A stretch of DNA of 64,000 bases. Source: Pseudomonas fulva 12-X. GTDB taxonomy: Bacteria; Pseudomonadota; Gammaproteobacteria; Pseudomonadales; Pseudomonadaceae. Shown piece by piece: positions 1-64,000 of the stretch (positions are counted from its first letter, which is position 1; each line of letters starts with the position of its first letter). The translations under genes were made by a program, and so were the position numbers. The notes under the pieces are model-generated. The model was given only the letters and a program-made list of their open reading frames with translations. It did not search any database and had not been told where the DNA came from. The stretch spans positions 2,991,001-3,055,000 of the forward strand of contig NC_015556.1 of assembly GCF_000213805.1 (NCBI RefSeq), given 5' to 3'.

Positions 1-423
1 GGCCTGGGTGATCTGTGCGGATTGAGCGGTGAGCGCGGGCATCTGCTTGAGCACTTTCTGGCCCAGCGGCGACTGATAGAAAGCGATCAGATCCTTGAGC
101 TCCTGCTCACTGAAATTGCTGGTGTACAGCTTGACCATCTCGGGCTTGAGCTTGTCCCAGCCGACCGCCTTGTCCAGCTCGGCGTTGGCCTTGGCCTGGT
201 AGCTTTCCAGCACGGCTTTCTTGCTCTCCGGCGCCTTGGCCTCGGCGAAGCGCTGGGCGAACATCTGCTGCACCTGGGCGTAAACCGGCACCGCCAGCTT
301 GTCGGCGTTGGCGAGCTGCAGGAAGCGCTCGGCATCAGCGGCGTGGCTGCGGGCATCGGCCAGCACCTGGGTGCTACCGACGGCCATCAGAGCGGCAATG
401 CAGAGCGCGGGGATACGGGACAT
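1..423 (-). CDS. DUF2059 domain-containing exported protein (3' end outside window)
   Basis: The minus-strand frame is open from an ATG at 423 to the window edge, giving 141 visible residues with no stop. The N-terminus MSRIPALCIAALMAVGSTQVLA is a signal peptide with a plausible cleavage after VLA, so the product should be periplasmic. The mature part is helical and ends in the pattern where a small C-terminal domain contains LKPEMVKLY, SNFSEQELKDLIAFYQSPLG and KVLKQMP; this is the DUF2059 signature as I know it. Its biochemical role is unknown. Upstream of the ATG there is AGGAG at a normal distance. The C-terminus is cut by the window, so total length cannot be stated. Confidence 0.85.
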   Translation of the reverse strand, partial: MSRIPALCIAALMAVGSTQVLADARSHAADAERFLQLANADKLAVPVYAQVQQMFAQRFAEAKAPESKKAVLESYQAKANAELDKAVGWDKLKPEMVKLYTSNFSEQELKDLIAFYQSPLGQKVLKQMPALTAQSAQITQA

Positions 424-671
424 CGGGGTACTCCTGAACACAAGGGTGAGGTGCTTTGACCGACAGCGGCGCATTTTGTGCCCCGGCACCCTGGCTCTCA
501 AGCCTTTTCGCACGTTGCACGCTGCAACCTGGCTCCCATGAATGGCAGCTGATTAGCGCTAAATGTCTACTGGCGCATCCTTACGTCGACGCCCACACTG
601 CCAGCACTTGCCTGCCGCCCTGGACAGCTGCATGCTCCGCGACTCTTTACCTGCACACATGGACGTGTCTG

Positions 672-1682
672 ATGAACAGCCCCTTCATTCCACCACCGCC
701 GATCCCCCTGTGCAACGCGCACGGACGGCTCAACCCAGAGGCCGTCGGCTGGTCGGCACAACCTCGTGTCGACTGCTCCCTGCCCGGCAACCTGGGCCGT
801 CGCAAGCGCTGGAACCACTGGAGCATCAGCACGCCCGACTGGACCCTGTCGCTGATCCAGGCCGACCTCGATTACGTCGGCTACGGCGCCGCCTACTTTC
901 TCGACATGAACAGCGGCCAGCACGTGGCGCTCAATCAGTTGAGCCTGCTGGCCCGCGGCTGCAACCTGCCAGACACCCCGCTGGGCAGCCACGCCTTCGA
1001 GCACCAACGCCTGCAGCTGCATTTCAACGAATTTCCGGGCCGCGTGCGGCTGACCGCCACCTCGCCGAACATCGGCGGCCAGCCCCTGCATCTGGCGCTG
1101 GACATTCAGCGCCCCGTTCACCTGGAGTCGGTGAACCTAGTGGTGCCTTTCGGTAACAAGGGCTTTCACGCCACCTGCCGCCAGGTGGGCCTGCCGGTCA
1201 CCGGCAGCGTGCACCTGGGCGACAAGGACTATGAATGCACCAGCGGCCACAGCTTCGCTTCCATGGACTTCGGCCGTGGCGTATGGCCGCTGCATAGCCA
1301 CTGGACCCGAGCGGTGTTCGCCGCGCCCGGCGGCATTGGCGGCAATTTCGGCAGCGGCTGGACCGAGCACAGCGGCCTGACGGAAAACGCCCTGTGGTTC
1401 GGCGGCGCCCTGCTGCATCTGGAGCAGACCGTGCAGATCCAGCAGACGCGCAACGACCCGCTGGCGCCCTGGCAGCTGACCACCGACGATGGCCAGGTCG
1501 ACCTGACCTTCACCCCGCGCCAGGCCCATGTGGCCAAGCCGCGCCTCGGTTTTGGCCTGGCCTATGCAGACACCTACGAGTGGTTCGGCCAGTACGAAGG
1601 CCTGCTGCGCAATGCCCTGGGCGAACGCGTACCGGTACGCGCTGCCCAGGGCTGGATGGGCGACACACGCACGCGCTGGTAG
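672..1682 (+). CDS. DUF2804 domain-containing protein
   Basis: Product of 336 residues. The frame is open further upstream to 456, but the first 72 residues of that extension are Cys-rich, non-conserved in character and run through the intergenic region, so I place the start at the ATG at 672 (MNSPFIPPPPIPLCNAHGRL). The body shows the family's features as I remember them: an early LCNAHGRLNPEAVGW stretch, WNHWSISTPDW, and a later GHSFASMDFGRGVWP segment. DUF2804 proteins are predicted beta-rich, lipocalin-like; no reaction is known. No signal peptide is obvious. It is followed 60 bp later by fumC on the same strand, with no obvious terminator between them. The function should be left as unknown. 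Confidence 0.8.
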   Translation: MNSPFIPPPPIPLCNAHGRLNPEAVGWSAQPRVDCSLPGNLGRRKRWNHWSISTPDWTLSLIQADLDYVGYGAAYFLDMNSGQHVALNQLSLLARGCNLPDTPLGSHAFEHQRLQLHFNEFPGRVRLTATSPNIGGQPLHLALDIQRPVHLESVNLVVPFGNKGFHATCRQVGLPVTGSVHLGDKDYECTSGHSFASMDFGRGVWPLHSHWTRAVFAAPGGIGGNFGSGWTEHSGLTENALWFGGALLHLEQTVQIQQTRNDPLAPWQLTTDDGQVDLTFTPRQAHVAKPRLGFGLAYADTYEWFGQYEGLLRNALGERVPVRAAQGWMGDTRTRW

Positions 1683-1742
1683 TTGGAACGTGTAGTCTCC
1701 GGCGCAGCCTAACGAGCTTGACCAGCGACGGAGAGTCCCGCC

Positions 1743-3129
<1,387 letters not shown>

Positions 3130-3137
<8 letters not shown>

Positions 3138-3750
3138 CGGCGCCAAGAGTGGCGCCACCCCGCTGGAGGGGGATGGCAAGCGGATCCTGATGATCATCGG
3201 CTCGCCGAAAAGCGACAGCCTCTGCCACTCCCTGGCCGAGGCCTACGCCCAGGGCGCGCGCACCGAAGGCCATGTGGTACGGCAGATCCGCCTGGGCGAG
3301 CTGAGCTTCGATCCGGTGCTGCACGAAGGCTACAGTCAGAGCCAGCCTCTGGAGCCGGATCTGCTCGAAGCGCAGCGCCAGATCCACTGGGCCCAGCATC
3401 TGGTGTTCGTCTACCCGGTCTGGTGGGGCGGCCTGCCGGCCCAGCTCAAGGGCTTCTTCGACCGCGTGCTGCTGCCCGGCTTCGCCTTCAAGTACCGCAG
3501 CAACTCGCAGCTGTGGGACAAACTGCTCACTGGCCGCACCGCCGACCTGCTGGTCACCCTCGACACGCCACGCTGGTACTTTCACTGGATCTACGGCGCG
3601 CCGGCCCATCGGCAGATGAAGCGCACCATCCTTGGCTTCTGCGGGATCAAGACGCGGCGGCTGGAGACCTTCTCGCCGGTGCGCCCGTCTTCGGAAAATC
3701 AGCGGCAGAACTGGATACGGCGCGCGGAGTTGCTGGGTAGCCGGGTATGA
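3130..3750 (+). CDS. NAD(P)H-dependent flavodoxin-fold oxidoreductase
   Basis: A 206-residue protein of the Flavodoxin_2 / NAD(P)H:quinone reductase type. After a 16-residue N-terminal extension comes the FMN-phosphate loop ([13 protein letters not shown], residues 19-31), then the characteristic [22 protein letters not shown] segment near residues 96-117, which lines the flavin site. Such enzymes reduce quinones or other electron acceptors by two-electron transfer and protect against redox cycling. The start overlaps the fumC stop by 8 bp, so the two are probably translated from one message. Substrate is unknown. It is followed by a REP-rich gap. Confidence 0.88.
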
Positions 3751-3785
3751 GCGTCGATCCACGAGACGCCCATGCCACGGCTATT

Positions 3786-3964
3786 GTGGGAGCGGGTCAT
3801 GCCCGCGATTTGACTTACATGACTGGCTTAGGTTGAGGCTCAAACCAGAGCCGTAGGATGGGGGTCGGCCGCGTAGGTGAAACCCATCAACCCTTCGATC
3901 TTCGATGGGTTTCACCCATCCTACGAGCTGTACACTCATTCGCGGGCATGGCCCGCTCCCACAA
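3786..3964. repeat. Nested REP element (two repeat families)
   Basis: Outer arms: GTGGGAGCGGGTCATGCCCG at 3786 and its near inverse CGGGCATGGCCCGCTCCCAC ending at 3962. Inside sits a second inverted repeat, CGTAGGATGGG (3852-3862) with CCCATCCTACG (3915-3925), itself enclosing GTGAAACCCATC (3877-3888) with GATGGGTTTCAC (3904-3915). Both families recur elsewhere in the window. The element fills the gap between two convergent genes, where such repeats commonly act as mRNA 3'-end stabilisers or attenuators. Confidence 0.85.
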
Positions 3965-3970
3965 CCCCGC

Positions 3971-4909
3971 TTACGATGGCACCGTCCCGATAAACACCAA
4001 TGCCACGCTGATGGTGAAGAACGAGAGCACAGTCGCCACCAGCAGGGTCGCGATGCAGCGGTCTTCGAGGCCGAAGCGCTGGCCGAGGATGGGGAAGATG
4101 CTCATCATCGGTGAGCAGGCGAACAGTACGCCCACCGCTTTCATCACCGGGTCGACGCCTGGCATCAGCATGAAGGCGACCAGCACCGCCAGTGGGTGGA
4201 TGATCAGCTTGCCGCTGGCGATCCACGCGGCATCGACCCAGACGCCGCGCGCCTTCATGCCGAACAGGCCGGCGCCGATCACGAACAGCGCCAGGGGTGC
4301 CGACACACCGGCGAGCATCTCGATGGGTTTGAACAGCAGCGGCGGAATCTCGATGTCCAGCAGCGAAACGACCACGCCGATAGTGATGCCGATGATCACC
4401 GGGTTCTTCAGCAGCCGACCGAAGGTCATGCCCAGCACCTTGAGGCCGCCGCCCTGCTGTTTGCCCGCCTCGGCCAGTACCAGCGCCAGAGGGATCATCA
4501 GCAGGTTCTCGACCAGCATCCCCATCGCCATGCCCAGCACCGCCGGCGAGCCAAGGGCGGCAGCCACCATCGGGTAGCCGACGAACCCGCTGTTGGAAAC
4601 TGACATGCCCATGGCATTGATGGCCGAGCCCGACAGGTTGTCGCCGCGCCACCAACGCGACACGCCGAACGCCGCGGCAAAGGCCGCCAGGGAGCCAACC
4701 GCATAGGCAAGCAGATAACCGGGCGCCATGGCCTGCTGGATCGGCGAAGTGCCCAACGTCTTGATCAACAGCGCCGGCATGGCGAAGGTGATCACGAAGG
4801 CACCAATGCCGCGCACCTGCTCGCGGTTGAGCAGGCCGCCCATGGCTGCCAGGTAGCCCAGGCCAATCAGCAGGAATATCGGCGCGGTGATCTGGAGGAT
4901 TTGCAGCAC
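3971..4909 (-). CDS. AEC family transporter (auxin efflux carrier/malonate transporter type)
   Basis: A 312-residue integral inner-membrane protein with about ten hydrophobic segments arranged as two five-helix halves, starting with LLQILQITAPIFLLIGLGYLAA. Conserved-looking features are the GLLNREQVRGIGAFVITFAMPALLI segment in helix 2 and the NSGFVGYPMV motif in the first half, typical of the AEC (PIN-like) family. Bacterial members export or import small carboxylates such as malonate or malate; the substrate here is not determined by sequence. It lies 4 bp downstream of the ZapE-like gene stop region and could share its transcript. Confidence 0.88.
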   Translation of the reverse strand: MLQILQITAPIFLLIGLGYLAAMGGLLNREQVRGIGAFVITFAMPALLIKTLGTSPIQQAMAPGYLLAYAVGSLAAFAAAFGVSRWWRGDNLSGSAINAMGMSVSNSGFVGYPMVAAALGSPAVLGMAMGMLVENLLMIPLALVLAEAGKQQGGGLKVLGMTFGRLLKNPVIIGITIGVVVSLLDIEIPPLLFKPIEMLAGVSAPLALFVIGAGLFGMKARGVWVDAAWIASGKLIIHPLAVLVAFMLMPGVDPVMKAVGVLFACSPMMSIFPILGQRFGLEDRCIATLLVATVLSFFTISVALVFIGTVPS

Positions 4910-4913
4910 GGGT

Positions 4914-6020
4914 TCAGCTTTCCTTCTCGCAGGCGGCGCGGGCCGGTTTGCCAGCGTCCTGGGTGGCGGTCAGTTCGCGCCTGTGCAATTGACCGAGGCG
5001 GCTGCGAGTTCGCACGAAATCCTGATGGGCGGAGCCACGGCACAGGCGTTCGAGGCTGAATTCGCTGCACAGCAGCAACTCGGCGCCGGCATCGTAGGCG
5101 ATGTCCACCAGGTTGATGAAGCGCTGGCAGGCGTCGGTAGGCTGTGAATCCAGGTTCGGCACGCCGGTCAGCGCCAGGCGCGGATAGCGCTGCAGCAGCC
5201 AGAGAAAATCCGCCGTGGAGTGGGCGTTGCCGCACAGCTCGGCGAACTCCAGCCAGGCGCGGCCGGGCGCCAGGGCGCGCACCTGTAGCGGGTGATGATT
5301 GACGGTCAGCACCTGGTCGCGCTGGGCCTGCTCATCCAGCGCCAGCCAGCGCTCCAGATAAGCCTGGCCGCCCGCCGACTGCGGCCACAGGTACTCGCCC
5401 CACTGCTGGGCGTTGCCCGGCAGTTCGCGGTAATCGGTGCCGGCATCCAGGGTCAGCACGGTAAAACGCTTCTCGAGCATCTGGATCGCCGGCGTGAAGC
5501 GCTCGCGGTACAGCGGATTGGGGCACAGCCCGGCCGGCGGATAGTTGGAGGTCATCACCAGGCCGACGCCCTCCTCGACCAGCACGTCGAGCAAGCGGCG
5601 CAAGAGCATCGCATCGCCGATGTCATGCACGTGAAATTCATCGAAGCACAGCAGGCGGATGTCCTGGGCGAGCGCGCGGATGGCCAGTACCAACGGATCG
5701 GGGTGCCCGGCGAACGGCTGCATGCGCTGCTGCAGCTCCTGCAGGAAGGCATGGAAATGCACACGGCGCTTGGCACTGAAAGGCGCCGCCGCGAAGAAGG
5801 CGTCCATCACGAAGCTCTTGCCGCGCCCCACGCCGCCCCATAGGTAAACGCCGGCCGCTGGCTTGCGCAGCCAGCCACGACGCCCCGTGCAGCAGCCTTG
5901 CAGCCACTGCCCCAAGGTATCGATCGCTTGCTGTTGCTGACTGTCGGCGTGAAAACCGCGGGCCTCGAGGGCCGCGGTGAAACCCTGGTGGATGCGCGCG
6001 TCGATCTGCTCGACGGGCAC
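4914..6020 (-). CDS. ZapE/AFG1-family P-loop ATPase
   Basis: AFG1/ZapE-type ATPase of about 368 residues. Walker A GGVGRGKS is preceded by VYLWG, and Walker B is LLCFDEFHVHDIGDA, followed by the sensor-like VMTSNYPPAGLCPNPLYRERF; all are hallmarks of the family. I chose the GTG at 6020 (VPVEQIDARIHQGF) because an upstream ATG at 6107 would place 29 extra residues inside pcaG. ZapE associates with the Z-ring in E. coli; this copy diverges at its ends from the canonical form, so it may be a paralogue with a separate job. It follows pcaG by 13 bp and precedes the AEC transporter by 4 bp, suggesting one minus-strand transcript. Confidence 0.85.
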   Translation of the reverse strand: MPVEQIDARIHQGFTAALEARGFHADSQQQQAIDTLGQWLQGCCTGRRGWLRKPAAGVYLWGGVGRGKSFVMDAFFAAAPFSAKRRVHFHAFLQELQQRMQPFAGHPDPLVLAIRALAQDIRLLCFDEFHVHDIGDAMLLRRLLDVLVEEGVGLVMTSNYPPAGLCPNPLYRERFTPAIQMLEKRFTVLTLDAGTDYRELPGNAQQWGEYLWPQSAGGQAYLERWLALDEQAQRDQVLTVNHHPLQVRALAPGRAWLEFAELCGNAHSTADFLWLLQRYPRLALTGVPNLDSQPTDACQRFINLVDIAYDAGAELLLCSEFSLERLCRGSAHQDFVRTRSRLGQLHRRELTATQDAGKPARAACEKES

Positions 6021-6033
6021 ATCCAGGTCGCTG

Positions 6034-6642
6034 TCAGAAATCAAAAAACACCGTTTCGCCGTCCCCCTGAATGCGGATATCAAATCGGTAGGCCGGCTTG
6101 CCGTCAACCTCGCAGCGCTTGGCGATCAGGGTTTCGCGGCGCGACGGCTGCTCGATCAAGTTGAGTACCGGGTCCTTGGCGTTGGCATCGGCTTCATCCT
6201 CGAAATACAGACGGGTGTGCAGGTGAATATTGATGCCGCGGGCGAACAGCGCGATGTTCACGTGGGGCGCCATCGGCACACCAGCGGCGTTGTTGACCAC
6301 ACCGGGCTTGACGGTCTGCACCGTCCACTCGCTGCCGGCATCGAAGGTGGTGGCGGTACGGCCAAAACCGTTGAAGGGTTTGTCCAGGTTGTACTCGGCG
6401 TCGTAACGGCCCTGGTGATCGGCTTGCCAGAGTTCCAGAAAGGCGTCGCGCACCAGGTGGCCGTTGCCGTCGTAGACGTGGCCGATCAGGGTGATGTGCT
6501 CGCCGGGCGCGCCGGGCTTGGCCATCTGGTTCCAGATTTCCTGGTCACGGGTCGGGTTGCCGGCAGCGGCCAGGGCCAGGCCGATGTGCACGTAGGGGCC
6601 GGCGGTTTGCGAAGCGGTTTCGGGCAAGAGTTCGACAGGCAT
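6034..6642 (-). CDS. pcaG: Protocatechuate 3,4-dioxygenase alpha subunit
   Basis: The 202-residue alpha chain of the intradiol dioxygenase that opens protocatechuate to 3-carboxy-cis,cis-muconate, the entry step of the beta-ketoadipate pathway. It begins MPVELLPETASQTAGPYVHIGLAL, the usual PcaG start, and contains the intradiol core (ITLIGHVYDGNGHLVRDAFLELWQADHQGRYD, residues about 50-81) and the end segment AYRFDIRIQGDGETVFFDF. Alpha chains lack the iron ligands and pair with PcaH. It lies 10 bp after pcaH, with a ribosome site (GGAG) in the gap. Confidence 0.97.
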   Translation of the reverse strand: MPVELLPETASQTAGPYVHIGLALAAAGNPTRDQEIWNQMAKPGAPGEHITLIGHVYDGNGHLVRDAFLELWQADHQGRYDAEYNLDKPFNGFGRTATTFDAGSEWTVQTVKPGVVNNAAGVPMAPHVNIALFARGINIHLHTRLYFEDEADANAKDPVLNLIEQPSRRETLIAKRCEVDGKPAYRFDIRIQGDGETVFFDF

Positions 6643-6652
6643 GGCAGGCTCC

Positions 6653-7366
6653 TCAGCAATTCTCGAAGTGGGTCTTGCGCTGGCCGCGCAGCACGATGTC
6701 GAAGCGGTAGGCCAGGCAGTCCATGGGGTTGGCCATGCTCATGTCGAGCTTGGCGATCAGCGTCTGTACCGCGTCCGGGTTGGCGATCGACTTGACGATC
6801 GGGCACAGCGGAATCAGCGGATCCCCTTCGAAATACAGCTGGGTGATCAGTTTGGTGGAGATCGACGGGCCACTGATGGAGAAGTGAATGTGCGCCGGGC
6901 GCCAGTCATTCGGGCCGTTGCGCCACGGGTACGGGCCCGGCTTGACGGTACGGAAGCTGTAGTTGCCTTCGCTGTCGGTCAGGGCGCGACCGACGCCGCC
7001 GAAGTTCGGGTCCAGCGGCGCCAGGTAGCGGTCGTTCTTGTGGCGATAACGGCCGCCGGCATTGGCCTGCCACATTTCCACGAAGGTATGGGGAATCGGC
7101 TTGCCGTACTGATCCATCACCCGGCCGCACACCAGAATGCGCTCGCCGATGGGCAGGCCACCGTTGTTGAAATTGAGCAGCAGATCATTGTCATGCTTGC
7201 CCATCTTCAGATGGGTGAAGTCCGGCCCGGTGGTTTCCGAAATCGATTGCGGAATGCTCACCAGCGCCTGGCGCGGCGAACGGGCGATGGACGTCTTGTA
7301 ATCGGGGGTGAAGGCTTTGGGGTGCCAGTTGCGATCACGGATGATGAAACGGCTGTCCTCGGACAT
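6653..7366 (-). CDS. pcaH: Protocatechuate 3,4-dioxygenase beta subunit
   Basis: The 237-residue beta chain carrying the non-haem Fe(III). The four ligands are visible: Tyr107 (in [11 protein letters not shown]), Tyr146 (in KPGPYPW), His159 and His161 (in PAHIHFS), equivalent to Tyr408, Tyr447, His460 and His462 of the P. putida enzyme. The start is the ATG at 7366 ([19 protein letters not shown]) with AGGAG seven bases upstream; a longer frame reaching 7444 is open but lacks a ribosome site and family similarity. The upstream gap holds the PcaQ-type palindrome at 7485-7516, which argues for LysR-type activation by the pcaQ product encoded at 11.2-12.1 kb. Confidence 0.97.
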
Positions 7367-7669
7367 GGGACGCTCCTGTTTATTGAATTTGTGGAGTCGC
7401 CGGTCATATGGGCGCCGAGGCGCCGATGCAGGCTCTGGGGCCATGATCAGATAAGCGGCCCTGGCCGCCTAGTGAAAATAAGCCGCCAATACATAACCTA
7501 TAGGTTATGTATTGGCCACCAAAGGCAAATGATCCCTATTCACTGGCTCGTCTCACCCAATCGCAGCTTCGCTAGTTCGACGCACCCCGAAGCCCTCCGA
7601 GAACGGCATCTTTGGCAATGCAGTAATCCGCGATTGCAGAGCATGCCGACTGATAGGCCGGCCGCTGGC
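7367..7669. other. Intergenic control region upstream of pcaH
   Basis: This 303-bp gene-free stretch lies between the GST gene and pcaH, both on the minus strand. It carries the perfect palindrome described separately at 7485-7516. I do not see a confident sigma-70 promoter or a GST terminator in it. Confidence 0.6.
7485..7516. promoter_or_regulatory. Perfect 32-bp palindrome, candidate PcaQ operator
   Basis: Each base from 7485 to 7516 is mirrored on the other strand. The centre reads ATAACC-N4-GGTTAT, which matches the PcaQ binding consensus ATAACC-N4-GGTTAA known from Sinorhizobium work. It lies about 120 bp upstream of the pcaH start codon, a usual distance for a LysR-type recognition site. 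A pcaQ gene is 3.6 kb away. Binding is inferred; the palindrome itself is seen directly. Confidence 0.75.
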
Positions 7670-8287
7670 TCACGAGACTTCGGCAGACGCGGCCTCTGCA
7701 CGCAGCGAGTCGATCACGCACGGCCTGGCGGCGATTTCGCGCCGAAAGCGGCAAATGGCCGGGAACGGATTCAGGTCGACGCGCAAGCGCTCGCTCCAAC
7801 CCAGCACCGTGAACAGATAAGCGTCGGCGATGCTGAAATGTTCGCCATGGGCGTGGCCGCTGCTGGCCAGCACCTGCTCGATATATTCCAGGCGACGAGC
7901 CAAGCGCTGGCGCAGCAGCACCTTGGCGTCCTCTGTGATGGCATCATTGAACAAAGGGCTCATTCCCGCATGCAGTTCGCTGCCGATAAAACTCAACTGA
8001 GCCTGCAGTTGGGTGCGTTGCAGTGTGCCGTTCGCTGGGGCGAGCCCGGCCTCGGGGCGCAGGTCGGCGAGGTATTGTAGAATCGCCGCGCCCTCGGTCA
8101 ACACGGTGCCGTCCGCCAACTCCAGCGCCGCGACGTAACCTTTCGGGTTGATCTGATAGAAGTCGCGCCCACCGGCGGTGCGCTTGGTCTGGTTGTTGAT
8201 CCTGATCAGCGAGAACGGCAGCGCTAGTTCGCGCAACACGATGTGAGGTGCCAGAGAGCAGGCATTGGGGGCGAAGTAGAGTTTCAT
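7670..8287 (-). CDS. Glutathione S-transferase family protein
   Basis: A 205-residue cytosolic GST. The N-terminal thioredoxin-like domain starts MKLYFAPNACSLAPHIVLRE; Cys10 sits where beta-class bacterial GSTs carry their active-site cysteine. The cis-Pro region (GYVAALELADGTVLTEGAAILQYLADL) forms the glutathione site around residues 52-78, and the C-terminal all-helical domain contains FSIADAYLFTVLGW with the N-capping Asp. I start at 8287 rather than further upstream because the extension would cross the divergent regulator. Partner: the HxlR gene 108 bp away, transcribed in the opposite direction. Confidence 0.92.
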   Translation of the reverse strand: MKLYFAPNACSLAPHIVLRELALPFSLIRINNQTKRTAGGRDFYQINPKGYVAALELADGTVLTEGAAILQYLADLRPEAGLAPANGTLQRTQLQAQLSFIGSELHAGMSPLFNDAITEDAKVLLRQRLARRLEYIEQVLASSGHAHGEHFSIADAYLFTVLGWSERLRVDLNPFPAICRFRREIAARPCVIDSLRAEAASAEVS

Positions 8288-8395
8288 CCGGAGTGTCCTG
8301 ATGTTTTGGGATGGCCAGTATTCTCCAGTTCGACTTCGCGCATAAGAGCGCACTTTTTGGTGGCTTGGGCACAAATTGGTTACCTGGGAAGCGCC

Positions 8396-8758
8396 GTGAA
8401 AAAGAACATTTCGGGCTGTTCGATAGAAGAAGCCATGCGCCTGATCGGCGGGCGCTGGCGCCTGCTGCTGGTGTCGTATCTGCTCGACGGCAGCAAACGC
8501 TTCAACCAGCTGCGCCGCGATATGCCGCAGATCTCGCAACGGGTGCTGACCCTAGAATTGCGCGCACTCGAACAGGCCGGCCTGATCCAGCGAACCGTCT
8601 ACCCGGAGATACCTCCTCGGGTGGAGTACTGCCTCAGCGTCGAGGGCGAACGGCTGCGACCGGTGGTCGAGGTGGTGAAGACGTTTGGTTTGTGGCTGAA
8701 GGCCAGGCCGACATATGCCGATATGACAGCAGACGCTCAAATAGAGCTTGAGCCCTGA
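8396..8758 (+). CDS. HxlR-family winged-helix transcriptional regulator
   Basis: A 120-residue DNA-binding protein of the HxlR (MarR-like) family. Typical features are a Cys close to the N-terminus (SGCSIEEAMRLIGGRWRLLLVSYLLDG), the recognition helix region FNQLRRDMPQISQRVLTLELRALEQAGLI and the wing (RTVYPEIPPRVEYCLS). The start is the GTG at 8396 with GGGAAG six bases upstream; the longer frame from 8243 would run across the GST start. Being divergent from the GST gene, it probably controls that gene and itself from the 108-bp shared region, possibly in response to electrophiles through the N-terminal Cys; that is inference. Confidence 0.88.
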   Translation: MKKNISGCSIEEAMRLIGGRWRLLLVSYLLDGSKRFNQLRRDMPQISQRVLTLELRALEQAGLIQRTVYPEIPPRVEYCLSVEGERLRPVVEVVKTFGLWLKARPTYADMTADAQIELEP

Positions 8759-8842
8759 TGAACCTGGGGCGTGCTGCCTTGTCGCTATCGGGGATTTCCG
8801 CTAATTTCCGGCCCTCGGCATAGACATGACAAGGATTGCATC

Positions 8843-9421
8843 GTGGCTCAGGGCTTTCATATTGGGTTTCTTATCGCGCTGATGACCTTCAGTTCGCTGC
8901 CATCCTCCGCCTTTGCAACCGCTGACGATGAACAGCCAGTCGAAACCCGGAACTTCTCGATCTATAACCTCGGTGTCGAAGCCTATAAACGCAAGGATTA
9001 CGCGGCTGCCGCCGCTCATTGGCGTGAAGCGATCACGCAAGGGCATAACGCTGCGCTGAACAATCTGGGTTACCTGACCTACTATGGGCTCGGCATGCCC
9101 GCATCTCCAGCAGACGGAGTCGAGCTCTGGAGGAAGGGTGCCGAACTCGGAGTTTCCGAGGCTCAGTGGCATCTGGGGATCGCTTATCAGGATGGCAAGG
9201 GCGTCACTCAGGACCTTCTGCAAGCTTATGGCTGGGTGCGCTGCTCCATCGACAGCGCAACGCGAAGCGCCGCCGAGACCAATGACTCGTCGAGAGTGGA
9301 AACAGAGCAAACCATCGCAAACAATGCGCGCGAAACGCTGCTGGAGATCACCGATGCCATGCCGGCACCCATGCTCATCACGGCACGTCAGCGCGACCTA
9401 CCCTGCGCCAGTGGCTCATGA
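8843..9421 (+). CDS. Sel1-like repeat protein, exported
   Basis: A 192-residue protein with a GTG start at 8843 preceded by AAGGA. Residues 1-25 (VAQGFHIGFLIALMTFSSLPSSAFA) form a signal peptide. The mature region has two to three Sel1/TPR-like helical repeats: YNLGVEAYKRKDYAAAAAHWREAITQG, LNNLGYLTYYGLGMPASPADGVELWRKGAELG and AQWHLGIAYQDGKGVTQDLLQAYGWV. Sel1 repeats mediate protein-protein contacts; the partner is unknown. It stands alone, 84 bp after the HxlR gene and convergent with the SDR gene. Confidence 0.8.
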   Translation: MAQGFHIGFLIALMTFSSLPSSAFATADDEQPVETRNFSIYNLGVEAYKRKDYAAAAAHWREAITQGHNAALNNLGYLTYYGLGMPASPADGVELWRKGAELGVSEAQWHLGIAYQDGKGVTQDLLQAYGWVRCSIDSATRSAAETNDSSRVETEQTIANNARETLLEITDAMPAPMLITARQRDLPCASGS

Positions 9422-9431
9422 ATCGGCAACC

Positions 9432-9451
9432 GGAGTGCAGCTGCACTCCTT
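9432..9451 (+). terminator. Palindromic hairpin downstream of Sel1-like gene
   Basis: GGAGTGCAG and CTGCACTCC (9432-9449) form a perfect 18-base inverted repeat, 10 bases past the stop, followed by TTTC. It has almost no loop and only a short T tail, so it is a moderate terminator candidate. Confidence 0.45.
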
Positions 9452-9515
9452 TCAAAACTTCTGTTCATCAGCCCAACCCTAGCCATCCGCGGCAGAGCTG
9501 ATAAGACAAGCCTTA

Positions 9516-10313
9516 TCAATTCTGCACGCTCTGCACCGAACCACCGTCGACACGCAGGTTGCTGCCGTTGATGAAAGAAGCGCGCTCCGACACCAGCAGC
9601 GCGATGGCCGCGGCCACCTCCGCTGGCTGGCCGCGGCGTTGCTGGACGATGCCTGGGCGCTCTTCTTTCAGGAAACTTTGCACCGCCTCCTCGAAACTCA
9701 CGCCCATCTCCTCAGCGCGTTTTTTCATCATGCCGTCGGTCATACCGGTTTCGATAAAGGCCGGCGATACCGTATTGCACAGCACGCCGTGGGCCGCTTC
9801 CTTGTAGGACAGATTCTTGATGAAGGCCGCCAGCGCGGCCTTGGCCACGTTGTACACGGCCTCTTCCCAATACGGCTGCACGGCGTTTTCCGAGGTGATG
9901 CACACCAGCCGGCCCCAGCCGCGCTTGCGCATGGCCGGCACGGTTGCCCTGGCGATGCGCACGGCGGTGAAGAAGTCGGTATCCCAGGCTTCCTGGTAGT
10001 CGGCGTCGCTCAGCTGAAGCGGGTCGCCCTTGGCGCCGGTCACCCCGGCGGTATGCACAACAATATCGACTTTGCCGAAACGCACCTCGCCCTGGCGCAC
10101 CAGCTCATCGACCTCGGCTTGCCGGGTCATGTCCGCGGCGATCAGCAGCGGCTCGCCGGGCAGATCCGCTGCAGACTGCTGCAACGCATCCTGCTCGCGG
10201 TCGGTCAGTACCAGCTTCACGCCCTCCTCTGCCAACAGACGCGCGGTCGCCAGACCGATTCCGCCTGCCGCACCACTGATCAGTGCCACACGGTCTTTCA
10301 AGCCCAAGTCCAT
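9516..10313 (-). CDS. SDR family oxidoreductase
   Basis: A 265-residue classical short-chain dehydrogenase/reductase. The dinucleotide motif is SGAAGGIGLATARLL (TGxxxGxG type, residues 14-28), and the catalytic set is Ser about 141, Tyr about 154 (EEAVYNVAKAA) and Lys four residues later. An acidic residue after the second strand (LTDRE) predicts NAD(H) preference. The ATG at 10313 has GGAGAAGG upstream. The start overlaps the stop of the hydrolase gene by one base (TGATG), so the two are translationally coupled and downstream of pcaQ; they may handle an aromatic-derived alcohol or ketone, but the substrate is not evident. Confidence 0.9.
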   Translation of the reverse strand: MDLGLKDRVALISGAAGGIGLATARLLAEEGVKLVLTDREQDALQQSAADLPGEPLLIAADMTRQAEVDELVRQGEVRFGKVDIVVHTAGVTGAKGDPLQLSDADYQEAWDTDFFTAVRIARATVPAMRKRGWGRLVCITSENAVQPYWEEAVYNVAKAALAAFIKNLSYKEAAHGVLCNTVSPAFIETGMTDGMMKKRAEEMGVSFEEAVQSFLKEERPGIVQQRRGQPAEVAAAIALLVSERASFINGSNLRVDGGSVQSVQN

Positions 10314-11089
10314 CAACCTTCTCCTTCAGCGATACGAGTAGCGATCAAATGAGCGAATGCGAGCATCTGCTCGGCCAGCGCGCGGGGTGTCTGCAGCGGC
10401 ATCAAGTGCCCGGCGCCGGGCAAAGTCAGCACGGCGCTGTGGGGAAAGTGCGCCAGGGTGGTACGGCCCTGCTCTTCGGCATCCGGCACCTGACGGTCGT
10501 CAGCGCCGCAGATCAGCAGCGCCGGGTAAGGCAGGCTGCCGATGCGGTCCTGCCAGTCTTCGCGGCTGCCGTGATCGACCCAGGCACGCCAGGCCTCGAG
10601 GTTCACGCTCTGGGCGTCGGCAATGGCCACCTCGCGAAGATCGTCCGGCAGGCGGTGGAAACTGGATTCATCGACGAAGGCTTCGGCCTGTGCTCGGGAT
10701 GCGTCATAGGCGCGCTGGCGGTCGCGGTCGGCGTCGCTCATCGGCTGCGGGCCGGGCGGTGACGGCGCCACCAGAATCAGACCTTGCAGATAGTCGGGAC
10801 GCCGCGAGGCCAGCACGGTCGCGACCTTTCCGGTCATCGAGTGGCCAACCAGGATGCAGCGCTCGAGACCGAGTTCGAGAACGCTCTGGTCGATCTGATC
10901 GGCCATCTCGCTGACCGTATAACCGCTTACCGCACCGGCATCACCAAAGCCCGGCGTGTCGAGCGCAACGCAGCGATACTGGCGATCCAGATAAGGAATG
11001 GTCGGCCCCCAGGTACGGTGCGAGCCGCCGAGAAAGTGCATCAGCACAAAGGTGATCGGGCCTTGGCCCTGCTGGCTATGGGGGAGCAT
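10313..11089 (-). CDS. Alpha/beta hydrolase
   Basis: A 258-residue alpha/beta-hydrolase fold protein. The oxyanion-hole segment is LMHFLGGSHRTW, the nucleophile elbow is GHSMTG near residue 93, the acid is in LLICGADDRQVPD, and the catalytic His is in GAGHLMPLQTP. The size resembles 3-oxoadipate enol-lactonase (PcaD) and related C-C bond or ester hydrolases, but the elbow and cap differ enough that I do not call it pcaD. It is 73 bp downstream of pcaQ and coupled to the following SDR gene, so it may belong to an aromatic or alicyclic degradation route under PcaQ or read-through control. Confidence 0.85.
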   Translation of the reverse strand: MLPHSQQGQGPITFVLMHFLGGSHRTWGPTIPYLDRQYRCVALDTPGFGDAGAVSGYTVSEMADQIDQSVLELGLERCILVGHSMTGKVATVLASRRPDYLQGLILVAPSPPGPQPMSDADRDRQRAYDASRAQAEAFVDESSFHRLPDDLREVAIADAQSVNLEAWRAWVDHGSREDWQDRIGSLPYPALLICGADDRQVPDAEEQGRTTLAHFPHSAVLTLPGAGHLMPLQTPRALAEQMLAFAHLIATRIAEGEG

Positions 11090-11162
11090 CGAACGCCTGC
11101 CTCATGGGTGTTCAAAGTGGAAAGCGAGGCGGCGTCGGGAGTTCAGATAATCGCTGAGAGGC

Positions 11163-12101
11163 TCAGGCGGATAAGGTCGGGTCGGCGTTTCGCTCCTGCG
11201 CCAATTCCCGCAACGTCTCGCAGCACCACTGCGCCGCCAGTGACAGCGGCAGCGCGGCGTTGCTGCAGATACCCACCGAGCCGCCGGGCTCGCGAATACC
11301 CAGGGCCAGTTCGGCCAGCTCGCCACCCTGCAGATCGAGACGCACGGCATCCAGCGGCGCCACCCATACGGCATCGCTCTGCTGCACGTAGCGGCGGCTG
11401 AGCGCCGGCGACAGGGTTTCCAGACGCTGGCGTGGCTGCGGCACGCCGCATTGCACGAACAGGCTGTCGGCGTAGCGGCGAATGGTGGTGCCGGCCAGCG
11501 GCAGCACAACGGGGTAATCGCCCAACTGGCTGAGGCCGGCATCGCCCAGGGCCAGCAACGGATGCTCGGGCCTCACCACCAGGCTCATCGACTCGCTGTA
11601 CAGGTGCTCGAAGGTCAGGCCCTGGATTTCCGGGCTGTCGGTCATGCGCCCGACTACCAGATCCAGCTCGCCGACGCGCAGCTGCGCCAGCAGGTAGGCG
11701 CTGGGCCCGGTGGCGACGCTGACCACCAGCGCCGCGTGGCGCACGTGCAGGCGCCGCACCACCTCGGGAATCAGCAGGCTCTCCACCGTCGACAGCACAC
11801 CGACGCGCACCTGCCCGGCGTCATGCTCGCCGCTACGCAGGCTGTTCACACCGTCGCGCAGCGCCTGCACGCAGGGGCCGGCGTAACGCATAAAAGCCAG
11901 CCCTGCCGAGGTCAGGCTGACGCCCGCCTTGCCGCGCTCGAACAGCGAGGCGTCGAGGATTTCCTCCAGCTCGCGGATGGTCTTCGAGATAGCCGGCTGG
12001 CTGACCGCCAGGGCGTCGGCCGCCTTGGCGAAGCTGCGCTGCCGGGCGATTTCCAGAAAGCAGGTCAGGTGACGGAATTTGATGCGGTTGTCGAGGTTCA
12101 T
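11163..12101 (-). CDS. pcaQ: LysR-type regulator PcaQ
   Basis: A 312-residue LysR-type regulator. The winged-helix domain is MNLDNRIKFRHLTCFLEIAR followed by SFAKAADALAVSQPAISKTIRELEEILDASLFERGKAGVSLT, which closely resembles the start of PcaQ proteins; the rest is the two-lobed effector domain (QVRVGVLSTVESLLIPEVVRRL, LDLVVGR). PcaQ activates the pcaHG genes in response to beta-carboxy-cis,cis-muconate in characterised systems. The start at 12101 is where the family begins; the frame is open to 12260. In PAO1 pcaQ is adjacent to pcaHG, but here five genes intervene. A matching operator lies upstream of pcaH at 7485-7516. Confidence 0.9.
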   Translation of the reverse strand: MNLDNRIKFRHLTCFLEIARQRSFAKAADALAVSQPAISKTIRELEEILDASLFERGKAGVSLTSAGLAFMRYAGPCVQALRDGVNSLRSGEHDAGQVRVGVLSTVESLLIPEVVRRLHVRHAALVVSVATGPSAYLLAQLRVGELDLVVGRMTDSPEIQGLTFEHLYSESMSLVVRPEHPLLALGDAGLSQLGDYPVVLPLAGTTIRRYADSLFVQCGVPQPRQRLETLSPALSRRYVQQSDAVWVAPLDAVRLDLQGGELAELALGIREPGGSVGICSNAALPLSLAAQWCCETLRELAQERNADPTLSA

Positions 12102-12819
12102 GGCCGGATGCGCTGGTTGAGGCCCGGCAACAGTATCAGAACCCTGTTGGCACCGTCGGCCGTTCATGATCTGCAACAGCGTGCCTCCCCTCCGCGGCCA
12201 GATGAACGCTGCATTCAGTGCGCGGCAGCTCCGTTGTTCGAGATGCCTTGAAAGCACCAAAACGAATGCTGGCCACTGGTGGCACTTAATCCTTTTGCCA
12301 TGAAATATCGAACGGCTTGTAGAACAATAAAAACAGTGAACTTAGTTAGTTGTTCGGCCGTTCAAAATAAATGCAACTTTCGCCCAGTTAGTTGCGCTGT
12401 AAGTTGTAAAGGAACTGTCAAGCTTTTGTACAACCAAGCCCGCTCTGGCGAAACATGACCGCTCGTCGCCTGGCGCCGGCGCAAATGCCAGAAAGCCCCT
12501 CATAGAGGGCCTGAAGAGCAGCGCAAAGCCCGCTCCTAAACCGCCTATCGCAGGCGAAACCCCGCAACTTGCCGGGCAATGGCAGCGAAAACCTGCTGTT
12601 ACCCATAAGTTCCCCGATACCCCGGCAGGCTTCTGAAAATAGTCGAAACTTCTTATTCGCGGGCTGGGTCATCAACTAGGTGGGAATTAATCACCAGCAA
12701 GCAGCTTTTCCTCCTGCCCCGATACGGCAATCAACTGGAAAGACAGGCGGCATATTCCCGTCGGCGTGCAAGCGAACGAACTATTTACGGGTCAAGGAAA
12801 GAATCGAGCGGAGGATGGT
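12102..12819. other. 718-bp intergenic region before the glgA operon
   Basis: Divergent promoter region between pcaQ (minus) and glgA (plus). Bases 12290-12425 are clearly richer in A and T than the surroundings, as expected for promoter DNA, and contain two copies of TTAGTTG (12346 and 12388). A short minus-strand frame at 12418-12675 has no recognisable product and I do not annotate it. No convincing sigma consensus could be assigned by eye. The last part holds the glgA ribosome site GGAGG at 12810. Confidence 0.5.
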
Positions 12820-14358
12820 ATGGGAAACGCTGTTGCAGCATCACGGTTTGACCAATCGGTCTTGGTAGAAACACCCCTCAAGTCCTCGAACACAGTTACC
12901 AACCTGCATGCGGCCAAGAAGAAGATCCTCTTCGTCAGCCCCGAACTGGCCGACCTGATCAAGGTCGGCGGCCTGGGCGACGTGTCCGCGTCGCTGCCGC
13001 GGGCGATGAACGCCGACCACGACGTGCGCGTGCTGATCCCGGGTTACCGCCAGGTTCTCAATAGCGGCCACGCCATTCGTGATGTCGGCAGCGTGCCGGG
13101 CCATGCCGCCCTGCCGCCGGCACGCATCGGCTGCATGACCCTGCCCGACGGCCTGATCGTCTACGTGCTGATCTGCCCCGAGTTGTTCGACCGCGACGGC
13201 ACTCCGTACGGCGATGCCCAGGGCCGTGACTGGGCCGACAACCACATCCGCTTCGCCAGCCTGGGCCTGGCTGCCGCCGAGATCGCCGCCGGTACCGCGT
13301 GCCTGAGCTGGTGCCCGGAAGTCGTTCACGCCAACGACTGGCCGGCGGCCCTGGCCCCGGCCTACATGAGCTGGCGCGGCCTGCAGACCCCCACCGTGTT
13401 CACCATCCACAACCTCGCCTACCAGGGCCTGTGCAGCCTGGAATGCAGCCCGGAACTGGGCCTGCCCTCTTCTGCCTGCGGCCATCAGGGCATGGAGTTC
13501 TACGGTCGACTGTCGTTCCTCAAAGCCGGTCTGGTGTACTCCGACCACGTCACCACGGTGAGTGAGAACTACGCCCGCGAGATCACCACCCCGGAATTCG
13601 GCTGCGGCCTGGAAGGCATGCTGCAGTTCAAGGTGCAGCTCAATCAGCTCAGCGGCATTCCCAACGGTATCGACGACAGCTGGGATTCAGTCAACGACCC
13701 GCACCTGGTGCAGGGCTTCGACGCCCATGACTGGGAGGGCAAGCGTGCCAACACTCGCCACGTCGAGCAGATGTTCGGCCTGGAGCAGAGCGATGGCCCG
13801 CTGTTCGCCGTGGTCTCGCGCCTGGTGCAGCAAAAAGGCATCGACATGACCCTGGAGATCGCCGACACCATCGTCGCCGAAGGCGGTCGCATCGCCATCA
13901 TCGGCCGTGGCGAGGAGCATCTCGAGGAAGCGGTTCGCGAACTGGCCCGTCGTCATCCGGGCAAGGTCGGCGCCAACGTCGGCTTCAACGAAGCCGATGC
14001 CCGTTGCATGTTCGCCGGCAGCGACTTCCTGCTGATGCCGTCGCGCTTCGAGCCCTGCGGCCTCAGCCAGATGTATGCCCAGCGCTTCGGCTCACTGCCG
14101 ATCGCCCGCGCCACCGGCGGCCTGGCCGACACCATCGAAGATGGCGTCAACGGCTTCCTGTTCAAGGAGCCGAGCAGCGACAGCTACCTGGCCGCCGTGC
14201 GCCGCGCCATGGCCATCCACCGCAACCCGGAACTGCTCAACGCCATGCGCGCCCACGCCATGGCCGCGCCGCTGTACTGGAAGCAGTCCGTGGAACCCTA
14301 TGCCGCGCTGTATCGCAAGCTGGTGGCCGCGAAAACATCGGGTGGGAAGCTGGTCTGA
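12820..14358 (+). CDS. glgA: Glycogen synthase GlgA (GT5)
   Basis: A 512-residue glycosyltransferase family 5 enzyme that elongates alpha-1,4-glucan from a nucleotide-glucose donor. The sugar-nucleotide lysine motif is KVGGLGDV (Lys48), the second-domain motif is SRFEPCGLSQMYAQRFGSLP near residue 408, followed by ATGGLADTI. The ATG at 12820 has GGAGG five bases upstream; an in-frame ATG at 12766 gives an 18-residue extension without a ribosome site. It heads a ten-gene overlapping operon. No glgC (ADP-glucose pyrophosphorylase) is present in the window, so the glucose donor may come from elsewhere or be UDP-glucose. Confidence 0.95.
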   Translation: MGNAVAASRFDQSVLVETPLKSSNTVTNLHAAKKKILFVSPELADLIKVGGLGDVSASLPRAMNADHDVRVLIPGYRQVLNSGHAIRDVGSVPGHAALPPARIGCMTLPDGLIVYVLICPELFDRDGTPYGDAQGRDWADNHIRFASLGLAAAEIAAGTACLSWCPEVVHANDWPAALAPAYMSWRGLQTPTVFTIHNLAYQGLCSLECSPELGLPSSACGHQGMEFYGRLSFLKAGLVYSDHVTTVSENYAREITTPEFGCGLEGMLQFKVQLNQLSGIPNGIDDSWDSVNDPHLVQGFDAHDWEGKRANTRHVEQMFGLEQSDGPLFAVVSRLVQQKGIDMTLEIADTIVAEGGRIAIIGRGEEHLEEAVRELARRHPGKVGANVGFNEADARCMFAGSDFLLMPSRFEPCGLSQMYAQRFGSLPIARATGGLADTIEDGVNGFLFKEPSSDSYLAAVRRAMAIHRNPELLNAMRAHAMAAPLYWKQSVEPYAALYRKLVAAKTSGGKLV

Positions 14359-16094
14359 TGCCTGAAGTGAAACACAGACACGGCGCCTGGCCGGACGCAA
14401 CCGGCCACACCCACTTTGCCCTGTGGGCGCCAGACGCCAAGCGCGTCGCAGTAAAACTGCACGAAGACTCCCAGCACGAGATGACCGCCAGCGCCGAAGG
14501 CTGGTACACCGCCACCCTTCCGGTGGCGGCGGGCACCGACTACCACTACCTGATCGACGAACACCTGCTGGTGCCGGATCCGGCTTCGCGCTGGCAGGCC
14601 AACGACGTACACGGCCCCAGCCGCGTCGCCGATCCATCCCGATACAAATGGCGCAGCACCGACTGGCAGGGCCGCCCCTGGCAGGAAACGGTGCTCTACG
14701 AACTGCATGTCGGCGCCCTCGGCGGCTACCAGGCGGTCGAAGCGCGGCTTCAGGAGCTGGCCGACCTGGGCGTCACCGCCATCGAGCTGATGCCTCTGGG
14801 TGAGTTTCCCGGCGGCCGCAACTGGGGTTACGACGGCGTGCTGCCCTTCGCCCCGGACTCCTCCTACGGCACACCGGATCAGCTGCGCGCGCTGATCGAC
14901 CGCGCCCATGAGCTGGGCCTGATGGTGTTCATCGACGTGGTGTACAACCACTTCGGCCCGGACGGCAATTACCTGGGCCAGTACGCCAGCGACTTCTTCC
15001 GCGAAGACCTGCACACGCCCTGGGGCCCGGCCATCGATTTTCGCCGCCGCCAGGTGCGCGACTACTTCATCGACAACGCCCTGATGTGGGTGCATGACTA
15101 CCGCGTCGACGGCCTGCGTTTCGACGCCGTGCACGCCATTGGCGAACGCGATTTCCTGCTTGAACTGGCCGAGCGTCTGCGCACCTCGATTCCCGCCTCG
15201 CGTCATCTGCATCTGGTGCTGGAAAACGAGCACAACGACGCCGAGCTGCTGCAGCAAGGCTTCGACGCCCAGTGGAACGACGACGGCCATAACGTGCTGC
15301 ATCATCTGCTGACCGGCGAGCGCGAAGGCTACTACGCCGACTTCGCCAGCGATGCCACGCACAAGCTGGCCCGCTGCCTGCGCGAAGGCTTCATCTATCA
15401 GGGTGAAACCACCCGCCACGGCACCGTCCGCGGCAGCAGCAGCGGCCACCTGTCGCCGAGCGCCTTCGTGCTGTTCCTGCAGAACCACGATCAGGTCGGC
15501 AACCGCGCTGTCGGTGAACGCCTGCGCACGCTGGCCGATGACGACGCGCTGAAAAGCGCCACCGCCCTGCTGCTGCTCAGCCCAATGATTCCGCTGCTGT
15601 TCATGGGCGAGGAATGGGGCAGCGAGCAGCCGTTCCAGTTCTTCACCTCCCACAACGATGAGCTTGGCGAGGCAGTGCGCAAGGGGCGCCAGAACGAATT
15701 CAAGGATTTCTCCAAATTCTCCGGCCAGGCCATTCCGGCCCCGAATGACGCCAGCACCTTCGAGACCTCGAAGCCCGACCACCACAACCGAGACACGGCG
15801 GATGGCGAGGCCTGGCTGGCGTTCTATCGCGAGCTGCTGAGCCTGCGCCACCAGCACATCGTGCCACGCCTGGCAGGTAGCCAGGCCCTGGAAAGCCGGG
15901 TGCTCGGCGAGGCTGCTGTAGCTGCCAGCTGGCAACTTGGCGACGGCCGGGTACTGCATATCGCCCTCAATCTGGGCAGCGAGCCGGTCGAATCCGCTTT
16001 ACCGCAATCCGCCCGCACCCTGTTCAGCTACCGCGCGGACGGTGATCACCTGCTCGCTCGCAGCGTGCGGGTTGTGCTGGAGGGCGCGGTATGA
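14358..16094 (+). CDS. treZ: Malto-oligosyltrehalose trehalohydrolase TreZ
   Basis: A 578-residue GH13 enzyme that releases trehalose from maltooligosyl-trehalose made by TreY. An N-terminal CBM48-like domain (residues about 5-95: HTHFALWAPDAKRVAVKL) precedes the barrel. Catalytic residues: Asp256 in GLRFDAVHA (nucleophile), Glu289 in LVLENEHND (acid/base) and the Asp in FLQNHDQVGN. Region I is FIDVVYNHFG. The ATG at 14358 overlaps the glgA stop in ATGA, a sign of translational coupling, and the same arrangement follows at its own stop. Length is usual for TreZ. Confidence 0.96.
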   Translation: MPEVKHRHGAWPDATGHTHFALWAPDAKRVAVKLHEDSQHEMTASAEGWYTATLPVAAGTDYHYLIDEHLLVPDPASRWQANDVHGPSRVADPSRYKWRSTDWQGRPWQETVLYELHVGALGGYQAVEARLQELADLGVTAIELMPLGEFPGGRNWGYDGVLPFAPDSSYGTPDQLRALIDRAHELGLMVFIDVVYNHFGPDGNYLGQYASDFFREDLHTPWGPAIDFRRRQVRDYFIDNALMWVHDYRVDGLRFDAVHAIGERDFLLELAERLRTSIPASRHLHLVLENEHNDAELLQQGFDAQWNDDGHNVLHHLLTGEREGYYADFASDATHKLARCLREGFIYQGETTRHGTVRGSSSGHLSPSAFVLFLQNHDQVGNRAVGERLRTLADDDALKSATALLLLSPMIPLLFMGEEWGSEQPFQFFTSHNDELGEAVRKGRQNEFKDFSKFSGQAIPAPNDASTFETSKPDHHNRDTADGEAWLAFYRELLSLRHQHIVPRLAGSQALESRVLGEAAVAASWQLGDGRVLHIALNLGSEPVESALPQSARTLFSYRADGDHLLARSVRVVLEGAV

Positions 16095-18169
16095 GCGATG
16101 CACGCCTGGCAGAACTGAGCAAGGCCGCGGGCCTGAGCGTCGACTGGATCGACGCCGACGGCAACGCCCAATCGGTCAAACCCGAACACCAGCGTCGCCT
16201 GCTCGATGCCCTTGGCTATCCCGCCGCGGATGACGAGCAGATCGAAGCCAGCCTGGCGCAGCTGAAGCAACGCGAAGACAACCTGGCCCTCGGCCCGCTG
16301 GTGACCCTCGACCAGCAGCAGGCTCTGGACCTGACCCGTTATTTCCCGCCGGGTACACCCTTCGAGATTCAGCTCGAACAGGGCGAACGCCTGGAAGGCC
16401 GGCTGGATGATAGCGGCCGCCTGCCGGTGATCGGCACCACCGGCTATCACCAATTGCGCATCGCTGGCGGCGAAGTGACCCTGGCCGTGGCGCCCGCCGC
16501 GTGCCCCAGCGTTGCCGAGCTGGCCGGTCGCAGCGGCGCGAAGATCTGGGGCCTCAGCGCCCAGCTGTATTCGCTGCGCCGCCCGGGTGACGGCGGCCTG
16601 GGCGATACCCAGGCGCTGGAAGCCTTGGTGCGCAGCGCCGCTGCACGGGGTGCAGACGCGGTGGCGATCAGCCCGATGCACGCCATGTTCAGCGCCAACC
16701 TGCACACCTACAGCCCCTATTCGCCGTCCAGCCGGCTGTTTTTCAACGTGCTGCATGCTGCACCGGCCAGTGTGCTCGGAGAGGCAGCGGTGCAGCAGGC
16801 GATCCGCACCTGCGGTCTGGGCGAGGAACTGGCGCGCCTGGAAGGCCTGGAGCTGATCGACTGGCCGGGCGTCGCCAGCGCGCGCATGCAGATCCTGCGG
16901 CAGCTGCACGCGGACTTTGCCGCCAGCATCCATCCGCTGCAGGCCGACTTCGAGGCGTTCCGCCAGGCTGGCGGCGATGCCCTGCGCCAGCACTGCCGCT
17001 TCGAGGCGCTGCGCGGCTTCATGGACCTCAACGGCCTGCCGGTCGACTGGCGGGCCTGGCCCGAGCAGTACCGCGACCCTGCCAGCCCGGCGGTGGAACA
17101 GTTCTGCGCAGGCCATCAGCACGAGATCGAATTCCACACCTTCGCCCAATGGCTGGTGGCCCGTTGCCTGCAAGGCGCGCAGGCGGCAGCCCGTGAAGCG
17201 GGCATGGCGGTCGGCCTGATCGCCGACCTGGCCGTCGGCGCCGATGCCGCTGGCAGCCAGGCCTGGGGCCGGCAGGCCGAACTGCTGCAGTCGGTCAGCG
17301 TCGGTGCACCACCGGACATTCTCAATCGCTCGGGGCAAAACTGGGGCGTGTCGGCGTTCTCACCCCAGGGCCTGCAGGAGAATGGCTTTCGCGCCTATAT
17401 CGAAATGTTGCGCGCCAACCTGGCCCACGCCGGCGGCATGCGCATCGACCATGTGATGACGATGCGTCGCCTTTGGGTGATCCCTGCGGGCGAGGACTCG
17501 TCTGCCGGCGCCTACCTCAACTATCCCTTCCAGGATCTGCTGCGCCTGCTGTGCCTGGAGGCCGAGCGCCACCGCGCGCTGATCATCGGCGAGGACCTGG
17601 GCACGGTGCCCGACGGCCTGCGGGAAGAACTCGCGGCACGCAACATTCTCGGCATGCGCGTGCTGCTGTTCGAGCAGAGCAATGGCCACTTCCACGCTCC
17701 GGCCCATTGGCCGCGTGACGCCCTAGCCACCACCACAACCCATGATCTGCCGAGCATTCGCGGCTGGCTCGCCTCCCGCGACATCCATTGGCGCCAGGCT
17801 GCGGGCCACCGCAGCGACGACTACACCAACCAGGATCATCACTTGCGCGCCCAGGAAACCCGAGCACTGCACCAGGCTCTGCACGAGCACGGCCACGCCA
17901 CCGCCGACCAGATGGACGACGGCCAACAGCTGGACGCCAGCATCGCCTTCATTGGCAGCACGCCGGCGCCGCTGGTGCTGCTGCCGCTGGAAGACGCCAT
18001 GGCTGCCATGGAGCAGCCCAACCTGCCAGGCCCCGGCGACGAACACCCGAACTGGCGCCGCCGTTGGGCCGAAAATGCCGACAGCATGCTCGACGCCCCG
18101 GCCGTCGCCCATCGCCTGCAGCGTCTGCAATGGGCGCGCAACCTGGCGGAGGGCCTCGGCCATGACTAA
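16091..18169 (+). CDS. malQ: 4-alpha-glucanotransferase (amylomaltase) MalQ
   Basis: A 692-residue GH77 disproportionating enzyme: it moves maltodextrin segments between chains, releasing glucose. The N-terminal ~130 residues form the extension seen in proteobacterial MalQ, then KIWGLSAQLYSLRRPGDGGLGD marks the barrel start. Asp453 in GGMRIDHVMTMRRLW is the nucleophile, Glu501 in LIIGEDLGTVP the acid/base and THDLPSIRGW contains the transition-state Asp. It overlaps treZ by 4 bp and treY by 8 bp. In this operon MalQ probably recycles short oligosaccharides left after TreY/TreZ and GlgX action back to lengths that GlgP or TreY can use. Confidence 0.95.
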   Translation: MSDARLAELSKAAGLSVDWIDADGNAQSVKPEHQRRLLDALGYPAADDEQIEASLAQLKQREDNLALGPLVTLDQQQALDLTRYFPPGTPFEIQLEQGERLEGRLDDSGRLPVIGTTGYHQLRIAGGEVTLAVAPAACPSVAELAGRSGAKIWGLSAQLYSLRRPGDGGLGDTQALEALVRSAAARGADAVAISPMHAMFSANLHTYSPYSPSSRLFFNVLHAAPASVLGEAAVQQAIRTCGLGEELARLEGLELIDWPGVASARMQILRQLHADFAASIHPLQADFEAFRQAGGDALRQHCRFEALRGFMDLNGLPVDWRAWPEQYRDPASPAVEQFCAGHQHEIEFHTFAQWLVARCLQGAQAAAREAGMAVGLIADLAVGADAAGSQAWGRQAELLQSVSVGAPPDILNRSGQNWGVSAFSPQGLQENGFRAYIEMLRANLAHAGGMRIDHVMTMRRLWVIPAGEDSSAGAYLNYPFQDLLRLLCLEAERHRALIIGEDLGTVPDGLREELAARNILGMRVLLFEQSNGHFHAPAHWPRDALATTTTHDLPSIRGWLASRDIHWRQAAGHRSDDYTNQDHHLRAQETRALHQALHEHGHATADQMDDGQQLDASIAFIGSTPAPLVLLPLEDAMAAMEQPNLPGPGDEHPNWRRRWAENADSMLDAPAVAHRLQRLQWARNLAEGLGHD

Positions 18170-20966
18170 GTTGCGCGCCAGCGTTCGCCTGCAGTTTCAC
18201 AAAGGCTTCACCCTCGACGATGCCGTGCCCCTGGTCGACTATTTCGCACGCCTGGGCATCAGCCATATCTACGCCTCGCCGCTGCTCACCGCACGACCTG
18301 GCTCCATGCACGGCTACGACGTGGTCGACCCGACTCGCGTCAACCCCGAGCTGGGCGGCGAAGCGGCCCTGGAACGTCTGGTCAAGGCCCTGCGCGGCAA
18401 TGACATGGGGCTGATTCTGGATATCGTCTCCAACCATATGGCAGTCGGCGGCGACGCCAACCCCTGGTGGCTGGACGTGCTCGAATGGGGCGCCAGCAGC
18501 GCCCATGCGAAGTTCTTCGACATTCACTGGCAATCCCACGACCCGCTGCTGCGCGGCCAACTGCTGGTGCCCTTCCTGCGCAGCGACTACGGCGAGGTGC
18601 TGGCTGCCGGCGAGATCGAGCTGCACTTCGATGCCAAGCGCGGCCTGTTCTACGCCAAGCACTACGACCACCGTTTCCCGATCAACCCGCCGACCTATGG
18701 CGACATCCTGCAGCGTAGCGGCCATCCCGAGCTGCAGGCCCTGGGCCAGCGCTTCGCTGCGCTGGACGACAGCGCCGATGGTCAGCGCCAGGCGAGCGTG
18801 CTGTTTCGCGAACTGGTCGCCCTGGCCAGCAAGGCCGGCCATGCCATCGAGCGCGCCCTGGCCAGCCTGCGGCCTGCCGAGGGGCAGAACTTCGAAGCCC
18901 TGCATCAGCTGCTCGAACGCCAGCATTACCGCCTGGCCAGCTGGCGCACTGCGGCGGATGACATCAACTGGCGGCGCTTTTTCGACATCAACGAACTGGG
19001 CGGCCTCAAGGTCGAGCGACACGAGGTATTCGAGGCGACCCACGGGAAGATTTTCGAGCTGATCGAGAAAGGCCTGGTCGACGGACTGCGCATCGACCAT
19101 GTCGACGGCCTGGCCAACCCGCGCGCCTATTGCCGCAAGCTGCGCCGCCGTGTGGAGCGGCTGCTGCCCAAGCGCCCGGCGAATCTGCAGGGCGCTCGTT
19201 TTCCGATCTACGTCGAGAAGATTCTCGGCGAGGGCGAACAGCTGCCCCGCGACTGGGGCGTGGACGGCACCACCGGCTATGAGTTCATGAACCAGGTGTC
19301 GTTGCTGCAGCACGCCCCCGAAGGCGAGCCGGTACTGGCGAAGCTGTGGAGCGAAACCAGCGGCCGTGATGCCGACTTCATGGCCGAAGTGCGTGAAGCA
19401 CGACAGTTGGTGCTGACCACTTCCCTGGCCGGCGACCTGGAAGCGCTGGCCCAGGGCCTGTTGCTGGTCGCCCGTGACGACATCGCCACCCGCGACCTGA
19501 CCCTGGGCGCCATCCGCCGCGCGCTGTTGGAGCTGATCACCCATTTCTCGGTGTACCGCACCTATGTGTCGGCCGCCGGGCGCAGCGCCAATGATCAGGC
19601 GGTGTTCGACCAGGCCCTGGAAGGTGCCCGCACGACGCTCGCCGAGAGCGATTGGCCGTTGCTCGAACATCTGGACAGCTGGCTCGGCGGCCAGGCCCTG
19701 TCGCAACTGCCACCAAGCCCACAGCGCAAGCGCCGGGCGAAGATGATCGAACGCTTCCAGCAACTCACCTCGCCGGCGGCTGCCAAGGCCGTGGAAGACA
19801 CTGCCTGCTACCGCAGCGCCGTGCTGCTGTCGCGCAACGACGTAGGCTTCGACCCACAGCAGTTCAGCGCGCCGGTGCAGGCCTTTCATGACGGTTGCCT
19901 CGAGCGGGCCCGGCATTTCCCGGCCAACCTCTTGACCACCGCCACCCACGATCACAAGCGCGGCGAAGATACCCGTGCCCGTCTGGCCGTGCTCAGTGAA
20001 CGCGCCGAATGGTTCGCCGAGCGCTGTAAGCGCTGGCGCGAGATGGCCGCGCCGCTGCGCGAAGAACTGGATGACGGCCTGGCGCCCTCGCCCGGTGACG
20101 AGCTGATGCTGTTGCAGATCCTGCTGGCCTGCTGGCCGCTGGACCTCAACGCAGACGACGCCGATGGCCTGCAAACGCTCACCGAGCGCCTGACCGCCTG
20201 GCAGGAAAAAGCGGTGCGCGAGGCCAAGCTGCGCAGCACCTGGAGCAACCCCAACGAGCGCTATGAGCAGGCCTGCAGAAACTATCTGCACGCCCTGCTC
20301 GGCAGCGATCAGGCGGCCGAGTTGCGCGGCGAGATCTGCCGCGCCGCCAATGAGATCGCCCCGGCTGGTGCCCTCAACAGCCTGGCCCAGAGCCTGCTGC
20401 GCATGAGCGTGCCGGGTGTGCCGGATCTGTATCAGGGCTGCGAATTCTGGGATTTCTCACTGGTCGACCCGGACAACCGCCGCCCGGTGGACTTCGCCGC
20501 ACGCCGCCAGGCACTGGCCGATGAGCAACCGATCGCCCAGAAGCTGGAACATTGGCACGACGGCCAGGTGAAGCAGGCGCTGGTCGCCGCCACCCTGCAT
20601 GCCCGCATGACCCACGCGCAGCTGTTCGCCAAAGGCGGCTACCAGCCGCTCGAGGTTCAGGGCGAGCACGCCGATCGGGTCGTCGCCTTCCTGCGCAGCC
20701 TCGGTGAGCAGCACGCCATCGTCGTGGTGCCGCGCCTGAGCGCCAACCTGCTGGGCGACAGCGCCATGCCGCTGATCGCCACCGATCAATGGGGCGATAC
20801 CCGTATCGCCCTGCCCGCGCAGCTGGCCGGCACAACGCTGCGCAGCGCCTTCGATTCCGCCAACCCGCTGCCCACCGCCGGTTACCTCGCGCTGAGCGAT
20901 GTGCTGCGCGATGTCCCCGTCAATCTGCTGATCGCCACTAGCCAATCTCAGGAGTCACACCCATGA
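18162..20966 (+). CDS. treY: Malto-oligosyltrehalose synthase TreY
   Basis: A 934-residue GH13 intramolecular transglycosylase that converts the reducing-end alpha-1,4 bond of linear glucan into an alpha,alpha-1,1 bond, giving the TreZ substrate. Family start RASVRLQFHKGFTLDDAVPLVDYFARLGISHIYASPL, then GYDVVDPTRVNPELGG. Asp312 in GLRIDHVDGLANP is the nucleophile, Glu352 in YVEKILGEGE the acid/base, and TATHDHKRGED carries the third carboxylate. The ATG at 18162 overlaps malQ by 8 bp; the frame is open far upstream, but that part is the shadow of malQ. It overlaps the following small gene by 4 bp. Confidence 0.96.
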   Translation: MTKLRASVRLQFHKGFTLDDAVPLVDYFARLGISHIYASPLLTARPGSMHGYDVVDPTRVNPELGGEAALERLVKALRGNDMGLILDIVSNHMAVGGDANPWWLDVLEWGASSAHAKFFDIHWQSHDPLLRGQLLVPFLRSDYGEVLAAGEIELHFDAKRGLFYAKHYDHRFPINPPTYGDILQRSGHPELQALGQRFAALDDSADGQRQASVLFRELVALASKAGHAIERALASLRPAEGQNFEALHQLLERQHYRLASWRTAADDINWRRFFDINELGGLKVERHEVFEATHGKIFELIEKGLVDGLRIDHVDGLANPRAYCRKLRRRVERLLPKRPANLQGARFPIYVEKILGEGEQLPRDWGVDGTTGYEFMNQVSLLQHAPEGEPVLAKLWSETSGRDADFMAEVREARQLVLTTSLAGDLEALAQGLLLVARDDIATRDLTLGAIRRALLELITHFSVYRTYVSAAGRSANDQAVFDQALEGARTTLAESDWPLLEHLDSWLGGQALSQLPPSPQRKRRAKMIERFQQLTSPAAAKAVEDTACYRSAVLLSRNDVGFDPQQFSAPVQAFHDGCLERARHFPANLLTTATHDHKRGEDTRARLAVLSERAEWFAERCKRWREMAAPLREELDDGLAPSPGDELMLLQILLACWPLDLNADDADGLQTLTERLTAWQEKAVREAKLRSTWSNPNERYEQACRNYLHALLGSDQAAELRGEICRAANEIAPAGALNSLAQSLLRMSVPGVPDLYQGCEFWDFSLVDPDNRRPVDFAARRQALADEQPIAQKLEHWHDGQVKQALVAATLHARMTHAQLFAKGGYQPLEVQGEHADRVVAFLRSLGEQHAIVVVPRLSANLLGDSAMPLIATDQWGDTRIALPAQLAGTTLRSAFDSANPLPTAGYLALSDVLRDVPVNLLIATSQSQESHP

Positions 20967-21295
20967 GCGCAAAAGAAGACCGCATCCGTGAGTTCGCCTA
21001 CCAGATCTGGGAATCCGAAGGGAAACCCCATGGCCAGGCCAAACGCCACTGGGAAATGGCCACCAAGCTGGTCGAAGCCGAGCAGACGCCCGGCAAGGCC
21101 GCACCCAAGCGCGTGAGCAAGCCCAAGGCCGCCGCTGGCGAGCCGGCCCCTGCCGCGCCGATCAAACCCCGCGCCAGCAAAGCCGCGCCCAAGGCTGACG
21201 CCGAGAAGCCTGCCCTGCTCAAACCGGCCAAGGCACCCGCCAAGGCCAAACCCAGCACTACCCCCAAGCCTGCCGCCAAGAAGCCCAAGGCCTGA
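20963..21295 (+). CDS. DUF2934 domain protein with basic Ala/Lys/Pro-rich tail
   Basis: A 110-residue protein. Residues 1-40 (MSAKEDRIREFAYQIWESEG, then PHGQAKRHWEMATKLVE) form a compact DUF2934 domain; residues 45-110 are a low-complexity stretch of Ala, Lys and Pro with repeated KPKA/KPAKAP units, probably unfolded and strongly basic. Function unknown. The domain is often found next to trehalose/glycogen genes in proteobacteria. Here it is placed between treY (4-bp overlap) and glgX (18-bp gap with AGGAG), so it is made with the glucan enzymes. Plausible roles are glucan or nucleic-acid binding, or scaffolding; none is shown. Confidence 0.85.
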   Translation: MSAKEDRIREFAYQIWESEGKPHGQAKRHWEMATKLVEAEQTPGKAAPKRVSKPKAAAGEPAPAAPIKPRASKAAPKADAEKPALLKPAKAPAKAKPSTTPKPAAKKPKA

Positions 21296-21313
21296 TACCA
21301 GGAGCCACCCAGA

Positions 21314-23446
21314 ATGAGTCAACCACGCTCGCGTATAACCGAAGGTCAACCCTTTCCGTTGGGGTCGACCTGGGATGGTTTGGGCGTCAACTTCGCGCTC
21401 TTCTCGGCTCACGCCACCAAGGTCGAACTGTGCATCTTCGACCCTGATGGCCTGGAAGAGATCGAGCGCATCGAATTGCCGGAGTACACCGACGAGATCT
21501 GGCACGGCTACCTGCCCGACGCCCACCCAGGGCTGATCTACGGTTACCGCGTGTACGGCCCCTACGAGCCGGAAGCCGGTCACCGCTTCAACCCCAACAA
21601 ACTGCTGATCGACCCCTACGCCAAGCAGCTGGTCGGCGAGCTGAAGTGGTCCGAAGCGCTGTTCGGTTACGAGATCGGTCACCCCGATGGCGACCTCAGT
21701 TTCGACGAGCGTGACAGCGCGCCCTTCGTGCCCAAGTGCAAGGTCATCGACCCGGCGTACACCTGGGGCAAGCACCGCAGCCATCGCGTGCCCTGGGACA
21801 AGACGGTGTTCTACGAGGCCCACCTGCGCGGCCTGACCATGCGTCATCCGGCGGTGGCCGAGGACAAGCGCGGCACCTTCGCCGGGCTGATGAGCGCCGA
21901 GGTGATCAAGCACATGCGCAAGCTCGGCGTGTCGTCGGTCGAGTTGCTGCCCATCCATGCCTTCGTCAACGACCAGCACCTGCTGGAAAAGGGCATGAAC
22001 AACTACTGGGGCTACAACAGCATCGGCTTCTTCGCCCCGCACCCGCGTTACCTGGCCAGCGGCCACATCAACGAGTTCAAGGAGATGGCCGCGCACCTGC
22101 ACGATGCCGGCCTGGAGCTGATTCTCGACGTGGTCTACAACCACACCGCCGAAGGCAACGAGCTGGGCCCGACCCTGTCCATGCGCGGCATCGACAACGC
22201 CAGCTACTACCGGCTGATGCCCGATGACAAGCGCTACTACATCAACGATTCGGGTACCGGCAACACTCTGGACCTGAGCCATCCGTGCGTGCTGCAGATG
22301 GTCACCGACTCGCTGCGCTACTGGGCCACCGAGATGGGCGTGGACGGCTTCCGTTTCGACCTGGCGACCATTCTCGCCCGCCATCACGATGGCTACGACG
22401 AGCGCCACAGCTTCCTGGTCGCTTGTCGCCAGGACCCGGTGCTGAGCAAGGTCAAGCTGATCGCCGAGCCCTGGGACTGCGGCCCTGGCGGCTATCAGGT
22501 CGGCGGCTTCCCGCCGGGCTGGGCGGAGTGGAACGACAAGTTCCGCGACAACGTGCGCAGCTTCTGGAAAGGCGACGAAGGCCAGTTGGCCGAACTGGCC
22601 AGCCGCCTGACCGCCTCGGGCGACCTTTACAACCAGCGGGGTCGCCGGCCGTTCTCGTCGGTGAACTTCATCACCGCCCACGACGGTTTTACCCTCAATG
22701 ACCTTGTCTCCTACAACGACAAGCACAACGAGGACAACGACGAGAACAACCAGGACGGCAGCAACAACAACATGTCCTGGAACCACGGCGTCGAAGGCCC
22801 GACCGACGACGAGGCCATCAACGACCTGCGCTTCCGGCAGATGCGCAACTTCATGGCCACGCTGATCCTCGCCCAGGGTACGCCGATGCTGGTGGCCGGC
22901 GACGAGTTCGCGCGCACCCAGCACGGCAACAACAACGCCTACTGCCAGGACAGCGAGATCGGCTGGATCAACTGGGACCTGGGCGAGCGCGGCAAGCAGT
23001 TGCAGGAGTTCGTCACCCGGGTGATCAAGCTGCGCATGAACTACCCGATCCTGCGTCGCGGGCGCTTCTTCGTCGGCGCCTTCAACGATGAGCTGGGCGT
23101 CAAGGACGTCACTTGGCTGGCGCCCAACGGTGAGGAGATGAACGAGGACAACTGGCACGACCCGCACGCCCGCTGCATGGGCATGCTGCTCGATGGCCGT
23201 GCTCAGCCGACCGGCATCCGCCGTAGCGGCGCCGACGCGACCCTGCTGCTGGTGGTCAACTCGCACCACGACGTGGTCAATTTCCGCCTGCCGGAAGTCG
23301 CCCAGGGCAGCCACTGGACCTGCATGCTCGACACCAACCGTGTCGAAGAGCCGGAGGACGATGAAGTCTTCCAGTTCGGTGACGAGTTCATCGTCACCCA
23401 TCGCTCGCTGGTGCTGTTCGAGCTGCAGAAGGAAAAGGTGGTATGA
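21314..23446 (+). CDS. glgX: Glycogen debranching enzyme GlgX
   Basis: A 710-residue GH13 isoamylase-type enzyme hydrolysing alpha-1,6 branches of phosphorylase-trimmed glycogen. The N-terminal CBM48 domain starts GQPFPLGSTWDGLGVNFALFS; the barrel motifs are ELILDVVYNHT, Asp349 in GFRFDLATI (nucleophile), Glu385 in LIAEPWDCGPGGYQVG (acid/base) and FITAHDGFTLNDLVSYN (stabilising Asp). Length and motifs are standard. It supplies linear chains for MalQ, TreY and GlgP. Its stop overlaps the start of the acyl-CoA-dehydrogenase-like gene by ATGA, tying the following four uncharacterised genes to the glycogen operon. Confidence 0.96.
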   Translation: MSQPRSRITEGQPFPLGSTWDGLGVNFALFSAHATKVELCIFDPDGLEEIERIELPEYTDEIWHGYLPDAHPGLIYGYRVYGPYEPEAGHRFNPNKLLIDPYAKQLVGELKWSEALFGYEIGHPDGDLSFDERDSAPFVPKCKVIDPAYTWGKHRSHRVPWDKTVFYEAHLRGLTMRHPAVAEDKRGTFAGLMSAEVIKHMRKLGVSSVELLPIHAFVNDQHLLEKGMNNYWGYNSIGFFAPHPRYLASGHINEFKEMAAHLHDAGLELILDVVYNHTAEGNELGPTLSMRGIDNASYYRLMPDDKRYYINDSGTGNTLDLSHPCVLQMVTDSLRYWATEMGVDGFRFDLATILARHHDGYDERHSFLVACRQDPVLSKVKLIAEPWDCGPGGYQVGGFPPGWAEWNDKFRDNVRSFWKGDEGQLAELASRLTASGDLYNQRGRRPFSSVNFITAHDGFTLNDLVSYNDKHNEDNDENNQDGSNNNMSWNHGVEGPTDDEAINDLRFRQMRNFMATLILAQGTPMLVAGDEFARTQHGNNNAYCQDSEIGWINWDLGERGKQLQEFVTRVIKLRMNYPILRRGRFFVGAFNDELGVKDVTWLAPNGEEMNEDNWHDPHARCMGMLLDGRAQPTGIRRSGADATLLLVVNSHHDVVNFRLPEVAQGSHWTCMLDTNRVEEPEDDEVFQFGDEFIVTHRSLVLFELQKEKVV

Positions 23447-24477
23447 CCGGGAGCGGCACTCGTTTGGTAGAACGCCTCGGCGCCCTGCTGAACGAGTGGC
23501 CGCACCCACTCCCGCATCATCCCGAGGCCCTGCTGCGCAGCCTGCAAAGGTTGTGTGACGCGGGCCTCGACCAATTACCCAAACCCGGCGGTGGCCAGAC
23601 CCTGCAACGTTGGCAGGCGCTGGCCACGGTCGCCGCACAGGACCTGAGCCTGTGCAAACTCTACGAAGGCCATACCGACGCCCTGGCGATTCTCGAGCAT
23701 TTCGGCGCGGATGTACCGGCTCACGCCACTTGGGGCATGTGGGCTGCCGAACCGCCCCAGGCGCGCGTCACCCTAGGCGCCGAGCAGCATGACGGCAACG
23801 TGCGCCTGCACGGCCGCAAGGCCTGGTGCTCGGGCGCCACAGTGCTCAGCCACGCTCTGCTCACCGCCTGGAATGAACGAGGCGAACAGCAGCTGGTGGC
23901 GGTTGCCCTCGAACAGCCTGGCGTGCGCGTGACCGAAGACGGCTGGCAGGCCGTAGGCATGGCCGCCACCCAGAGCGTGGAGATTCTCTTCGATGATGCC
24001 CGTGGCCAGCTGGTTGGCCCGCCTGGTGGCTACCTCGCCCGGCCCGGCTTCTGGCAAGGCGGCGCCGGCATCGCTGCCTGCTGGCATGGCGCGGCCAGCC
24101 GCCTGGGCGAAGCGCTGCGCCGGCACTGCGCCGAACGCGACGAACCCCATGCCCTCGCCCACCTCGGCCAGGTGGACTGCGCCCTGACGGCCGCCGCCAG
24201 CGCACTGCGCGAATGCGCCGCCTGGATCGACGCCAACCCAGAGGCCAACGCCGAACTGCCCGTACGCCGCGTACGTGCCCTGGTCGAGCACAGCGCCAGC
24301 ACAGCGATCGAGCACGTCGGCCGCGCCCTGGGCGCTGCGCCCTATTGCCGTGACGGCGCACTGGCGCGGCTGCTGGCCGACTTACCGGTGTTCCTGCGCC
24401 AGAGCCATGCCGAACGCGATCTGGCGGCTCTGGGCAAGCTCGCCGCGCCTCAACCACAAGAGAGCTGGATGCCATGA
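23443..24477 (+). CDS. Acyl-CoA dehydrogenase-like protein
   Basis: A 344-residue protein with the acyl-CoA dehydrogenase fold: a helical N-domain, a beta domain with GRKAWCSGATVLSHALLTA (the usual G-K-x-W/F-C-S-G-A segment, residues about 124-142) and WQAVGMAATQSVEILFDDARG, and a helical C-domain. I do not see the classical C-terminal IYEGT-type flavin motif; the end reads LPVFLRQSHAERDLAALG, closer to acyl-CoA-dehydrogenase-related oxidases/monooxygenases. The product is likely a flavoprotein acting on an acyl or amine group. It starts inside the glgX stop (ATGA) and overlaps the PIG-L gene by 4 bp, marking the first gene of a conserved-looking quartet. Confidence 0.8.
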   Translation: MTGSGTRLVERLGALLNEWPHPLPHHPEALLRSLQRLCDAGLDQLPKPGGGQTLQRWQALATVAAQDLSLCKLYEGHTDALAILEHFGADVPAHATWGMWAAEPPQARVTLGAEQHDGNVRLHGRKAWCSGATVLSHALLTAWNERGEQQLVAVALEQPGVRVTEDGWQAVGMAATQSVEILFDDARGQLVGPPGGYLARPGFWQGGAGIAACWHGAASRLGEALRRHCAERDEPHALAHLGQVDCALTAAASALRECAAWIDANPEANAELPVRRVRALVEHSASTAIEHVGRALGAAPYCRDGALARLLADLPVFLRQSHAERDLAALGKLAAPQPQESWMP

Positions 24478-25232
24478 ACGCCAACCCGATCCAGGGCCAG
24501 GGCACCTCGCCACAAGCCTGGAAAGCCTCACGGCGTCTGGCCCAGGTGCCCGATATCGACTGCAGGCAACTGGTGCCCGAAGGCTGCCGCGCAGTGATCG
24601 TCGCGCCGCATCCGGATGATGAAATCCTCGGCAGTGGCGGCCTGCTGCAGCTGCTGGCCCAGGCGCAGCGGCAGATATTGCTGATTTCGGTCACCGACGG
24701 CGCCGCAAGCCACCCCGGCTCTACCTACTGGACGCCGCAGCGCCTGCGCATCGTGCGCCCCCAGGAAAGCGCCGATGCCCTCAAACGCCTCGGCCTGCCG
24801 ATTACCCAGGTGCAATGGGTGCATGGCGGCTTTCCCGATACCGGCGTAACCGCCGCGGAAGGTGAGTTGCGTGAGTTTCTGAAAACCTACCTGCAACCCA
24901 GCGACGTGGTGTTCACCACCTGGCGCGAGGACGGTCACGCCGACCATGAAGCGGTGGGCCGCGCGGCGCTGACCGCGGCCTTCGAATGTGGCGCCCGTGC
25001 CCATGAGATTCCGATCTGGGCCTGGCACTGGGCAAGCCCCGAGGACCCGCGCATTCCCTGGGAACGCGCCCGCAAGCTGCAGCTCGACAAATGGGCACAG
25101 GCGCGCAAGCGCCACGCCATCCAGGCCTTTGCCAGCCAACTCTATGACGACCCCGACACCGGTCACCCGCCAGTGCTTTCGGGCACGGCGGTGGAACGCC
25201 TGCAGCAACCCTTCGAGGTGGTGTTTCTATGA
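24474..25232 (+). CDS. PIG-L family N-deacetylase
   Basis: A 252-residue zinc-dependent LmbE/PIG-L deacetylase. The signature APHPDDEILGSGGLL lies near residues 43-57, with the metal ligands His45 and Asp48 region, and a second histidine in the HADHEAVGRAALTAAF segment (residues about 158-173), the usual third ligand. Characterised members remove acetyl from N-acetylglucosamine in GPI anchors, mycothiol, bacillithiol and antibiotics. It overlaps both neighbours by 4 bp. Combined with the glycosyltransferase and methyltransferase, a GlcNAc-like glycoconjugate is a plausible substrate, but that is inference. Confidence 0.9.
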   Translation: MNANPIQGQGTSPQAWKASRRLAQVPDIDCRQLVPEGCRAVIVAPHPDDEILGSGGLLQLLAQAQRQILLISVTDGAASHPGSTYWTPQRLRIVRPQESADALKRLGLPITQVQWVHGGFPDTGVTAAEGELREFLKTYLQPSDVVFTTWREDGHADHEAVGRAALTAAFECGARAHEIPIWAWHWASPEDPRIPWERARKLQLDKWAQARKRHAIQAFASQLYDDPDTGHPPVLSGTAVERLQQPFEVVFL

Positions 25233-25852
25233 GCGTTGCCGACAATTACTTCGATAAGCTTTACAAGGGCAGCGAAGATCCCTGGTCATTTCGCGAACGC
25301 TGGTACGAGCAGCGCAAGCGCAACCTGACCCTCGCCGCCCTGCCGCGCAGCCACTACGGCAGCATCTTCGAGCCGGGCTGCGCCAACGGCGAACTCAGCG
25401 CGCGCCTGGCCGAGCGCTGTACCCAACTGCTGTGCAGCGACACTTCGGCCATCGCCCTGGAGCTGGCGCATAATCGCCTCGCCCACCGCAGCAACGTGCG
25501 CCTGCTGCAGACCCGTCTGCCGGAGCAATGGCCGGCCGGGCGCTTCGACCTGATCGTACTCAGCGAGCTGTGCTACTACCTCGACGAACAGGATCTGGAT
25601 CGCCTGATCGACTGCGCCCGGGCCGCCCTCAACACCGGCGGTAACCTGCTGGCCTGCCACTGGCGTTGGCCCATCGCCGAGTGCCCGCTGAGCGGCGATG
25701 AGGTTCACCGCCGCCTGCACGAACGCCTCGGCCTGCCGCGCCTGTTGCGCCATGAAGATGCCGACCTGCTGCTCGAGGTCTGGGGTACCGAAAGCACCTC
25801 CGTAGCCCAGCGCGAAGGCCTGGTGCCGGAAGCCCAGGAGCGTCCGGTTTGA
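25229..25852 (+). CDS. NodS-like SAM-dependent methyltransferase
   Basis: A 207-residue class I methyltransferase. It starts with the NodS-type pattern NYFDKLYKGSEDPWSFRERWYEQRKRNLTLAALP, followed by the SAM glycine loop IFEPGCANGELSARLAERC (residues about 45-63), an acidic motif II (SDTSAIALELA) and the post-I segment FDLIVLSELCYYL. Rhizobial NodS N-methylates the deacetylated amino sugar of Nod factors, a reaction that would follow a deacetylase such as the preceding PIG-L protein. Overlaps are 4 bp on both sides. Substrate unproven. Confidence 0.85.
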   Translation: MSVADNYFDKLYKGSEDPWSFRERWYEQRKRNLTLAALPRSHYGSIFEPGCANGELSARLAERCTQLLCSDTSAIALELAHNRLAHRSNVRLLQTRLPEQWPAGRFDLIVLSELCYYLDEQDLDRLIDCARAALNTGGNLLACHWRWPIAECPLSGDEVHRRLHERLGLPRLLRHEDADLLLEVWGTESTSVAQREGLVPEAQERPV

Positions 25853-26493
25853 TCGGCATCGTGATTCCCGCTCACAACGAAGAACAGAGCCTGGACGCCT
25901 GCCTGACTGCCCTGCTCGAAGCGGCTGCCCATCCCGATCTGGACGTGCCCGTGCGCATTCTGGTGGTGCTCGACAGCTGCACCGACGGCTCGGCCAGCGT
26001 GGTCGCCAACTACCCGGTCGAAAGCCTGACGCTGCAGGCGCGCAACGTCGGCCAGGCGCGCGCTTCCGGTGTGGCCTGGCAACTCGAACGCGGCGCGGAC
26101 TGGATCGCCTGCTCCGATGCCGACAGCCGGGTCGCTGCCGACTGGCTGGTGCGCCAGCGCGAACTGCAGGCCGACATGGTCTGCGGCACCGTGGAAGTCG
26201 CCGAATGGGGCGAACTCGACGGCGGCGTACAGAGCCGTTACCTGAGCGCCTACCAGGACCGCGACGGTCACCGGCACATCCACGGTGCCAATCTGTCGTT
26301 CAGCGCAGCCGCCTACGACCGCGCCGGGGGTTTCCAGAAAATCGTCGTCGACGAGGACGTGCAACTGGTCGCCGCCTTCGAGCGCATCGGCGCGCGCATC
26401 GCCTGGAGCTCGCTGCCGCGCGTGTATACCAGTGCCCGACTGGACTGCCGCGCCCGCGGCGGCTTCGGCGATTACCTGCGTTCGCTGCTCTAG
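25849..26493 (+). CDS. Family 2 glycosyltransferase
   Basis: A 214-residue soluble GT-A enzyme without membrane segments. Start IGIVIPAHNEEQSLDACLTALL, nucleotide-sugar DxD-type motif DADS near residue 89 (WIACSDADSRVAADW), acceptor loop HGANLSFSAAAYDRAGGF and catalytic-base motif VVDEDVQL (residues about 160-170). The start is a TTG at 25849, which overlaps the methyltransferase stop as TTGA and has AGGAG nine bases before; no better ATG is available. It closes the operon begun by glgA. The stop TAG lies within a long inverted repeat that may be the operon terminator. Confidence 0.88.
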   Translation: MIGIVIPAHNEEQSLDACLTALLEAAAHPDLDVPVRILVVLDSCTDGSASVVANYPVESLTLQARNVGQARASGVAWQLERGADWIACSDADSRVAADWLVRQRELQADMVCGTVEVAEWGELDGGVQSRYLSAYQDRDGHRHIHGANLSFSAAAYDRAGGFQKIVVDEDVQLVAAFERIGARIAWSSLPRVYTSARLDCRARGGFGDYLRSLL

Positions 26494-26562
26494 GGCCTGT
26501 TGACGCTTGCGCACGAACCGCCGCAGAGCCCGGCGGCTTGCGCGGTAGTACCAACAGGCCCT
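26492..26562 (+). terminator. Long inverted repeat at the end of the ten-gene operon
   Basis: AGGGCCTGTTG (26492-26502) and CAACAGGCCCT (26552-26562) are perfect 11-base inverse copies separated by 49 bases, which themselves contain a CCGCCG/CGGCGG hairpin. The left arm overlaps the glycosyltransferase stop codon. There is no T tract, so it is either a Rho-assisted terminator, an mRNA-stabilising hairpin or a small mobile repeat. Confidence 0.5.
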
Positions 26563-26693
26563 GACCCGCCGCACGGCGGCCAAATACCTTGAACCGCCCC
26601 CTCGCCGCTCCAGTCGGAAATTTAACGACGCCCGCGTGCCTGCTGCGCGCGAGCCCCTCGCTGAACCACCGCGACCATCGCCAGGAGTACAGC

Positions 26694-27107
26694 ATGAAAG
26701 TCAGCGACATAATGACCCGCGGCGTGCAGACCATCACGCCCACCCAGACCATCCACGAAGCCGCCGCCATGATGGCGCGCATCAATTGCGGCGCCCTGCT
26801 CGTCAACCAGGATGATCGCCTGATCGGCATGATCACCGACCGCGACATCACCGTGCGCGCGGTGGCTACCGGCATGCCAGGCGAAACGCCGATTTCCGAG
26901 GTAATGAGCGGCGAGATCCGTTACTGCTTCGACGACGAAGACGTGTTGCACGTGGCCCGCAACATGGGCGACAACCAGCTGCGTCGCCTGCCGGTGCTCA
27001 ACCGCGACAAACGCCTGGTTGGCGTGGTGTCGCTGGGCAACCTGGCCCTGAGCGACGACCCGCAGGCCAGCGCCGAGTTGCTGCGCCGCGTTACCGGCGC
27101 CCACTGA
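26694..27107 (+). CDS. CBS domain protein
   Basis: A 137-residue protein made of two CBS motifs forming one Bateman module: MKVSDIMTRGVQTITPTQTIHEAAAMMARINCGALLVNQ (first) and ISEVMSGEIRYCFDDEDVLHVARNMGDNQLRRLPVLNRDKRLVGVVSLGNLA (second). CBS pairs bind adenosyl nucleotides and sense energy charge; free-standing copies such as this may regulate a partner. The ATG at 26694 follows AGGAG at seven bases; the longer frame from 26589 has no ribosome site. It is monocistronic, between the end of the glgA operon and the DUF72 operon. Confidence 0.92.
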   Translation: MKVSDIMTRGVQTITPTQTIHEAAAMMARINCGALLVNQDDRLIGMITDRDITVRAVATGMPGETPISEVMSGEIRYCFDDEDVLHVARNMGDNQLRRLPVLNRDKRLVGVVSLGNLALSDDPQASAELLRRVTGAH

Positions 27108-27183
27108 GCATGAGCAGACCGACGCGAAGAGTCGGCGCCTGCGGGCAACTGCGCGTTGCTCTGCCGCAAGCGGGTGAGTCGCG

Positions 27184-28095
27184 GTGAAGCACATCCACAT
27201 CGGCATTTCCGGCTGGCGCTATGCGCCCTGGCGCGGCGACTTCTACCCCGAAGGCCTGAAGCAACGCGAGGAACTGGCGTTCGCCTCCCGGGCGGTGAGC
27301 AGTATCGAAATCAACGGCTCGTTCTACGCCCTGCAAACGCCCGAGCGTTATGCCGGTTGGGCCGCTGAGACACCGGACGGCTTCTGCTTCGCGGTCAAGG
27401 CGCCGCGCTATATCACCCATATTCGCCGCCTCGATGACGTGGCCACGCCCATCGCCAATTTCTTCGCTTCGGGGCCGTTGCAGCTGGGCGAGAAACTCGG
27501 GCCGTTCCTGTGGCAGTTCCCACCAAGCATGCCCTTCGACGAGCAACGCTTCGCCGACTTCCTCGCTCTGCTGCCGCAGGACACGGAGCAGGCCCTGGGC
27601 AGTGCGAAGAAAGCCGATCGCCTGCAGGACGGCAGCCTGGATGTGCCCCACCAGCAGAAGCTGCGCCACGCCGTGGAAATCCGTAACCCGAGCTTTTGTG
27701 ACCCGGCCTTTATCAAGTTGCTGCGCAAGCACAAGGTCGCGCTGGTGTTCGCCGACAGCGCCGGCAAGTGGCCGTACGCCGAGGATCTGACTGCCGACTT
27801 CGTGTACCTGCGCCTGCACGGCAACAAGAAGCTCTACGAAAGTGGTTACGACGAAGACGCCATCGACCACTGGCACCAGCGCGTCGCCACCTGGAGCCGC
27901 GGCCAGCAACCCGGTGACGCGCAGCTGATCGACAGCCACAAGCCGCGCGCCCGAAAGTCGCGCGACGTGTACTGCTATTTCGACAATGACCTCAAGGTTC
28001 GCGCGCCCTACGACGCCCACGCGCTGTTAGAGAAGTTCGACCTGGCCCGGGGGCTGCCCAACGCCCCCGGCCAGTCGCCAGGAGTAAGCCCATGA
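27184..28095 (+). CDS. DUF72 (YecE-like) protein
   Basis: A 303-residue DUF72 protein with a TIM-barrel-like fold. Landmarks are the N-terminal [63 protein letters not shown], and the end segment [21 protein letters not shown]. No reaction is established for the family. It starts with GTG at 27184 and overlaps the ybhP-like gene by 4 bp (ATGA), placing it first in the clsB operon. Positions of the family are often near DNA or membrane stress genes, but this gives no functional assignment. Confidence 0.88.
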
Positions 28096-28871
28096 CCACC
28101 CACCAACCGGCACCCACGGAACTGGCCAGCGCGGTTCACACGCTGAAGATTCTCACGGTCAACACCCACAAGGGGTTCACCGCGCTGAACCGGCGCTTCA
28201 TTCTTCCAGAGCTGCGCGATGCAGTGCGCACGCTGTCGGCCGATATGGTGTTTCTGCAGGAAGTGCATGGCACCCACGAGCACCACGCCAAGCGCTACGA
28301 GAACTGGCCGCCGACGCCGCAGTACGAGTTTCTCGCCGACAGCATGTGGCCGCAGTTCGCCTATGGCCGCAACGCGGTGTACCCCCATGGCGACCACGGC
28401 AACGCCCTGCTCTCGAAATTCCCGATCCTGCGCCACGATAACCTCGACATCTCCATCGGCACCCAGGAGCAGCGCGGCCTGCTGCACTCGGTGCTCGACG
28501 TGCCGGGGCACGCCGAAGTACATGCCATCTGCGTGCACCTGGGCCTGCGCGAAGTGCATCGCAAGCAGCAGCTGGGTTTGCTGTGCAAGGTGCTCGACCG
28601 CCTGCCGGCCGACGCGCCGGTGATCGTGGCGGGCGACTTCAACGACTGGCGCCAGCGCGCCGATGGCCTGCTGGCCGCCAGCGGCCTGAAAGAAGCCTTC
28701 GTCAGCGAGCACGGCAAGCCGGCCAGGAGCTTCCCCGCGCGCTGGCCGCTGCTGTGCCTGGATCGCATCTACGTGCGCAACGCGACCACTCACAACCCGC
28801 AGGTGCTGTCGACCCGTCCCTGGTCGCACCTGTCCGATCATGCACCGTTGGCTGTGGAGATACGGCTATGA
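28092..28871 (+). CDS. YbhP-like endonuclease/exonuclease/phosphatase family protein
   Basis: A 259-residue member of the EEP superfamily (DNase I/inositol phosphatase fold). Visible metal-dependent motifs are LTVNTHKGF (residues about 20-28), FLQEVHG with the metal-binding Glu, [11 protein letters not shown] near residue 180 and the terminal [12 protein letters not shown] with the catalytic His. It corresponds in position and size to E. coli YbhP, encoded directly upstream of clsB (ybhO) and ybhN. The substrate may be a phospholipid head group or phosphodiester rather than DNA. ATGA overlaps on both sides. Confidence 0.88.
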
Positions 28872-30100
28872 AGTACGAATGGCGTGATGGCAACCAGATC
28901 GATCTGTTGATCAACGGCGAGGATTTCTTTCCCGCCGTGTTCGAGAGCATCCGCAATGCCCGCCAGCAAGTGCTGCTGGAAACCTTCATCATCTTCGAAG
29001 ACAAGATCGGCATGGAGCTGCAGCAGGCGCTGATCGCCGCTGCCCGCAACGGCGCCGAGGTGGAGATCACTGTGGACGGTTACGGCACCGCGGACCTCTC
29101 CACCGAGTACGTCGCAGCGTTGGTGGCCGCCGGTGTGCGGGTGCACATGTTCGACCCAGGCAAGCGCCTGCTGGGCATGCGCACCAACCTGTTCCGCCGT
29201 CTGCACCGCAAGATCGTGGTGGTCGACAACGAGGTCGCCTACATCGGCGGCATCAACTACGGCGAAGACCATATCGCCGATTACGGGCCGATGGCCAAGC
29301 AGGATTATGCCGTGCGCGTGCGTGGCCCCATCGTCGCCGACCTGCACACCGCCGCCGTGCGCCTGCTCGACGCCCGAGATGATCGCCCGGCGACGCCCCA
29401 TCGTGGCAGCCAGCCAGGTCAGCACCGCCACGCCGGCAACAGCCGCCTGCTGATGACCATCCGCGACAATGGCGACGACACCAACACCATCGAACAGCAT
29501 TACCTGGATGCCATCCGCAACGCCCAGCACCGCTTGATCATCGCCAACGCCTACTTCTTTCCCGGCTACCGGCTGCTGCGCGAGCTGCGCAATGCGGCGC
29601 GGCGCGGCGTGAAGGTGACGCTGATCCTGCAGGGCATGCCGGACATGCCGCTGGTGCGCCTGTGCTCGCGCCTGACCTACAACTACCTGCTGCGCGACGG
29701 CGTGACCATCTACGAATACTGCCAGCGCCCGCTGCACGGCAAGGTGGCCCTGGCCGATCACGAGTGGTGCACCATCGGCTCGAGCAACCTCGACCCTCTG
29801 AGCCTGTCGCTCAACCTGGAAGCCAACGTGATCGTGCGCGACGCGGCGCTCAACCGTCGCCTGCATGAACACCTCTCGGAGCTGGCCGAATCGAGCTGCA
29901 AGTCGGTGCCGCTCAAGCGGGTGATGCGCGGTTACTGGTGGCGCGCGCCGCTGATCTTCCTGTGCTTTCACTTCCTGCGCCATTTCCCGGCCATCGCCGG
30001 CTGGTTCCCGGCCCACTCGCCGCGCATCAAGCTGCTCAAACCCGAAATCGAAGCGCCGCAATGCGGCACCTTGCAGGTCGACCAGGAGAAAGTCTCGTGA
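28868..30100 (+). CDS. clsB: Cardiolipin synthase ClsB (phospholipase D family)
   Basis: A 410-residue PLD-superfamily enzyme that forms cardiolipin from phosphatidylglycerol. Two HKD motifs: [18 protein letters not shown] at residue 113 and [20 protein letters not shown] at residue 290. Unlike ClsA there are no N-terminal membrane helices; a C-terminal hydrophobic/basic segment ([19 protein letters not shown]) near residue 360 may bind the membrane. The start ATG at 28868 overlaps the YbhP-like stop as ATGA. Order ybhP-clsB-ybhN is conserved with E. coli. In P. aeruginosa a related cls lies in the glgB-glgX stress region. Confidence 0.92.
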
Positions 30101-31086
30101 GCAAACCCGACGACAAGCAAGGCAAGCCGGCATGGCGCTGGGCCAAGCGACTGTTGACCCTGTGCTTTTTCATTCTGGTGCCGGCGCTGCTGTTCATGCT
30201 GGTCAAGAACCTCGACTGGCAGGAGGTTAGCCAGGCGCTGCGCGGCTTCAGCCCGACCATCCTGCTCGCCGCAGTCGGCGTGACGGCGCTGAGCTACGGG
30301 GTGTATTCGAGCTTCGACCTGATCGGCCGCGCCTACACCCAGCACGGTCTGCCGACACGCCAGGTGCTGCCGCTGACCTTCGTGTGCTACGCCTTCACCC
30401 TCAACCTGAGTTCCTGGGTCGGCGGTGTGGCGCTGCGTTATCGCCTCTATTCGCGCCTCGGGCTGAAGGTTTCGACCATCACCCGCGTGCTGAGCATGAG
30501 CCTGATCACCAACTGGCTGGGCTACATCCTGCTGGCTGGCGTGCTGTTCACCTTTGGCCTGGTCAAGCTGCCCGAAGGCTGGGCCGTCGGCGCCACAGGC
30601 CTGCGCATCATCGGCCTGGCGCTGCTCGCCGTGGGCATCGGTTACCTGCTGGCCTGCCAGTTTTCCAAACGTCGCAGCTGGACGATTCGCGGCCACGAGC
30701 TGAACCTACCGTCGCTGCCCATGGCCCTGCTGCAGGCCGGCCTCGGCGCCCTGAACTGGTCGCTGATGGCGCTGATCATCTACCTGCTGCTGCCTGAAGA
30801 AGCTTTCTACCCGACCATTCTCGGCATCCTAATGATCAGCAGCATCGCCGGGGTGATCACCCATATTCCTGCAGGCCTGGGCGTGATCGAGGCGGTATTC
30901 ATCGCCATGCTGCAGCACGAAATGTCCAAGGGCAGCATCGTCGCCGCGCTGATCGGTTACCGGGCGATCTACTTCCTGCTGCCGCTGGCGGTGGCCTGCG
31001 TGGTCTACCTGGTGCTGGAAAAACGCGCCAAGAAGCTGCGCCAGAACGCCGGCCAGGAAAACGCCGAAGAGCCGCGCCCTGCCTGA
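30097..31086 (+). CDS. YbhN/lysylphosphatidylglycerol synthase transmembrane family protein
   Basis: A 329-residue polytopic membrane protein of the UPF0104/LPG_synthase_TM family, with about eight hydrophobic segments beginning LLTLCFFILVPALLFMLV and including the conserved-looking NLSSWVGGVALRYRLYSRLGL and THIPAGLGVIEAVFIAML. It lacks the cytosolic aminoacyl-transferase domain of MprF, so it does not make lysyl-PG; it is more likely a lipid flippase-like or lipid-handling protein working with ClsB. GTG at 30097 overlaps the clsB stop as GTGA; GGAG precedes it. Confidence 0.88.
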   Translation: MSKPDDKQGKPAWRWAKRLLTLCFFILVPALLFMLVKNLDWQEVSQALRGFSPTILLAAVGVTALSYGVYSSFDLIGRAYTQHGLPTRQVLPLTFVCYAFTLNLSSWVGGVALRYRLYSRLGLKVSTITRVLSMSLITNWLGYILLAGVLFTFGLVKLPEGWAVGATGLRIIGLALLAVGIGYLLACQFSKRRSWTIRGHELNLPSLPMALLQAGLGALNWSLMALIIYLLLPEEAFYPTILGILMISSIAGVITHIPAGLGVIEAVFIAMLQHEMSKGSIVAALIGYRAIYFLLPLAVACVVYLVLEKRAKKLRQNAGQENAEEPRPA

Positions 31087-31182
31087 CAGCTGGTCTCTTG
31101 AGCGGGATCGCTCTTGATCCTGGTCAAGAGGCTGCATCCCTATCGCGTTAGGCTGGGATCGACGTCCAGCGGAGTACGCGAG

Positions 31183-31395
31183 ATGGCCAAGAAATTTCCC
31201 CTACAACCGAGCAACCCCGAGCGCGTGTGCTGGGGTTGCGACCGTTACTGCAGCGCCGCCGACCTGGAATGCGGCAACGGCGCCAGCCGAACCCAACACC
31301 CCATCGAGCTGTTCGGCGAAGACTGGTACCTGGATGGCGACTGGGGTATCGAACCGCCAAATGACGAGAAGAAACCCAAGCAGCGGCAGATCTGA
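31183..31395 (+). CDS. DUF3079 small Cys-rich protein
   Basis: A 70-residue protein, MAKKFPLQPSNPERVCWGCD then RYCSAADLECGNGASRTQHP. Four cysteines (WGCDRYCSAADLECG) suggest metal binding, and HPIELFGEDWY is typical of DUF3079. Role unknown. Start at 31183 because the preceding part of the frame (from 31114) is not coding in character and no ribosome site supports it; GGAG lies before 31183. Confidence 0.85.
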   Translation: MAKKFPLQPSNPERVCWGCDRYCSAADLECGNGASRTQHPIELFGEDWYLDGDWGIEPPNDEKKPKQRQI

Positions 31396-31397
31396 GT

Positions 31398-32870
31398 TCA
31401 TCCCGGCAACTTCCACGCCTGGCGCAAGGCCTGCAGCGCCTCACCGATGGCCCGTTCCGGCACTGCGGCAAAACCCATCACCAACCCGGCACGCTGATCC
31501 GCCGGTGTACGCCCTTCTGGCAGCCATTGCACGCTCAGCGGGTTGATTTCCACCCCCACGGTGGCAGCCGCGGCGATCAGTTCACGCTCGCGGGCCAGGC
31601 TCTCGCAGCGCACGCTCAGGTGCAGACCGGCGTGGACCTCGGGCAGCGCTGAGCAGCCAGGCACCTCATCCGGCCAACCGACCAGCAAGGCATCGCGACG
31701 CGCCCGGGCGGCGTTGCGCATACGGCGGATATGCCGCTGGAAATGCCCGGCGGCGATGAACTCGGCCATCACCGCCTGGGTGCCGATATCGGAGTGGCGC
31801 ATATCCACGCCGCGACGGCGGGCGAAGGCCTGGGCCAGGCGCGGCGGCACCACCAGATAGCCCAGACGCAGCGCCGGGAAGACGATCTTGCTGAAAGTGC
31901 CGACGTACAGCACGCGCTGGCCGCGATCCAGCGCGGCCAGCGGCGCCAGTGGCGTGCCGCTGTAGCGGTACTCGCCGTCGTAGTCGTCCTCAATGATCCA
32001 GGCATCGTTGCGCTCGGCCCAGTCCAGCAGGGCCAAGCGCCTGGGCAGCGACAGCGTCACCCCGGTCGGGTACTGGTGCGACGGCGTGACATAGGCCAGC
32101 CGGCACGGCCCTGCCTGCTCCAGGGCGTCGACATCCAGGCCCTGGCTGTCGACGCCAATGCCTTCAAGCTGAGCACCGGCGACATTGAATGCGTGTGCGG
32201 CGGCGCGGTAGCCCGGATCTTCCATCGCCACCCGGTCACCCGGATCGAGCAGCAATTGCGTGCATAGGCTGATCGCCTGCTGGGCGCCGCAAGTGATAAC
32301 GATCTGCCCAGGGTCGCACTTGAGGCCACGGCTGCTGCGCAGGTAGGAGGCGATCAACTCGCGCAGCTGCGCATCGCCCGCCGGGTCGCCATATCCCAGC
32401 AACGCAGACGCCGGTCGGCGCCAGAAACGTGCGGCCAGACGTGCCCAGGTTTCATAGGGAAACAGGTCGAAGGCCGGCACCCCGACGCGAAAGGCCCGCG
32501 GCGGCCCAGGCAAATGCGGCGGCAGATGAAAGCTCTCCAATCGTTGCAAGGCGCTGCTGCTCGCCTGGCTCGTCGGCATTGCTGCGGGCAACGGCGCGCT
32601 GGCTTCCAGGTCAGCCACGTAGGTGCCATCGCCGACCCGCGCCTGCACGTAGCCCTCGGCGTACAGCTGATCCAGCGCGCGGTTGACGGTGTTGCGCGAC
32701 ACACCGAGCAGCTCGGCCAACTGACGGCTGGCCGGCAGGCGCGTGCCACCGGGCAGGCGTCCGTCGAGCATGCGTTCGCGCAGCGCCTGGTACAGCTGAC
32801 GCGACAAGCCCGCACCAGGTTGCAGGCACAGGCCCGAGAGGTCGACGGGTAGCGGCGTCGAGGTAGCCAT
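31398..32870 (-). CDS. MocR/GntR-type PLP-dependent transcriptional regulator
   Basis: A 490-residue fusion of an N-terminal GntR winged helix (residues about 12-80: LSRQLYQALRERMLDGRLPGGTRLPASRQLAELLGVSRNTVNRALDQLYAEGYV) with a C-terminal type I aminotransferase domain (from about 120). The PLP-binding lysine sits in the VGTFSKIVFPALRLGYLVVP segment, and the pocket includes ITCGAQQAISL and VTPSHQYPTG. MocR proteins sense vitamin B6 or amino-compound ligands. The gene is divergent from the paiB-like gene 87 bp away and probably controls it. Among in-frame ATGs I favour 32870 because of the GGAG at a proper distance. Confidence 0.92.
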   Translation of the reverse strand: MATSTPLPVDLSGLCLQPGAGLSRQLYQALRERMLDGRLPGGTRLPASRQLAELLGVSRNTVNRALDQLYAEGYVQARVGDGTYVADLEASAPLPAAMPTSQASSSALQRLESFHLPPHLPGPPRAFRVGVPAFDLFPYETWARLAARFWRRPASALLGYGDPAGDAQLRELIASYLRSSRGLKCDPGQIVITCGAQQAISLCTQLLLDPGDRVAMEDPGYRAAAHAFNVAGAQLEGIGVDSQGLDVDALEQAGPCRLAYVTPSHQYPTGVTLSLPRRLALLDWAERNDAWIIEDDYDGEYRYSGTPLAPLAALDRGQRVLYVGTFSKIVFPALRLGYLVVPPRLAQAFARRRGVDMRHSDIGTQAVMAEFIAAGHFQRHIRRMRNAARARRDALLVGWPDEVPGCSALPEVHAGLHLSVRCESLARERELIAAAATVGVEINPLSVQWLPEGRTPADQRAGLVMGFAAVPERAIGEALQALRQAWKLPG

Positions 32871-32957
32871 GATTGGCTCCATGAAAGTCACGGGAAATGG
32901 ATCTTACAACAGACCAATCGTAATTCTAGGATGGCGCATCCAGCCAAGGAACGCCCC

Positions 32958-33584
32958 ATGTACACGCCACCCGCCTTTCGCCAGAACGACCCCGCCACCC
33001 TGCACCGGGAAATCCACGCCTGCCGCCTGGCGACCCTCATCAGCCCTGGCGAACATGGCCTGCAGGCCAGCCACCTACCTTTGCTGCTGCGCGCCGAAGA
33101 AGGCCCCTACGGCACCCTGTATGGCCACCTGGCGCGGGCCAACCCCCATGCCCGGCTGCTGGCAGAAGGCGGCGAGGTCCTGGTGGTGTTCGGCGGCGCC
33201 GATGCCTACGTCAGCCCCTCCTGGTACCCGGCCAAGGCCGAGCACGGCAAGGTGGTGCCGACCTGGAACTACATCGCCGTGCATGCCTATGGGCGCGCCG
33301 AAGTGTTCGACGACGCCGAACGCCTGCTGAACCTGCTCGGCGAGTTGACCGACCGCCATGAGCAACCGCGCCCACAACCCTGGACGATCGCCGATGCACC
33401 GCAGGACTACATCGCCGGCATGCTGCGCGCCATCGTCGGCTTCGCCCTGCCCATCGAGCGCCTGGAAGGCAAATGGAAACTCGGCCAGAACCGCAGCGAG
33501 GCCGACCAGAGCGGCGTGCGTGACGGTCTCGCCGCCAGCCTCGATTCCCGCGACCGCGCCCTGGCGCAGCGTATGGCTGACTGA
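32958..33584 (+). CDS. PaiB-like FMN-binding protein
   Basis: A 208-residue split-barrel flavin/PLP-type protein of the PaiB family. Landmarks: MYTPPAFRQNDPATLHREI, LPLLLRAEEGPYGTLYGHLARANPHARLL, and DAYVSPSWYPAKAEHGKVVPTWNYIAVHAYG. In Bacillus PaiB is linked to repression of sporulation and protease genes, but proteobacterial copies are unexplored and next to MocR or acetyltransferase genes. ATG at 32958 has AAGGA upstream. It is the first of three same-strand genes (paiB-like and two GNAT genes), recalling the paiA (acetyltransferase)/paiB pairing. Confidence 0.9.
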   Translation: MYTPPAFRQNDPATLHREIHACRLATLISPGEHGLQASHLPLLLRAEEGPYGTLYGHLARANPHARLLAEGGEVLVVFGGADAYVSPSWYPAKAEHGKVVPTWNYIAVHAYGRAEVFDDAERLLNLLGELTDRHEQPRPQPWTIADAPQDYIAGMLRAIVGFALPIERLEGKWKLGQNRSEADQSGVRDGLAASLDSRDRALAQRMAD

Positions 33585-33612
33585 ATCAATCGATAAAAAC
33601 AGGAGACCGAGG

Positions 33613-34050
33613 ATGGAAATACGCGCCGTTACCGCTGACGATCACGCTGCCTGGCTGCCGCTCTGGCAGGGCTACCAGCGCTTCTACGCCACCGAAATTC
33701 CCGAGACCACCACTGCGCTGACCTGGCAACGATTCCTTGCCGCCGACGAGCCGATGCACGCGGCCCTGGCCTGGCAGGACGGCCGGACCATCGGCATGGT
33801 GCACTGGATCTTCCACCGCTCCTGCTGGACCGAGGGCAACTACTGCTACCTGCAGGACCTGTTCGTGGCCGAACAGGTGCGTGGCGGCGGCATCGGCCGC
33901 GCTCTGATCGAACACGTCTACGCCCAGGCCCGCCAGGCCGGCGCCTCGCGGGTGCACTGGTTGACCCACGAGAGCAACACCACCGCCATGCAGCTGTACG
34001 ACCGCATCGCCGAACGGCCCGACCTCGTGCAGTACCGCAAGAAATTGTGA
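33613..34050 (+). CDS. GNAT N-acetyltransferase
   Basis: A 145-residue GNAT protein. The acetyl-CoA pyrophosphate loop is QVRGGGIGRALIEHVYAQAR (residues about 90-109), following the YLQDLFV strand. The C-terminus (WLTHESNTTAMQLYDRIAERP) is the usual GNAT end. It probably acetylates a small amine or polyamine. ATG at 33613 has AGGAGACCGAGG upstream; the frame is open into the previous gene. 28 bp after the PaiB-like stop. Confidence 0.88.
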   Translation: MEIRAVTADDHAAWLPLWQGYQRFYATEIPETTTALTWQRFLAADEPMHAALAWQDGRTIGMVHWIFHRSCWTEGNYCYLQDLFVAEQVRGGGIGRALIEHVYAQARQAGASRVHWLTHESNTTAMQLYDRIAERPDLVQYRKKL

Positions 34051-34064
34051 TCAGGAGCCCGACC

Positions 34065-34745
34065 ATGACAGACACCCTGCTCGACTGGACACCCGCCACA
34101 CCGCCGCCCCGCGCGCCCATCGACGGCTGCTTCGTACGCCTGGAACCCCTGAATACCCAGCGCCATGGCGATGATCTGTGGCTCGCCCTGCAAGGCCCGG
34201 ACAGCGACCCGGCGCTATGGGATTACCTGCCCTACGGCCCGTTCGCCGAACGCCGCGCCTTCGATGATTGGCTGGCGGGCAAACAGGCAGGCGACGATCC
34301 ACTGTTCTTCACGGTGATCGACAAGGCCACGGCAAGGGCCGTGGGGCTGCTCAGCTTCCTGCGTATCGCCCCGGCCGATGGCTGCATCGAGATCGGCCAT
34401 ATCGCCTTTGGCCGCGCCATGCAGCGCTCGCCAGCCTCCACCGAAGCGATCTGGCTGCTGATGAGGCTGGCCATGGACGAACTCGGCAATCGCCGCCTGG
34501 AGTGGAAGTGCAATGCGCGCAACGCGCGGTCGATGCGCGCCGCCGAGCGCCTGGGCTTCACCCAGGAAGGCCTGTTCCGCCAGCACGCAATGATCAAGGG
34601 CCAGAACCGCGACACCGCCTGGTTCTCGATCATCGATGGCGAGTGGCCGGCGATTCGCGAGGCCTTTGTAGGCTGGCTAGCCGCGGACAATTTCGATGCG
34701 CAGGGAAAGCAGCGTCGGCGGCTTGAGGACTTCCGCGAGCTTTGA
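34065..34745 (+). CDS. GNAT N-acetyltransferase, RimJ/RimL type
   Basis: A 226-residue protein of the Acetyltransf_3 group. It has an N-terminal FVRLEPLNTQRHGDDLWLALQGPDSDPALWDYLPYGPF segment and the C-terminal NRRLEWKCNARNARSMRAAERLGFTQEGLFRQHAMIKGQNRDTAWFSI block typical of enzymes acetylating protein N-termini or amines. AGGAG precedes the ATG at 34065, 14 bp after the previous gene stop. Substrate unknown. Confidence 0.88.
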   Translation: MTDTLLDWTPATPPPRAPIDGCFVRLEPLNTQRHGDDLWLALQGPDSDPALWDYLPYGPFAERRAFDDWLAGKQAGDDPLFFTVIDKATARAVGLLSFLRIAPADGCIEIGHIAFGRAMQRSPASTEAIWLLMRLAMDELGNRRLEWKCNARNARSMRAAERLGFTQEGLFRQHAMIKGQNRDTAWFSIIDGEWPAIREAFVGWLAADNFDAQGKQRRRLEDFREL

Positions 34746-34753
34746 TGCGTGCC

Positions 34754-34818
34754 TGTAGGATCGGACGGGGACGCCCAGTTCGTGCCCGCGAAAAATCACG
34801 GGCATGGCCCGTTCCCAC
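34754..34818. repeat. REP element, TGTGGGAGCGGGC family (degenerate left arm)
   Basis: The right arm GCGAAAAATCACGGGCATGGCCCGTTCCCAC (within 34788-34818) matches the family found elsewhere in the window; the left arm, GTAGGATCGGACGGGGACGCCCAG, is diverged. Together they form an imperfect hairpin downstream of the GNAT gene. Confidence 0.75.
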
Positions 34819-34837
34819 GGGATAGGGGATCGTCGTC

Positions 34838-34910
34838 AGCCCGTAGGATGGGTGAAACCCATCTAGCGTTGATGAGTTTCACCTACGCGGCCCGGCCCAT
34901 CCTACGGGCT
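34838..34910. repeat. REP element, CGTAGGATGGG family
   Basis: AGCCCGTAGGATGGG (34838-34852) and CCCATCCTACGGGCT (34896-34910) are perfect 15-base inverse copies, enclosing GTGAAACCCATC and GATGAGTTTCAC. The same family sits inside the 3786-3964 element. It lies between convergent genes. Confidence 0.85.
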
Positions 34911-34929
34911 ACACGCTACGAGCTGGCGG

Positions 34930-35544
34930 TCACGCCCCTTGAAGCGGCGCACCCAGCCAGGCCGAAACCAACAGCAGCACGGCCATGGTCTGGTTGAAAC
35001 GGGTCATGGTGCGGGCCGACGTGAACAAGCGTGCGGCGCCGCGACCGAGCAACGCCCAGCAGCCCAGACACGGCAGGGAGATGGCCAGGAAGATCGCTGC
35101 CAAAAGCGCTACCCGCAGTGCCTGACCGGGCCCCGGCGTGGCGAATACGCTGACCACGGCCAGGGCCATCATCCAGGTTTTTGGGTTGACCAACTGCAAC
35201 GCTGCGCCAGCGAACAGCCCGAGGCGCTTCTCGTCCGCCGTTACCGCCGAGCCATCCAGCGCCGCCGCAGGGCTGCTGAAAATCCGCCAGGCCAGGTAGC
35301 TCAACCACAGCACGCCAAACCAGGCCATCGCCCACTGCAGGCGCGGGTGCTGTTGCAGCAATTCACCCAGGCCAAGCCCCACCGCCACCACGATGGCCGC
35401 CGCGCCCACACAGGCGCCGATAACCAGCGGCAGGGTCTTGGCCACACCATGACGGGCGCTGCTGCCCAGCACCAGCACATTGGTGGGCCCCGGGGTGATG
35501 GAGGCAACGAAGGCGAACAGCATGAAGGGCAACAACTGGGTCAT
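34930..35544 (-). CDS. LysE family exporter
   Basis: A 204-residue inner-membrane exporter of the LysE/RhtB family with about five to six hydrophobic segments. The family motif near the N-terminus is ASITPGPTNVLVLGSSARHG (residues about 15-34), and LVNPKTWMMAL marks the fourth segment. These proteins export amino acids or derivatives. It lies 46 bp downstream of an AraC regulator on the same strand, so it is probably its target. ATG at 35544 has GGAG upstream. Confidence 0.9.
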   Translation of the reverse strand: MTQLLPFMLFAFVASITPGPTNVLVLGSSARHGVAKTLPLVIGACVGAAAIVVAVGLGLGELLQQHPRLQWAMAWFGVLWLSYLAWRIFSSPAAALDGSAVTADEKRLGLFAGAALQLVNPKTWMMALAVVSVFATPGPGQALRVALLAAIFLAISLPCLGCWALLGRGAARLFTSARTMTRFNQTMAVLLLVSAWLGAPLQGA

Positions 35545-35590
35545 GACGGGCTCCTGAACGATCCGAGCCCTGATCATCGGCGCTGGCGCC

Positions 35591-36430
35591 TCAGCGGTCT
35601 GGAAGGTTTGAGCAGCGCCGTTGATAGTTCGCCGGGGTGATGCCGTAGGCGCGGCGGAACCAGCGGCCCAGGTGGCTCTGGTCGGCAAAACCGAGAACCG
35701 CTGCCACCTGCACCGGCGGCTCGCCTTGGGCCAGCAGGTGCCGCGCCTGGGCCAGGCGCAGTTGCACCAGATAGGCATGGGGCGCCAGGCCGAAGGCCGC
35801 CTTGAAGGCGCGGCTCAGGCGAAAGCGATCCACGCCGCAGGCGGCGGCCAGGTCATCCAGGCCGATATCGCGGGTGTGCTGGTCGTGCAGGAAATCCCGT
35901 GCACGCTGGGCCACCAGCGGCAGGCGCGGGTCGACCTCCAGGCGGCGGCGCCAGTGCAGGCGCTCGGTCAGACGCGCCAGAAGATTATCGAGGGCAGACT
36001 GCCTGACCATGCGCAGGTCCTGACCATGCAGGGCGCCGAACGCCTCGACCACCGCGGCGAGCAGGCGCGGGTCGCTGGCCAGGGTGGCGCCAAAGGCCGG
36101 CAGGCAGTCGGCCGGCGCCTGCTCGAACAGGCTGCGCAGTTCACGCTCCAGCCACTGGGTATCCAGGTACAGCATCGAGTAGGTGAAGCCTTCCGGCTCC
36201 GGCGCGTGGCCGTCGTGCAACTCGCCGGGCTCGAGCATGAACACCTGGCCGGCCAGGCTGCTGTTCAACTGCTTGCGGCAATTGAACTGCTGCACGCCCT
36301 GCTCGGTGAAGCCGACCAGATAGGCGTCGTGCCAGTGGGGATCGTAGGCATGGCCGCGAAAATGCGCGCGGATGGTCTCGATACCGGTGTCTGTGTCCTG
36401 GGCCAGGTCGACCCAACTCTGCGCGCTCAT
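35591..36430 (-). CDS. AraC family transcriptional regulator
   Basis: A 279-residue regulator with an N-terminal cupin effector domain (HAYDPHWHDAYLVGFTEQGVQQF, residues about 30-52) and a C-terminal double helix-turn-helix (LDDLAAACGVDRFRLSRAFKAAFGLAPHAYLVQLRLAQARHLL and VQVAAVLGFADQSHLGRWFRRAYGITPANYQR). It fits the group that controls an adjacent LysE exporter in response to an amino acid or related compound. The exporter gene lies immediately downstream. Confidence 0.92.
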   Translation of the reverse strand: MSAQSWVDLAQDTDTGIETIRAHFRGHAYDPHWHDAYLVGFTEQGVQQFNCRKQLNSSLAGQVFMLEPGELHDGHAPEPEGFTYSMLYLDTQWLERELRSLFEQAPADCLPAFGATLASDPRLLAAVVEAFGALHGQDLRMVRQSALDNLLARLTERLHWRRRLEVDPRLPLVAQRARDFLHDQHTRDIGLDDLAAACGVDRFRLSRAFKAAFGLAPHAYLVQLRLAQARHLLAQGEPPVQVAAVLGFADQSHLGRWFRRAYGITPANYQRRCSNLPDR

Positions 36431-36510
36431 GCCTGCTCCAGCGCCACGGGATGTGAGCGGGTCATGCTAACCGACCTGCTGCTCCCATTCTGGAACTTTT
36501 GAGCAGCCAT

Positions 36511-37599
36511 TCATCGGGCCCGCGCCATGCAACGCTGGTGGCGCGCATCCACCCGTTCGGCGAACCAGGCGGTGGTCAGGCGGCGGGTGATCTTCGGGCT
36601 TTCCAGCACGATGCCCGGCAGCAACTCGCGCGGCACCCGCTTGCCCTCGGCCTTGTCGGCCAGGGCGAAGACCCTTTCGTACAGGCGGCTTTGCTCGAAC
36701 TCCAGGCTGCTGCCCTGCTCCAGATCCCGGCGAATCGCCCGGTCGCTGAGGTTCAGGCTCTTGCCCAAGGAGCGCACCGCCAGCTCGGTGGCGCTGACCT
36801 TGCTGCTGCCGTGGATGATCAGGTCGCCATCCAGCGCCAGGGGAATGCCCGACGCACTGCTGACCGCATTCTGAAACGCCGCATTGCGACTGGCGTACCA
36901 GCCGGCGTTGAAGTCGGCAAAACGGTACAGCGGTTTCGGGTAGCTGACCGGGTAGCCCAGCAGGTGGGCGATACCGAAGTACATGCCGCCACGACGGCTG
37001 AATACCTCGCGGCGGATCGAGCCGTCCGGCGGATAGGGATAGCCCTCGGCGTGGGCCTGGGCGAACGCGATGCTGACCTGCATCGGCCCGCCGGTATGCA
37101 CCGGATTGAGCCCGCCGAACAGCTGGCGACCCAGCGGCACCATGCCGGTGAAGTCATCGAAGATCTCGCTCAGCTGCTTCTCGGTGCGCACGTTGTCCAG
37201 CCGTTGTTGGTAGGTCTTGCCGGTCGGCGACTGGATGCGCAGCGCCGCATTCACCAGCAGCCGCGGCACGTGCAGGCTGGCTGCGCGTCGGTCGATTTCC
37301 GCCCGGGCGATCTTCGCCAGCCCCGGCACCGGCGGGTCGGTGTTGAAGGTCGATTCCTGTTCGGTCACCGCCAGCACGGCGCAGATGTTCTCGGTAGTCG
37401 GCGCGATCTCCTGAGCGGCGAAGGCGGCGTAGATATCCGCGGCCCATCCTTCACGATCCGGTGTGTTCATCGGCATTAGCCGCACGATCTGCGCGCGCAC
37501 TTCGGCCGGTTTGGGCGCCGGCTCACGCGGCTGGGACGCGCAACCAGCCAGCAACACGGCCAATAGCGCAGCGGATGAACGCAGGAAATGGGCCGTCAC
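36511..37599 (-). CDS. DUF1615 domain-containing lipoprotein
   Basis: A 362-residue protein with a GTG start at 37599 preceded by AGGAG. The N-terminus VTAHFLRSSAALLAVLLAGCASQ is a lipoprotein signal with a lipobox LLAGC, so it is anchored in the envelope; no Asp follows the Cys at +2, favouring the outer membrane. The mature part has DUF1615 features: AAFAAQEIAPTTENICAVLAVTEQESTFNTDPPVPGL, GTxxPMQVS-like GGPMQVSIAFAQAHAEG and YPVSYPKPLYRFADFNAGWYASRNAAFQ. The fold resembles lysozyme-like transglycosylases, and the Glu in VTEQES may be catalytic; this is inference. It is monocistronic. Confidence 0.85.
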   Translation of the reverse strand: MTAHFLRSSAALLAVLLAGCASQPREPAPKPAEVRAQIVRLMPMNTPDREGWAADIYAAFAAQEIAPTTENICAVLAVTEQESTFNTDPPVPGLAKIARAEIDRRAASLHVPRLLVNAALRIQSPTGKTYQQRLDNVRTEKQLSEIFDDFTGMVPLGRQLFGGLNPVHTGGPMQVSIAFAQAHAEGYPYPPDGSIRREVFSRRGGMYFGIAHLLGYPVSYPKPLYRFADFNAGWYASRNAAFQNAVSSASGIPLALDGDLIIHGSSKVSATELAVRSLGKSLNLSDRAIRRDLEQGSSLEFEQSRLYERVFALADKAEGKRVPRELLPGIVLESPKITRRLTTAWFAERVDARHQRCMARAR

Positions 37600-37823
37600 C
37601 GATGACTCCTCGCAATGGAAAGCTCGAAGCTCTGACAACGGCAACGCTGCGGCGTCCGCGATTATTTGCCGGGCGTGCCCGTCCGCAACGCCCTCCGGGC
37701 TGGCAAAACAATCAGAACCCACTCACAAGCGAAGCGGTCTACCCCTCACAAAGGCCCGTAACGCCTGGCCTGCGGACGCGGAGCGAGTTGCGCTCCAGGA
37801 TCGATATGAGCAAGGAGATCCAC

Positions 37824-38108
37824 ATGGTTACCCATTACAAGATCGACGGTCATCTCGCCTGCGGCACCCATGGCGAAAAGCTGGCCTCCAGCAAGGAACT
37901 TAACCAGGTGAAATGCCGCAACTGCCGCAACACCGAGGTGTACAAGCAAGCGCGCCGGGATACCCGCAATGCCGCACGACGCGCCGCCCGCAAGGCCAAG
38001 GTCGCGCAGCCGCGTACCGACTGGCGCACTTCCTGGCAGCAGCACCTGACCGACCTGCCCGGCCGCAATCGCCTGCCGCGTGGTTTCGCCGCACAAGCTT
38101 ACGTGTGA
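37824..38108 (+). CDS. Small zinc-finger-like protein, unknown function
   Basis: A 94-residue basic protein, MVTHYKIDGHLACGTHGEKL at the start. Cys13, His16, Cys31 and Cys34 (ACGTH and KCRNC) could bind zinc. The middle is Arg/Ala-rich (RRDTRNAARRAARKAKV), suggesting nucleic-acid contact. AAGGAG lies seven bases before the ATG at 37824, a better start than the in-frame ATG at 37806. I do not recognise a family. It is isolated between the DUF1615 gene (divergent) and glgB (convergent). Confidence 0.7.
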   Translation: MVTHYKIDGHLACGTHGEKLASSKELNQVKCRNCRNTEVYKQARRDTRNAARRAARKAKVAQPRTDWRTSWQQHLTDLPGRNRLPRGFAAQAYV

Positions 38109-38148
38109 CGGCTACAGGGGCCTGAACAAGTCCCGCGCTTGAAAGCAA

Positions 38149-38180
38149 AAAGGGTGGACCGAGCAATCGGTTCACCCTTT
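38149..38180. terminator. Bidirectional rho-independent terminator
   Basis: AAAGGGTGGACCG (38149-38161) pairs with CGGTTCACCCTTT (38168-38180) with one G-T wobble, loop AGCAAT. A-rich left and T-rich right flanks allow it to end both the small zinc-finger-like gene and glgB, which converge here. Confidence 0.85.
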
Positions 38181-38186
38181 CTCGTT

Positions 38187-40391
38187 TCATTGCGGCTTGA
38201 TGACCAGCGTACCCAGCGGCGGCAGATCCAGGCTCAGGGACTGAGGCTGACCATGGCTGGCCACCGCCTCGCTGAACAGCCCGCCCTGACTGCCGGCGTT
38301 GGAGCCGGCGTAACGTTCGGAGTCGCTGTTGAGCAGCACGTGCCAGGCGCCCTCCTTCGGCACGCCGATGCGGTAGCCGTTGCGCGGCTCGGGGGTGAAG
38401 TTGTGTACCACCAGCAGGGGCGCGCCGCTCTGATCATGACGCAGCCAGGCGAACACGCTGTTGTTGGCATCGTCACCGATCAGCCAGGCAAAACCTTCGG
38501 CGCTGCCGTCTAGCTGGTGCAGCGCCGGCTCGTGGCGGTACAGGCCGTTGAGGTCGCTCACCAGTTGCTGCACGCCCTTGTGCTCGCCATAGCGCAGCAG
38601 ATACCAGTCCAGTTCATGGTCGTGGTTCCACTCGCGCCACTGGCCGAACTCGCAGCCCATGAACAGCAGCTTCTTGCCCGGGTGGCTCCACATGAAGCTC
38701 AGGTACAGGCGCAGGTTGGCGAACTTCTGCCAGCGGTCGCCCGGCATCTTGTCGAGCAGCGAGCGCTTGCCGTGCACCACTTCGTCGTGGGAGATGGGCA
38801 GCACGAAATGCTCGGAGAAGGCGTACAGCAGGCCGAAGGTCAGCTGATGGTGATGGTGGCGACGGTGCAGCGGATCCTCGGCAGCGTATTTGAGGCTGTC
38901 GTGCATCCAGCCCATGTTCCACTTGTAGGCAAAGCCCAGGCCGCCCTCCTGGGTCGGTCGGCTGACGCCCGGCCAGGCGGTCGATTCCTCGGCGATCACC
39001 AGTGCGCCGGGCACTTCCTGGGCGACCACATCGTTGAGATGGCGCAGGAAGTCGATGCTCTCCAGGTTCTCGCGCCCGCCGAAACGGTTGGGGATCCACT
39101 CGCCGTCCTTGCGCGAATAGTCGCGGTAGAGCATCGAGGCCACGGCGTCCACGCGCAGGCCGTCGATATGATAGGTGCGCAGCCAGTGCAGCGCCGAGGC
39201 CAGCATGAAGCCGTGCACCTCGGTGCGGCCCAGGTTGTAGATGTAGGTGTCCCAATCCTGGTGGAAACCCTCGAACGGGTGGGCGTATTCGTACAGCGCA
39301 GTGCCGTCGAACTGACCGAGGCCATGGGCGTCGGTGGGGAAATGCGCCGGCACCCAGTCGAGGATCACGCCAATGCCGGCCTGGTGGCAGGCGTCGACGA
39401 AGGCGGCGAAATCCGCCGGGCTGCCGTAACGCGCAGTCGGGGCGAATTGCGACAGCAACTGGTAACCCCAGGAACCGCCGAACGGGTGCTCCATGATCGG
39501 CATCAGCTCGATATGGGTGAAGCCCAGTTGCTGCACATAGGGAATCAGCTGTTCGCTCAGCTCGCGCCAGCTCAGCAGGCGGCCATTCTCGCCGCCCTCG
39601 CGGCGCCAGGAACCGGCATGCAATTCGTAAATCGACATCGGCGCCTGGTAGGCCTGGCGAGCCTGCCGCTGCTCGAGCCAATGGTCATCGTGCCAGTCGA
39701 ACTGCAGCGGCGCGGATACCACCGAGCCGGTAGCCGGCGGCAGCTCACTGGCCAGCGCCATGGGATCGGCCTTGAGCGGCAACAGACCATCGCGGCCGAG
39801 AATCTCGTATTTGTAGACTTCGCCGGGCGCCAGGCGCGGAATGAACAGCTCCCACACACCACTGGGCTGACGCAGGCGCATCGGGTGACGACGGCCGTCC
39901 CAACCGTTGAAATTACCGACAACCGAGACCCGCCGGGCGTTGGGCGCCCACACCGAAAAGCGCACGCCCTGCACGCCTTCATGGGTAGTGAACTGGGCGC
40001 CCAGGCTCTTGCCCAGCTCACGGTGATTGCCCTCGGCGAACAGGTACAGGTCCATCTCGCCGAGCAGTTGACCAAAGGCGTAAGGGTCCTCGGTTTCCTG
40101 TACGCCGGTTCCCCACTGGATGCGATAGCGATACGGCACCTGCTGCTCGATGCGGATGCTGAACAGCCCTGGCACGCTGGATTGCTCCAGAGTGCCGAGC
40201 ACCTCGCCGGTTACCGCGTGGATCAGCTCGACACCAAGGGCGCCAGGCAGGTAGGCACGAATCGTCAGCCCGTGGGCGAACGCGTGGGGGCCCAGAATCG
40301 AAAACGGATCGCCATGCTCGCCCCGGATCAGGGCCTCGACAGCGGCACGTTCCAGTCCCGCCACCTGGCGCTCGGTTTCTCCATTGCTCAT
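38187..40391 (-). CDS. glgB: 1,4-alpha-glucan branching enzyme GlgB
   Basis: A 734-residue GH13 branching enzyme that cuts alpha-1,4-glucan and re-attaches segments as alpha-1,6 branches. It has an N1 domain (residues about 15-110), a CBM48 domain ([30 protein letters not shown], 142-171), barrel motifs [17 protein letters not shown], Asp415 in [17 protein letters not shown] (nucleophile) and Glu468 in LVIAEEST (acid/base), and a C-terminal beta domain. It overlaps the maltokinase gene by 4 bp and works on polymer made by GlgE and GlgA. Confidence 0.97.
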
Positions 40392-42022
40392 CGTTTACCG
40401 CTCCCCAAGAGATAGTTGCTCAGCTCTATCAGCCCTTGCACTGGTACTTCCAGCCAATCGGGACGATAGCGCGCTTCATACATGATTTCGTAAGCCGCCT
40501 TCTCGATGCAGAACAGCGCAAGCGCTGCTACTTCACCTTCGCGGTCATGCCAGGCGTGAGGCAGATCGGCTGCCGCCAGCCGGTAGGCTTCGTTGAATGC
40601 GGTTCTGGCCTGGCTGCGATACAGCTCGGCGATATGCCGGCGGGCCTGCTCATCCGACGGCGCTGCGTGATTGTTCAGGGCGCTGCGCGTGACCATGGCG
40701 GCGGCATAGTCGAAGGAGCGCAGCATGCCGGCGACGTCCTTGAGTGGGCTGTAGAACGCGCGGCGTTCTTCCAGGGTGCGGGTCGGTTCACCTTCGAAAT
40801 CGATCAAGTAGGCGTCGCCCTGCACCACCAGCACCTGGCCCAGGTGCAGATCGCCATGCACGCGCATGCGAATGCCGCCCGCCGAACGCCGCGCCAGGTC
40901 GTCGACCCGTTCGAGAATCTGCGCATGGCGCGCAGCCAGCCAATCCGCCTGATTGGCGGCTTCACCCGGCAAGTGCCCGCGCCCCTCGGCGATCACTTTC
41001 AGGGCCTCGCGGACCTGGGCGGTGATGCTCTGCGACCACTCGGCCACTTCGGCGTCGCCGGTCTCGTGGTAGCCGAAGTCCGGGTTGTCGCTGGCCTGGC
41101 CGAGAGCCACATGCATCTCGCCCAAGCGCTTGCCCAACAGGCCGGCGAAGGTTTCCAGCTCGGCCAGGGCGCCGTGCATATTGTTCTGCTCAGCCTGCCC
41201 GCCGGCCAGTTCCTCGCGAACCGCGCGCTCCAGGTTGTTCAACGTCCACTGCCAGGCATCGCCCTGATTGTTCAGGTAGCCCTGCAGGATCATCAGCGTG
41301 TGAGGCACGCCCTGCTCGTCCACGCGACGCACTTCGCCCAGCAGCGGCGCGATGTGCGCGAAGCCGGCCGCGGTCAGGTAGCCGCCGATCTCCGCTTCCG
41401 GGTGAATCCCGGGCAGCACGCGACGTACCAGCTTGAGTACGGCCTGTTCATCGATGATCGCCGAGCTGTTGGATTGCTCAGCGGAGATCAGCTTGACCTT
41501 GGCATTGCTCAGGTCGCCCAGCTCCTGCAGGCGCGCGGTGGGCACGAACTGGATCTCGCTGCCCTGCCAGCCCAGCACGCTGCGCGTACTCAACTGGCCC
41601 ATTACATGGCGCACGAAACCCGGCAGCGTATAGCCGTCGGTCAGCAGCCCCAGCTGGCCACCACGCCGCAGCTGGGCCAGAGCCAGCTGCTGCGGCAAAC
41701 CGCCGCCGGCGTCCTGCTCGCCCACGTAGCCGAGCGGTACCTGGTAATGCTCGTTGGCCCCAGACTGGCGTACGACCTCAACCTCACAGAGCACGTAAGG
41801 TTGGTCCGCACCGCCGAACGGGACGGCATACAGCAGCTTCACCTGCTTCACGTCCTCGACCCCGCCGGAGAACCAACGGCGCTTGGGCAAATAGGCCGGC
41901 AACGACTCCTGCTCAAGAGTCGCGCGAGCCGGCAGTTGCAACAGCTCGGCGAGTTGGTCGTTGATCACCAGGGTGGTCAGCTCCGGCATGGGGTCGACCG
42001 ATGTTGAATGCGAGCTGGTCAT
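40388..42022 (-). CDS. Free-standing maltokinase (Pep2/Mak)
   Basis: A 544-residue kinase that phosphorylates maltose to maltose-1-phosphate, the GlgE donor. Kinase motifs are [16 protein letters not shown] (catalytic loop with Asp, residues about 388-403) and [12 protein letters not shown] (metal-binding DFE), with an N-terminal cap ([32 protein letters not shown]). Length matches the maltokinase half of the Pseudomonas TreS-Pep2 fusion, which is about 1,100 residues; the TreS half is absent. GAGGAGG lies six bases before ATG 42022, so translation starts independently. An in-frame vestige upstream ends in FYWFLLAEEAQ. Maltose supply in the absence of TreS is an open question. Confidence 0.9.
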
Positions 42023-42082
42023 TTGCGCCTCCTCGGCGAGCAGAAACCAGTAGAAGTCATAGGGCTGCCAAGCAGGCCATCG
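42023..42082 (-). pseudogene. Possible C-terminal remnant of treS, in frame with the maltokinase
   Basis: Read in the maltokinase frame, the codons immediately before its ATG give WQPYDFYWFLLAEEAQ. TreS proteins end in an aromatic FYWF-type beta strand, and in fused Pseudomonas TreS-Pep2 proteins this precedes the maltokinase domain. No other TreS sequence is seen between here and the glgE stop at 42143. The reading is direct; identity as TreS debris is inference from a short segment. Confidence 0.4.
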
Positions 42083-42142
42083 AGTGGTCTGGTTCGCTGC
42101 AGTCGTTGAGAAAGATGCAGTGCCGTGCCATCGACCGGTTCC

Positions 42143-44167
42143 TCAGCTCGCCACGCGGATGCGCCAGATGCCGAACGGCTGGTGCCAGGGTTCGATACGC
42201 ATCCACTGGGTCTTGCCGTGCCAGTGCCAGGTGTGGCCGGTCATCAGGTCTTCGCCGTGGGTGGTGGCGTGGTCATCCAGGCCCAGTTCCCACAGCGGCA
42301 ACTCGAAGTGCGCCTCCTGGGCGTTGTGCGGGTCGAGGCTGACTGCCACCAGAATGAAGTTCTCGCGGTCGGCGGTGCGCTTGCCGAAGTACAGGATGTT
42401 GTCGTTCCAGCAGGTGTAAGCCTGAAAACCCAGGTGGGTCTGTAGTGCCGGGTTCTGCCGGCGGATGCGATTGAGCTGGGCGATCTCGGCGACGATGTTG
42501 CCGGGCGCCTGGTAATCGCGCACGCGGATCTCGTACTTCTCCGAATCCAGGTACTCCTCCTTGCCCGGCACCGGTAGGGATTCGCAGATCTCGAAGCCCG
42601 AATACATGCCCCACAGCCCCGAGCCCATGGTCGCCAGCGCGGCGCGGATCAGAAAGCCCGCGCGGCCGCTGTGGTGCAGAAAGTACGGATTGATGTCCGG
42701 CGTGTTGACGAAGAAGTTGGGGCGATAGCAATCACGCCATGGAGCCTCGTTGAGCTGGGTCAGATAACTTTCCAGCTCGGCCTTGGTGTTGCGCCAGGTG
42801 AAATAGGTGTAGCTCTGGGTAAAGCCCACCTTGCCCAGCCGCGCCATCATCGCCGGGCGGGTGAAGGCTTCGGCGAGAAACATCACCTGCGGGTGGGTCT
42901 TGCGGATATCGGCGATCAGCCATTCCCAGAACGGCAGTGGCTTGGTGTGCGGGTTGTCGACCCGGAACTGGTACACGCCCAGCTCCACCCAGCCGCGCAC
43001 CACGTCACGCAGCGCCAGCCACAGGTCGGGCACCGCATCCCTGGCGTAGAAGTCGACGTTGACGATGTCTTCGTATTTCTTTGGCGGGTTTTCCGCATGG
43101 CGGATGGTGCCGTCCGGGCGCCAACTGAACCAGCCCGGATGCTGCTGGAGCCACGGGTGATCGGGCGAACACTGGATGGCGAAATCCAGGGCGATTTCCA
43201 GATCATGCTCGCGGGCCGCCTCGACCAGCGCGACGAAATCCTCGCGGGTGCCGAGCTGCGGGTGAATGGCCTCATGACCGCCGTCCGGGCTGCCGATGGC
43301 GTAAGGGCTGCCGGGATCATCCGGGCCGGCCGTAAGCGAGTTGTTGCGGCCCTTGCGATGGGTAGTGCCGATGGGATGAATCGGCGGGAAGTACAACACG
43401 TCGAAGCCCATGGCCTGAATCGCCGGCAGGCGCTTGATCACGTCGCGCAGGGTGCCGTGGCGCTCGGGGTCGTCGGTTTCCGAACGGGGGAACAGCTCGT
43501 ACCAGCTGGCGAAGCGCGCCAGCGGGCGCTCTACGTCGAGCAGATAGGTCGCGCTACGGGTGCGATGCGGATGGCCTTCGGCGCGGCGCACCAGGGCAAC
43601 GGTTTCGGGGGCCAGCAGCAACGCCACGCGCTCGTCCAGGCTCTGCAATTCCTGCAGCTCATCACACAGCGCTTCGAGGCTGATCGCCAGGTCACCTTCG
43701 GTCCGCCCGGCGGCTTCGCGCAGCAGCGCCTGGCCTTCCTGCAGTTCGAGGTTGATGGTCACCCCGGCGCCGAATTTCTTCGACAGCTCGTAGCAATAGC
43801 TGGCGTAGATGTCCCACCAGGCTTCGATCAGAAACTCCACCTCACCCACCCGCTGGGGGGTGATCTCGGCCTGCCAGCGGTCATGGCCCATGTCTTCGAG
43901 CGGCACGCGATGCCACTCCTGACTACCAGCGTCGCGCCACAACACTTCGCCGGCCAGCTTGTCGTGGCCGTCGGCGAAGATCAGCGCGCTGACGGTGACT
44001 TTGTCCCCGGCAATCGCCTTGGCGGCGAAGCGCCCCTGCTCGACCTGCGGCTCGACTTCCTCGATGGCCAGGCGCGGCAACTGCAATGCGCGCTCCAGCG
44101 ACAACTCGCCGTGGTTAAGACGGACCGGTTCCTGCAGAAAGTCGGCTTGCGAATAAGCAGATGGCAT
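42143..44167 (-). CDS. glgE: Alpha-1,4-glucan:maltose-1-phosphate maltosyltransferase GlgE
   Basis: A 674-residue GH13_3 enzyme that adds maltose from maltose-1-phosphate to the non-reducing end of alpha-glucan. Catalytic residues are Asp404 in YQFRVDNPHTKPLPFWEW (nucleophile) and Glu433 in VMFLAEAFTRP (acid/base). Family landmarks include LYFPPIHPIGTTHRKGRNNSL and IALDFAIQCSPDHPWLQQHP. The start is the ATG at 44167 with GAGGAG upstream; the frame runs further to 44293 without a ribosome site. It is first in the glgE-maltokinase-glgB operon. Its donor requires the maltokinase located downstream. Confidence 0.96.
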   Translation of the reverse strand: MPSAYSQADFLQEPVRLNHGELSLERALQLPRLAIEEVEPQVEQGRFAAKAIAGDKVTVSALIFADGHDKLAGEVLWRDAGSQEWHRVPLEDMGHDRWQAEITPQRVGEVEFLIEAWWDIYASYCYELSKKFGAGVTINLELQEGQALLREAAGRTEGDLAISLEALCDELQELQSLDERVALLLAPETVALVRRAEGHPHRTRSATYLLDVERPLARFASWYELFPRSETDDPERHGTLRDVIKRLPAIQAMGFDVLYFPPIHPIGTTHRKGRNNSLTAGPDDPGSPYAIGSPDGGHEAIHPQLGTREDFVALVEAAREHDLEIALDFAIQCSPDHPWLQQHPGWFSWRPDGTIRHAENPPKKYEDIVNVDFYARDAVPDLWLALRDVVRGWVELGVYQFRVDNPHTKPLPFWEWLIADIRKTHPQVMFLAEAFTRPAMMARLGKVGFTQSYTYFTWRNTKAELESYLTQLNEAPWRDCYRPNFFVNTPDINPYFLHHSGRAGFLIRAALATMGSGLWGMYSGFEICESLPVPGKEEYLDSEKYEIRVRDYQAPGNIVAEIAQLNRIRRQNPALQTHLGFQAYTCWNDNILYFGKRTADRENFILVAVSLDPHNAQEAHFELPLWELGLDDHATTHGEDLMTGHTWHWHGKTQWMRIEPWHQPFGIWRIRVAS

Positions 44168-44559
44168 CGAAACGGGCTCCTCACGCCTGGCAGGCGTATA
44201 AGCTGTTGCACCGTGGCGCGCCACGGGCTTTAGGCGACAGTGCCTGGCTGAATGCGGTGTGCCGTCGGCATCTATCGCCCTGCTCTGGCGCAAGGGTTCC
44301 CGGGTGCCGCGACCTGTCTATCTCCGAACCTGGCGTGTTTGGCAAAGTTCATAGTTTCCGAGGCGAGGCAGCTGCGCCTCAGGACCTGCGCACGATCTTT
44401 TAGGGAGAGATTAACGAGGCAGCTACAAGGCAGAAGGAGACGTTCGCCGCTTTTGCTTTTTGATGCTTCTCCTACGCCGTAATACCAGACGACACAAATT
44501 GCCCCTTCAGAAGGCCGAATGGAATCGTTGTGTAGGGGGATGAGCCGCATGGATGCGGC

Positions 44560-44715
44560 GAGAGGCCTGATGGGCCATGGATGGCCCTTCCAGGCCGGCC
44601 CCCGGAACGACGATGTAATGAGGAAACCCCAGCGCAGCTGGGGCCGGATGTCGGGGCTAGACCTTTTGGTTACTTTTGGGGCAATGCCAAAAGTAACCCG
44701 CTCGTCAGAGCGGAA
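44560..44715. repeat. Intergenic repeat with GGTTACTTTTGG hairpin
   Basis: The segment runs from GAGGCCTGATGGGCCATGGA through AACCCCAGCGCAGCTGGGGC to a perfect 12-base hairpin, GGTTACTTTTGG (44668-44679) and CCAAAAGTAACC (44687-44698), then CGCTC. I recognise this composition from repeated intergenic elements in Pseudomonas and relatives. It may serve as a terminator of an upstream transcript on either strand. Confidence 0.6.
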
Positions 44716-44754
44716 CTGAGCGCGCAAACAACACGGTAATGCTGGCGGACTCAT

Positions 44755-44821
44755 TGTGGGAACGGGCCGGGACGCCCAGTCCATGCTCGTGATTTTTCGC
44801 GGGCATGGCCCGCTCCCACAG
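44755..44821. repeat. REP element, TGTGGGAGCGGGC family
   Basis: TGTGGGAACGGGCC at 44755 and GGGCATGGCCCGCTCCCACA ending at 44820 are inverse arms, with ATGCTCGTGATTTTTCGCGG in the loop region. Same family as 3786, 50549 and 61145. Confidence 0.85.
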
Positions 44822-44896
44822 GTACTGCGCCGATGACCGCTCCACCACTTTGCAGTCAAGGCGCTGAAGTCGAGCCGCAAGACCGTGAAAAGGCTC

Positions 44897-47455
44897 TCAG
44901 GGCGCCTCGACGCCGAGCTTCCTCCACATGGCTTTGGGGATGCGTTGGCGATTGGCATAGCCGGCCCAGGGATCCTCGTCGAGCTTGGCCAGGCGCTGTT
45001 GCAGATTGCCGATATGCCACTGCTTCGAGTCGCGCAATTGCCCCAGTTCCTCGCGGCGGATCGGCACCGATACCGGCAAGCCCGGCCGCGCACGCACCGA
45101 ATAGGCGGCCACGGTGCTGGCACCGCGACCGTTGCGCAGGTAATCCAGATACACCTTGCCGATGCGGTTCTTCGGGCCCATGCGGGCGCTGAAGCGATCC
45201 GGCAATTCGCTGGCCATGAACTGCGAGATCGCCTTGCCGAAAGCCTTAAGCGTGTCCCAGTCGACATGCCGGGCCAACGGCACCACCAGGTGCATGCCGG
45301 CACCGCCGCTGGTTTTCACGAAGGTTTCCAGGCCCAGCTCGTCGAGCACCGAGAGGCTCAGGCGGGTGGCCTCCATAACGGCGCGCCAGGGCAGCGCCGG
45401 GTCCGGATCGAGGTCGAGGATCAGCCGGTCCGGCCGTTCGATGCTGGCGTACGCCGCATTCCAGGTGTGCAACTCGATGGTGCCCATCTGCACGGCACCG
45501 ATCAGGGCCGGTGCGCTATCGATAGCCATCAAGCGGTCATGGCCGGGATCGAGGTCGGCATCCAGATGATGAATATTGGGAATCGCCAGGCGCTCGGCAT
45601 GCTTCTGGAAGAACTGCTCGCCGCCAACGCCGCCTGGTGCGCGCAGCAACGATACCGGCCGGTTGCGCACGTCGGGCAGCAGCCAGTCGGCAATCTCGGC
45701 GTAGAAGCGTGCCAGCTGCGCCTTAGTAGTACCGCTCTGCTCATCGATGACCCGCTCCGGGTGGCTCACCGATACTTCGCCGATCTGCTCACGGCCCTTG
45801 CGGGCTTTAGCCTTGCTGGTCGTTTTCTCGGTGGATGCGCCCTCTTCTACCGCCTTGGCTGACGCAGGCTGTTCCTCGATGATCTGCTCGGCCGGCTTGT
45901 CACTGCGCTCGCCGACGAAGGCACCCTGACGCACCAGGCCTTCTCCAGTCCAGCCGGCAAAGGCCACCTCGACCACCAATTGCGGCTCGATCCACTGCAC
46001 GCCACGGCGCTGCGCCGCGCTGGGCTGCTTGTGCAGCGGCGAGTCGTCCCGCGCCAGGGCTTTCATGCGCTTGTGCAGGTTGGCGAGCAGCGCCTCGTTG
46101 AAGCCGGTGCCGACCCGTCCGGCGTAGCGCAGGCCCTTCGCCTCGTTGACCGCCAGCAAAAGCGCACCGAAGCCCGAGCGGCTGCCCTGTGGCTTGGTGA
46201 AACCGACCACCACGAACTCCTGGCGCTGCCGGCACTTGAGCTTGATCCAGTCGGCGCTGCGCGAGGACCGGTACGGGCTGCCGGCGCGCTTGCCGATCAC
46301 ACCTTCCAGGCCCAGGGCGCAGGCGCTGCCCAGCACGCTCTGGTGATCGACCTCGAACGCCTCGGAGAAACGCAGCGGGCCTTTGCGCTTGGGCAATTTC
46401 TTCTGCAGTGCGTCGCGGCGCTGCTCGACCGGCAACTCGCGTTGGTCGACGCCATCGAGCCAGGGCGCGTCGAACAGGAAATACAGGATGTCGCCGCTAC
46501 GGGCGTCATCGAAGGCGTTCTGCAAAGCCTGGAAATCCGGCATGCCCTGCTCATCGAGTACCACAGCCTCGCCGTCCAGCCAGCTGTCGCCGAGCTTGAG
46601 CTTCTCCAGCGCCTTGGCCTGAGGCGCCATGCGCGCCGTCCAGTCATGGCCGTTGCGGCTGAACAGGGTCACCTCGCCTTCTTTGACGCGGGCCATGATC
46701 CGGTAGCCGTCGTATTTGATCTCGTAGAGCCAGTCGCCGGCCGGCGGCGACTCGACCAGGGTGGCCAACTCTGGCGACAGGCTGTCCGGCATGGCCGCCT
46801 TGGCGGCTTTCTTGCGGCTCGGCTTGGCAGGTGCCTTGCTGCGCGACTGGCTCTTGCGCGCCTGGTTGGCGGCGGGCTTTTCCATGCCACCCACCAGCTC
46901 GCCGCTGATCACGCTGGCCGGCAGCTCGCTGACGATGTCGTACTCGTCAGCCGGCCGGGCCACGTCGTCCTGCTCCTTGATCAGCAGCCATTGCTGCTTG
47001 TCGCCGCTGCCTTTCAGGCGTGTGCGCACCAGCGTCCAGGCGCCACTTAGCTTCTCGCCGATCAAGGTGAATTTCAGCTTGCCGGATTCATAGCCCGCGA
47101 CGGGATCGCCCTCGGGCTGCCAGATGCCGTGATCCCAGACGATCACATCGCCTGCGCCGTAATTGCCCTCGGCGATGCTGCCCTCGAAGCTGGCGTAGGC
47201 CAGCGGGTGATCCTCGACGTGCACCGCCAGACGCTTCTGGCTCGGGTCCAGGCTCGGGCCCTTGGGCACGGCCCAGCTTTTCAGGGTGCCTTCCAGCTCC
47301 AGGCGAAAGTCGTAATGCAGGCGCCGGGCGTCGTGCTTCTGCACCACGAACGTCAGCGCACCAGCCTTGGCTCGGCTGCGCCGCGCGGGTTCGCGGGGTT
47401 CACTGGTGGAGTCGAAATTGCGTTTGCGGTTGTATGCACTGGTTGCCTTGGCCAT
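44897..47455 (-). CDS. ligD: Multifunctional DNA ligase D (LigD)
   Basis: An 852-residue NHEJ enzyme with three domains in the order phosphoesterase-ligase-polymerase. The phosphoesterase (residues about 30-190) shows His41, His47, Asp49 and His83 (HDARRLHYDFRLE, VEDHPLAYASFEG). The ATP-dependent ligase has its nucleophile Lys237 in YEIKYDGYR and conserved GEAVVLDEQG and EGVIGKRAGSPY motifs. The polymerase/primase begins at about 555 (VSHPERVI) with the metal-binding LILDLDPDP and FVKTSGGAGMHLVVPL. It lies 11 bp downstream of ku and ligates Ku-bound ends, adding nucleotides or processing 3' ends. Linkers between domains are Lys/Ala-rich. Confidence 0.96.
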   Translation of the reverse strand: MAKATSAYNRKRNFDSTSEPREPARRSRAKAGALTFVVQKHDARRLHYDFRLELEGTLKSWAVPKGPSLDPSQKRLAVHVEDHPLAYASFEGSIAEGNYGAGDVIVWDHGIWQPEGDPVAGYESGKLKFTLIGEKLSGAWTLVRTRLKGSGDKQQWLLIKEQDDVARPADEYDIVSELPASVISGELVGGMEKPAANQARKSQSRSKAPAKPSRKKAAKAAMPDSLSPELATLVESPPAGDWLYEIKYDGYRIMARVKEGEVTLFSRNGHDWTARMAPQAKALEKLKLGDSWLDGEAVVLDEQGMPDFQALQNAFDDARSGDILYFLFDAPWLDGVDQRELPVEQRRDALQKKLPKRKGPLRFSEAFEVDHQSVLGSACALGLEGVIGKRAGSPYRSSRSADWIKLKCRQRQEFVVVGFTKPQGSRSGFGALLLAVNEAKGLRYAGRVGTGFNEALLANLHKRMKALARDDSPLHKQPSAAQRRGVQWIEPQLVVEVAFAGWTGEGLVRQGAFVGERSDKPAEQIIEEQPASAKAVEEGASTEKTTSKAKARKGREQIGEVSVSHPERVIDEQSGTTKAQLARFYAEIADWLLPDVRNRPVSLLRAPGGVGGEQFFQKHAERLAIPNIHHLDADLDPGHDRLMAIDSAPALIGAVQMGTIELHTWNAAYASIERPDRLILDLDPDPALPWRAVMEATRLSLSVLDELGLETFVKTSGGAGMHLVVPLARHVDWDTLKAFGKAISQFMASELPDRFSARMGPKNRIGKVYLDYLRNGRGASTVAAYSVRARPGLPVSVPIRREELGQLRDSKQWHIGNLQQRLAKLDEDPWAGYANRQRIPKAMWRKLGVEAP

Positions 47456-47466
47456 GGCCGCTTACC

Positions 47467-48291
47467 TCATTTGGCCGAGCGTTTGCGCGCCGGTTTGCTG
47501 GAATTGCCTTCCAGGCTGCGCTTGAGCAAGTCGGTAAGGTCGATGACGTCGGCACTCTTGCTCGCCGGCTTGCGCTCGCCGCCTTCGACATCCTCGATCT
47601 TGCCGGCCTTAGCCTTCTTTTCGACCAGCTTCATGATCTTGTCGCGGAAGGTGTCCTGATACTCCTCGGGCTCCCACTCCACTGTCATGTCGCGCACCAG
47701 GCGCTTGGCCATGTCGCGCTCGCCCTTGCTGAGCTTGGCGCCGGTCACTGCCGCACTCAGCTCCAGGGTGTCGAGGCCGCGCACTTCATCGGGCCAGCGC
47801 AGCATTACCAGCAGCAGCGCATCGCCGTCGACCATCACCGCCGCCAGGTGTTGTTTGACATGCAGCACCACATTGGCTAGCGCCACCTTGCCGGAGTCCT
47901 TGAGGGTCTGCTGCAAGAGTGCATAGACCTTTTCGCCGCGCTTGTCCGGCGCCAGGTAATAGGGCCGCTCGATGTTCTGCAGGGGAATTTCCTTGGCGTC
48001 GATAAAGCCGAAGATGTCGATGGTCTGGGTGGATTCAGGGTGAGCAGCGCGGATCTCGTCTTCGCTGATGATCACGTAGCGGCCCTTCTCCACCTGCACG
48101 CCCTTGGCGATGTGCTCCTTGTCGACTTCCTTGCCGGTGGCCTTGTTGACGCGCTTGTAGCCCACCGGCTCCATGCTGCGCGCATCCAGCCAGTCGAAAT
48201 CGATACCCTTGGATTCGGTGGCCGAAACCAGCGACACGGGGATGTGAACCAGCCCGAAACTGATCGCCCCTTTCCAGATTGCGCGCGCCAT
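47467..48291 (-). CDS. ku: Ku homodimer DNA-end-binding protein
   Basis: A 274-residue bacterial Ku. It starts MARAIWKGAISFGLVHIPVSL, the near-universal bacterial Ku N-terminus, followed by VGYKRVNKATGKEVDKEHIAKGVQVEKGRYVIISEDEI and a core beta-barrel/arch. The C-terminus is Lys-rich (KKAKAGK, KPARKRSAK), typical of the tail that binds DNA or LigD. It threads onto double-strand ends and recruits LigD, coded 11 bp downstream. GGGAG precedes the ATG at 48291; the longer frame to 48345 has no support. Confidence 0.96.
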   Translation of the reverse strand: MARAIWKGAISFGLVHIPVSLVSATESKGIDFDWLDARSMEPVGYKRVNKATGKEVDKEHIAKGVQVEKGRYVIISEDEIRAAHPESTQTIDIFGFIDAKEIPLQNIERPYYLAPDKRGEKVYALLQQTLKDSGKVALANVVLHVKQHLAAVMVDGDALLLVMLRWPDEVRGLDTLELSAAVTGAKLSKGERDMAKRLVRDMTVEWEPEEYQDTFRDKIMKLVEKKAKAGKIEDVEGGERKPASKSADVIDLTDLLKRSLEGNSSKPARKRSAK

Positions 48292-48411
48292 ATGGCGAAT
48301 CTCCCGTTTATTAATTCTGTACGGGTGACTGGCCGGTAAAAACAAAAGTTTCAGTGATCCGCCGGAGGGCCCGGCGGCAGCGGCGCGGGCTCGCGCCAGG
48401 GGGGAAATGGG

Positions 48412-48654
48412 CTAGAGAGCGACGCCGTCGCGGTAGATCACGTCGCCGTCGATAGTGATGTCGCGGATCTGCCGCAGCATGTTGTCGGCGGCGGTTTCCG
48501 CCTCGCTCTCGCATACCGAGCCCAGGGCTGGTACCCAGAGCAGTTGCACGGCAGCGCCGGCGCATTTGGGTTGGTACTCGATCAGGCCAACGTAGTGTTG
48601 GCCGTCCTTCATGGCGTCCGTCCAGGCAATGCATCCCTTGAAATTACGGAACAT
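48412..48654 (-). CDS. Small hypothetical protein
   Basis: An 80-residue protein beginning MFRNFKGCIAWTDAMKDGQH and ending ITIDGDVIYRDGVAL. GGGAG lies about eight bases before the ATG, and codon use is like that of its neighbours. I do not recognise it. Cysteines at positions 8, 31 and 48 have no evident motif. It is 120 bp upstream of ku on the same strand and may be part of the same transcript. Confidence 0.6.
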   Translation of the reverse strand: MFRNFKGCIAWTDAMKDGQHYVGLIEYQPKCAGAAVQLLWVPALGSVCESEAETAADNMLRQIRDITIDGDVIYRDGVAL

Positions 48655-48715
48655 ACCCAGCTCCCATCTTCACGAGGTATTGCATAAGAGCGCTACAAGG
48701 TCAGAGACGTTCCCG

Positions 48716-49207
48716 TCATCTACGCGCACGCTTCTCCAGCCAGGCGATCAGGTGCGGCACGGTGTTGAAGATGAACAGCGCCATCAGCGTCGCGACCACC
48801 GCGGTAGCCTCGCGGCCCATACCGATGGTGATGCCGATGGCCGCGGTCAGCCAGATGCCGGCGGCGGTGGTCAGGCCCTTCACCTCGGTCATCGAGTCGC
48901 CCTTGATGATGGTGCCGGCGCAAAGGAAGCCGATACCGGCGACCAGGCCCTGAATGACCCGGCTCATGGCGTCGTGCTCGGCGCCCATCTGCGCCGGCAC
49001 CAGCACGAACATCGCCGAGCCGATGGCAACCAGCATGTGGGTACGCACGCCGGCCGCCTTGCCGCTGGTTTCGCGCTCGAAGCCCAACAAGCCGCCCAAC
49101 AGCGCCGCCAGCAGCAATCGCAGGGTGACCTGGGTGAACTGCTCGGGTGTGCTCAGATCGGAAAATTCGCTGGCCAGCGTGGCCAGTACCGCCTCCCAGA
49201 AACTCAA
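48716..49207 (-). CDS. MgtC/SapB family membrane protein
   Basis: A 163-residue protein of the MgtC/SapB family with four hydrophobic segments. Landmarks are RLLLAALLGGLLGFERETSGKAAGVRTHMLVAIGSAMFVL, the conserved R-x-x-GKxAGxRTH pattern, then QGLVAGIGFLCAGTIIKGDS and GLTTAAGIWLTAAIGITIGMG. MgtC-type proteins are linked to growth at low magnesium and to regulation of F-type ATPase in some pathogens; this short form lacks the C-terminal ACT-like domain of Salmonella MgtC. It is divergent from the small gene at 49416. Confidence 0.92.
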   Translation of the reverse strand: MSFWEAVLATLASEFSDLSTPEQFTQVTLRLLLAALLGGLLGFERETSGKAAGVRTHMLVAIGSAMFVLVPAQMGAEHDAMSRVIQGLVAGIGFLCAGTIIKGDSMTEVKGLTTAAGIWLTAAIGITIGMGREATAVVATLMALFIFNTVPHLIAWLEKRARR

Positions 49208-49415
49208 GTCCTTTGCTCCCGCCTGCCTGGATGGATCGCGCCGGGCACCGCCGCCCGCGCTCAGTAATCGACCCTGGCGCCCGCCGGAGGTTTGCCTTTT
49301 TTACGGTTGACCGCTGGGCGAAAAACCTGAACGCCCGCTGACGCCCGCGACTCTGTTATCAGGACAGGCAAGCACGCCGCCCCGCGCCCACAGCGCACGA
49401 CGAAAAGAGGTTCGG

Positions 49416-49634
49416 ATGTCCAGAAATCACTATTTCCTCGTCAGCTACCGGCTCGGCAAGCAGAAGAAATCCACCGAAGTGCAAGCCGGCGCATCGGTGC
49501 TCACGCCCGAGCAAGCCCGCTACCACATCGAGTCGCTGCACAGCAGCGAGCTGCCCAGCGAAATCACCGATATCCAGGTCACTCCGCGCGGCGGCGCGAG
49601 CGATCAGGAGCCCGGCCAGCAGCGCCAGACCTGA
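49416..49634 (+). CDS. Small hypothetical protein
   Basis: A 72-residue protein beginning MSRNHYFLVSYRLGKQKKST, with LTPEQARYHIESLHSSELPSEITDIQVTP in the middle and a hydrophilic C-terminus. AGAGG precedes the ATG at a normal distance. I do not recognise a domain. It is eight bases upstream of the next gene and so probably co-translated with it. Confidence 0.65.
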   Translation: MSRNHYFLVSYRLGKQKKSTEVQAGASVLTPEQARYHIESLHSSELPSEITDIQVTPRGGASDQEPGQQRQT

Positions 49635-49642
49635 GCACCACC

Positions 49643-50230
49643 ATGAGCGAGCAAGCCACCTTCGAGAAGATCGCACTCTACGGCGCGCCGGATCGCGTTA
49701 CCGACGCGCTGCAGGACGTGCTGCTCGAACGCGGCCTGCAGGTGGTAGCTATCGTCGATGACCCGACCGATATCGCCGCACGCCCGGGCCTGGCGGCCAG
49801 GAGCGGCACGCCGTTCAACGCCGACAGCGTGGCGCGCAGCGTCGCCGGCGTGGACGCGGTGATCGTGGTGCTGAATAGCCGCTCGCTGCATATCGGCGGT
49901 TTCGAGCGTAGCTACGACGCCATCATCGCCTTGCTCGAAGGGCTGCCGACTGCGCGCGTCGAGCGCCTGATACTGATCGGCGAGCACAGCTGGCTGGACA
50001 GTGATGACGGGCTACCCGCCGAGAAACTCGAACACCTGCAGCACAGCCTGCATAAATCGCCGCTGGCGTGGACGCTCGTCGATGCGCCCCGACATGGCGG
50101 TACTGAGCCGATAGCAATCATCACGCTGCAACATTACGCCTGCAGCGTGATAGACCAATGCCTGCAGGGGACGAGCGTCAAACAGCGTTTGCACGTCGAC
50201 CCTCGCCCGCAGGCCGAGGAGGCCCCATGA
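49643..50230 (+). CDS. Rossmann-fold protein resembling NAD(P)H-binding/SDR-a proteins
   Basis: A 195-residue protein with a nucleotide-binding-like first half (KIALYGAPDRVTDALQDVLLERGLQVVAIVDDP, then VDAVIVVLNSRS). The glycine loop is degenerate: ALYGAPDRV replaces the usual GxxGxxG. This leaves cofactor binding doubtful. The remainder, ERLILIGEHSWLD, resembles the NAD(P)H-binding (NmrA-like) group. Function is unknown. The start lies eight bases after the preceding small gene; the end overlaps the next small membrane gene by 4 bp. Confidence 0.65.
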   Translation: MSEQATFEKIALYGAPDRVTDALQDVLLERGLQVVAIVDDPTDIAARPGLAARSGTPFNADSVARSVAGVDAVIVVLNSRSLHIGGFERSYDAIIALLEGLPTARVERLILIGEHSWLDSDDGLPAEKLEHLQHSLHKSPLAWTLVDAPRHGGTEPIAIITLQHYACSVIDQCLQGTSVKQRLHVDPRPQAEEAP

Positions 50231-50475
50231 GTCCTGAAAGCTACATTCTGTTGATGATTTCCGGTTGGCTGCTGGTTTCCGCGGCGATGCTCTGGGGCAT
50301 GCTGCGGCTACTCAAACGCCATCAACTCGAAGCCCAGCTGGCCGAAGAGTTCCCCGCCCTACCCGCCTCGCCGAGTGATCCGGTATGGCGTCGCCAGCAT
50401 GCGCCGCGCCGCGCCAAATTGCGCGCCCGCGCTCAGCGTACCTGTCAGCAGCATGCGCATGTGCTGATGAGCTAA
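50227..50475 (+). CDS. Small single-pass membrane protein
   Basis: An 82-residue protein with one N-terminal membrane helix (YILLMISGWLLVSAAMLWGML, residues about 6-26) followed by a basic tail rich in Arg and His (WRRQHAPRRAKLRARAQRTCQ). It starts ATGA-overlapping the previous gene. No known family recognised. Topology would place the basic tail in the cytosol. It is the last of three small co-oriented genes. Confidence 0.6.
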   Translation: MSPESYILLMISGWLLVSAAMLWGMLRLLKRHQLEAQLAEEFPALPASPSDPVWRRQHAPRRAKLRARAQRTCQQHAHVLMS

Positions 50476-50548
50476 GAACCTGCTCCTCGATCTTTTTCAG
50501 GCGACATGAAGAGACTGCTAAGACAGGAGCAGCCGTCACCGATCCATG

Positions 50549-50600
50549 TGTGGGAGCGGGCCATGCCCGCGAAAAATCACGGGCATGGCCCGTTCCCACA
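50549..50600. repeat. REP element, TGTGGGAGCGGGC family
   Basis: TGTGGGAGCGGGCCATGCCC at 50549 and GGGCATGGCCCGTTCCCACA ending at 50600, joined by GCGAAAAATCAC. Near-perfect hairpin between convergent transcription units. Confidence 0.88.
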
Positions 50601-50701
50601 GTATAAGGAAACGGCCGCTTTCACCTTTTTCCAGGCAAACCGCTGAAATCGAGCCGAAAAATCGTAAAGAAGGTTCTAGCCAGTTCCCTAATCAACTGAA
50701 A

Positions 50702-50733
50702 GCCCCTGCACCTCACGGTACAGGGGCCTTTTT
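50702..50733. terminator. Bidirectional rho-independent terminator (downstream of katE)
   Basis: GCCCCTGCACC (50702-50712) and GGTACAGGGGC (50717-50727) form an 11-base stem with one mismatch and a TCAC loop, followed by CTTTTT on the plus strand and preceded by AAAG, which becomes a CTTT tail on the minus strand after katE. Confidence 0.8.
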
Positions 50734-50736
50734 ACG

Positions 50737-52875
<2,139 letters not shown>

Positions 52876-53069
52876 CAGTCATCTCTCCTCACATGGGTAT
52901 CGCCCGCCGAATCGATCGGGGGCAACAGCGTCCTCTGCGCTCAGGCAGGCGCGGTTTGGACGTATGGACGCCTCAGGAATGTGAGGCCATGTGAGTAGGG
53001 ACGTTCGGGTTATTTAGCGAGGCGATGCCTTGCAACAGGACGGACGGCACTAAAGCCTGGCCTCGGCAT

Positions 53070-53106
53070 GAAAAAAAGCCCGGCATGCGCAAGGCATGCC
53101 GGGCTT
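53070..53106 (-). terminator. Rho-independent terminator of glgP
   Basis: AAGCCCGGCATGC (53076-53088) and GCATGCCGGGCTT (53094-53106) form a perfect 13-base stem with GCAAG loop. The A-run at 53070-53077 gives a T tract on the minus strand, 18 bases after the glgP stop. Confidence 0.9.
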
Positions 53107-53124
53107 GTCGTTATGGCGCAGCGA

Positions 53125-55581
53125 TCAGCTGTCGATACCGGACACGTTCCAGATTTCCTTGGCGTATTCGCGGATGGTGCGATCCGAGGAGAACCAGCCG
53201 GTGCGCGCGGTGTTGAGCACCGCCGCCTGCCACCAGCGATCCGGAGTGCGCCAGAGGATGTCGACCTTGCGCTGCGCCTCCCAGTAGGCCTGGAAGTCGG
53301 CGCAGACCAGGAAGCGGTCATGGGCCAGCAGGCCATCGATCAGCCCGGTGTAGCGGCCCGGATCGTCCGGGGAGAACACACCGGAGCGGATCGCCTCCAG
53401 TGCACCGGCCAGCCGCTCGGAAGCCGCCACCTCAGCGCTCATGTTCAGGTCACGCCGCGAACGCGCGGCGACCTGCTGGGCGGTCATGCCGAAGATGAAC
53501 ATGTTCTCGCGGCCGATCTGCTCGGACATTTCCACGTTGGCGCCATCCAGTGTGCCGATGGTCAGCGCGCCGTTGAGGGCGAACTTCATGTTGCTGGTGC
53601 CGGACGCTTCCAGGCCCGCCGTGGAAATCTGCTCGGAGAGATCCGCCGCCGGGATGATCACCTCGGCCAGGCTGACGTTGTAGTTGGGGATGAACACCAC
53701 CTTGAGCAACCCGCGCAGGGTCGGGTCGGCGTTGACGGTGCGGCTGATGTCGTTGGCCAGCTTGATGATCAGCTTGGCCTGGTGATAGCTGGCCGCAGCC
53801 TTGCCGGCGAAGATCTTCACCCGCGGCGCCCAGTCGGTGGCCGGGTCGTTGCGCATCGCCTGGTACAGCGCCACGGTGTGCAATAGGTTGAGCAGCTGGC
53901 GCTTGTATTCGTGGATGCGCTTGACCTGCACGTCGAAGATCGCCTGGGTATCCAGGCTGATGCCCATGCGCTCGCGCACCAACTCGGCCAGGGCCTTCTT
54001 GGCGTGCTGACGCTGGGCCGCGAACTGCTTGCGGAACGACGATTTGGCAGCGAACGGTTCGAGCGAACGCAGGGTGGTTTCCGGCGTATCGAGCACGCCC
54101 TCCCCTAGCGCGCCGACCAGCAGCTCGGTCAGCTGCGGGTTGGCCTGGTACAACCAGCGGCGGAAGGTCACGCCGTTGGTCTTGTTGTTGATGCGTTCCG
54201 GGTACAGGCGATGGAAGTCGCTGAACACGCTCTTGCGCATCAGGTTGGTGTGCAGCGCCGATACGCCGTTGATGCTGTGCGAACCGAGGAATGCCAGGTT
54301 GCCCATGCGCACGCGACGGCCATGGTCCTCGTCGATCAGCGAGATGGAGCGCAGCAGGTCGAAGTCATGGATGTCCTTGGCGCGCAGCGAATCGATGTGG
54401 TACGCGTTGATCAGATAGATGATCTGCATGTGCCGCGGCAGCAGGCGCTCCATCAGCGATACCGGCCAGGACTCCAACGCCTCGGGCAGCAGGGTGTGGT
54501 TGGTGTAGGACAGGGTCGCGGTGGTCAGCTTCCAGGCCTCGAACCACTCCAGGCGGTACACGTCGACCAGCAGGCGCATCAGCTCGGCCACGGCGATCGC
54601 CGGGTGGGTGTCGTTGAGCTGGATGGCGACGCGATCGGGCAGCGAATGAATGTCGAGGTTCAGCTCCAGGTGTCGGGCGATCAGGTCCTGCAGCGAGGCG
54701 GACACGAAGAAGAACTCCTGACGCAGGCGCAACTCCTGACCGGCCTCGGTGCTGTCCGCCGGATAGAGCACGCGGGAGATACTCTCGGCCTTGACCACGT
54801 CGGCCACCGCGCCGAAGTGATCGCCGGCGTTGAAGCGTTCCAGCTGCAGATCTTCCTCAGCGCGGGCACGCCACAGGCGCAGGGTGTTGACGCTGGAATG
54901 GCGCCAGCCGACTACCGGAGTGTCGTAGGCGATGGCGCGCACCTGTTCATTGGGGTGCCACTCGTGGCGCGAGATATCGCCGGAGTCGGCCAGGTTCACC
55001 ACGCTGCCGCCGAAGCCGACGCTGTAGCTGACTTCCGGGCGCTCGAACTCCCAGGGGTTGCCGAAATCCAGCCAGGTTTCGGTGTGCTCCTGCTGCCAGC
55101 CGTCGACCACCACCTGGCGGAACAGGCCGTGCTCGTAGCGGATGCCATAACCGTGGGCGGCGATGTTCAGGGTCGCCATGCTTTCCATGAAGCAGGCGGC
55201 CAGGCGGCCCAGACCGCCGTTGCCGAGGGCGGCATCGGGTTCCAGGTTGCGAATCTGCTCGAAGTCCACGTCCAGCTGCGCCAGCGCTTCGCGGGCGGTA
55301 TCCAGCAAGCCGAGGTTGCTGAGGTTGTCGACCAGCAGGCGACCGATCAGGAACTCCAGCGAGAGGTAGTAGACGCGCTTCTGCTCCTGACGGTCGACCT
55401 GCAGGGAAGCATCTTCCCAGTGGTCGATCAGATGGTCGCGAGCAGCCAGGGCGACCGCTTCGAACCAGTCGTGGGCAAAGGCATTACCCGGGTCCTTGCC
55501 CACCGAATACCTGAGCTTGGCCAGGATCAGTTGCTTGAAAGTATCGACGGTGTCTGTTGCTTTCACTGTTTCCTCGGCCAT
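53125..55581 (-). CDS. glgP: Glycogen/maltodextrin phosphorylase GlgP
   Basis: An 818-residue GT35 phosphorylase that releases glucose-1-phosphate from alpha-1,4-glucan ends. The PLP site is EASGTSNMKFALNGALTIGTLDGANVE, with Lys in SNMKF; the catalytic region includes ALGNGGLGRLAACFMESMATL, QLNDTHPAIAVAELMRLLVD and TNGVTFRRWLYQANP. Length is normal. It breaks down the polymer made by the two glg operons and leaves limit dextrin for GlgX. Terminator follows directly; upstream gap to the DUF2513 gene is 19 bp, so they may share a message. Confidence 0.96.
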   Translation of the reverse strand: MAEETVKATDTVDTFKQLILAKLRYSVGKDPGNAFAHDWFEAVALAARDHLIDHWEDASLQVDRQEQKRVYYLSLEFLIGRLLVDNLSNLGLLDTAREALAQLDVDFEQIRNLEPDAALGNGGLGRLAACFMESMATLNIAAHGYGIRYEHGLFRQVVVDGWQQEHTETWLDFGNPWEFERPEVSYSVGFGGSVVNLADSGDISRHEWHPNEQVRAIAYDTPVVGWRHSSVNTLRLWRARAEEDLQLERFNAGDHFGAVADVVKAESISRVLYPADSTEAGQELRLRQEFFFVSASLQDLIARHLELNLDIHSLPDRVAIQLNDTHPAIAVAELMRLLVDVYRLEWFEAWKLTTATLSYTNHTLLPEALESWPVSLMERLLPRHMQIIYLINAYHIDSLRAKDIHDFDLLRSISLIDEDHGRRVRMGNLAFLGSHSINGVSALHTNLMRKSVFSDFHRLYPERINNKTNGVTFRRWLYQANPQLTELLVGALGEGVLDTPETTLRSLEPFAAKSSFRKQFAAQRQHAKKALAELVRERMGISLDTQAIFDVQVKRIHEYKRQLLNLLHTVALYQAMRNDPATDWAPRVKIFAGKAAASYHQAKLIIKLANDISRTVNADPTLRGLLKVVFIPNYNVSLAEVIIPAADLSEQISTAGLEASGTSNMKFALNGALTIGTLDGANVEMSEQIGRENMFIFGMTAQQVAARSRRDLNMSAEVAASERLAGALEAIRSGVFSPDDPGRYTGLIDGLLAHDRFLVCADFQAYWEAQRKVDILWRTPDRWWQAAVLNTARTGWFSSDRTIREYAKEIWNVSGIDS

Positions 55582-55600
55582 TGCAGGTTCGCTCCCTGAA

Positions 55601-55996
55601 TCAGTTATAGACGTGGCCGTTATGACCCTCTTCGCTACCGCGGCTGGCGAACAGCATGGAGTCGGCGGTCGGCGCGTTCTTCAGGCCTTCGTAGGTGATG
55701 CCGCCGGCGCGAGCCTGCAGGAAGGCCTTCTTGGCTTCCCAGAGCGCGTCTTCGCGGATGCCGTCGAGCAGGTCGTGACCGGTTAGGGTCAGGCCATTGG
55801 CGATGGAAACCGGCGCGCCGTTCCACGGATGGTGCTGGGAGCACTCGATCAGGTTGGCCTGGCACATCAGATGAATATGGTAGCTGACCGATTCGGCGGA
55901 ATGCTCACCAACCTGCTGGGGGTAGAAGTGGTGTCCGGTTTCCAGTGCTTCGATCTGCAGCAGCAGTTCACGGATCAGTTCCCAATCACGTTTCAT
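55601..55996 (-). CDS. DUF2513 domain-containing protein
   Basis: A 131-residue protein starting MKRDWELIRELLLQIEALETG, the DUF2513 start, then SYHIHLMCQANLIECSQHHPW and GHDLLDGIREDALWEAKKAFLQ. The family resembles a winged-helix protein (possible DNA binding) and is often phage-derived or accessory. The ATG at 55996 has AGGAG six bases upstream; another ATG two codons earlier abuts the ribosome site and is unlikely. It lies 19 bp upstream of glgP on the same strand. Confidence 0.85.
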   Translation of the reverse strand: MKRDWELIRELLLQIEALETGHHFYPQQVGEHSAESVSYHIHLMCQANLIECSQHHPWNGAPVSIANGLTLTGHDLLDGIREDALWEAKKAFLQARAGGITYEGLKNAPTADSMLFASRGSEEGHNGHVYN

Positions 55997-56201
55997 CGTC
56001 ATCTCCTAGAAATAAGGTTCAGCGGCTGGCGGGCGCATGCCAGAGCGCGCCCGGCCCCAAAAGCACTTAGCAATGAGTCCGCCACCCAGATGAGAGTTCC
56101 ATCGCTCTGCCCAAATGCCGACGACCACTCATCCAGCGCCCTGAACCCGGCGCTACGCCGGCCTGCCACAGAAGTATCGACCCCGTTTGGAGGAGACCGA
56201 G

Positions 56202-56579
56202 ATGCCACGTGGAAGCAAAGACAAGTACACCGCGGCCCAGAAGCGCAAGGCAGCGGCCATCGAATCCAGCTACGAGGAGCGCGGCATTCCCGAAGATGAA
56301 GCCCGCGCCCGAGCTTGGGCGACCGTCAACAAGCAGTCCGGCGGCGGCGAACGGGCCGGCGGCTCGGGGCGTGAGACCAGCGCCAAACAGAAGACCAGCG
56401 CCCGCAAGGATTCCGCCCGTCAGGCCGCTGCCAGCCGACGTGGCGAGGTGCATCCCAAGCGCCCGCTGGACGAACAGAGCAAGCAGGAACTGCTGCACCT
56501 GGCCCGCGCTCGGCAGATCAGCGGGCGCTCGACGATGCGCAAGGCCGAGCTGCTCAATGCCCTGAAGAAGGCCTCTTGA
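56202..56579 (+). CDS. Rho_N/SAP-like small basic protein
   Basis: A 125-residue hydrophilic protein. The N-terminal part, MPRGSKDKYTAAQKRKAAAI, is followed by SYEERGIPEDEARARAWATVNKQSGGG, a pattern I know from plasmid-stabilisation/ChaB-like small proteins. After a Gly/Ser/Lys-rich linker, the C-terminal 40 residues (LDEQSKQELLHLARARQISGRSTMRKAELLNALKKA) form a Rho termination-factor N-terminal (SAP-like) helix-extended-helix domain, which contacts nucleic acid. AGGAG precedes the ATG at 56202. The function is unknown, perhaps DNA binding during stress. Confidence 0.8.
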   Translation: MPRGSKDKYTAAQKRKAAAIESSYEERGIPEDEARARAWATVNKQSGGGERAGGSGRETSAKQKTSARKDSARQAAASRRGEVHPKRPLDEQSKQELLHLARARQISGRSTMRKAELLNALKKAS

Positions 56580-56590
56580 AAGGAGCCAGC

Positions 56591-56842
56591 ATGGCTGACG
56601 ACAAGTACAGCGCCACCAACCTGGCGCCCATGGAGCGGGTGATTTCCATCGCTGGCGGCGCACTGCTGATTCGCAAGGGCCTGGCCATCGGCGGCCTGTT
56701 CGGGCTGACCGATATCGCCGCTGGCGCCTTGGGAATCTTCCGCGGCGTCACCGGCATCTGCCCGGCCAAACGGCGCATGGCGGCCCGCGGCAAGGCCGCC
56801 ACGCTCAAGCGCCTGCCGCCGCCACGGCGCCTATTGGACTGA
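56591..56842 (+). CDS. DUF2892 (YgaP-type) membrane protein
   Basis: An 83-residue protein with two adjacent hydrophobic segments (VISIAGGALLIRKGLAIGGLFGLTDIAAGALGIF, residues about 18-51) and the GICPAKR motif, the DUF2892 hallmark. These small proteins are inner-membrane and lack a known function. AGGAG lies before the ATG at 56591, 11 bp after the previous stop. Confidence 0.85.
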   Translation: MADDKYSATNLAPMERVISIAGGALLIRKGLAIGGLFGLTDIAAGALGIFRGVTGICPAKRRMAARGKAATLKRLPPPRRLLD

Positions 56843-56869
56843 GACCATCAGCTCGGCGCGGCGAGAAAT

Positions 56870-56892
56870 TTGTGGGAGGGGCTTTAGCCCCG
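56870..56892 (+). repeat. Single REP-like hairpin
   Basis: TGTGGGAGGGGCTTTAGCCCCGA forms a short GGGGCT/AGCCCC hairpin and is related to the TGTGGGAGCGGGC family, but has no inverse partner nearby. It lies just after the DUF2892 gene and could act in transcript termination. Confidence 0.55.
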
Positions 56893-56964
56893 AGCTCTCG
56901 CGCCTAGCCAGGCACAATCGAGGCTGAGTGGATTGCTGCCGGGCCTCTCACACACCATCTGCTT

Positions 56965-57357
56965 CTAGCGATAGGAACAGATCATCGCCAGGAACTGATT
57001 CTCGGTGCTGGTGCCGTGGGGTGCCGCTTCGTCCCACAGCAGCAGCTCGCCGTTGTAGTAGGCGAAATACAGCGCGCCGTCCTGATCGTCGCGCTTGGCG
57101 AAGCCGCACACCGCTAGATCATCGCCCGCCGCGTTGGCCGCCGTGCCGAACAGCGAATCGAATTCCACGCCGTCGGAGTCGATGGCGGTGAACAGGCTGG
57201 CCTTGGCTGCCTCAAGGTCGGCATCACTTGGCGTGACCTGCACCCGGGTCGGATTGATCTTGCCGGTCACCGGCACCTGCAACGCCGGCGGCTTGCGGGG
57301 CGCGGAACAACCGGCCAACAGCAGCAGCGCCGCAAAACCCGCCATCAGGCTCTTCAT
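56965..57357 (-). CDS. Small lipoprotein, unknown function
   Basis: A 130-residue protein starting MKSLMAGFAALLLLAGCSAP, a lipoprotein signal with lipobox LLAGC. After PSDADLEAAKASLFTAIDSDGVEFDSLFGTAA it continues with AVCGFAKRDDQDGALYFAYYNGELLLWDEAAPHG, then a Cys near the C-terminus (MICSYR) that may pair with the internal one. I do not know the family. A start at 57357 is fixed by the signal; the frame is open to 57438. Confidence 0.75.
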   Translation of the reverse strand: MKSLMAGFAALLLLAGCSAPRKPPALQVPVTGKINPTRVQVTPSDADLEAAKASLFTAIDSDGVEFDSLFGTAANAAGDDLAVCGFAKRDDQDGALYFAYYNGELLLWDEAAPHGTSTENQFLAMICSYR

Positions 57358-57567
57358 GTATTCACTCCCAGGCAACTGATCGATGCCGCGCGTCACAGGG
57401 CAGCGGCGCCCCATTGTATGCCAGATCGGCAGTGCCAAGCCGATGATCGCTGGTGTGACAGGTGGCCTCAGGCCGGCTGCCGATGTTCAAGCTTGCCGCT
57501 TTGGCTGGCATCGCCAGGATCGGCACGCTAAATTGCGCCCTTGCCCTGCCCTCATCCCGGAGCCTCC

Positions 57568-58017
57568 ATGACCACCGACGACACCTGCGCCGATCTGCTG
57601 CTCGACAATCAGGTGTGCTTCGCCCTGCATTCGACCTCGCTGATGATGACCAAGGTCTACAAGCCGCTGCTCAAGAAGCTCGGCCTGACCTATCCGCAGT
57701 ACCTGGCGATGCTGGTGTTATGGGAAGGCGACGGCATCACCGTGAGCGAGATCAGCGCGCGCCTGCTGACCGACCCCGGCTCGCTGACGCCGCTGCTCAA
57801 ACGCCTGGAAGCCGAAGGCCTGATCGACCGTAAGCGCAGTAGCAGCGATGAGCGTGTGGTGCACCTGCACCTCACCGACAAGGGTCGCGCCCTGCATGCC
57901 GAGGCCCGGCAGATTCCCGGGTGCATTCTCGATGCCAGCGCCCAGACGGCACAGCGCCTGGCCAAGCTCACCGCCGAGCTGACCGCCCTGCGCAAACAAT
58001 TGCAGGACAGCCTCTGA
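57568..58017 (+). CDS. ohrR: MarR family regulator OhrR
   Basis: A 149-residue MarR-type repressor. The start TCADLLLDNQVCFALHSTSL carries Cys17 at the position of the organic-peroxide-sensing Cys of OhrR (LDNQLCFALY in known members). The winged helix is YLAMLVLWEGDGITVSEISARLLTDPGSLTPLLKRLEAEGLIDRKRSSSDERVVHLHLTDKG. OhrR represses ohr until its Cys is oxidised by organic hydroperoxides. The downstream gene is ohr, as expected, but a MITE-like element has been placed between them. Confidence 0.9.
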   Translation: MTTDDTCADLLLDNQVCFALHSTSLMMTKVYKPLLKKLGLTYPQYLAMLVLWEGDGITVSEISARLLTDPGSLTPLLKRLEAEGLIDRKRSSSDERVVHLHLTDKGRALHAEARQIPGCILDASAQTAQRLAKLTAELTALRKQLQDSL

Positions 58018-58158
58018 GAGCCTGTTCAAAGTCTCGCGAGCAAGAGCAATGCAAGGCGAAAACAGGCGAGGACGCGGAGTTTACGAGCTGTAAATGAGCA
58101 GTCCGAGCCTGTTTTCAACGCCGCAGTGCCGACGCGCAGCAGACTTTGAACAGGTTCT
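58017..58158. repeat. MITE-like long hairpin element
   Basis: Terminal inverted repeats AGAGCCTGTTCAAAGTCT (58017-58034) and AGACTTTGAACAGGTTCT (58141-58158) match in 17 of 18 positions. Further in, GGCGAAAACAGGC and GCCTGTTTTCAACGCC pair, so the whole 142 bases can fold into one stem. It encodes nothing and starts at the last base of the ohrR stop codon. Confidence 0.8.
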
Positions 58159-58352
58159 GAGCACAGCCGTGCAATCGACAGGTAGCGCAGCGGATCTACA
58201 CTGAGCCTCGTCAATACGGCTACGGATCCGCCCTGTTGAAACTTTATTCGAGAAATACCTTGCGCGCTAAATAAATCACGACTAGAGTTCGCCTCGAGCA
58301 GTTGAATTGCGCACTAACAAACATCGCACAAACCAAATACGAGGATTTCACC
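58159..58352. promoter_or_regulatory. ohr upstream region
   Basis: About 195 bp between the hairpin element and ohr; the whole gene-free gap is 58018-58352. It is AT-richer than the neighbourhood, with AGTTGAATTGCGCACTAAC at 58299, an imperfect dyad-like stretch that is a candidate OhrR operator. No firm promoter was assigned. Confidence 0.4.
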
Positions 58353-58781
58353 ATGTCTATCGAAACCGTTGCCTACCGCGCCTACGCTGAAGCCACTGGT
58401 GGCCGTGAGGGCCGTGCCATTTCCTCCGACGGCGTGCTCGATGTCGCGCTGACCACGCCGAAGGAACTGGGCGGCGCCGGCGGCCAGGGCACCAACCCCG
58501 AGCAGCTGTTCGCTGCCGGCTACTCGGCGTGCTTCCTGGGCGCGATCAAGTTCGTCGCCGCCCGCGACAAGCACAAGGTGTCGCCGGACAGCTGGATCGA
58601 AGGCATCGTCGGCATCGGCGCGGTGCCCACCGGCTTCGCCATCGAGGTGGAGCTGAAGATCACCCTGCCAGGCCTGGACCGTGAAGAAGCCAAGGCGCTG
58701 ATCGACAAGGCGCACATCGTCTGCCCTTACTCCAACGCCACCCGCGGCAACATCGATGTGACCCTGACCCTGGTCGAGTAA
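58353..58781 (+). CDS. ohr: Organic hydroperoxide resistance protein Ohr
   Basis: A 142-residue thiol peroxidase that reduces organic hydroperoxides using lipoyl-type reductants. Its two catalytic cysteines are Cys60 in [18 protein letters not shown] and Cys124 in [14 protein letters not shown]; the N-terminal [27 protein letters not shown] is also diagnostic. The ATG at 58353 has GAGGA upstream. It is induced when OhrR is oxidised. A strong terminator follows at 58796. Confidence 0.97.
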
Positions 58782-58795
58782 GCGCCTGCCGCAGC

Positions 58796-58835
58796 AACGC
58801 AAACGCCCCGGCATCGACCGGGGCGTTTGCGTTTC
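58796..58835 (+). terminator. Rho-independent terminator of ohr
   Basis: AACGCAAACGCCCCGG (58796-58811) and CCGGGGCGTTTGCGTT (58818-58833) form a perfect 16-base stem with loop CATCGA, then TTC. It could also end the convergent ABM gene. Confidence 0.92.
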
Positions 58836-58840
58836 TACAG

Positions 58841-59116
58841 TCAGGCAGCGCGGCTTTGCAGATGCTGGATCGCCCCGCTCCTCCATGCGCTGTCGATTAC
58901 TTCCTGCAACAGCGGCTGGGCGAAGTAGCGTTCGAGGTCGGCAGGGCTGCGCCAGCGGCTGTGCAGTTGCCAGCGCTGGCGATCACGTTGCAGCTCGAAC
59001 GCCAGGCAACCGTCCAGCCGGCGTGTCGGCTCCAGCAGGTCACGCAGGTAGCCACCCAGTTCCTCACAACGACCAGGAGCGGCTTCGAGCACGGTGATGT
59101 GGGTGTGCAGGGTCAT
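58841..59116 (-). CDS. ABM-domain (YgiN-like) quinol monooxygenase family protein
   Basis: A 91-codon frame giving a roughly 90-residue antibiotic biosynthesis monooxygenase (dimeric alpha/beta barrel) protein: MTLHTHITVLEAAPGRCEEL, then LEPTRRLDGCLAFELQRDRQRWQLHSRWRSPADLERYFAQP. Such proteins oxidise quinols or act in small-molecule metabolism. The ATG at 59116 has GGGAG upstream. It lies 59 bp downstream of the SDR gene on the same strand and may be co-transcribed. Confidence 0.85.
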   Translation of the reverse strand: MTLHTHITVLEAAPGRCEELGGYLRDLLEPTRRLDGCLAFELQRDRQRWQLHSRWRSPADLERYFAQPLLQEVIDSAWRSGAIQHLQSRAA

Positions 59117-59175
59117 GTTTTTCTCCCTAGATCCAGTCGGCCATGCCACGGCGGACCCGCCGTGGCATCACCCTG

Positions 59176-59913
59176 TCAGTGAATGCTTGCCGTTGGGCGC
59201 ACCACCAGTTCGCTGACGTCGACGTCCGCCGGCTGCTCGATGGCATAGGCCACGGCCCTGGCGATGGCCGATGGGCTGATGGCCACCTTGCGAAACTCGC
59301 GCATGGCGTCGCGGGCGCCTTCATCGGAAATGCTGTCGGCCAGCTCGGACTCGACCACGCCCGGCGATACCAGCGTGACGCGGATGTCGCCACCGACCTC
59401 CTGGCGCAGACCGTCACTGATCGCCCGTACCGCGTACTTGGTGGCGCAGTACACCGCCGCAGTCGGCGACACCCGGTAGGCGCCGATCGACGCCACGTTG
59501 ATGATCTGCCCGCTACGCTGGGCCTGCATCACCGGCAAGGCTGCCGCGATGCCGTGCAGCACGCCGCGGATGTTGACGTCGATCATGCGATTCCACTCGT
59601 CCAGCTTCAGCGCCTCGATCATCGACAGCGGCATCACCCCGGCATTGTTGAGCAGCACATCGACGCGGCCGTATTCGGCCTTGGCGGCGTCGACGAAGGC
59701 TTGTACGTCTGCCGCATCAGTCACGTCCAAGTGACGGGCGATGGCCTGACCACCGGCAGCGCGAATGTCCTCGACCAGTTGCTCGAGGCGCTCGACCCGG
59801 CGGGCGCCGAGCACGACACGAGCGCCCTTCTCGGCCAGCAAGCGTGCACAACCTTCGCCAATGCCACTGCTGGCGCCGGTGATGAGTACGACTTTTTCTT
59901 GGATATTGTTCAT
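59176..59913 (-). CDS. SDR family oxidoreductase
   Basis: A 245-residue classical SDR. Cofactor loop ITGASSGIGEGCARLL (residues about 11-26), then LGARRVERLEQLV where the Arg after the second strand suggests NADP(H). The active-site segment is INVASIGAYRVSPTAAVYCATKYAV with Ser/Tyr/Lys. It fits the group of broad carbonyl or quinone reductases. It is divergent from an AraC regulator 287 bp away, which probably controls it, and upstream of the ABM gene. Confidence 0.92.
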   Translation of the reverse strand: MNNIQEKVVLITGASSGIGEGCARLLAEKGARVVLGARRVERLEQLVEDIRAAGGQAIARHLDVTDAADVQAFVDAAKAEYGRVDVLLNNAGVMPLSMIEALKLDEWNRMIDVNIRGVLHGIAAALPVMQAQRSGQIINVASIGAYRVSPTAAVYCATKYAVRAISDGLRQEVGGDIRVTLVSPGVVESELADSISDEGARDAMREFRKVAISPSAIARAVAYAIEQPADVDVSELVVRPTASIH

Positions 59914-60200
59914 GGTGCGATCCTCTGGTCAGTGCGGCGAACGCTGCCGCGATGGATCCAGAGTAGGAGCCGTAGCCGTTTTTCCGTTAGCCGGATACTG
60001 GAACATTCTTGCCTGATCGTGCGGATCTAGGCTCGAATTACGCAAACGGCCGCGCCATGCGGCCCACCGGGAAGAGCAAGTTGCCTATTGCTGTTTCAAG
60101 CTTGCCCAATACTCCGGAAATGAATCGCCACGCAGGACGACTGGGCAATTCCCGGATAGGCTTCGCGCAAAATCCGCGCAACTTCGCGAGTGAACATTCC

Positions 60201-61112
60201 ATGCAAGCCGAACAGCCTGACGAGCTGGCCCTGCGCCAACGTGAACTGGCCCAGCTGATCCAGCAGAAAACCCCGACCGAGGGCATGCACGACACCCTTA
60301 TCGACGGTCTTGGGCTGGCCTACACCACTGCGCCCAGCCTGCCAATGCCGACCCTCTACCGCCCATGCCTGTGCATCATCGCCCAGGGCCGCAAGGAGGT
60401 TCGCCTGGGCGCCGAGCAGTATTACTACGACCCGCTCAATTACCTGGTGGCCTCGGTCACCCTGCCGGTGACTGGCCAGGTGATCGAGGCGACCTCGGAG
60501 CAGCCGTACCTGAGCGTACGTCTGGATATCGATCCGGCAGTGATCAGCGAACTGCTCTCCGCCGCCGGACCGATTGGCCTGCCGGCGCCCGGCGCCAAGC
60601 GCGCGCTGTTCGTCGACCGCCTGGACGCCTCGATGCTCGATGCGGTGATTCGCCTGCTGCGCCTGCTCGACACACCGCGAGACGCCGCCATGCTGGCGCC
60701 ACTGGCCTTGCGCGAAATTTTCTATCGCCTGCTGCGCAGCCCCCAGGGCCAGCGCCTGCGCGAGATCGTCATGGCCGACAGCCAGAGCCACCGCATCGCC
60801 CGCGCCATCGAATGGATCAACCGGCACTACGACAAACCGCTGCGTATCGAGGAGCTGGCCCGCGAGGTCAACCTCAGCGCCTCGACCCTGCACCACCGCT
60901 TCAAGGCCGTCACCGCCCTGAGCCCGCTGCAGTACCAGAAGCAGCTGCGCCTGCAGGAAGCCCGTCGGCTGATGTTCAGTGAAGGCATGGAAGCCGCCTC
61001 GGCAAGCTTTCGCGTCGGCTACGAGAGCCCCTCGCAATTCAGCCGCGAGTACAGCCGCCTGTTCGGCGCCCCGCCGCTGCGCGATATGCATCGACTGCGT
61101 AATGCGGGTTGA
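60201..61112 (+). CDS. AraC family transcriptional regulator (N-terminal AraC_N type)
   Basis: A regulator of 303 residues if started at the ATG at 60201 (MQAEQPDELALRQRELAQLI). The N-domain has the YRPCLCIIAQGRKEVRLGAEQYYYDP block of the AraC_N/cupin type that resembles E. coli YqhC; the C-domain has two HTH motifs, LRIEELAREVNLSASTLHHRFKAVTALSPLQYQKQLRLQEARRLM and ASASFRVGYESPSQFSREYSRLFG. YqhC-like proteins respond to aldehydes and activate an adjacent reductase, which matches the divergent SDR. The start is uncertain: the frame is open to 60009 and an ATG at 60120 is also possible. Confidence 0.88.
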   Translation: MQAEQPDELALRQRELAQLIQQKTPTEGMHDTLIDGLGLAYTTAPSLPMPTLYRPCLCIIAQGRKEVRLGAEQYYYDPLNYLVASVTLPVTGQVIEATSEQPYLSVRLDIDPAVISELLSAAGPIGLPAPGAKRALFVDRLDASMLDAVIRLLRLLDTPRDAAMLAPLALREIFYRLLRSPQGQRLREIVMADSQSHRIARAIEWINRHYDKPLRIEELAREVNLSASTLHHRFKAVTALSPLQYQKQLRLQEARRLMFSEGMEAASASFRVGYESPSQFSREYSRLFGAPPLRDMHRLRNAG

Positions 61113-61144
61113 GCGTATGGGCTGCTGAACATCGTTGCTTTACC

Positions 61145-61196
61145 TGTGGGAGCGGGCCATGCCCGTGATTTTTCGCGGGCATGGCCCGCTCCCACA
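61145..61196. repeat. REP element, TGTGGGAGCGGGC family
   Basis: TGTGGGAGCGGGCCATGCCC at 61145 and GGGCATGGCCCGCTCCCACA ending at 61196, loop about GTGATTTTTCGC. The arms are perfectly complementary. It lies between two converging genes. Confidence 0.9.
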
Positions 61197-61279
61197 TCTA
61201 GAGGTTAGAGATCGCGCGGCCACTCCCGCCACTTTGCAGCCCGCGTCGATGAATCCGAACGCAGCGACGAAGCCGCCTC

Positions 61280-63742
61280 TCAGAAACGCTGAGTCAGCGT
61301 CGCCGTCACTGTCCGCTCCTCACCCAGATAACAGGCAGCCGCCGAATAGCAGGACGCCACATAGTACTCACCGGTAAGGTTGTTGGCGGTCAGGCTGACC
61401 GACGTGCCCTTCAAGCCGACCTGGCTCAGGTCATAACCCACCGACGCATCGAACAGCGTGTAGGACGGTACGTTGAAGTCGTTCAGCTCGCTGCCCTCGC
61501 TGTGGCCGACATAACGCGCACCGGCGCCGAGGGTCAGCCCGGCCAATGCGCCGTCGCTGAAGCGATAGTCGGCCCACAGGCTGGCCATGCGTTCTGGCGT
61601 CTGCGGCGGTGTGTTGCCCTTGGCGTCCACCACGGCGCTGCCGTTGTTGACGAAGTAGGACTTGCTGTAGGAAACGTCCGCGTAGGTGTAGCTGGCGATC
61701 AGCTGCAGGTTGTCGACCGGCTTGAAGCGTGCCTCCAGCTCCACACCACGCGAACGAATGCCACCCACGCCCTTGTAGAAACTGTCCTGAAGCAGACTGT
61801 TCTCCTTGGCGTACAGGTTCTCCATTTCCAGGTTGAAGAACGACAGGGTGTAGAGATCCTCCGTGCCCGGCGGCTGGAACTTGAGGCCGGCTTCCCACTG
61901 CTCGCCGGTGGTCGGGTCGAGGATCTGCGCGCCACTGGAGTAATTGGAGGTCGGGTTGAACGAAGTCGAGTAGCTGACGTAGGGCGAGAGGCCGTTGTCG
62001 AACGCATAGAGCACGCCGACGTGGCCGCTGAGCTTCTCGCCCTGGTTGTCGTCTTTGCCGCTGATCTCGTCATCGATGGACACGTCGTACCAATCCTGGC
62101 GCAGGCCGAAGGACAGGTTCCAGTTGTCGATTTCGACCAGGTCCTGCAGATACAGACCGGTCTGCTTCTGCCGCCGCAAGGCATCGTTGATCGAACGCAG
62201 GGCCGTCAGCTCGCCGTAATCATGCACCGGGTCGAACACATCGATGGGCGCGCCTGCGGTGTCACTCTGGGCGGCGATCTTGTTCTTCGAGTACTGATAA
62301 TCCAGGCCGAGCACCAGGGTGTGCTGGGCCGCGCCGGTGGCGAAATCGGCCTGCAGCATGTTGTCGACGATCCAGGCGTGCAGCTGCTCCTGGCCGCCAC
62401 TGTAGCCGCGGCGCAGCTGGTTGCCACTGACGTAACCGGAACCCCAGACCTGGCTGTTCGAGACCCTGGCATCCAGGTAACGGAAGTTTTGCCGAGCGCT
62501 CCAGGTGTCGTTGAAGCGATGCTCCAGCTCATAACCGAGCATCTGCTGGGTGCGGGTGAACTCGTCGAGCGCCGGGTCGCCCTCGAAGAAGCTGCTCGAG
62601 ATGCGCCGCCCATCACGTTTATGCACGGTACCGGAGGCCGGCAGGCTGCCGTGATAGCCGCCATTGGGGTCGTCCTGCAGGTAGGCGTAGAGCGTCAGGA
62701 AGGTGTCTTCACTGAGGTTCAGTGCCAGGCTGGGCATCAGCGCATAGCGCGTCTCGGTCACGTGATCGGCCTGGGCATCGGCGTCCTTGGCCAGGCCGAC
62801 TACGCGGTAGGCGATGTTCTCGTTCAGCGGCCCGGTGACATCGAACCCGAGGGACTTGCGATTGTTGTTGCCGTAGGACAGGTCCACCCGGCCGGACTGG
62901 CTGAACTCCGGTCGCTTGGTGCTGATGGCCGCCAGGCCGCCCGGGTTGCTGCGCCCGTACAGCACCGAAGACGGTCCCTTGAGAATGTCGATGCGCTCGA
63001 TGAAGTACGGGTCGATCTGCAGGCTGCTGTAGGAGCCGGGATCGCCCATGGACTTGAGGCCATCGATGGTGATGTTGTCCACCGAGCCGTCGTTAATGCC
63101 GCGAATCGCCAGGTAGTCGTAGCGGTGAGTGTTGCCGTAGGGGTTGGTCAGCACGCCCGGGCTGTAGCGCATCGCATCGGCGGCAGTGAGCGCGCCCTGG
63201 CGCTCGATCTGCTCGCGGGTGACCACCGACACGCTTTGCGCGGTTTTTGCCAGCGCCTTGCTGGTCTTGGTCGACACGCTGCTGTGGGTGGCGTTGTAGC
63301 CATCCATGCTGCCCAGCGCGTTGCCTAGGGCGAAGGCGCGCACATCGGTGCTCTCCAGTTCCAGCGAGCCGGTGCCACTCTGCGCGGCGACCTCCAGCGA
63401 GTAGCCGCCGTGGCCATCGGCAACCGCCTGCAGGCCGCTGCCCTGCAGCAGGCGCGCGAAGCCCTCGTCGACACCCGCCTCGCCCTGCAGGCCCGGGCTC
63501 TGCTTGCCGGCAGTCAGCTGCGCATCGACCGACAGCAGCACGCCCGCCTCCGCTGCGAAACGGCTTAGCGCCGCCGACAGCGGCCCGGCTGGAATCTGGT
63601 AGCTGTGCGGCGCCTGCTGGTGGCTGCCGGCCTCGGTGGCCTGGGCGTGCACGAACAGCGGCGAACAGGCTGCCAGAGTCAGGGTGGCCAGGCGGATCGA
63701 GCGGCGCAGAGCAAGGGGCGAAAAGCGGAGCGGTGAAGACAT
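61280..63742 (-). CDS. FecA-type TonB-dependent siderophore receptor
   Basis: An 820-residue outer-membrane receptor. After a signal peptide (MSSPLRFSPLALRRSIRLA, cut after VHAQA) comes the STN signalling domain (YQIPAGPLSAALSRFAAEAGVLLSVDAQL, residues about 48-120), the plug (KTAQSVSVVTREQIERQGALTAADAMRYSPGV, DYLAIRGIND, ILKGPSSVLYGRSNPGG) and a 22-strand barrel ending in Phe (TATLTQRF). The STN domain allows surface signalling through an anti-sigma factor; the partial fecR ends 116 bp upstream on the same strand. Cys residues near the end (ASCYSAAACYLG) may form a surface disulfide. ATG 63742 has GAGGA upstream. Ligand likely a ferric siderophore. Confidence 0.93.
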   Translation of the reverse strand: MSSPLRFSPLALRRSIRLATLTLAACSPLFVHAQATEAGSHQQAPHSYQIPAGPLSAALSRFAAEAGVLLSVDAQLTAGKQSPGLQGEAGVDEGFARLLQGSGLQAVADGHGGYSLEVAAQSGTGSLELESTDVRAFALGNALGSMDGYNATHSSVSTKTSKALAKTAQSVSVVTREQIERQGALTAADAMRYSPGVLTNPYGNTHRYDYLAIRGINDGSVDNITIDGLKSMGDPGSYSSLQIDPYFIERIDILKGPSSVLYGRSNPGGLAAISTKRPEFSQSGRVDLSYGNNNRKSLGFDVTGPLNENIAYRVVGLAKDADAQADHVTETRYALMPSLALNLSEDTFLTLYAYLQDDPNGGYHGSLPASGTVHKRDGRRISSSFFEGDPALDEFTRTQQMLGYELEHRFNDTWSARQNFRYLDARVSNSQVWGSGYVSGNQLRRGYSGGQEQLHAWIVDNMLQADFATGAAQHTLVLGLDYQYSKNKIAAQSDTAGAPIDVFDPVHDYGELTALRSINDALRRQKQTGLYLQDLVEIDNWNLSFGLRQDWYDVSIDDEISGKDDNQGEKLSGHVGVLYAFDNGLSPYVSYSTSFNPTSNYSSGAQILDPTTGEQWEAGLKFQPPGTEDLYTLSFFNLEMENLYAKENSLLQDSFYKGVGGIRSRGVELEARFKPVDNLQLIASYTYADVSYSKSYFVNNGSAVVDAKGNTPPQTPERMASLWADYRFSDGALAGLTLGAGARYVGHSEGSELNDFNVPSYTLFDASVGYDLSQVGLKGTSVSLTANNLTGEYYVASCYSAAACYLGEERTVTATLTQRF

Positions 63743-63857
63743 GCAGCAATCCTCGAGACATCGCCCGCGCAGGGTGCGCAAGGGCCGGATGCAGGGAGGC
63801 CAAGCGAGATCGAAAAAGGGGAACCGCATTCGCAAGAATAATTTCACCGGCGGGCCA

Positions 63858-64000
63858 TCAGCCGGTCAGCGGCTCTACCGTCACCCACCAGGGCAAACGC
63901 CGATTGACGCGGATCGGCAGGCTGTCGGCCAGGGCGTCGAGAATGCGCCCGGTGTCGCCCAACGGATAGGCGCCGACCAGGCGCAGATCGGCCACCCTCG
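63858..64000 (-). CDS. FecR family anti-sigma factor, C-terminal end only
   Basis: The last 47 codons of a minus-strand frame entering from the window edge: VADLRLVGAYPLGDTGRILDAL then ADSLPIRVNRRLPWWVTVEPL. This is the usual FecR C-terminus (STN-binding end). It controls an ECF sigma factor together with the receptor downstream. The rest is outside the window. Confidence 0.8.
   Translation of the reverse strand, partial: RVADLRLVGAYPLGDTGRILDALADSLPIRVNRRLPWWVTVEPLTG

Follow-up and report, generated by a model that had tools for sequence, protein, structure and literature searches.

A co-inherited four-gene cassette next to the trehalose/alpha-glucan operon of Pseudomonas fulva 12-X, with a probable role in making a modified sugar during stress

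Four genes of Pseudomonas fulva 12-X, encoding a flavoprotein, a PIG-L de-N-acetylase, a NodS-like methyltransferase and a GT2 glycosyltransferase, form a co-inherited unit, and the recurrence of their four families is far beyond chance. The cassette probably makes a modified sugar during stress. More specifically, we lean towards reading it as a self-contained biosynthetic unit of the general-stress programme (stationary phase, osmotic stress or desiccation) that makes a small modified amino-sugar glycoside.

Gene layout at the locus

Within the window, the whole stretch of 64,000 nucleotides that was analysed, the four co-directional open reading frames follow glgX (Table 1). Every junction from glgX to the GT2 gene is a 4-nt start/stop overlap (three ATGA and one TTGA), which confirms the original prediction that each of the four frames begins within the preceding stop codon, the first within that of glgX. 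No internal sigma-70 promoter was found in 20900-27300, and no RNA element matched Rfam at gathering scores in the window. The single-copy hairpin probably represents the 3' end of the transcript. The upstream order from glgA to glgX is that described for pseudomonad trehalose/alpha-glucan operons in the available portions of two papers (PMC8084333, PMC8982409), whose main text nowhere uses the terms deacetylase, PIG-L, methyltransferase or glycosyltransferase.

Table 1. Coordinates of the cassette, its upstream operon and the 3' hairpin in the window
Feature	Position	Strand	Basis or remark
glgA	12766-14358	+	Over NCBIfam cut-off; upstream trehalose/alpha-glucan operon (12766-20966)
treZ	ends 16094	+	Over NCBIfam cut-off; upstream operon
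malQ	16091-18169	+	Over NCBIfam cut-off; upstream operon
treY	18162-20966	+	Over NCBIfam cut-off; upstream operon
glgX, glycogen debranching enzyme	21314-23446	+	TIGR02100, 1085 bits (cut-off 641); stop overlaps cassette start
Flavoprotein, acyl-CoA-dehydrogenase fold, 344 aa	23443-24477	+	Acyl-CoA_dh_M; read as flavin-dependent (group D type) monooxygenase
PIG-L (LmbE) de-N-acetylase, 252 aa	24474-25232	+	PF02585 and metal motifs
NodS-like SAM-dependent methyltransferase, 207 aa	25229-25852	+	Methyltransf_12/25 with NodS
GT2, soluble GT-A type glycosyltransferase, 214 aa, TTG start	25849-26493	+	Glycos_transf_2
Hairpin directly 3' of GT2 gene, single-copy	26491-26563	+	12-bp outer stem, -45.4 kcal/mol, z -5.65

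Families and probable chemistry of the four proteins

The flavoprotein has the full acyl-CoA-dehydrogenase fold, although its only domain match is to the middle one, Acyl-CoA_dh_M (33.8 bits against a cut-off of 33.3), and the fold alone does not decide between a monooxygenase and a dehydrogenase. Sequence alignment with proteins of the same genome (L246, L247 and L250; L248, L249, L258 and L251-L255 were left out) placed Gln (Q320) in the MCAD-type column and Gly in the isovaleryl-type column, the two positions that we take to carry the catalytic glutamate, which is thus lacking. The protein shows sequence kinship to characterised group D flavin monooxygenases: TdsC (3.6e-11), DszC (1.8e-10) and MsuC (1.8e-9) lie within the top seven profile rows, while KijD3 (1.2e-7), the nitrososynthase 3mxl (4.7e-7) and DnmZ rank lower, interspersed with ColB1, 6u1v and 2dvl. 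Because both glutamate positions are non-acidic and the best profile matches are flavin monooxygenases, the flavoprotein is probably not an acyl desaturase, contrary to the acyl oxidation or desaturation first suggested for it, and is probably a flavin monooxygenase of group D type rather than a dehydrogenase. The earlier description as acyl-CoA-dehydrogenase-like is correct for the fold but probably misleading for the chemistry.

Four flavoprotein residues (S130, W168, R319 and Q320) are identical across 40 aligned rows. With its best profile matches DszC, TdsC, SfnB and MsuC the protein has a CSG serine and a tryptophan in common, aligning with DszC positions 163 (Ser) and 205 (Trp), which are catalytically important in DszC. 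However, the substrates of DszC, MsuC and SfnB are sulfur compounds, the score against SfnB is far below its cut-off (40.9 of 430.9 bits), and at the place where two SfnB-like proteins show His, the family carries Gln-x-His. The amino-sugar N-oxygenases or nitrososynthases KijD3, DnmZ and 3mxl, found by both profile and fold, share the acyl-CoA-dehydrogenase fold and act on amino sugars (the title of KijD3 entry 4kcf includes dTDP-amino sugar), but they are only 17-19% identical to the flavoprotein and have other pathway partners.

For the other three proteins, the PIG-L, NodS-like and GT2 family names given earlier broadly hold. The PIG-L protein matches PF02585 with 91.9 bits (cut-off 28.2) and keeps the metal motifs HPDDE (46-50) and H155/D157/H158 across 37 aligned rows, with P47 in 97%; metal-binding motifs of this kind are also found in the family members BshB1/MshB and diacetylchitobiose deacetylase. 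Its best NCBIfam match is BshB1, but with 49.1 of the 182.5 bits required for the equivalog, and it falls below every cut-off for BshB1, BshB2, MshB and Mca, whose gene partners differ. The methyltransferase carries the N-terminal DPW motif, and a close relative has a solved structure (PDB 4isc); at 52.2 bits against a NodS equivalog cut-off of 300, it does not qualify as a member of NodS itself. Inside the cassette, NodA, NodB and NodC are absent beside the NodS-like gene, whose partners are Acyl-CoA_dh_M, PIG-L and Glycos_transf_2. The GT2 protein exceeds the PF00535 cut-off and has a GT-A fold with DxD and ED motifs, D90, D92, E169 and D170 being invariant among the aligned rows, and its profile also matches ArnC-type lipid-sugar transferases. 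In the fold comparison of GT2, WrtF, heparosan synthase, TarS/TarP and others score close together, so the attempt to assign a donor and an acceptor in this way was dropped.

Co-inheritance, genomic setting and expression

Across 119 Pseudomonadaceae genomes, the flavoprotein occurs in 27 and the methyltransferase and GT2 in 26 each, in the same genomes except for one (G339) that has the flavoprotein alone; in two genomes (G305 and G237) GT2 is present though unlinked. Other genera and phyla carry the four families too, for the most part with the gene order unchanged. Outside the Pseudomonadaceae set, tblastn found all four genes at 32 of 39 proteobacterial loci and at 55 of 80 actinobacterial loci, the latter being the best 80 of 483 confirmed in a search whose query was headed by a sequence from Kitasatospora and therefore uninformative on cassette frequency. 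Plasmids also carry the cassette (8 of 39 plasmid matches were fetched, and locus L087, with the flavoprotein but no cassette, was excluded from the counts). Pairwise distances of the four genes correlate with one another: r is 0.89-0.94 for 37 proteobacterial rows, among them the window and the plasmids, and 0.79-0.88 when all 92 complete rows are used. The comparative check suggested with the original prediction thus found the families together across Pseudomonadaceae, other Proteobacteria and Actinobacteria, and since the quartet is co-inherited, it is not scattered or independent in other genomes. Some lineages extend the cassette with three glycosyltransferases (GT4, MurG-like and GT2b), and at one locus (L085) an MFS transporter follows it. 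Two phage-related readings, a role in phage defence and a phage origin, were set aside: the single PADLOC match, of the methyltransferase to mad2, was taken as generic, and the only two phage-collection matches (H40 and H41) carry one name, H40 looking like an Acinetobacter chromosome contig.

A trehalose/alpha-glucan gene lies within about 8 kb on either side of the cassette at 17 of 39 proteobacterial loci, compared with 0 of 20 control stretches (Fisher p 1.8e-4). The linkage involves unrelated trehalose pathways, treYZ/glgX in Pseudomonas and otsA/otsB in Comamonas and others; in Comamonas the cassette sits between otsA and otsB, and at three further loci (L049, L052 and L059) otsA is directly upstream. 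On the flavoprotein tree it appears in several places, with 6 label changes, losses included. Among the best 80 of 483 actinobacterial loci, none has such a gene within 10 kb, while KatE is found at 13 and LigD at 9; the proteobacterial loci have LigD at 10 of 39 and KatE at 3 of 39. The predicted glycogen/trehalose coupling therefore recurs repeatedly but is one of several settings. We also considered whether linkage to trehalose genes takes the place of the trio of extra glycosyltransferases. Most glgX- or otsA-linked Pseudomonadaceae do lack the MurG-like gene, but G305 has the trio, G074 has a GT2b and 9 of 11 carriers belong to one genus, and we therefore dropped the idea.

In an Acinetobacter baumannii transcriptome, ACICU_02432-02435, which we equate with the cassette by gene names and order, were down 31-62-fold together with otsA, otsB and a catalase, and were among 33 genes lowered in both colistin-dependent mutants (PMC5660220, Table 2 and other available portions). 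The available portions of this paper and of PMC9948694 name such genes without giving a function, and those of PMC4694148 hold nothing that could be tied to the cassette. No product assigned to the four-gene set was found in the literature searched.

Proposed product and alternatives

A sugar or amino-sugar product, the latter already anticipated, is the natural reading of GT2 plus PIG-L plus a NodS-like methyltransferase. In the pathway we propose, GT2 would move an N-acetylated sugar, likely of GlcNAc type, from a nucleotide donor onto a small cytosolic acceptor, PIG-L would strip the acetyl group to leave a free amine, and the NodS-like enzyme would methylate, plausibly on the amine nitrogen. 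The flavin monooxygenase, supplied by a housekeeping flavin reductase, may oxygenate the sugar or amine; its relatives KijD3 and DnmZ carry out such reactions on amino sugars. The predicted small modified amino-sugar glycoside would be made alongside trehalose and could be extended in some lineages by the three added glycosyltransferases.

Trehalose (or a maltooligosaccharide) could itself be the acceptor, the cassette adding a modified amino sugar to give a derived compatible solute. We regard this as unlikely: direct linkage to the unrelated treYZ/glgX and otsA/otsB at several flavoprotein-tree places, the Comamonas arrangement and, in A. baumannii, the expression of the cassette together with otsAB (PMC5660220, available portions) would fit, but no such neighbour is found at 22 of 39 proteobacterial loci or at any of the best 80 of 483 actinobacterial loci, and the linkage is accounted for just as well if both are regulated together under osmotic stress. 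To a similar degree we doubt that an envelope glycolipid with an amino-sugar headgroup, instead of a soluble glycoside, is what the cassette produces or alters. PIG-L enzymes are known to act on glycolipids, and the ArnC-type matches of GT2 and the fuller cassettes with three extra glycosyltransferases point the same way, as does the collapse of cassette expression in the colistin-dependent mutants (PMC5660220, available portions). However, the 214 residues of GT2 form a soluble GT-A domain, and no recurring acyltransferase, polyprenyl-phosphate transferase or exporter was noticed when the clustered neighbours were viewed by eye.

We consider it very improbable that the cassette belongs to a pathway of bacillithiol/mycothiol type for a protective thiol of low molecular weight or its conjugate. 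Sugar transfer followed by PIG-L deacetylation obeys the same logic and BshB1 is the top NCBIfam match, but that match is far below its cut-off, the cassette has no ligase or acetyltransferase, its glycosyltransferase is GT2 whereas BshA and MshA are GT4, and it also occurs in Actinobacteria, which make mycothiol. Least credible of all is the Nod-factor-like lipo-amino-sugar originally proposed, whose acyl group the flavoprotein would oxidise or desaturate. The sugar-transfer, deacetylation and methylation logic of Nod-factor assembly and the overall flavoprotein fold speak for it; against it are a cassette without an acyltransferase, a flavoprotein without the dehydrogenase glutamate, a missed NodS cut-off and a PIG-L enzyme distinct from the NodB family.

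The amino-sugar glycoside we favour could, in a bolder form to which we give little credence, be N-methylated and N-oxygenated (hydroxylamine- or nitroxide-type), a new class of stress protectant in two phyla that would be made with trehalose and catalase and would quench radicals alongside the compatible solute while cells dry out or rest. The flavoprotein results put in doubt the 'acyl-CoA dehydrogenase' label on many of its named relatives. Since the four-gene form is small enough for whole deletion or expression, the product question is directly testable. The cassette spans Pseudomonas, Acinetobacter, Streptomyces and Mycobacterium, in many cases with a link to trehalose, to catalase or to non-homologous end joining (LigD/Ku), and its conservation and co-inheritance, with no product in the literature searched, suggest an overlooked stress metabolite.

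Organization and co-inheritance of the cassette

The cassette encodes a flavoprotein annotated as an acyl-CoA dehydrogenase, a PIG-L deacetylase, a NodS-like methyltransferase (MT) and a GT2 glycosyltransferase. The original prediction that all four genes start inside preceding stops was borne out by three ATGA overlaps and one TTGA overlap, and glgA, treZ, malQ, treY and glgX lie 5' of the set. The hairpin after the last gene and the failure to find a sigma-70-like promoter in 20900-27300 fit a single transcript. As glgB, maltokinase, LigD, catalase HPII and glgP genes are also present, the window can be described as a stress and storage island. The named proteins that match it best place the genome with Phytopseudomonas.

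Features of the window and of one related locus
Feature	Position	Orientation	Remarks
Four-gene cassette	23443-26493	co-directional	3' of glgX
Hairpin, single-copy, strong, without a T run	26491-26563		directly 3' of last cassette gene; z -5.65, unlike chance
Endonuclease/phosphatase-like, ClsB cardiolipin synthase and YbhN-like genes	28092-31086		separate set after the cassette; only ClsB confirmed
glgB, maltokinase, LigD, catalase HPII, glgP	38187-55581	minus	further on in the window
Trio (GT4, MurG-like, second GT2)	L203 (locus outside the window): 4981-7973		linked to cassette

The cassette is a unit. The proposed co-occurrence of these families held in comparative genomics for flavoprotein, MT and GT2, carried by 27, 26 and 26 of 119 Pseudomonadaceae genomes (own genome included). 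The carriers are identical except for G339, which has the flavoprotein without MT or GT2 (MT versus flavoprotein, hypergeometric p 2e-25, kinship ignored). In two genomes (G305 and G237) the GT2 gene is displaced from the cassette, yet retained. PIG-L occurs in 36/119 genomes, namely 26 of the 27 flavoprotein carriers and 10 genomes without other cassette genes. Because these solo genes sit mostly in slots where relatives have the cassette (3' of glgX in five, L192-L196; 3' of LigD in three, L198-L200; elsewhere in L201 and L202), PIG-L may be a cassette remnant or have its own separate role. An additional copy lies 3' of glgX in a cassette carrier (L197, genome G310), and four pseudomonad loci (L043, L044, L066, L067) have a second, divergent PIG-L 3' of the cassette.

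Distribution and genomic company

At E 1e-20, the flavoprotein was found in 17/299 genomes of the phylum sample (own included). The family and phylum samples provided 39 proteobacterial loci outside the window, taken with 8 kb per side where the contig allowed, and 32 of them have all four genes. Named genomes were scanned with a query headed by a Kitasatospora sequence; of at least 483 confirmed loci, the best 80, which are actinobacterial, include Streptomyces, Nocardiopsis, Rhodococcus, Nocardia and Mycobacterium. All four genes are present in 55 of these best 80 (some contigs cut), mainly ordered flavoprotein-PIGL-MT-GT2 (21) or GT2-flavoprotein-PIGL-MT (32), and several mycobacteria among the 80 retain only the flavoprotein, or only it and PIG-L. 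Between the four genes, correlations of pairwise distances are 0.89-0.94 across 37 proteobacterial rows, which include the window and plasmids, and 0.79-0.88 across all 92 complete rows. Plasmid records gave 39 matches, 19 from Acinetobacter, of which three are chromosome-sized; the A. baumannii records H27-H29, filed as plasmids, measure 3.7-4.1 Mb. Locus L259 (record H40, noted with H41), named Acinetobacter phage MD-2021a, resembles a bacterial chromosome contig.

A trehalose/alpha-glucan gene accompanies the cassette in 17/39 proteobacterial loci versus 0/20 control stretches of equal size, placed arbitrarily, one per genome, in 20 of the cassette genomes (p 1.8e-4, kinship ignored). Directly 5' of the cassette is glgX in 10 of the 17 and otsA in L049, L052 and L059, while in L048, L070 and L079 such genes are only some kb away. 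Comamonas endophytica has otsA, the four genes and then otsB; two Acinetobacter plasmids carry otsA ~1.6 kb from the cassette. On a 54-row flavoprotein tree, the direct trehalose link takes 6 changes, losses included, and many branches are weak. This makes it likely that the cassette became associated independently, several times, with two unrelated trehalose pathways, though the events are not strictly counted. However, no trehalose/alpha-glucan gene was found within 10 kb in any of the 80 actinobacterial loci (the best 80 of at least 483), which counts against a general trehalose link; KatE occurs in 13 and LigD in 9 of the same 80. In Cupriavidus, GlgE and catalase genes lie near the cassette and a PIG-L adjoins the catalase, and in nine genomes of one genus Ku and LigD precede the cassette. 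The common denominator that we see in these neighbourhoods is general stress.

A larger pathway is suggested by a glycosyltransferase trio (GT4, MurG-like, second GT2) that adjoins the displaced GT2 in G305 and the cassette in L072, L104 and L056, the last an alphaproteobacterial-type locus by inferred class that also has KatE, Ku and LigD; L055 and L057 have part of the trio. The MurG-like gene is present in 11/119 family genomes, all cassette carriers (p 1.2e-8, but nine belong to one genus), and GT4 and the second GT2 adjoin it in all 11. Of 12/299 phylum genomes with the second GT2, five are among the 17 flavoprotein carriers; further ones (e.g. loci L235, L239) carry PIG-L, or several genes of the cassette, close by, with a flavoprotein below the cut-off used. 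The window's genome gave no MurG-like match and thus has the short form. For the MurG-like protein, a sequence search at E 1 retrieved no relative of solved structure.

Enzymes, expression and likely product

The predicted flavoprotein model (pLDDT 92.3) has a complete acyl-CoA-dehydrogenase fold. Its first profile matches were TdsC, DszC, 5gj7/5z8t (an entry named both acyl-CoA dehydrogenase and flavin-containing monooxygenase) and MsuC, followed by a mixture of dehydrogenases and N-oxygenases (ColB1 (7xp7), 6u1v, KijD3, 2dvl, nitrososynthase 3mxl) and, lower still, DnmZ and isobutyryl- and short-chain acyl-CoA dehydrogenases. In the alignment, the column that we take to hold the MCAD-type glutamate has an invariant Gln, then x-His, and the presumed isovaleryl-type column has Gly; two proteins of the same genome, which we assume from their motif to be SfnB-like, have His instead of Gln in the former. 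Comparison of structures favours neither the dehydrogenase nor the monooxygenase reading, which counts against the latter: the best VIA rows belong to dehydrogenases, with TdsC level with them, and dehydrogenases also have the higher Foldseek TM-scores. PIG-L retains HPDDE and HxDH motifs, and GT2, a soluble GT-A domain, retains DxD and ED. The MT has a close relative of solved structure (4isc), presumably from P. syringae. Group D monooxygenases share the flavoprotein's fold and include N-hydroxylating members (PMC6165268).

Published expression data touch both cassette and neighbours. Genes matching glgA-glgX, glgB-treS-glgE, glgP and katE decrease in a P. fluorescens UK4 rpoS mutant (PMC6372562); the main text of that paper is uninformative on the cassette, as it lacks 'acyl-CoA dehydrogenase', 'deacetylase' and 'LmbE'. 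ACICU_02432-02435 of A. baumannii, listed as a glycosyltransferase, a SAM-dependent methyltransferase, an LmbE protein and an acyl-CoA-dehydrogenase-related protein, are 31- to 62-fold down in two colistin-dependent mutants (PMC5660220, Table 2). We equated them with the cassette by product and order; by sequence, the cassette is present in other A. baumannii DNA (L260) and in L259. All four carry the mark 'e' in that table, which we take to denote one operon, and among the other members of the 33-gene list are otsA, otsB, a catalase gene and the hypothetical gene adjoining the four. The part of PMC5660220 consulted gives no function for them.

The open-licence literature searched on the four-gene set yielded no assigned product. 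The cassette is real, widely conserved and stress-associated, and its product is most likely a modified amino-sugar glycoside, for which we infer reaction order, donor, acceptor and product alike.
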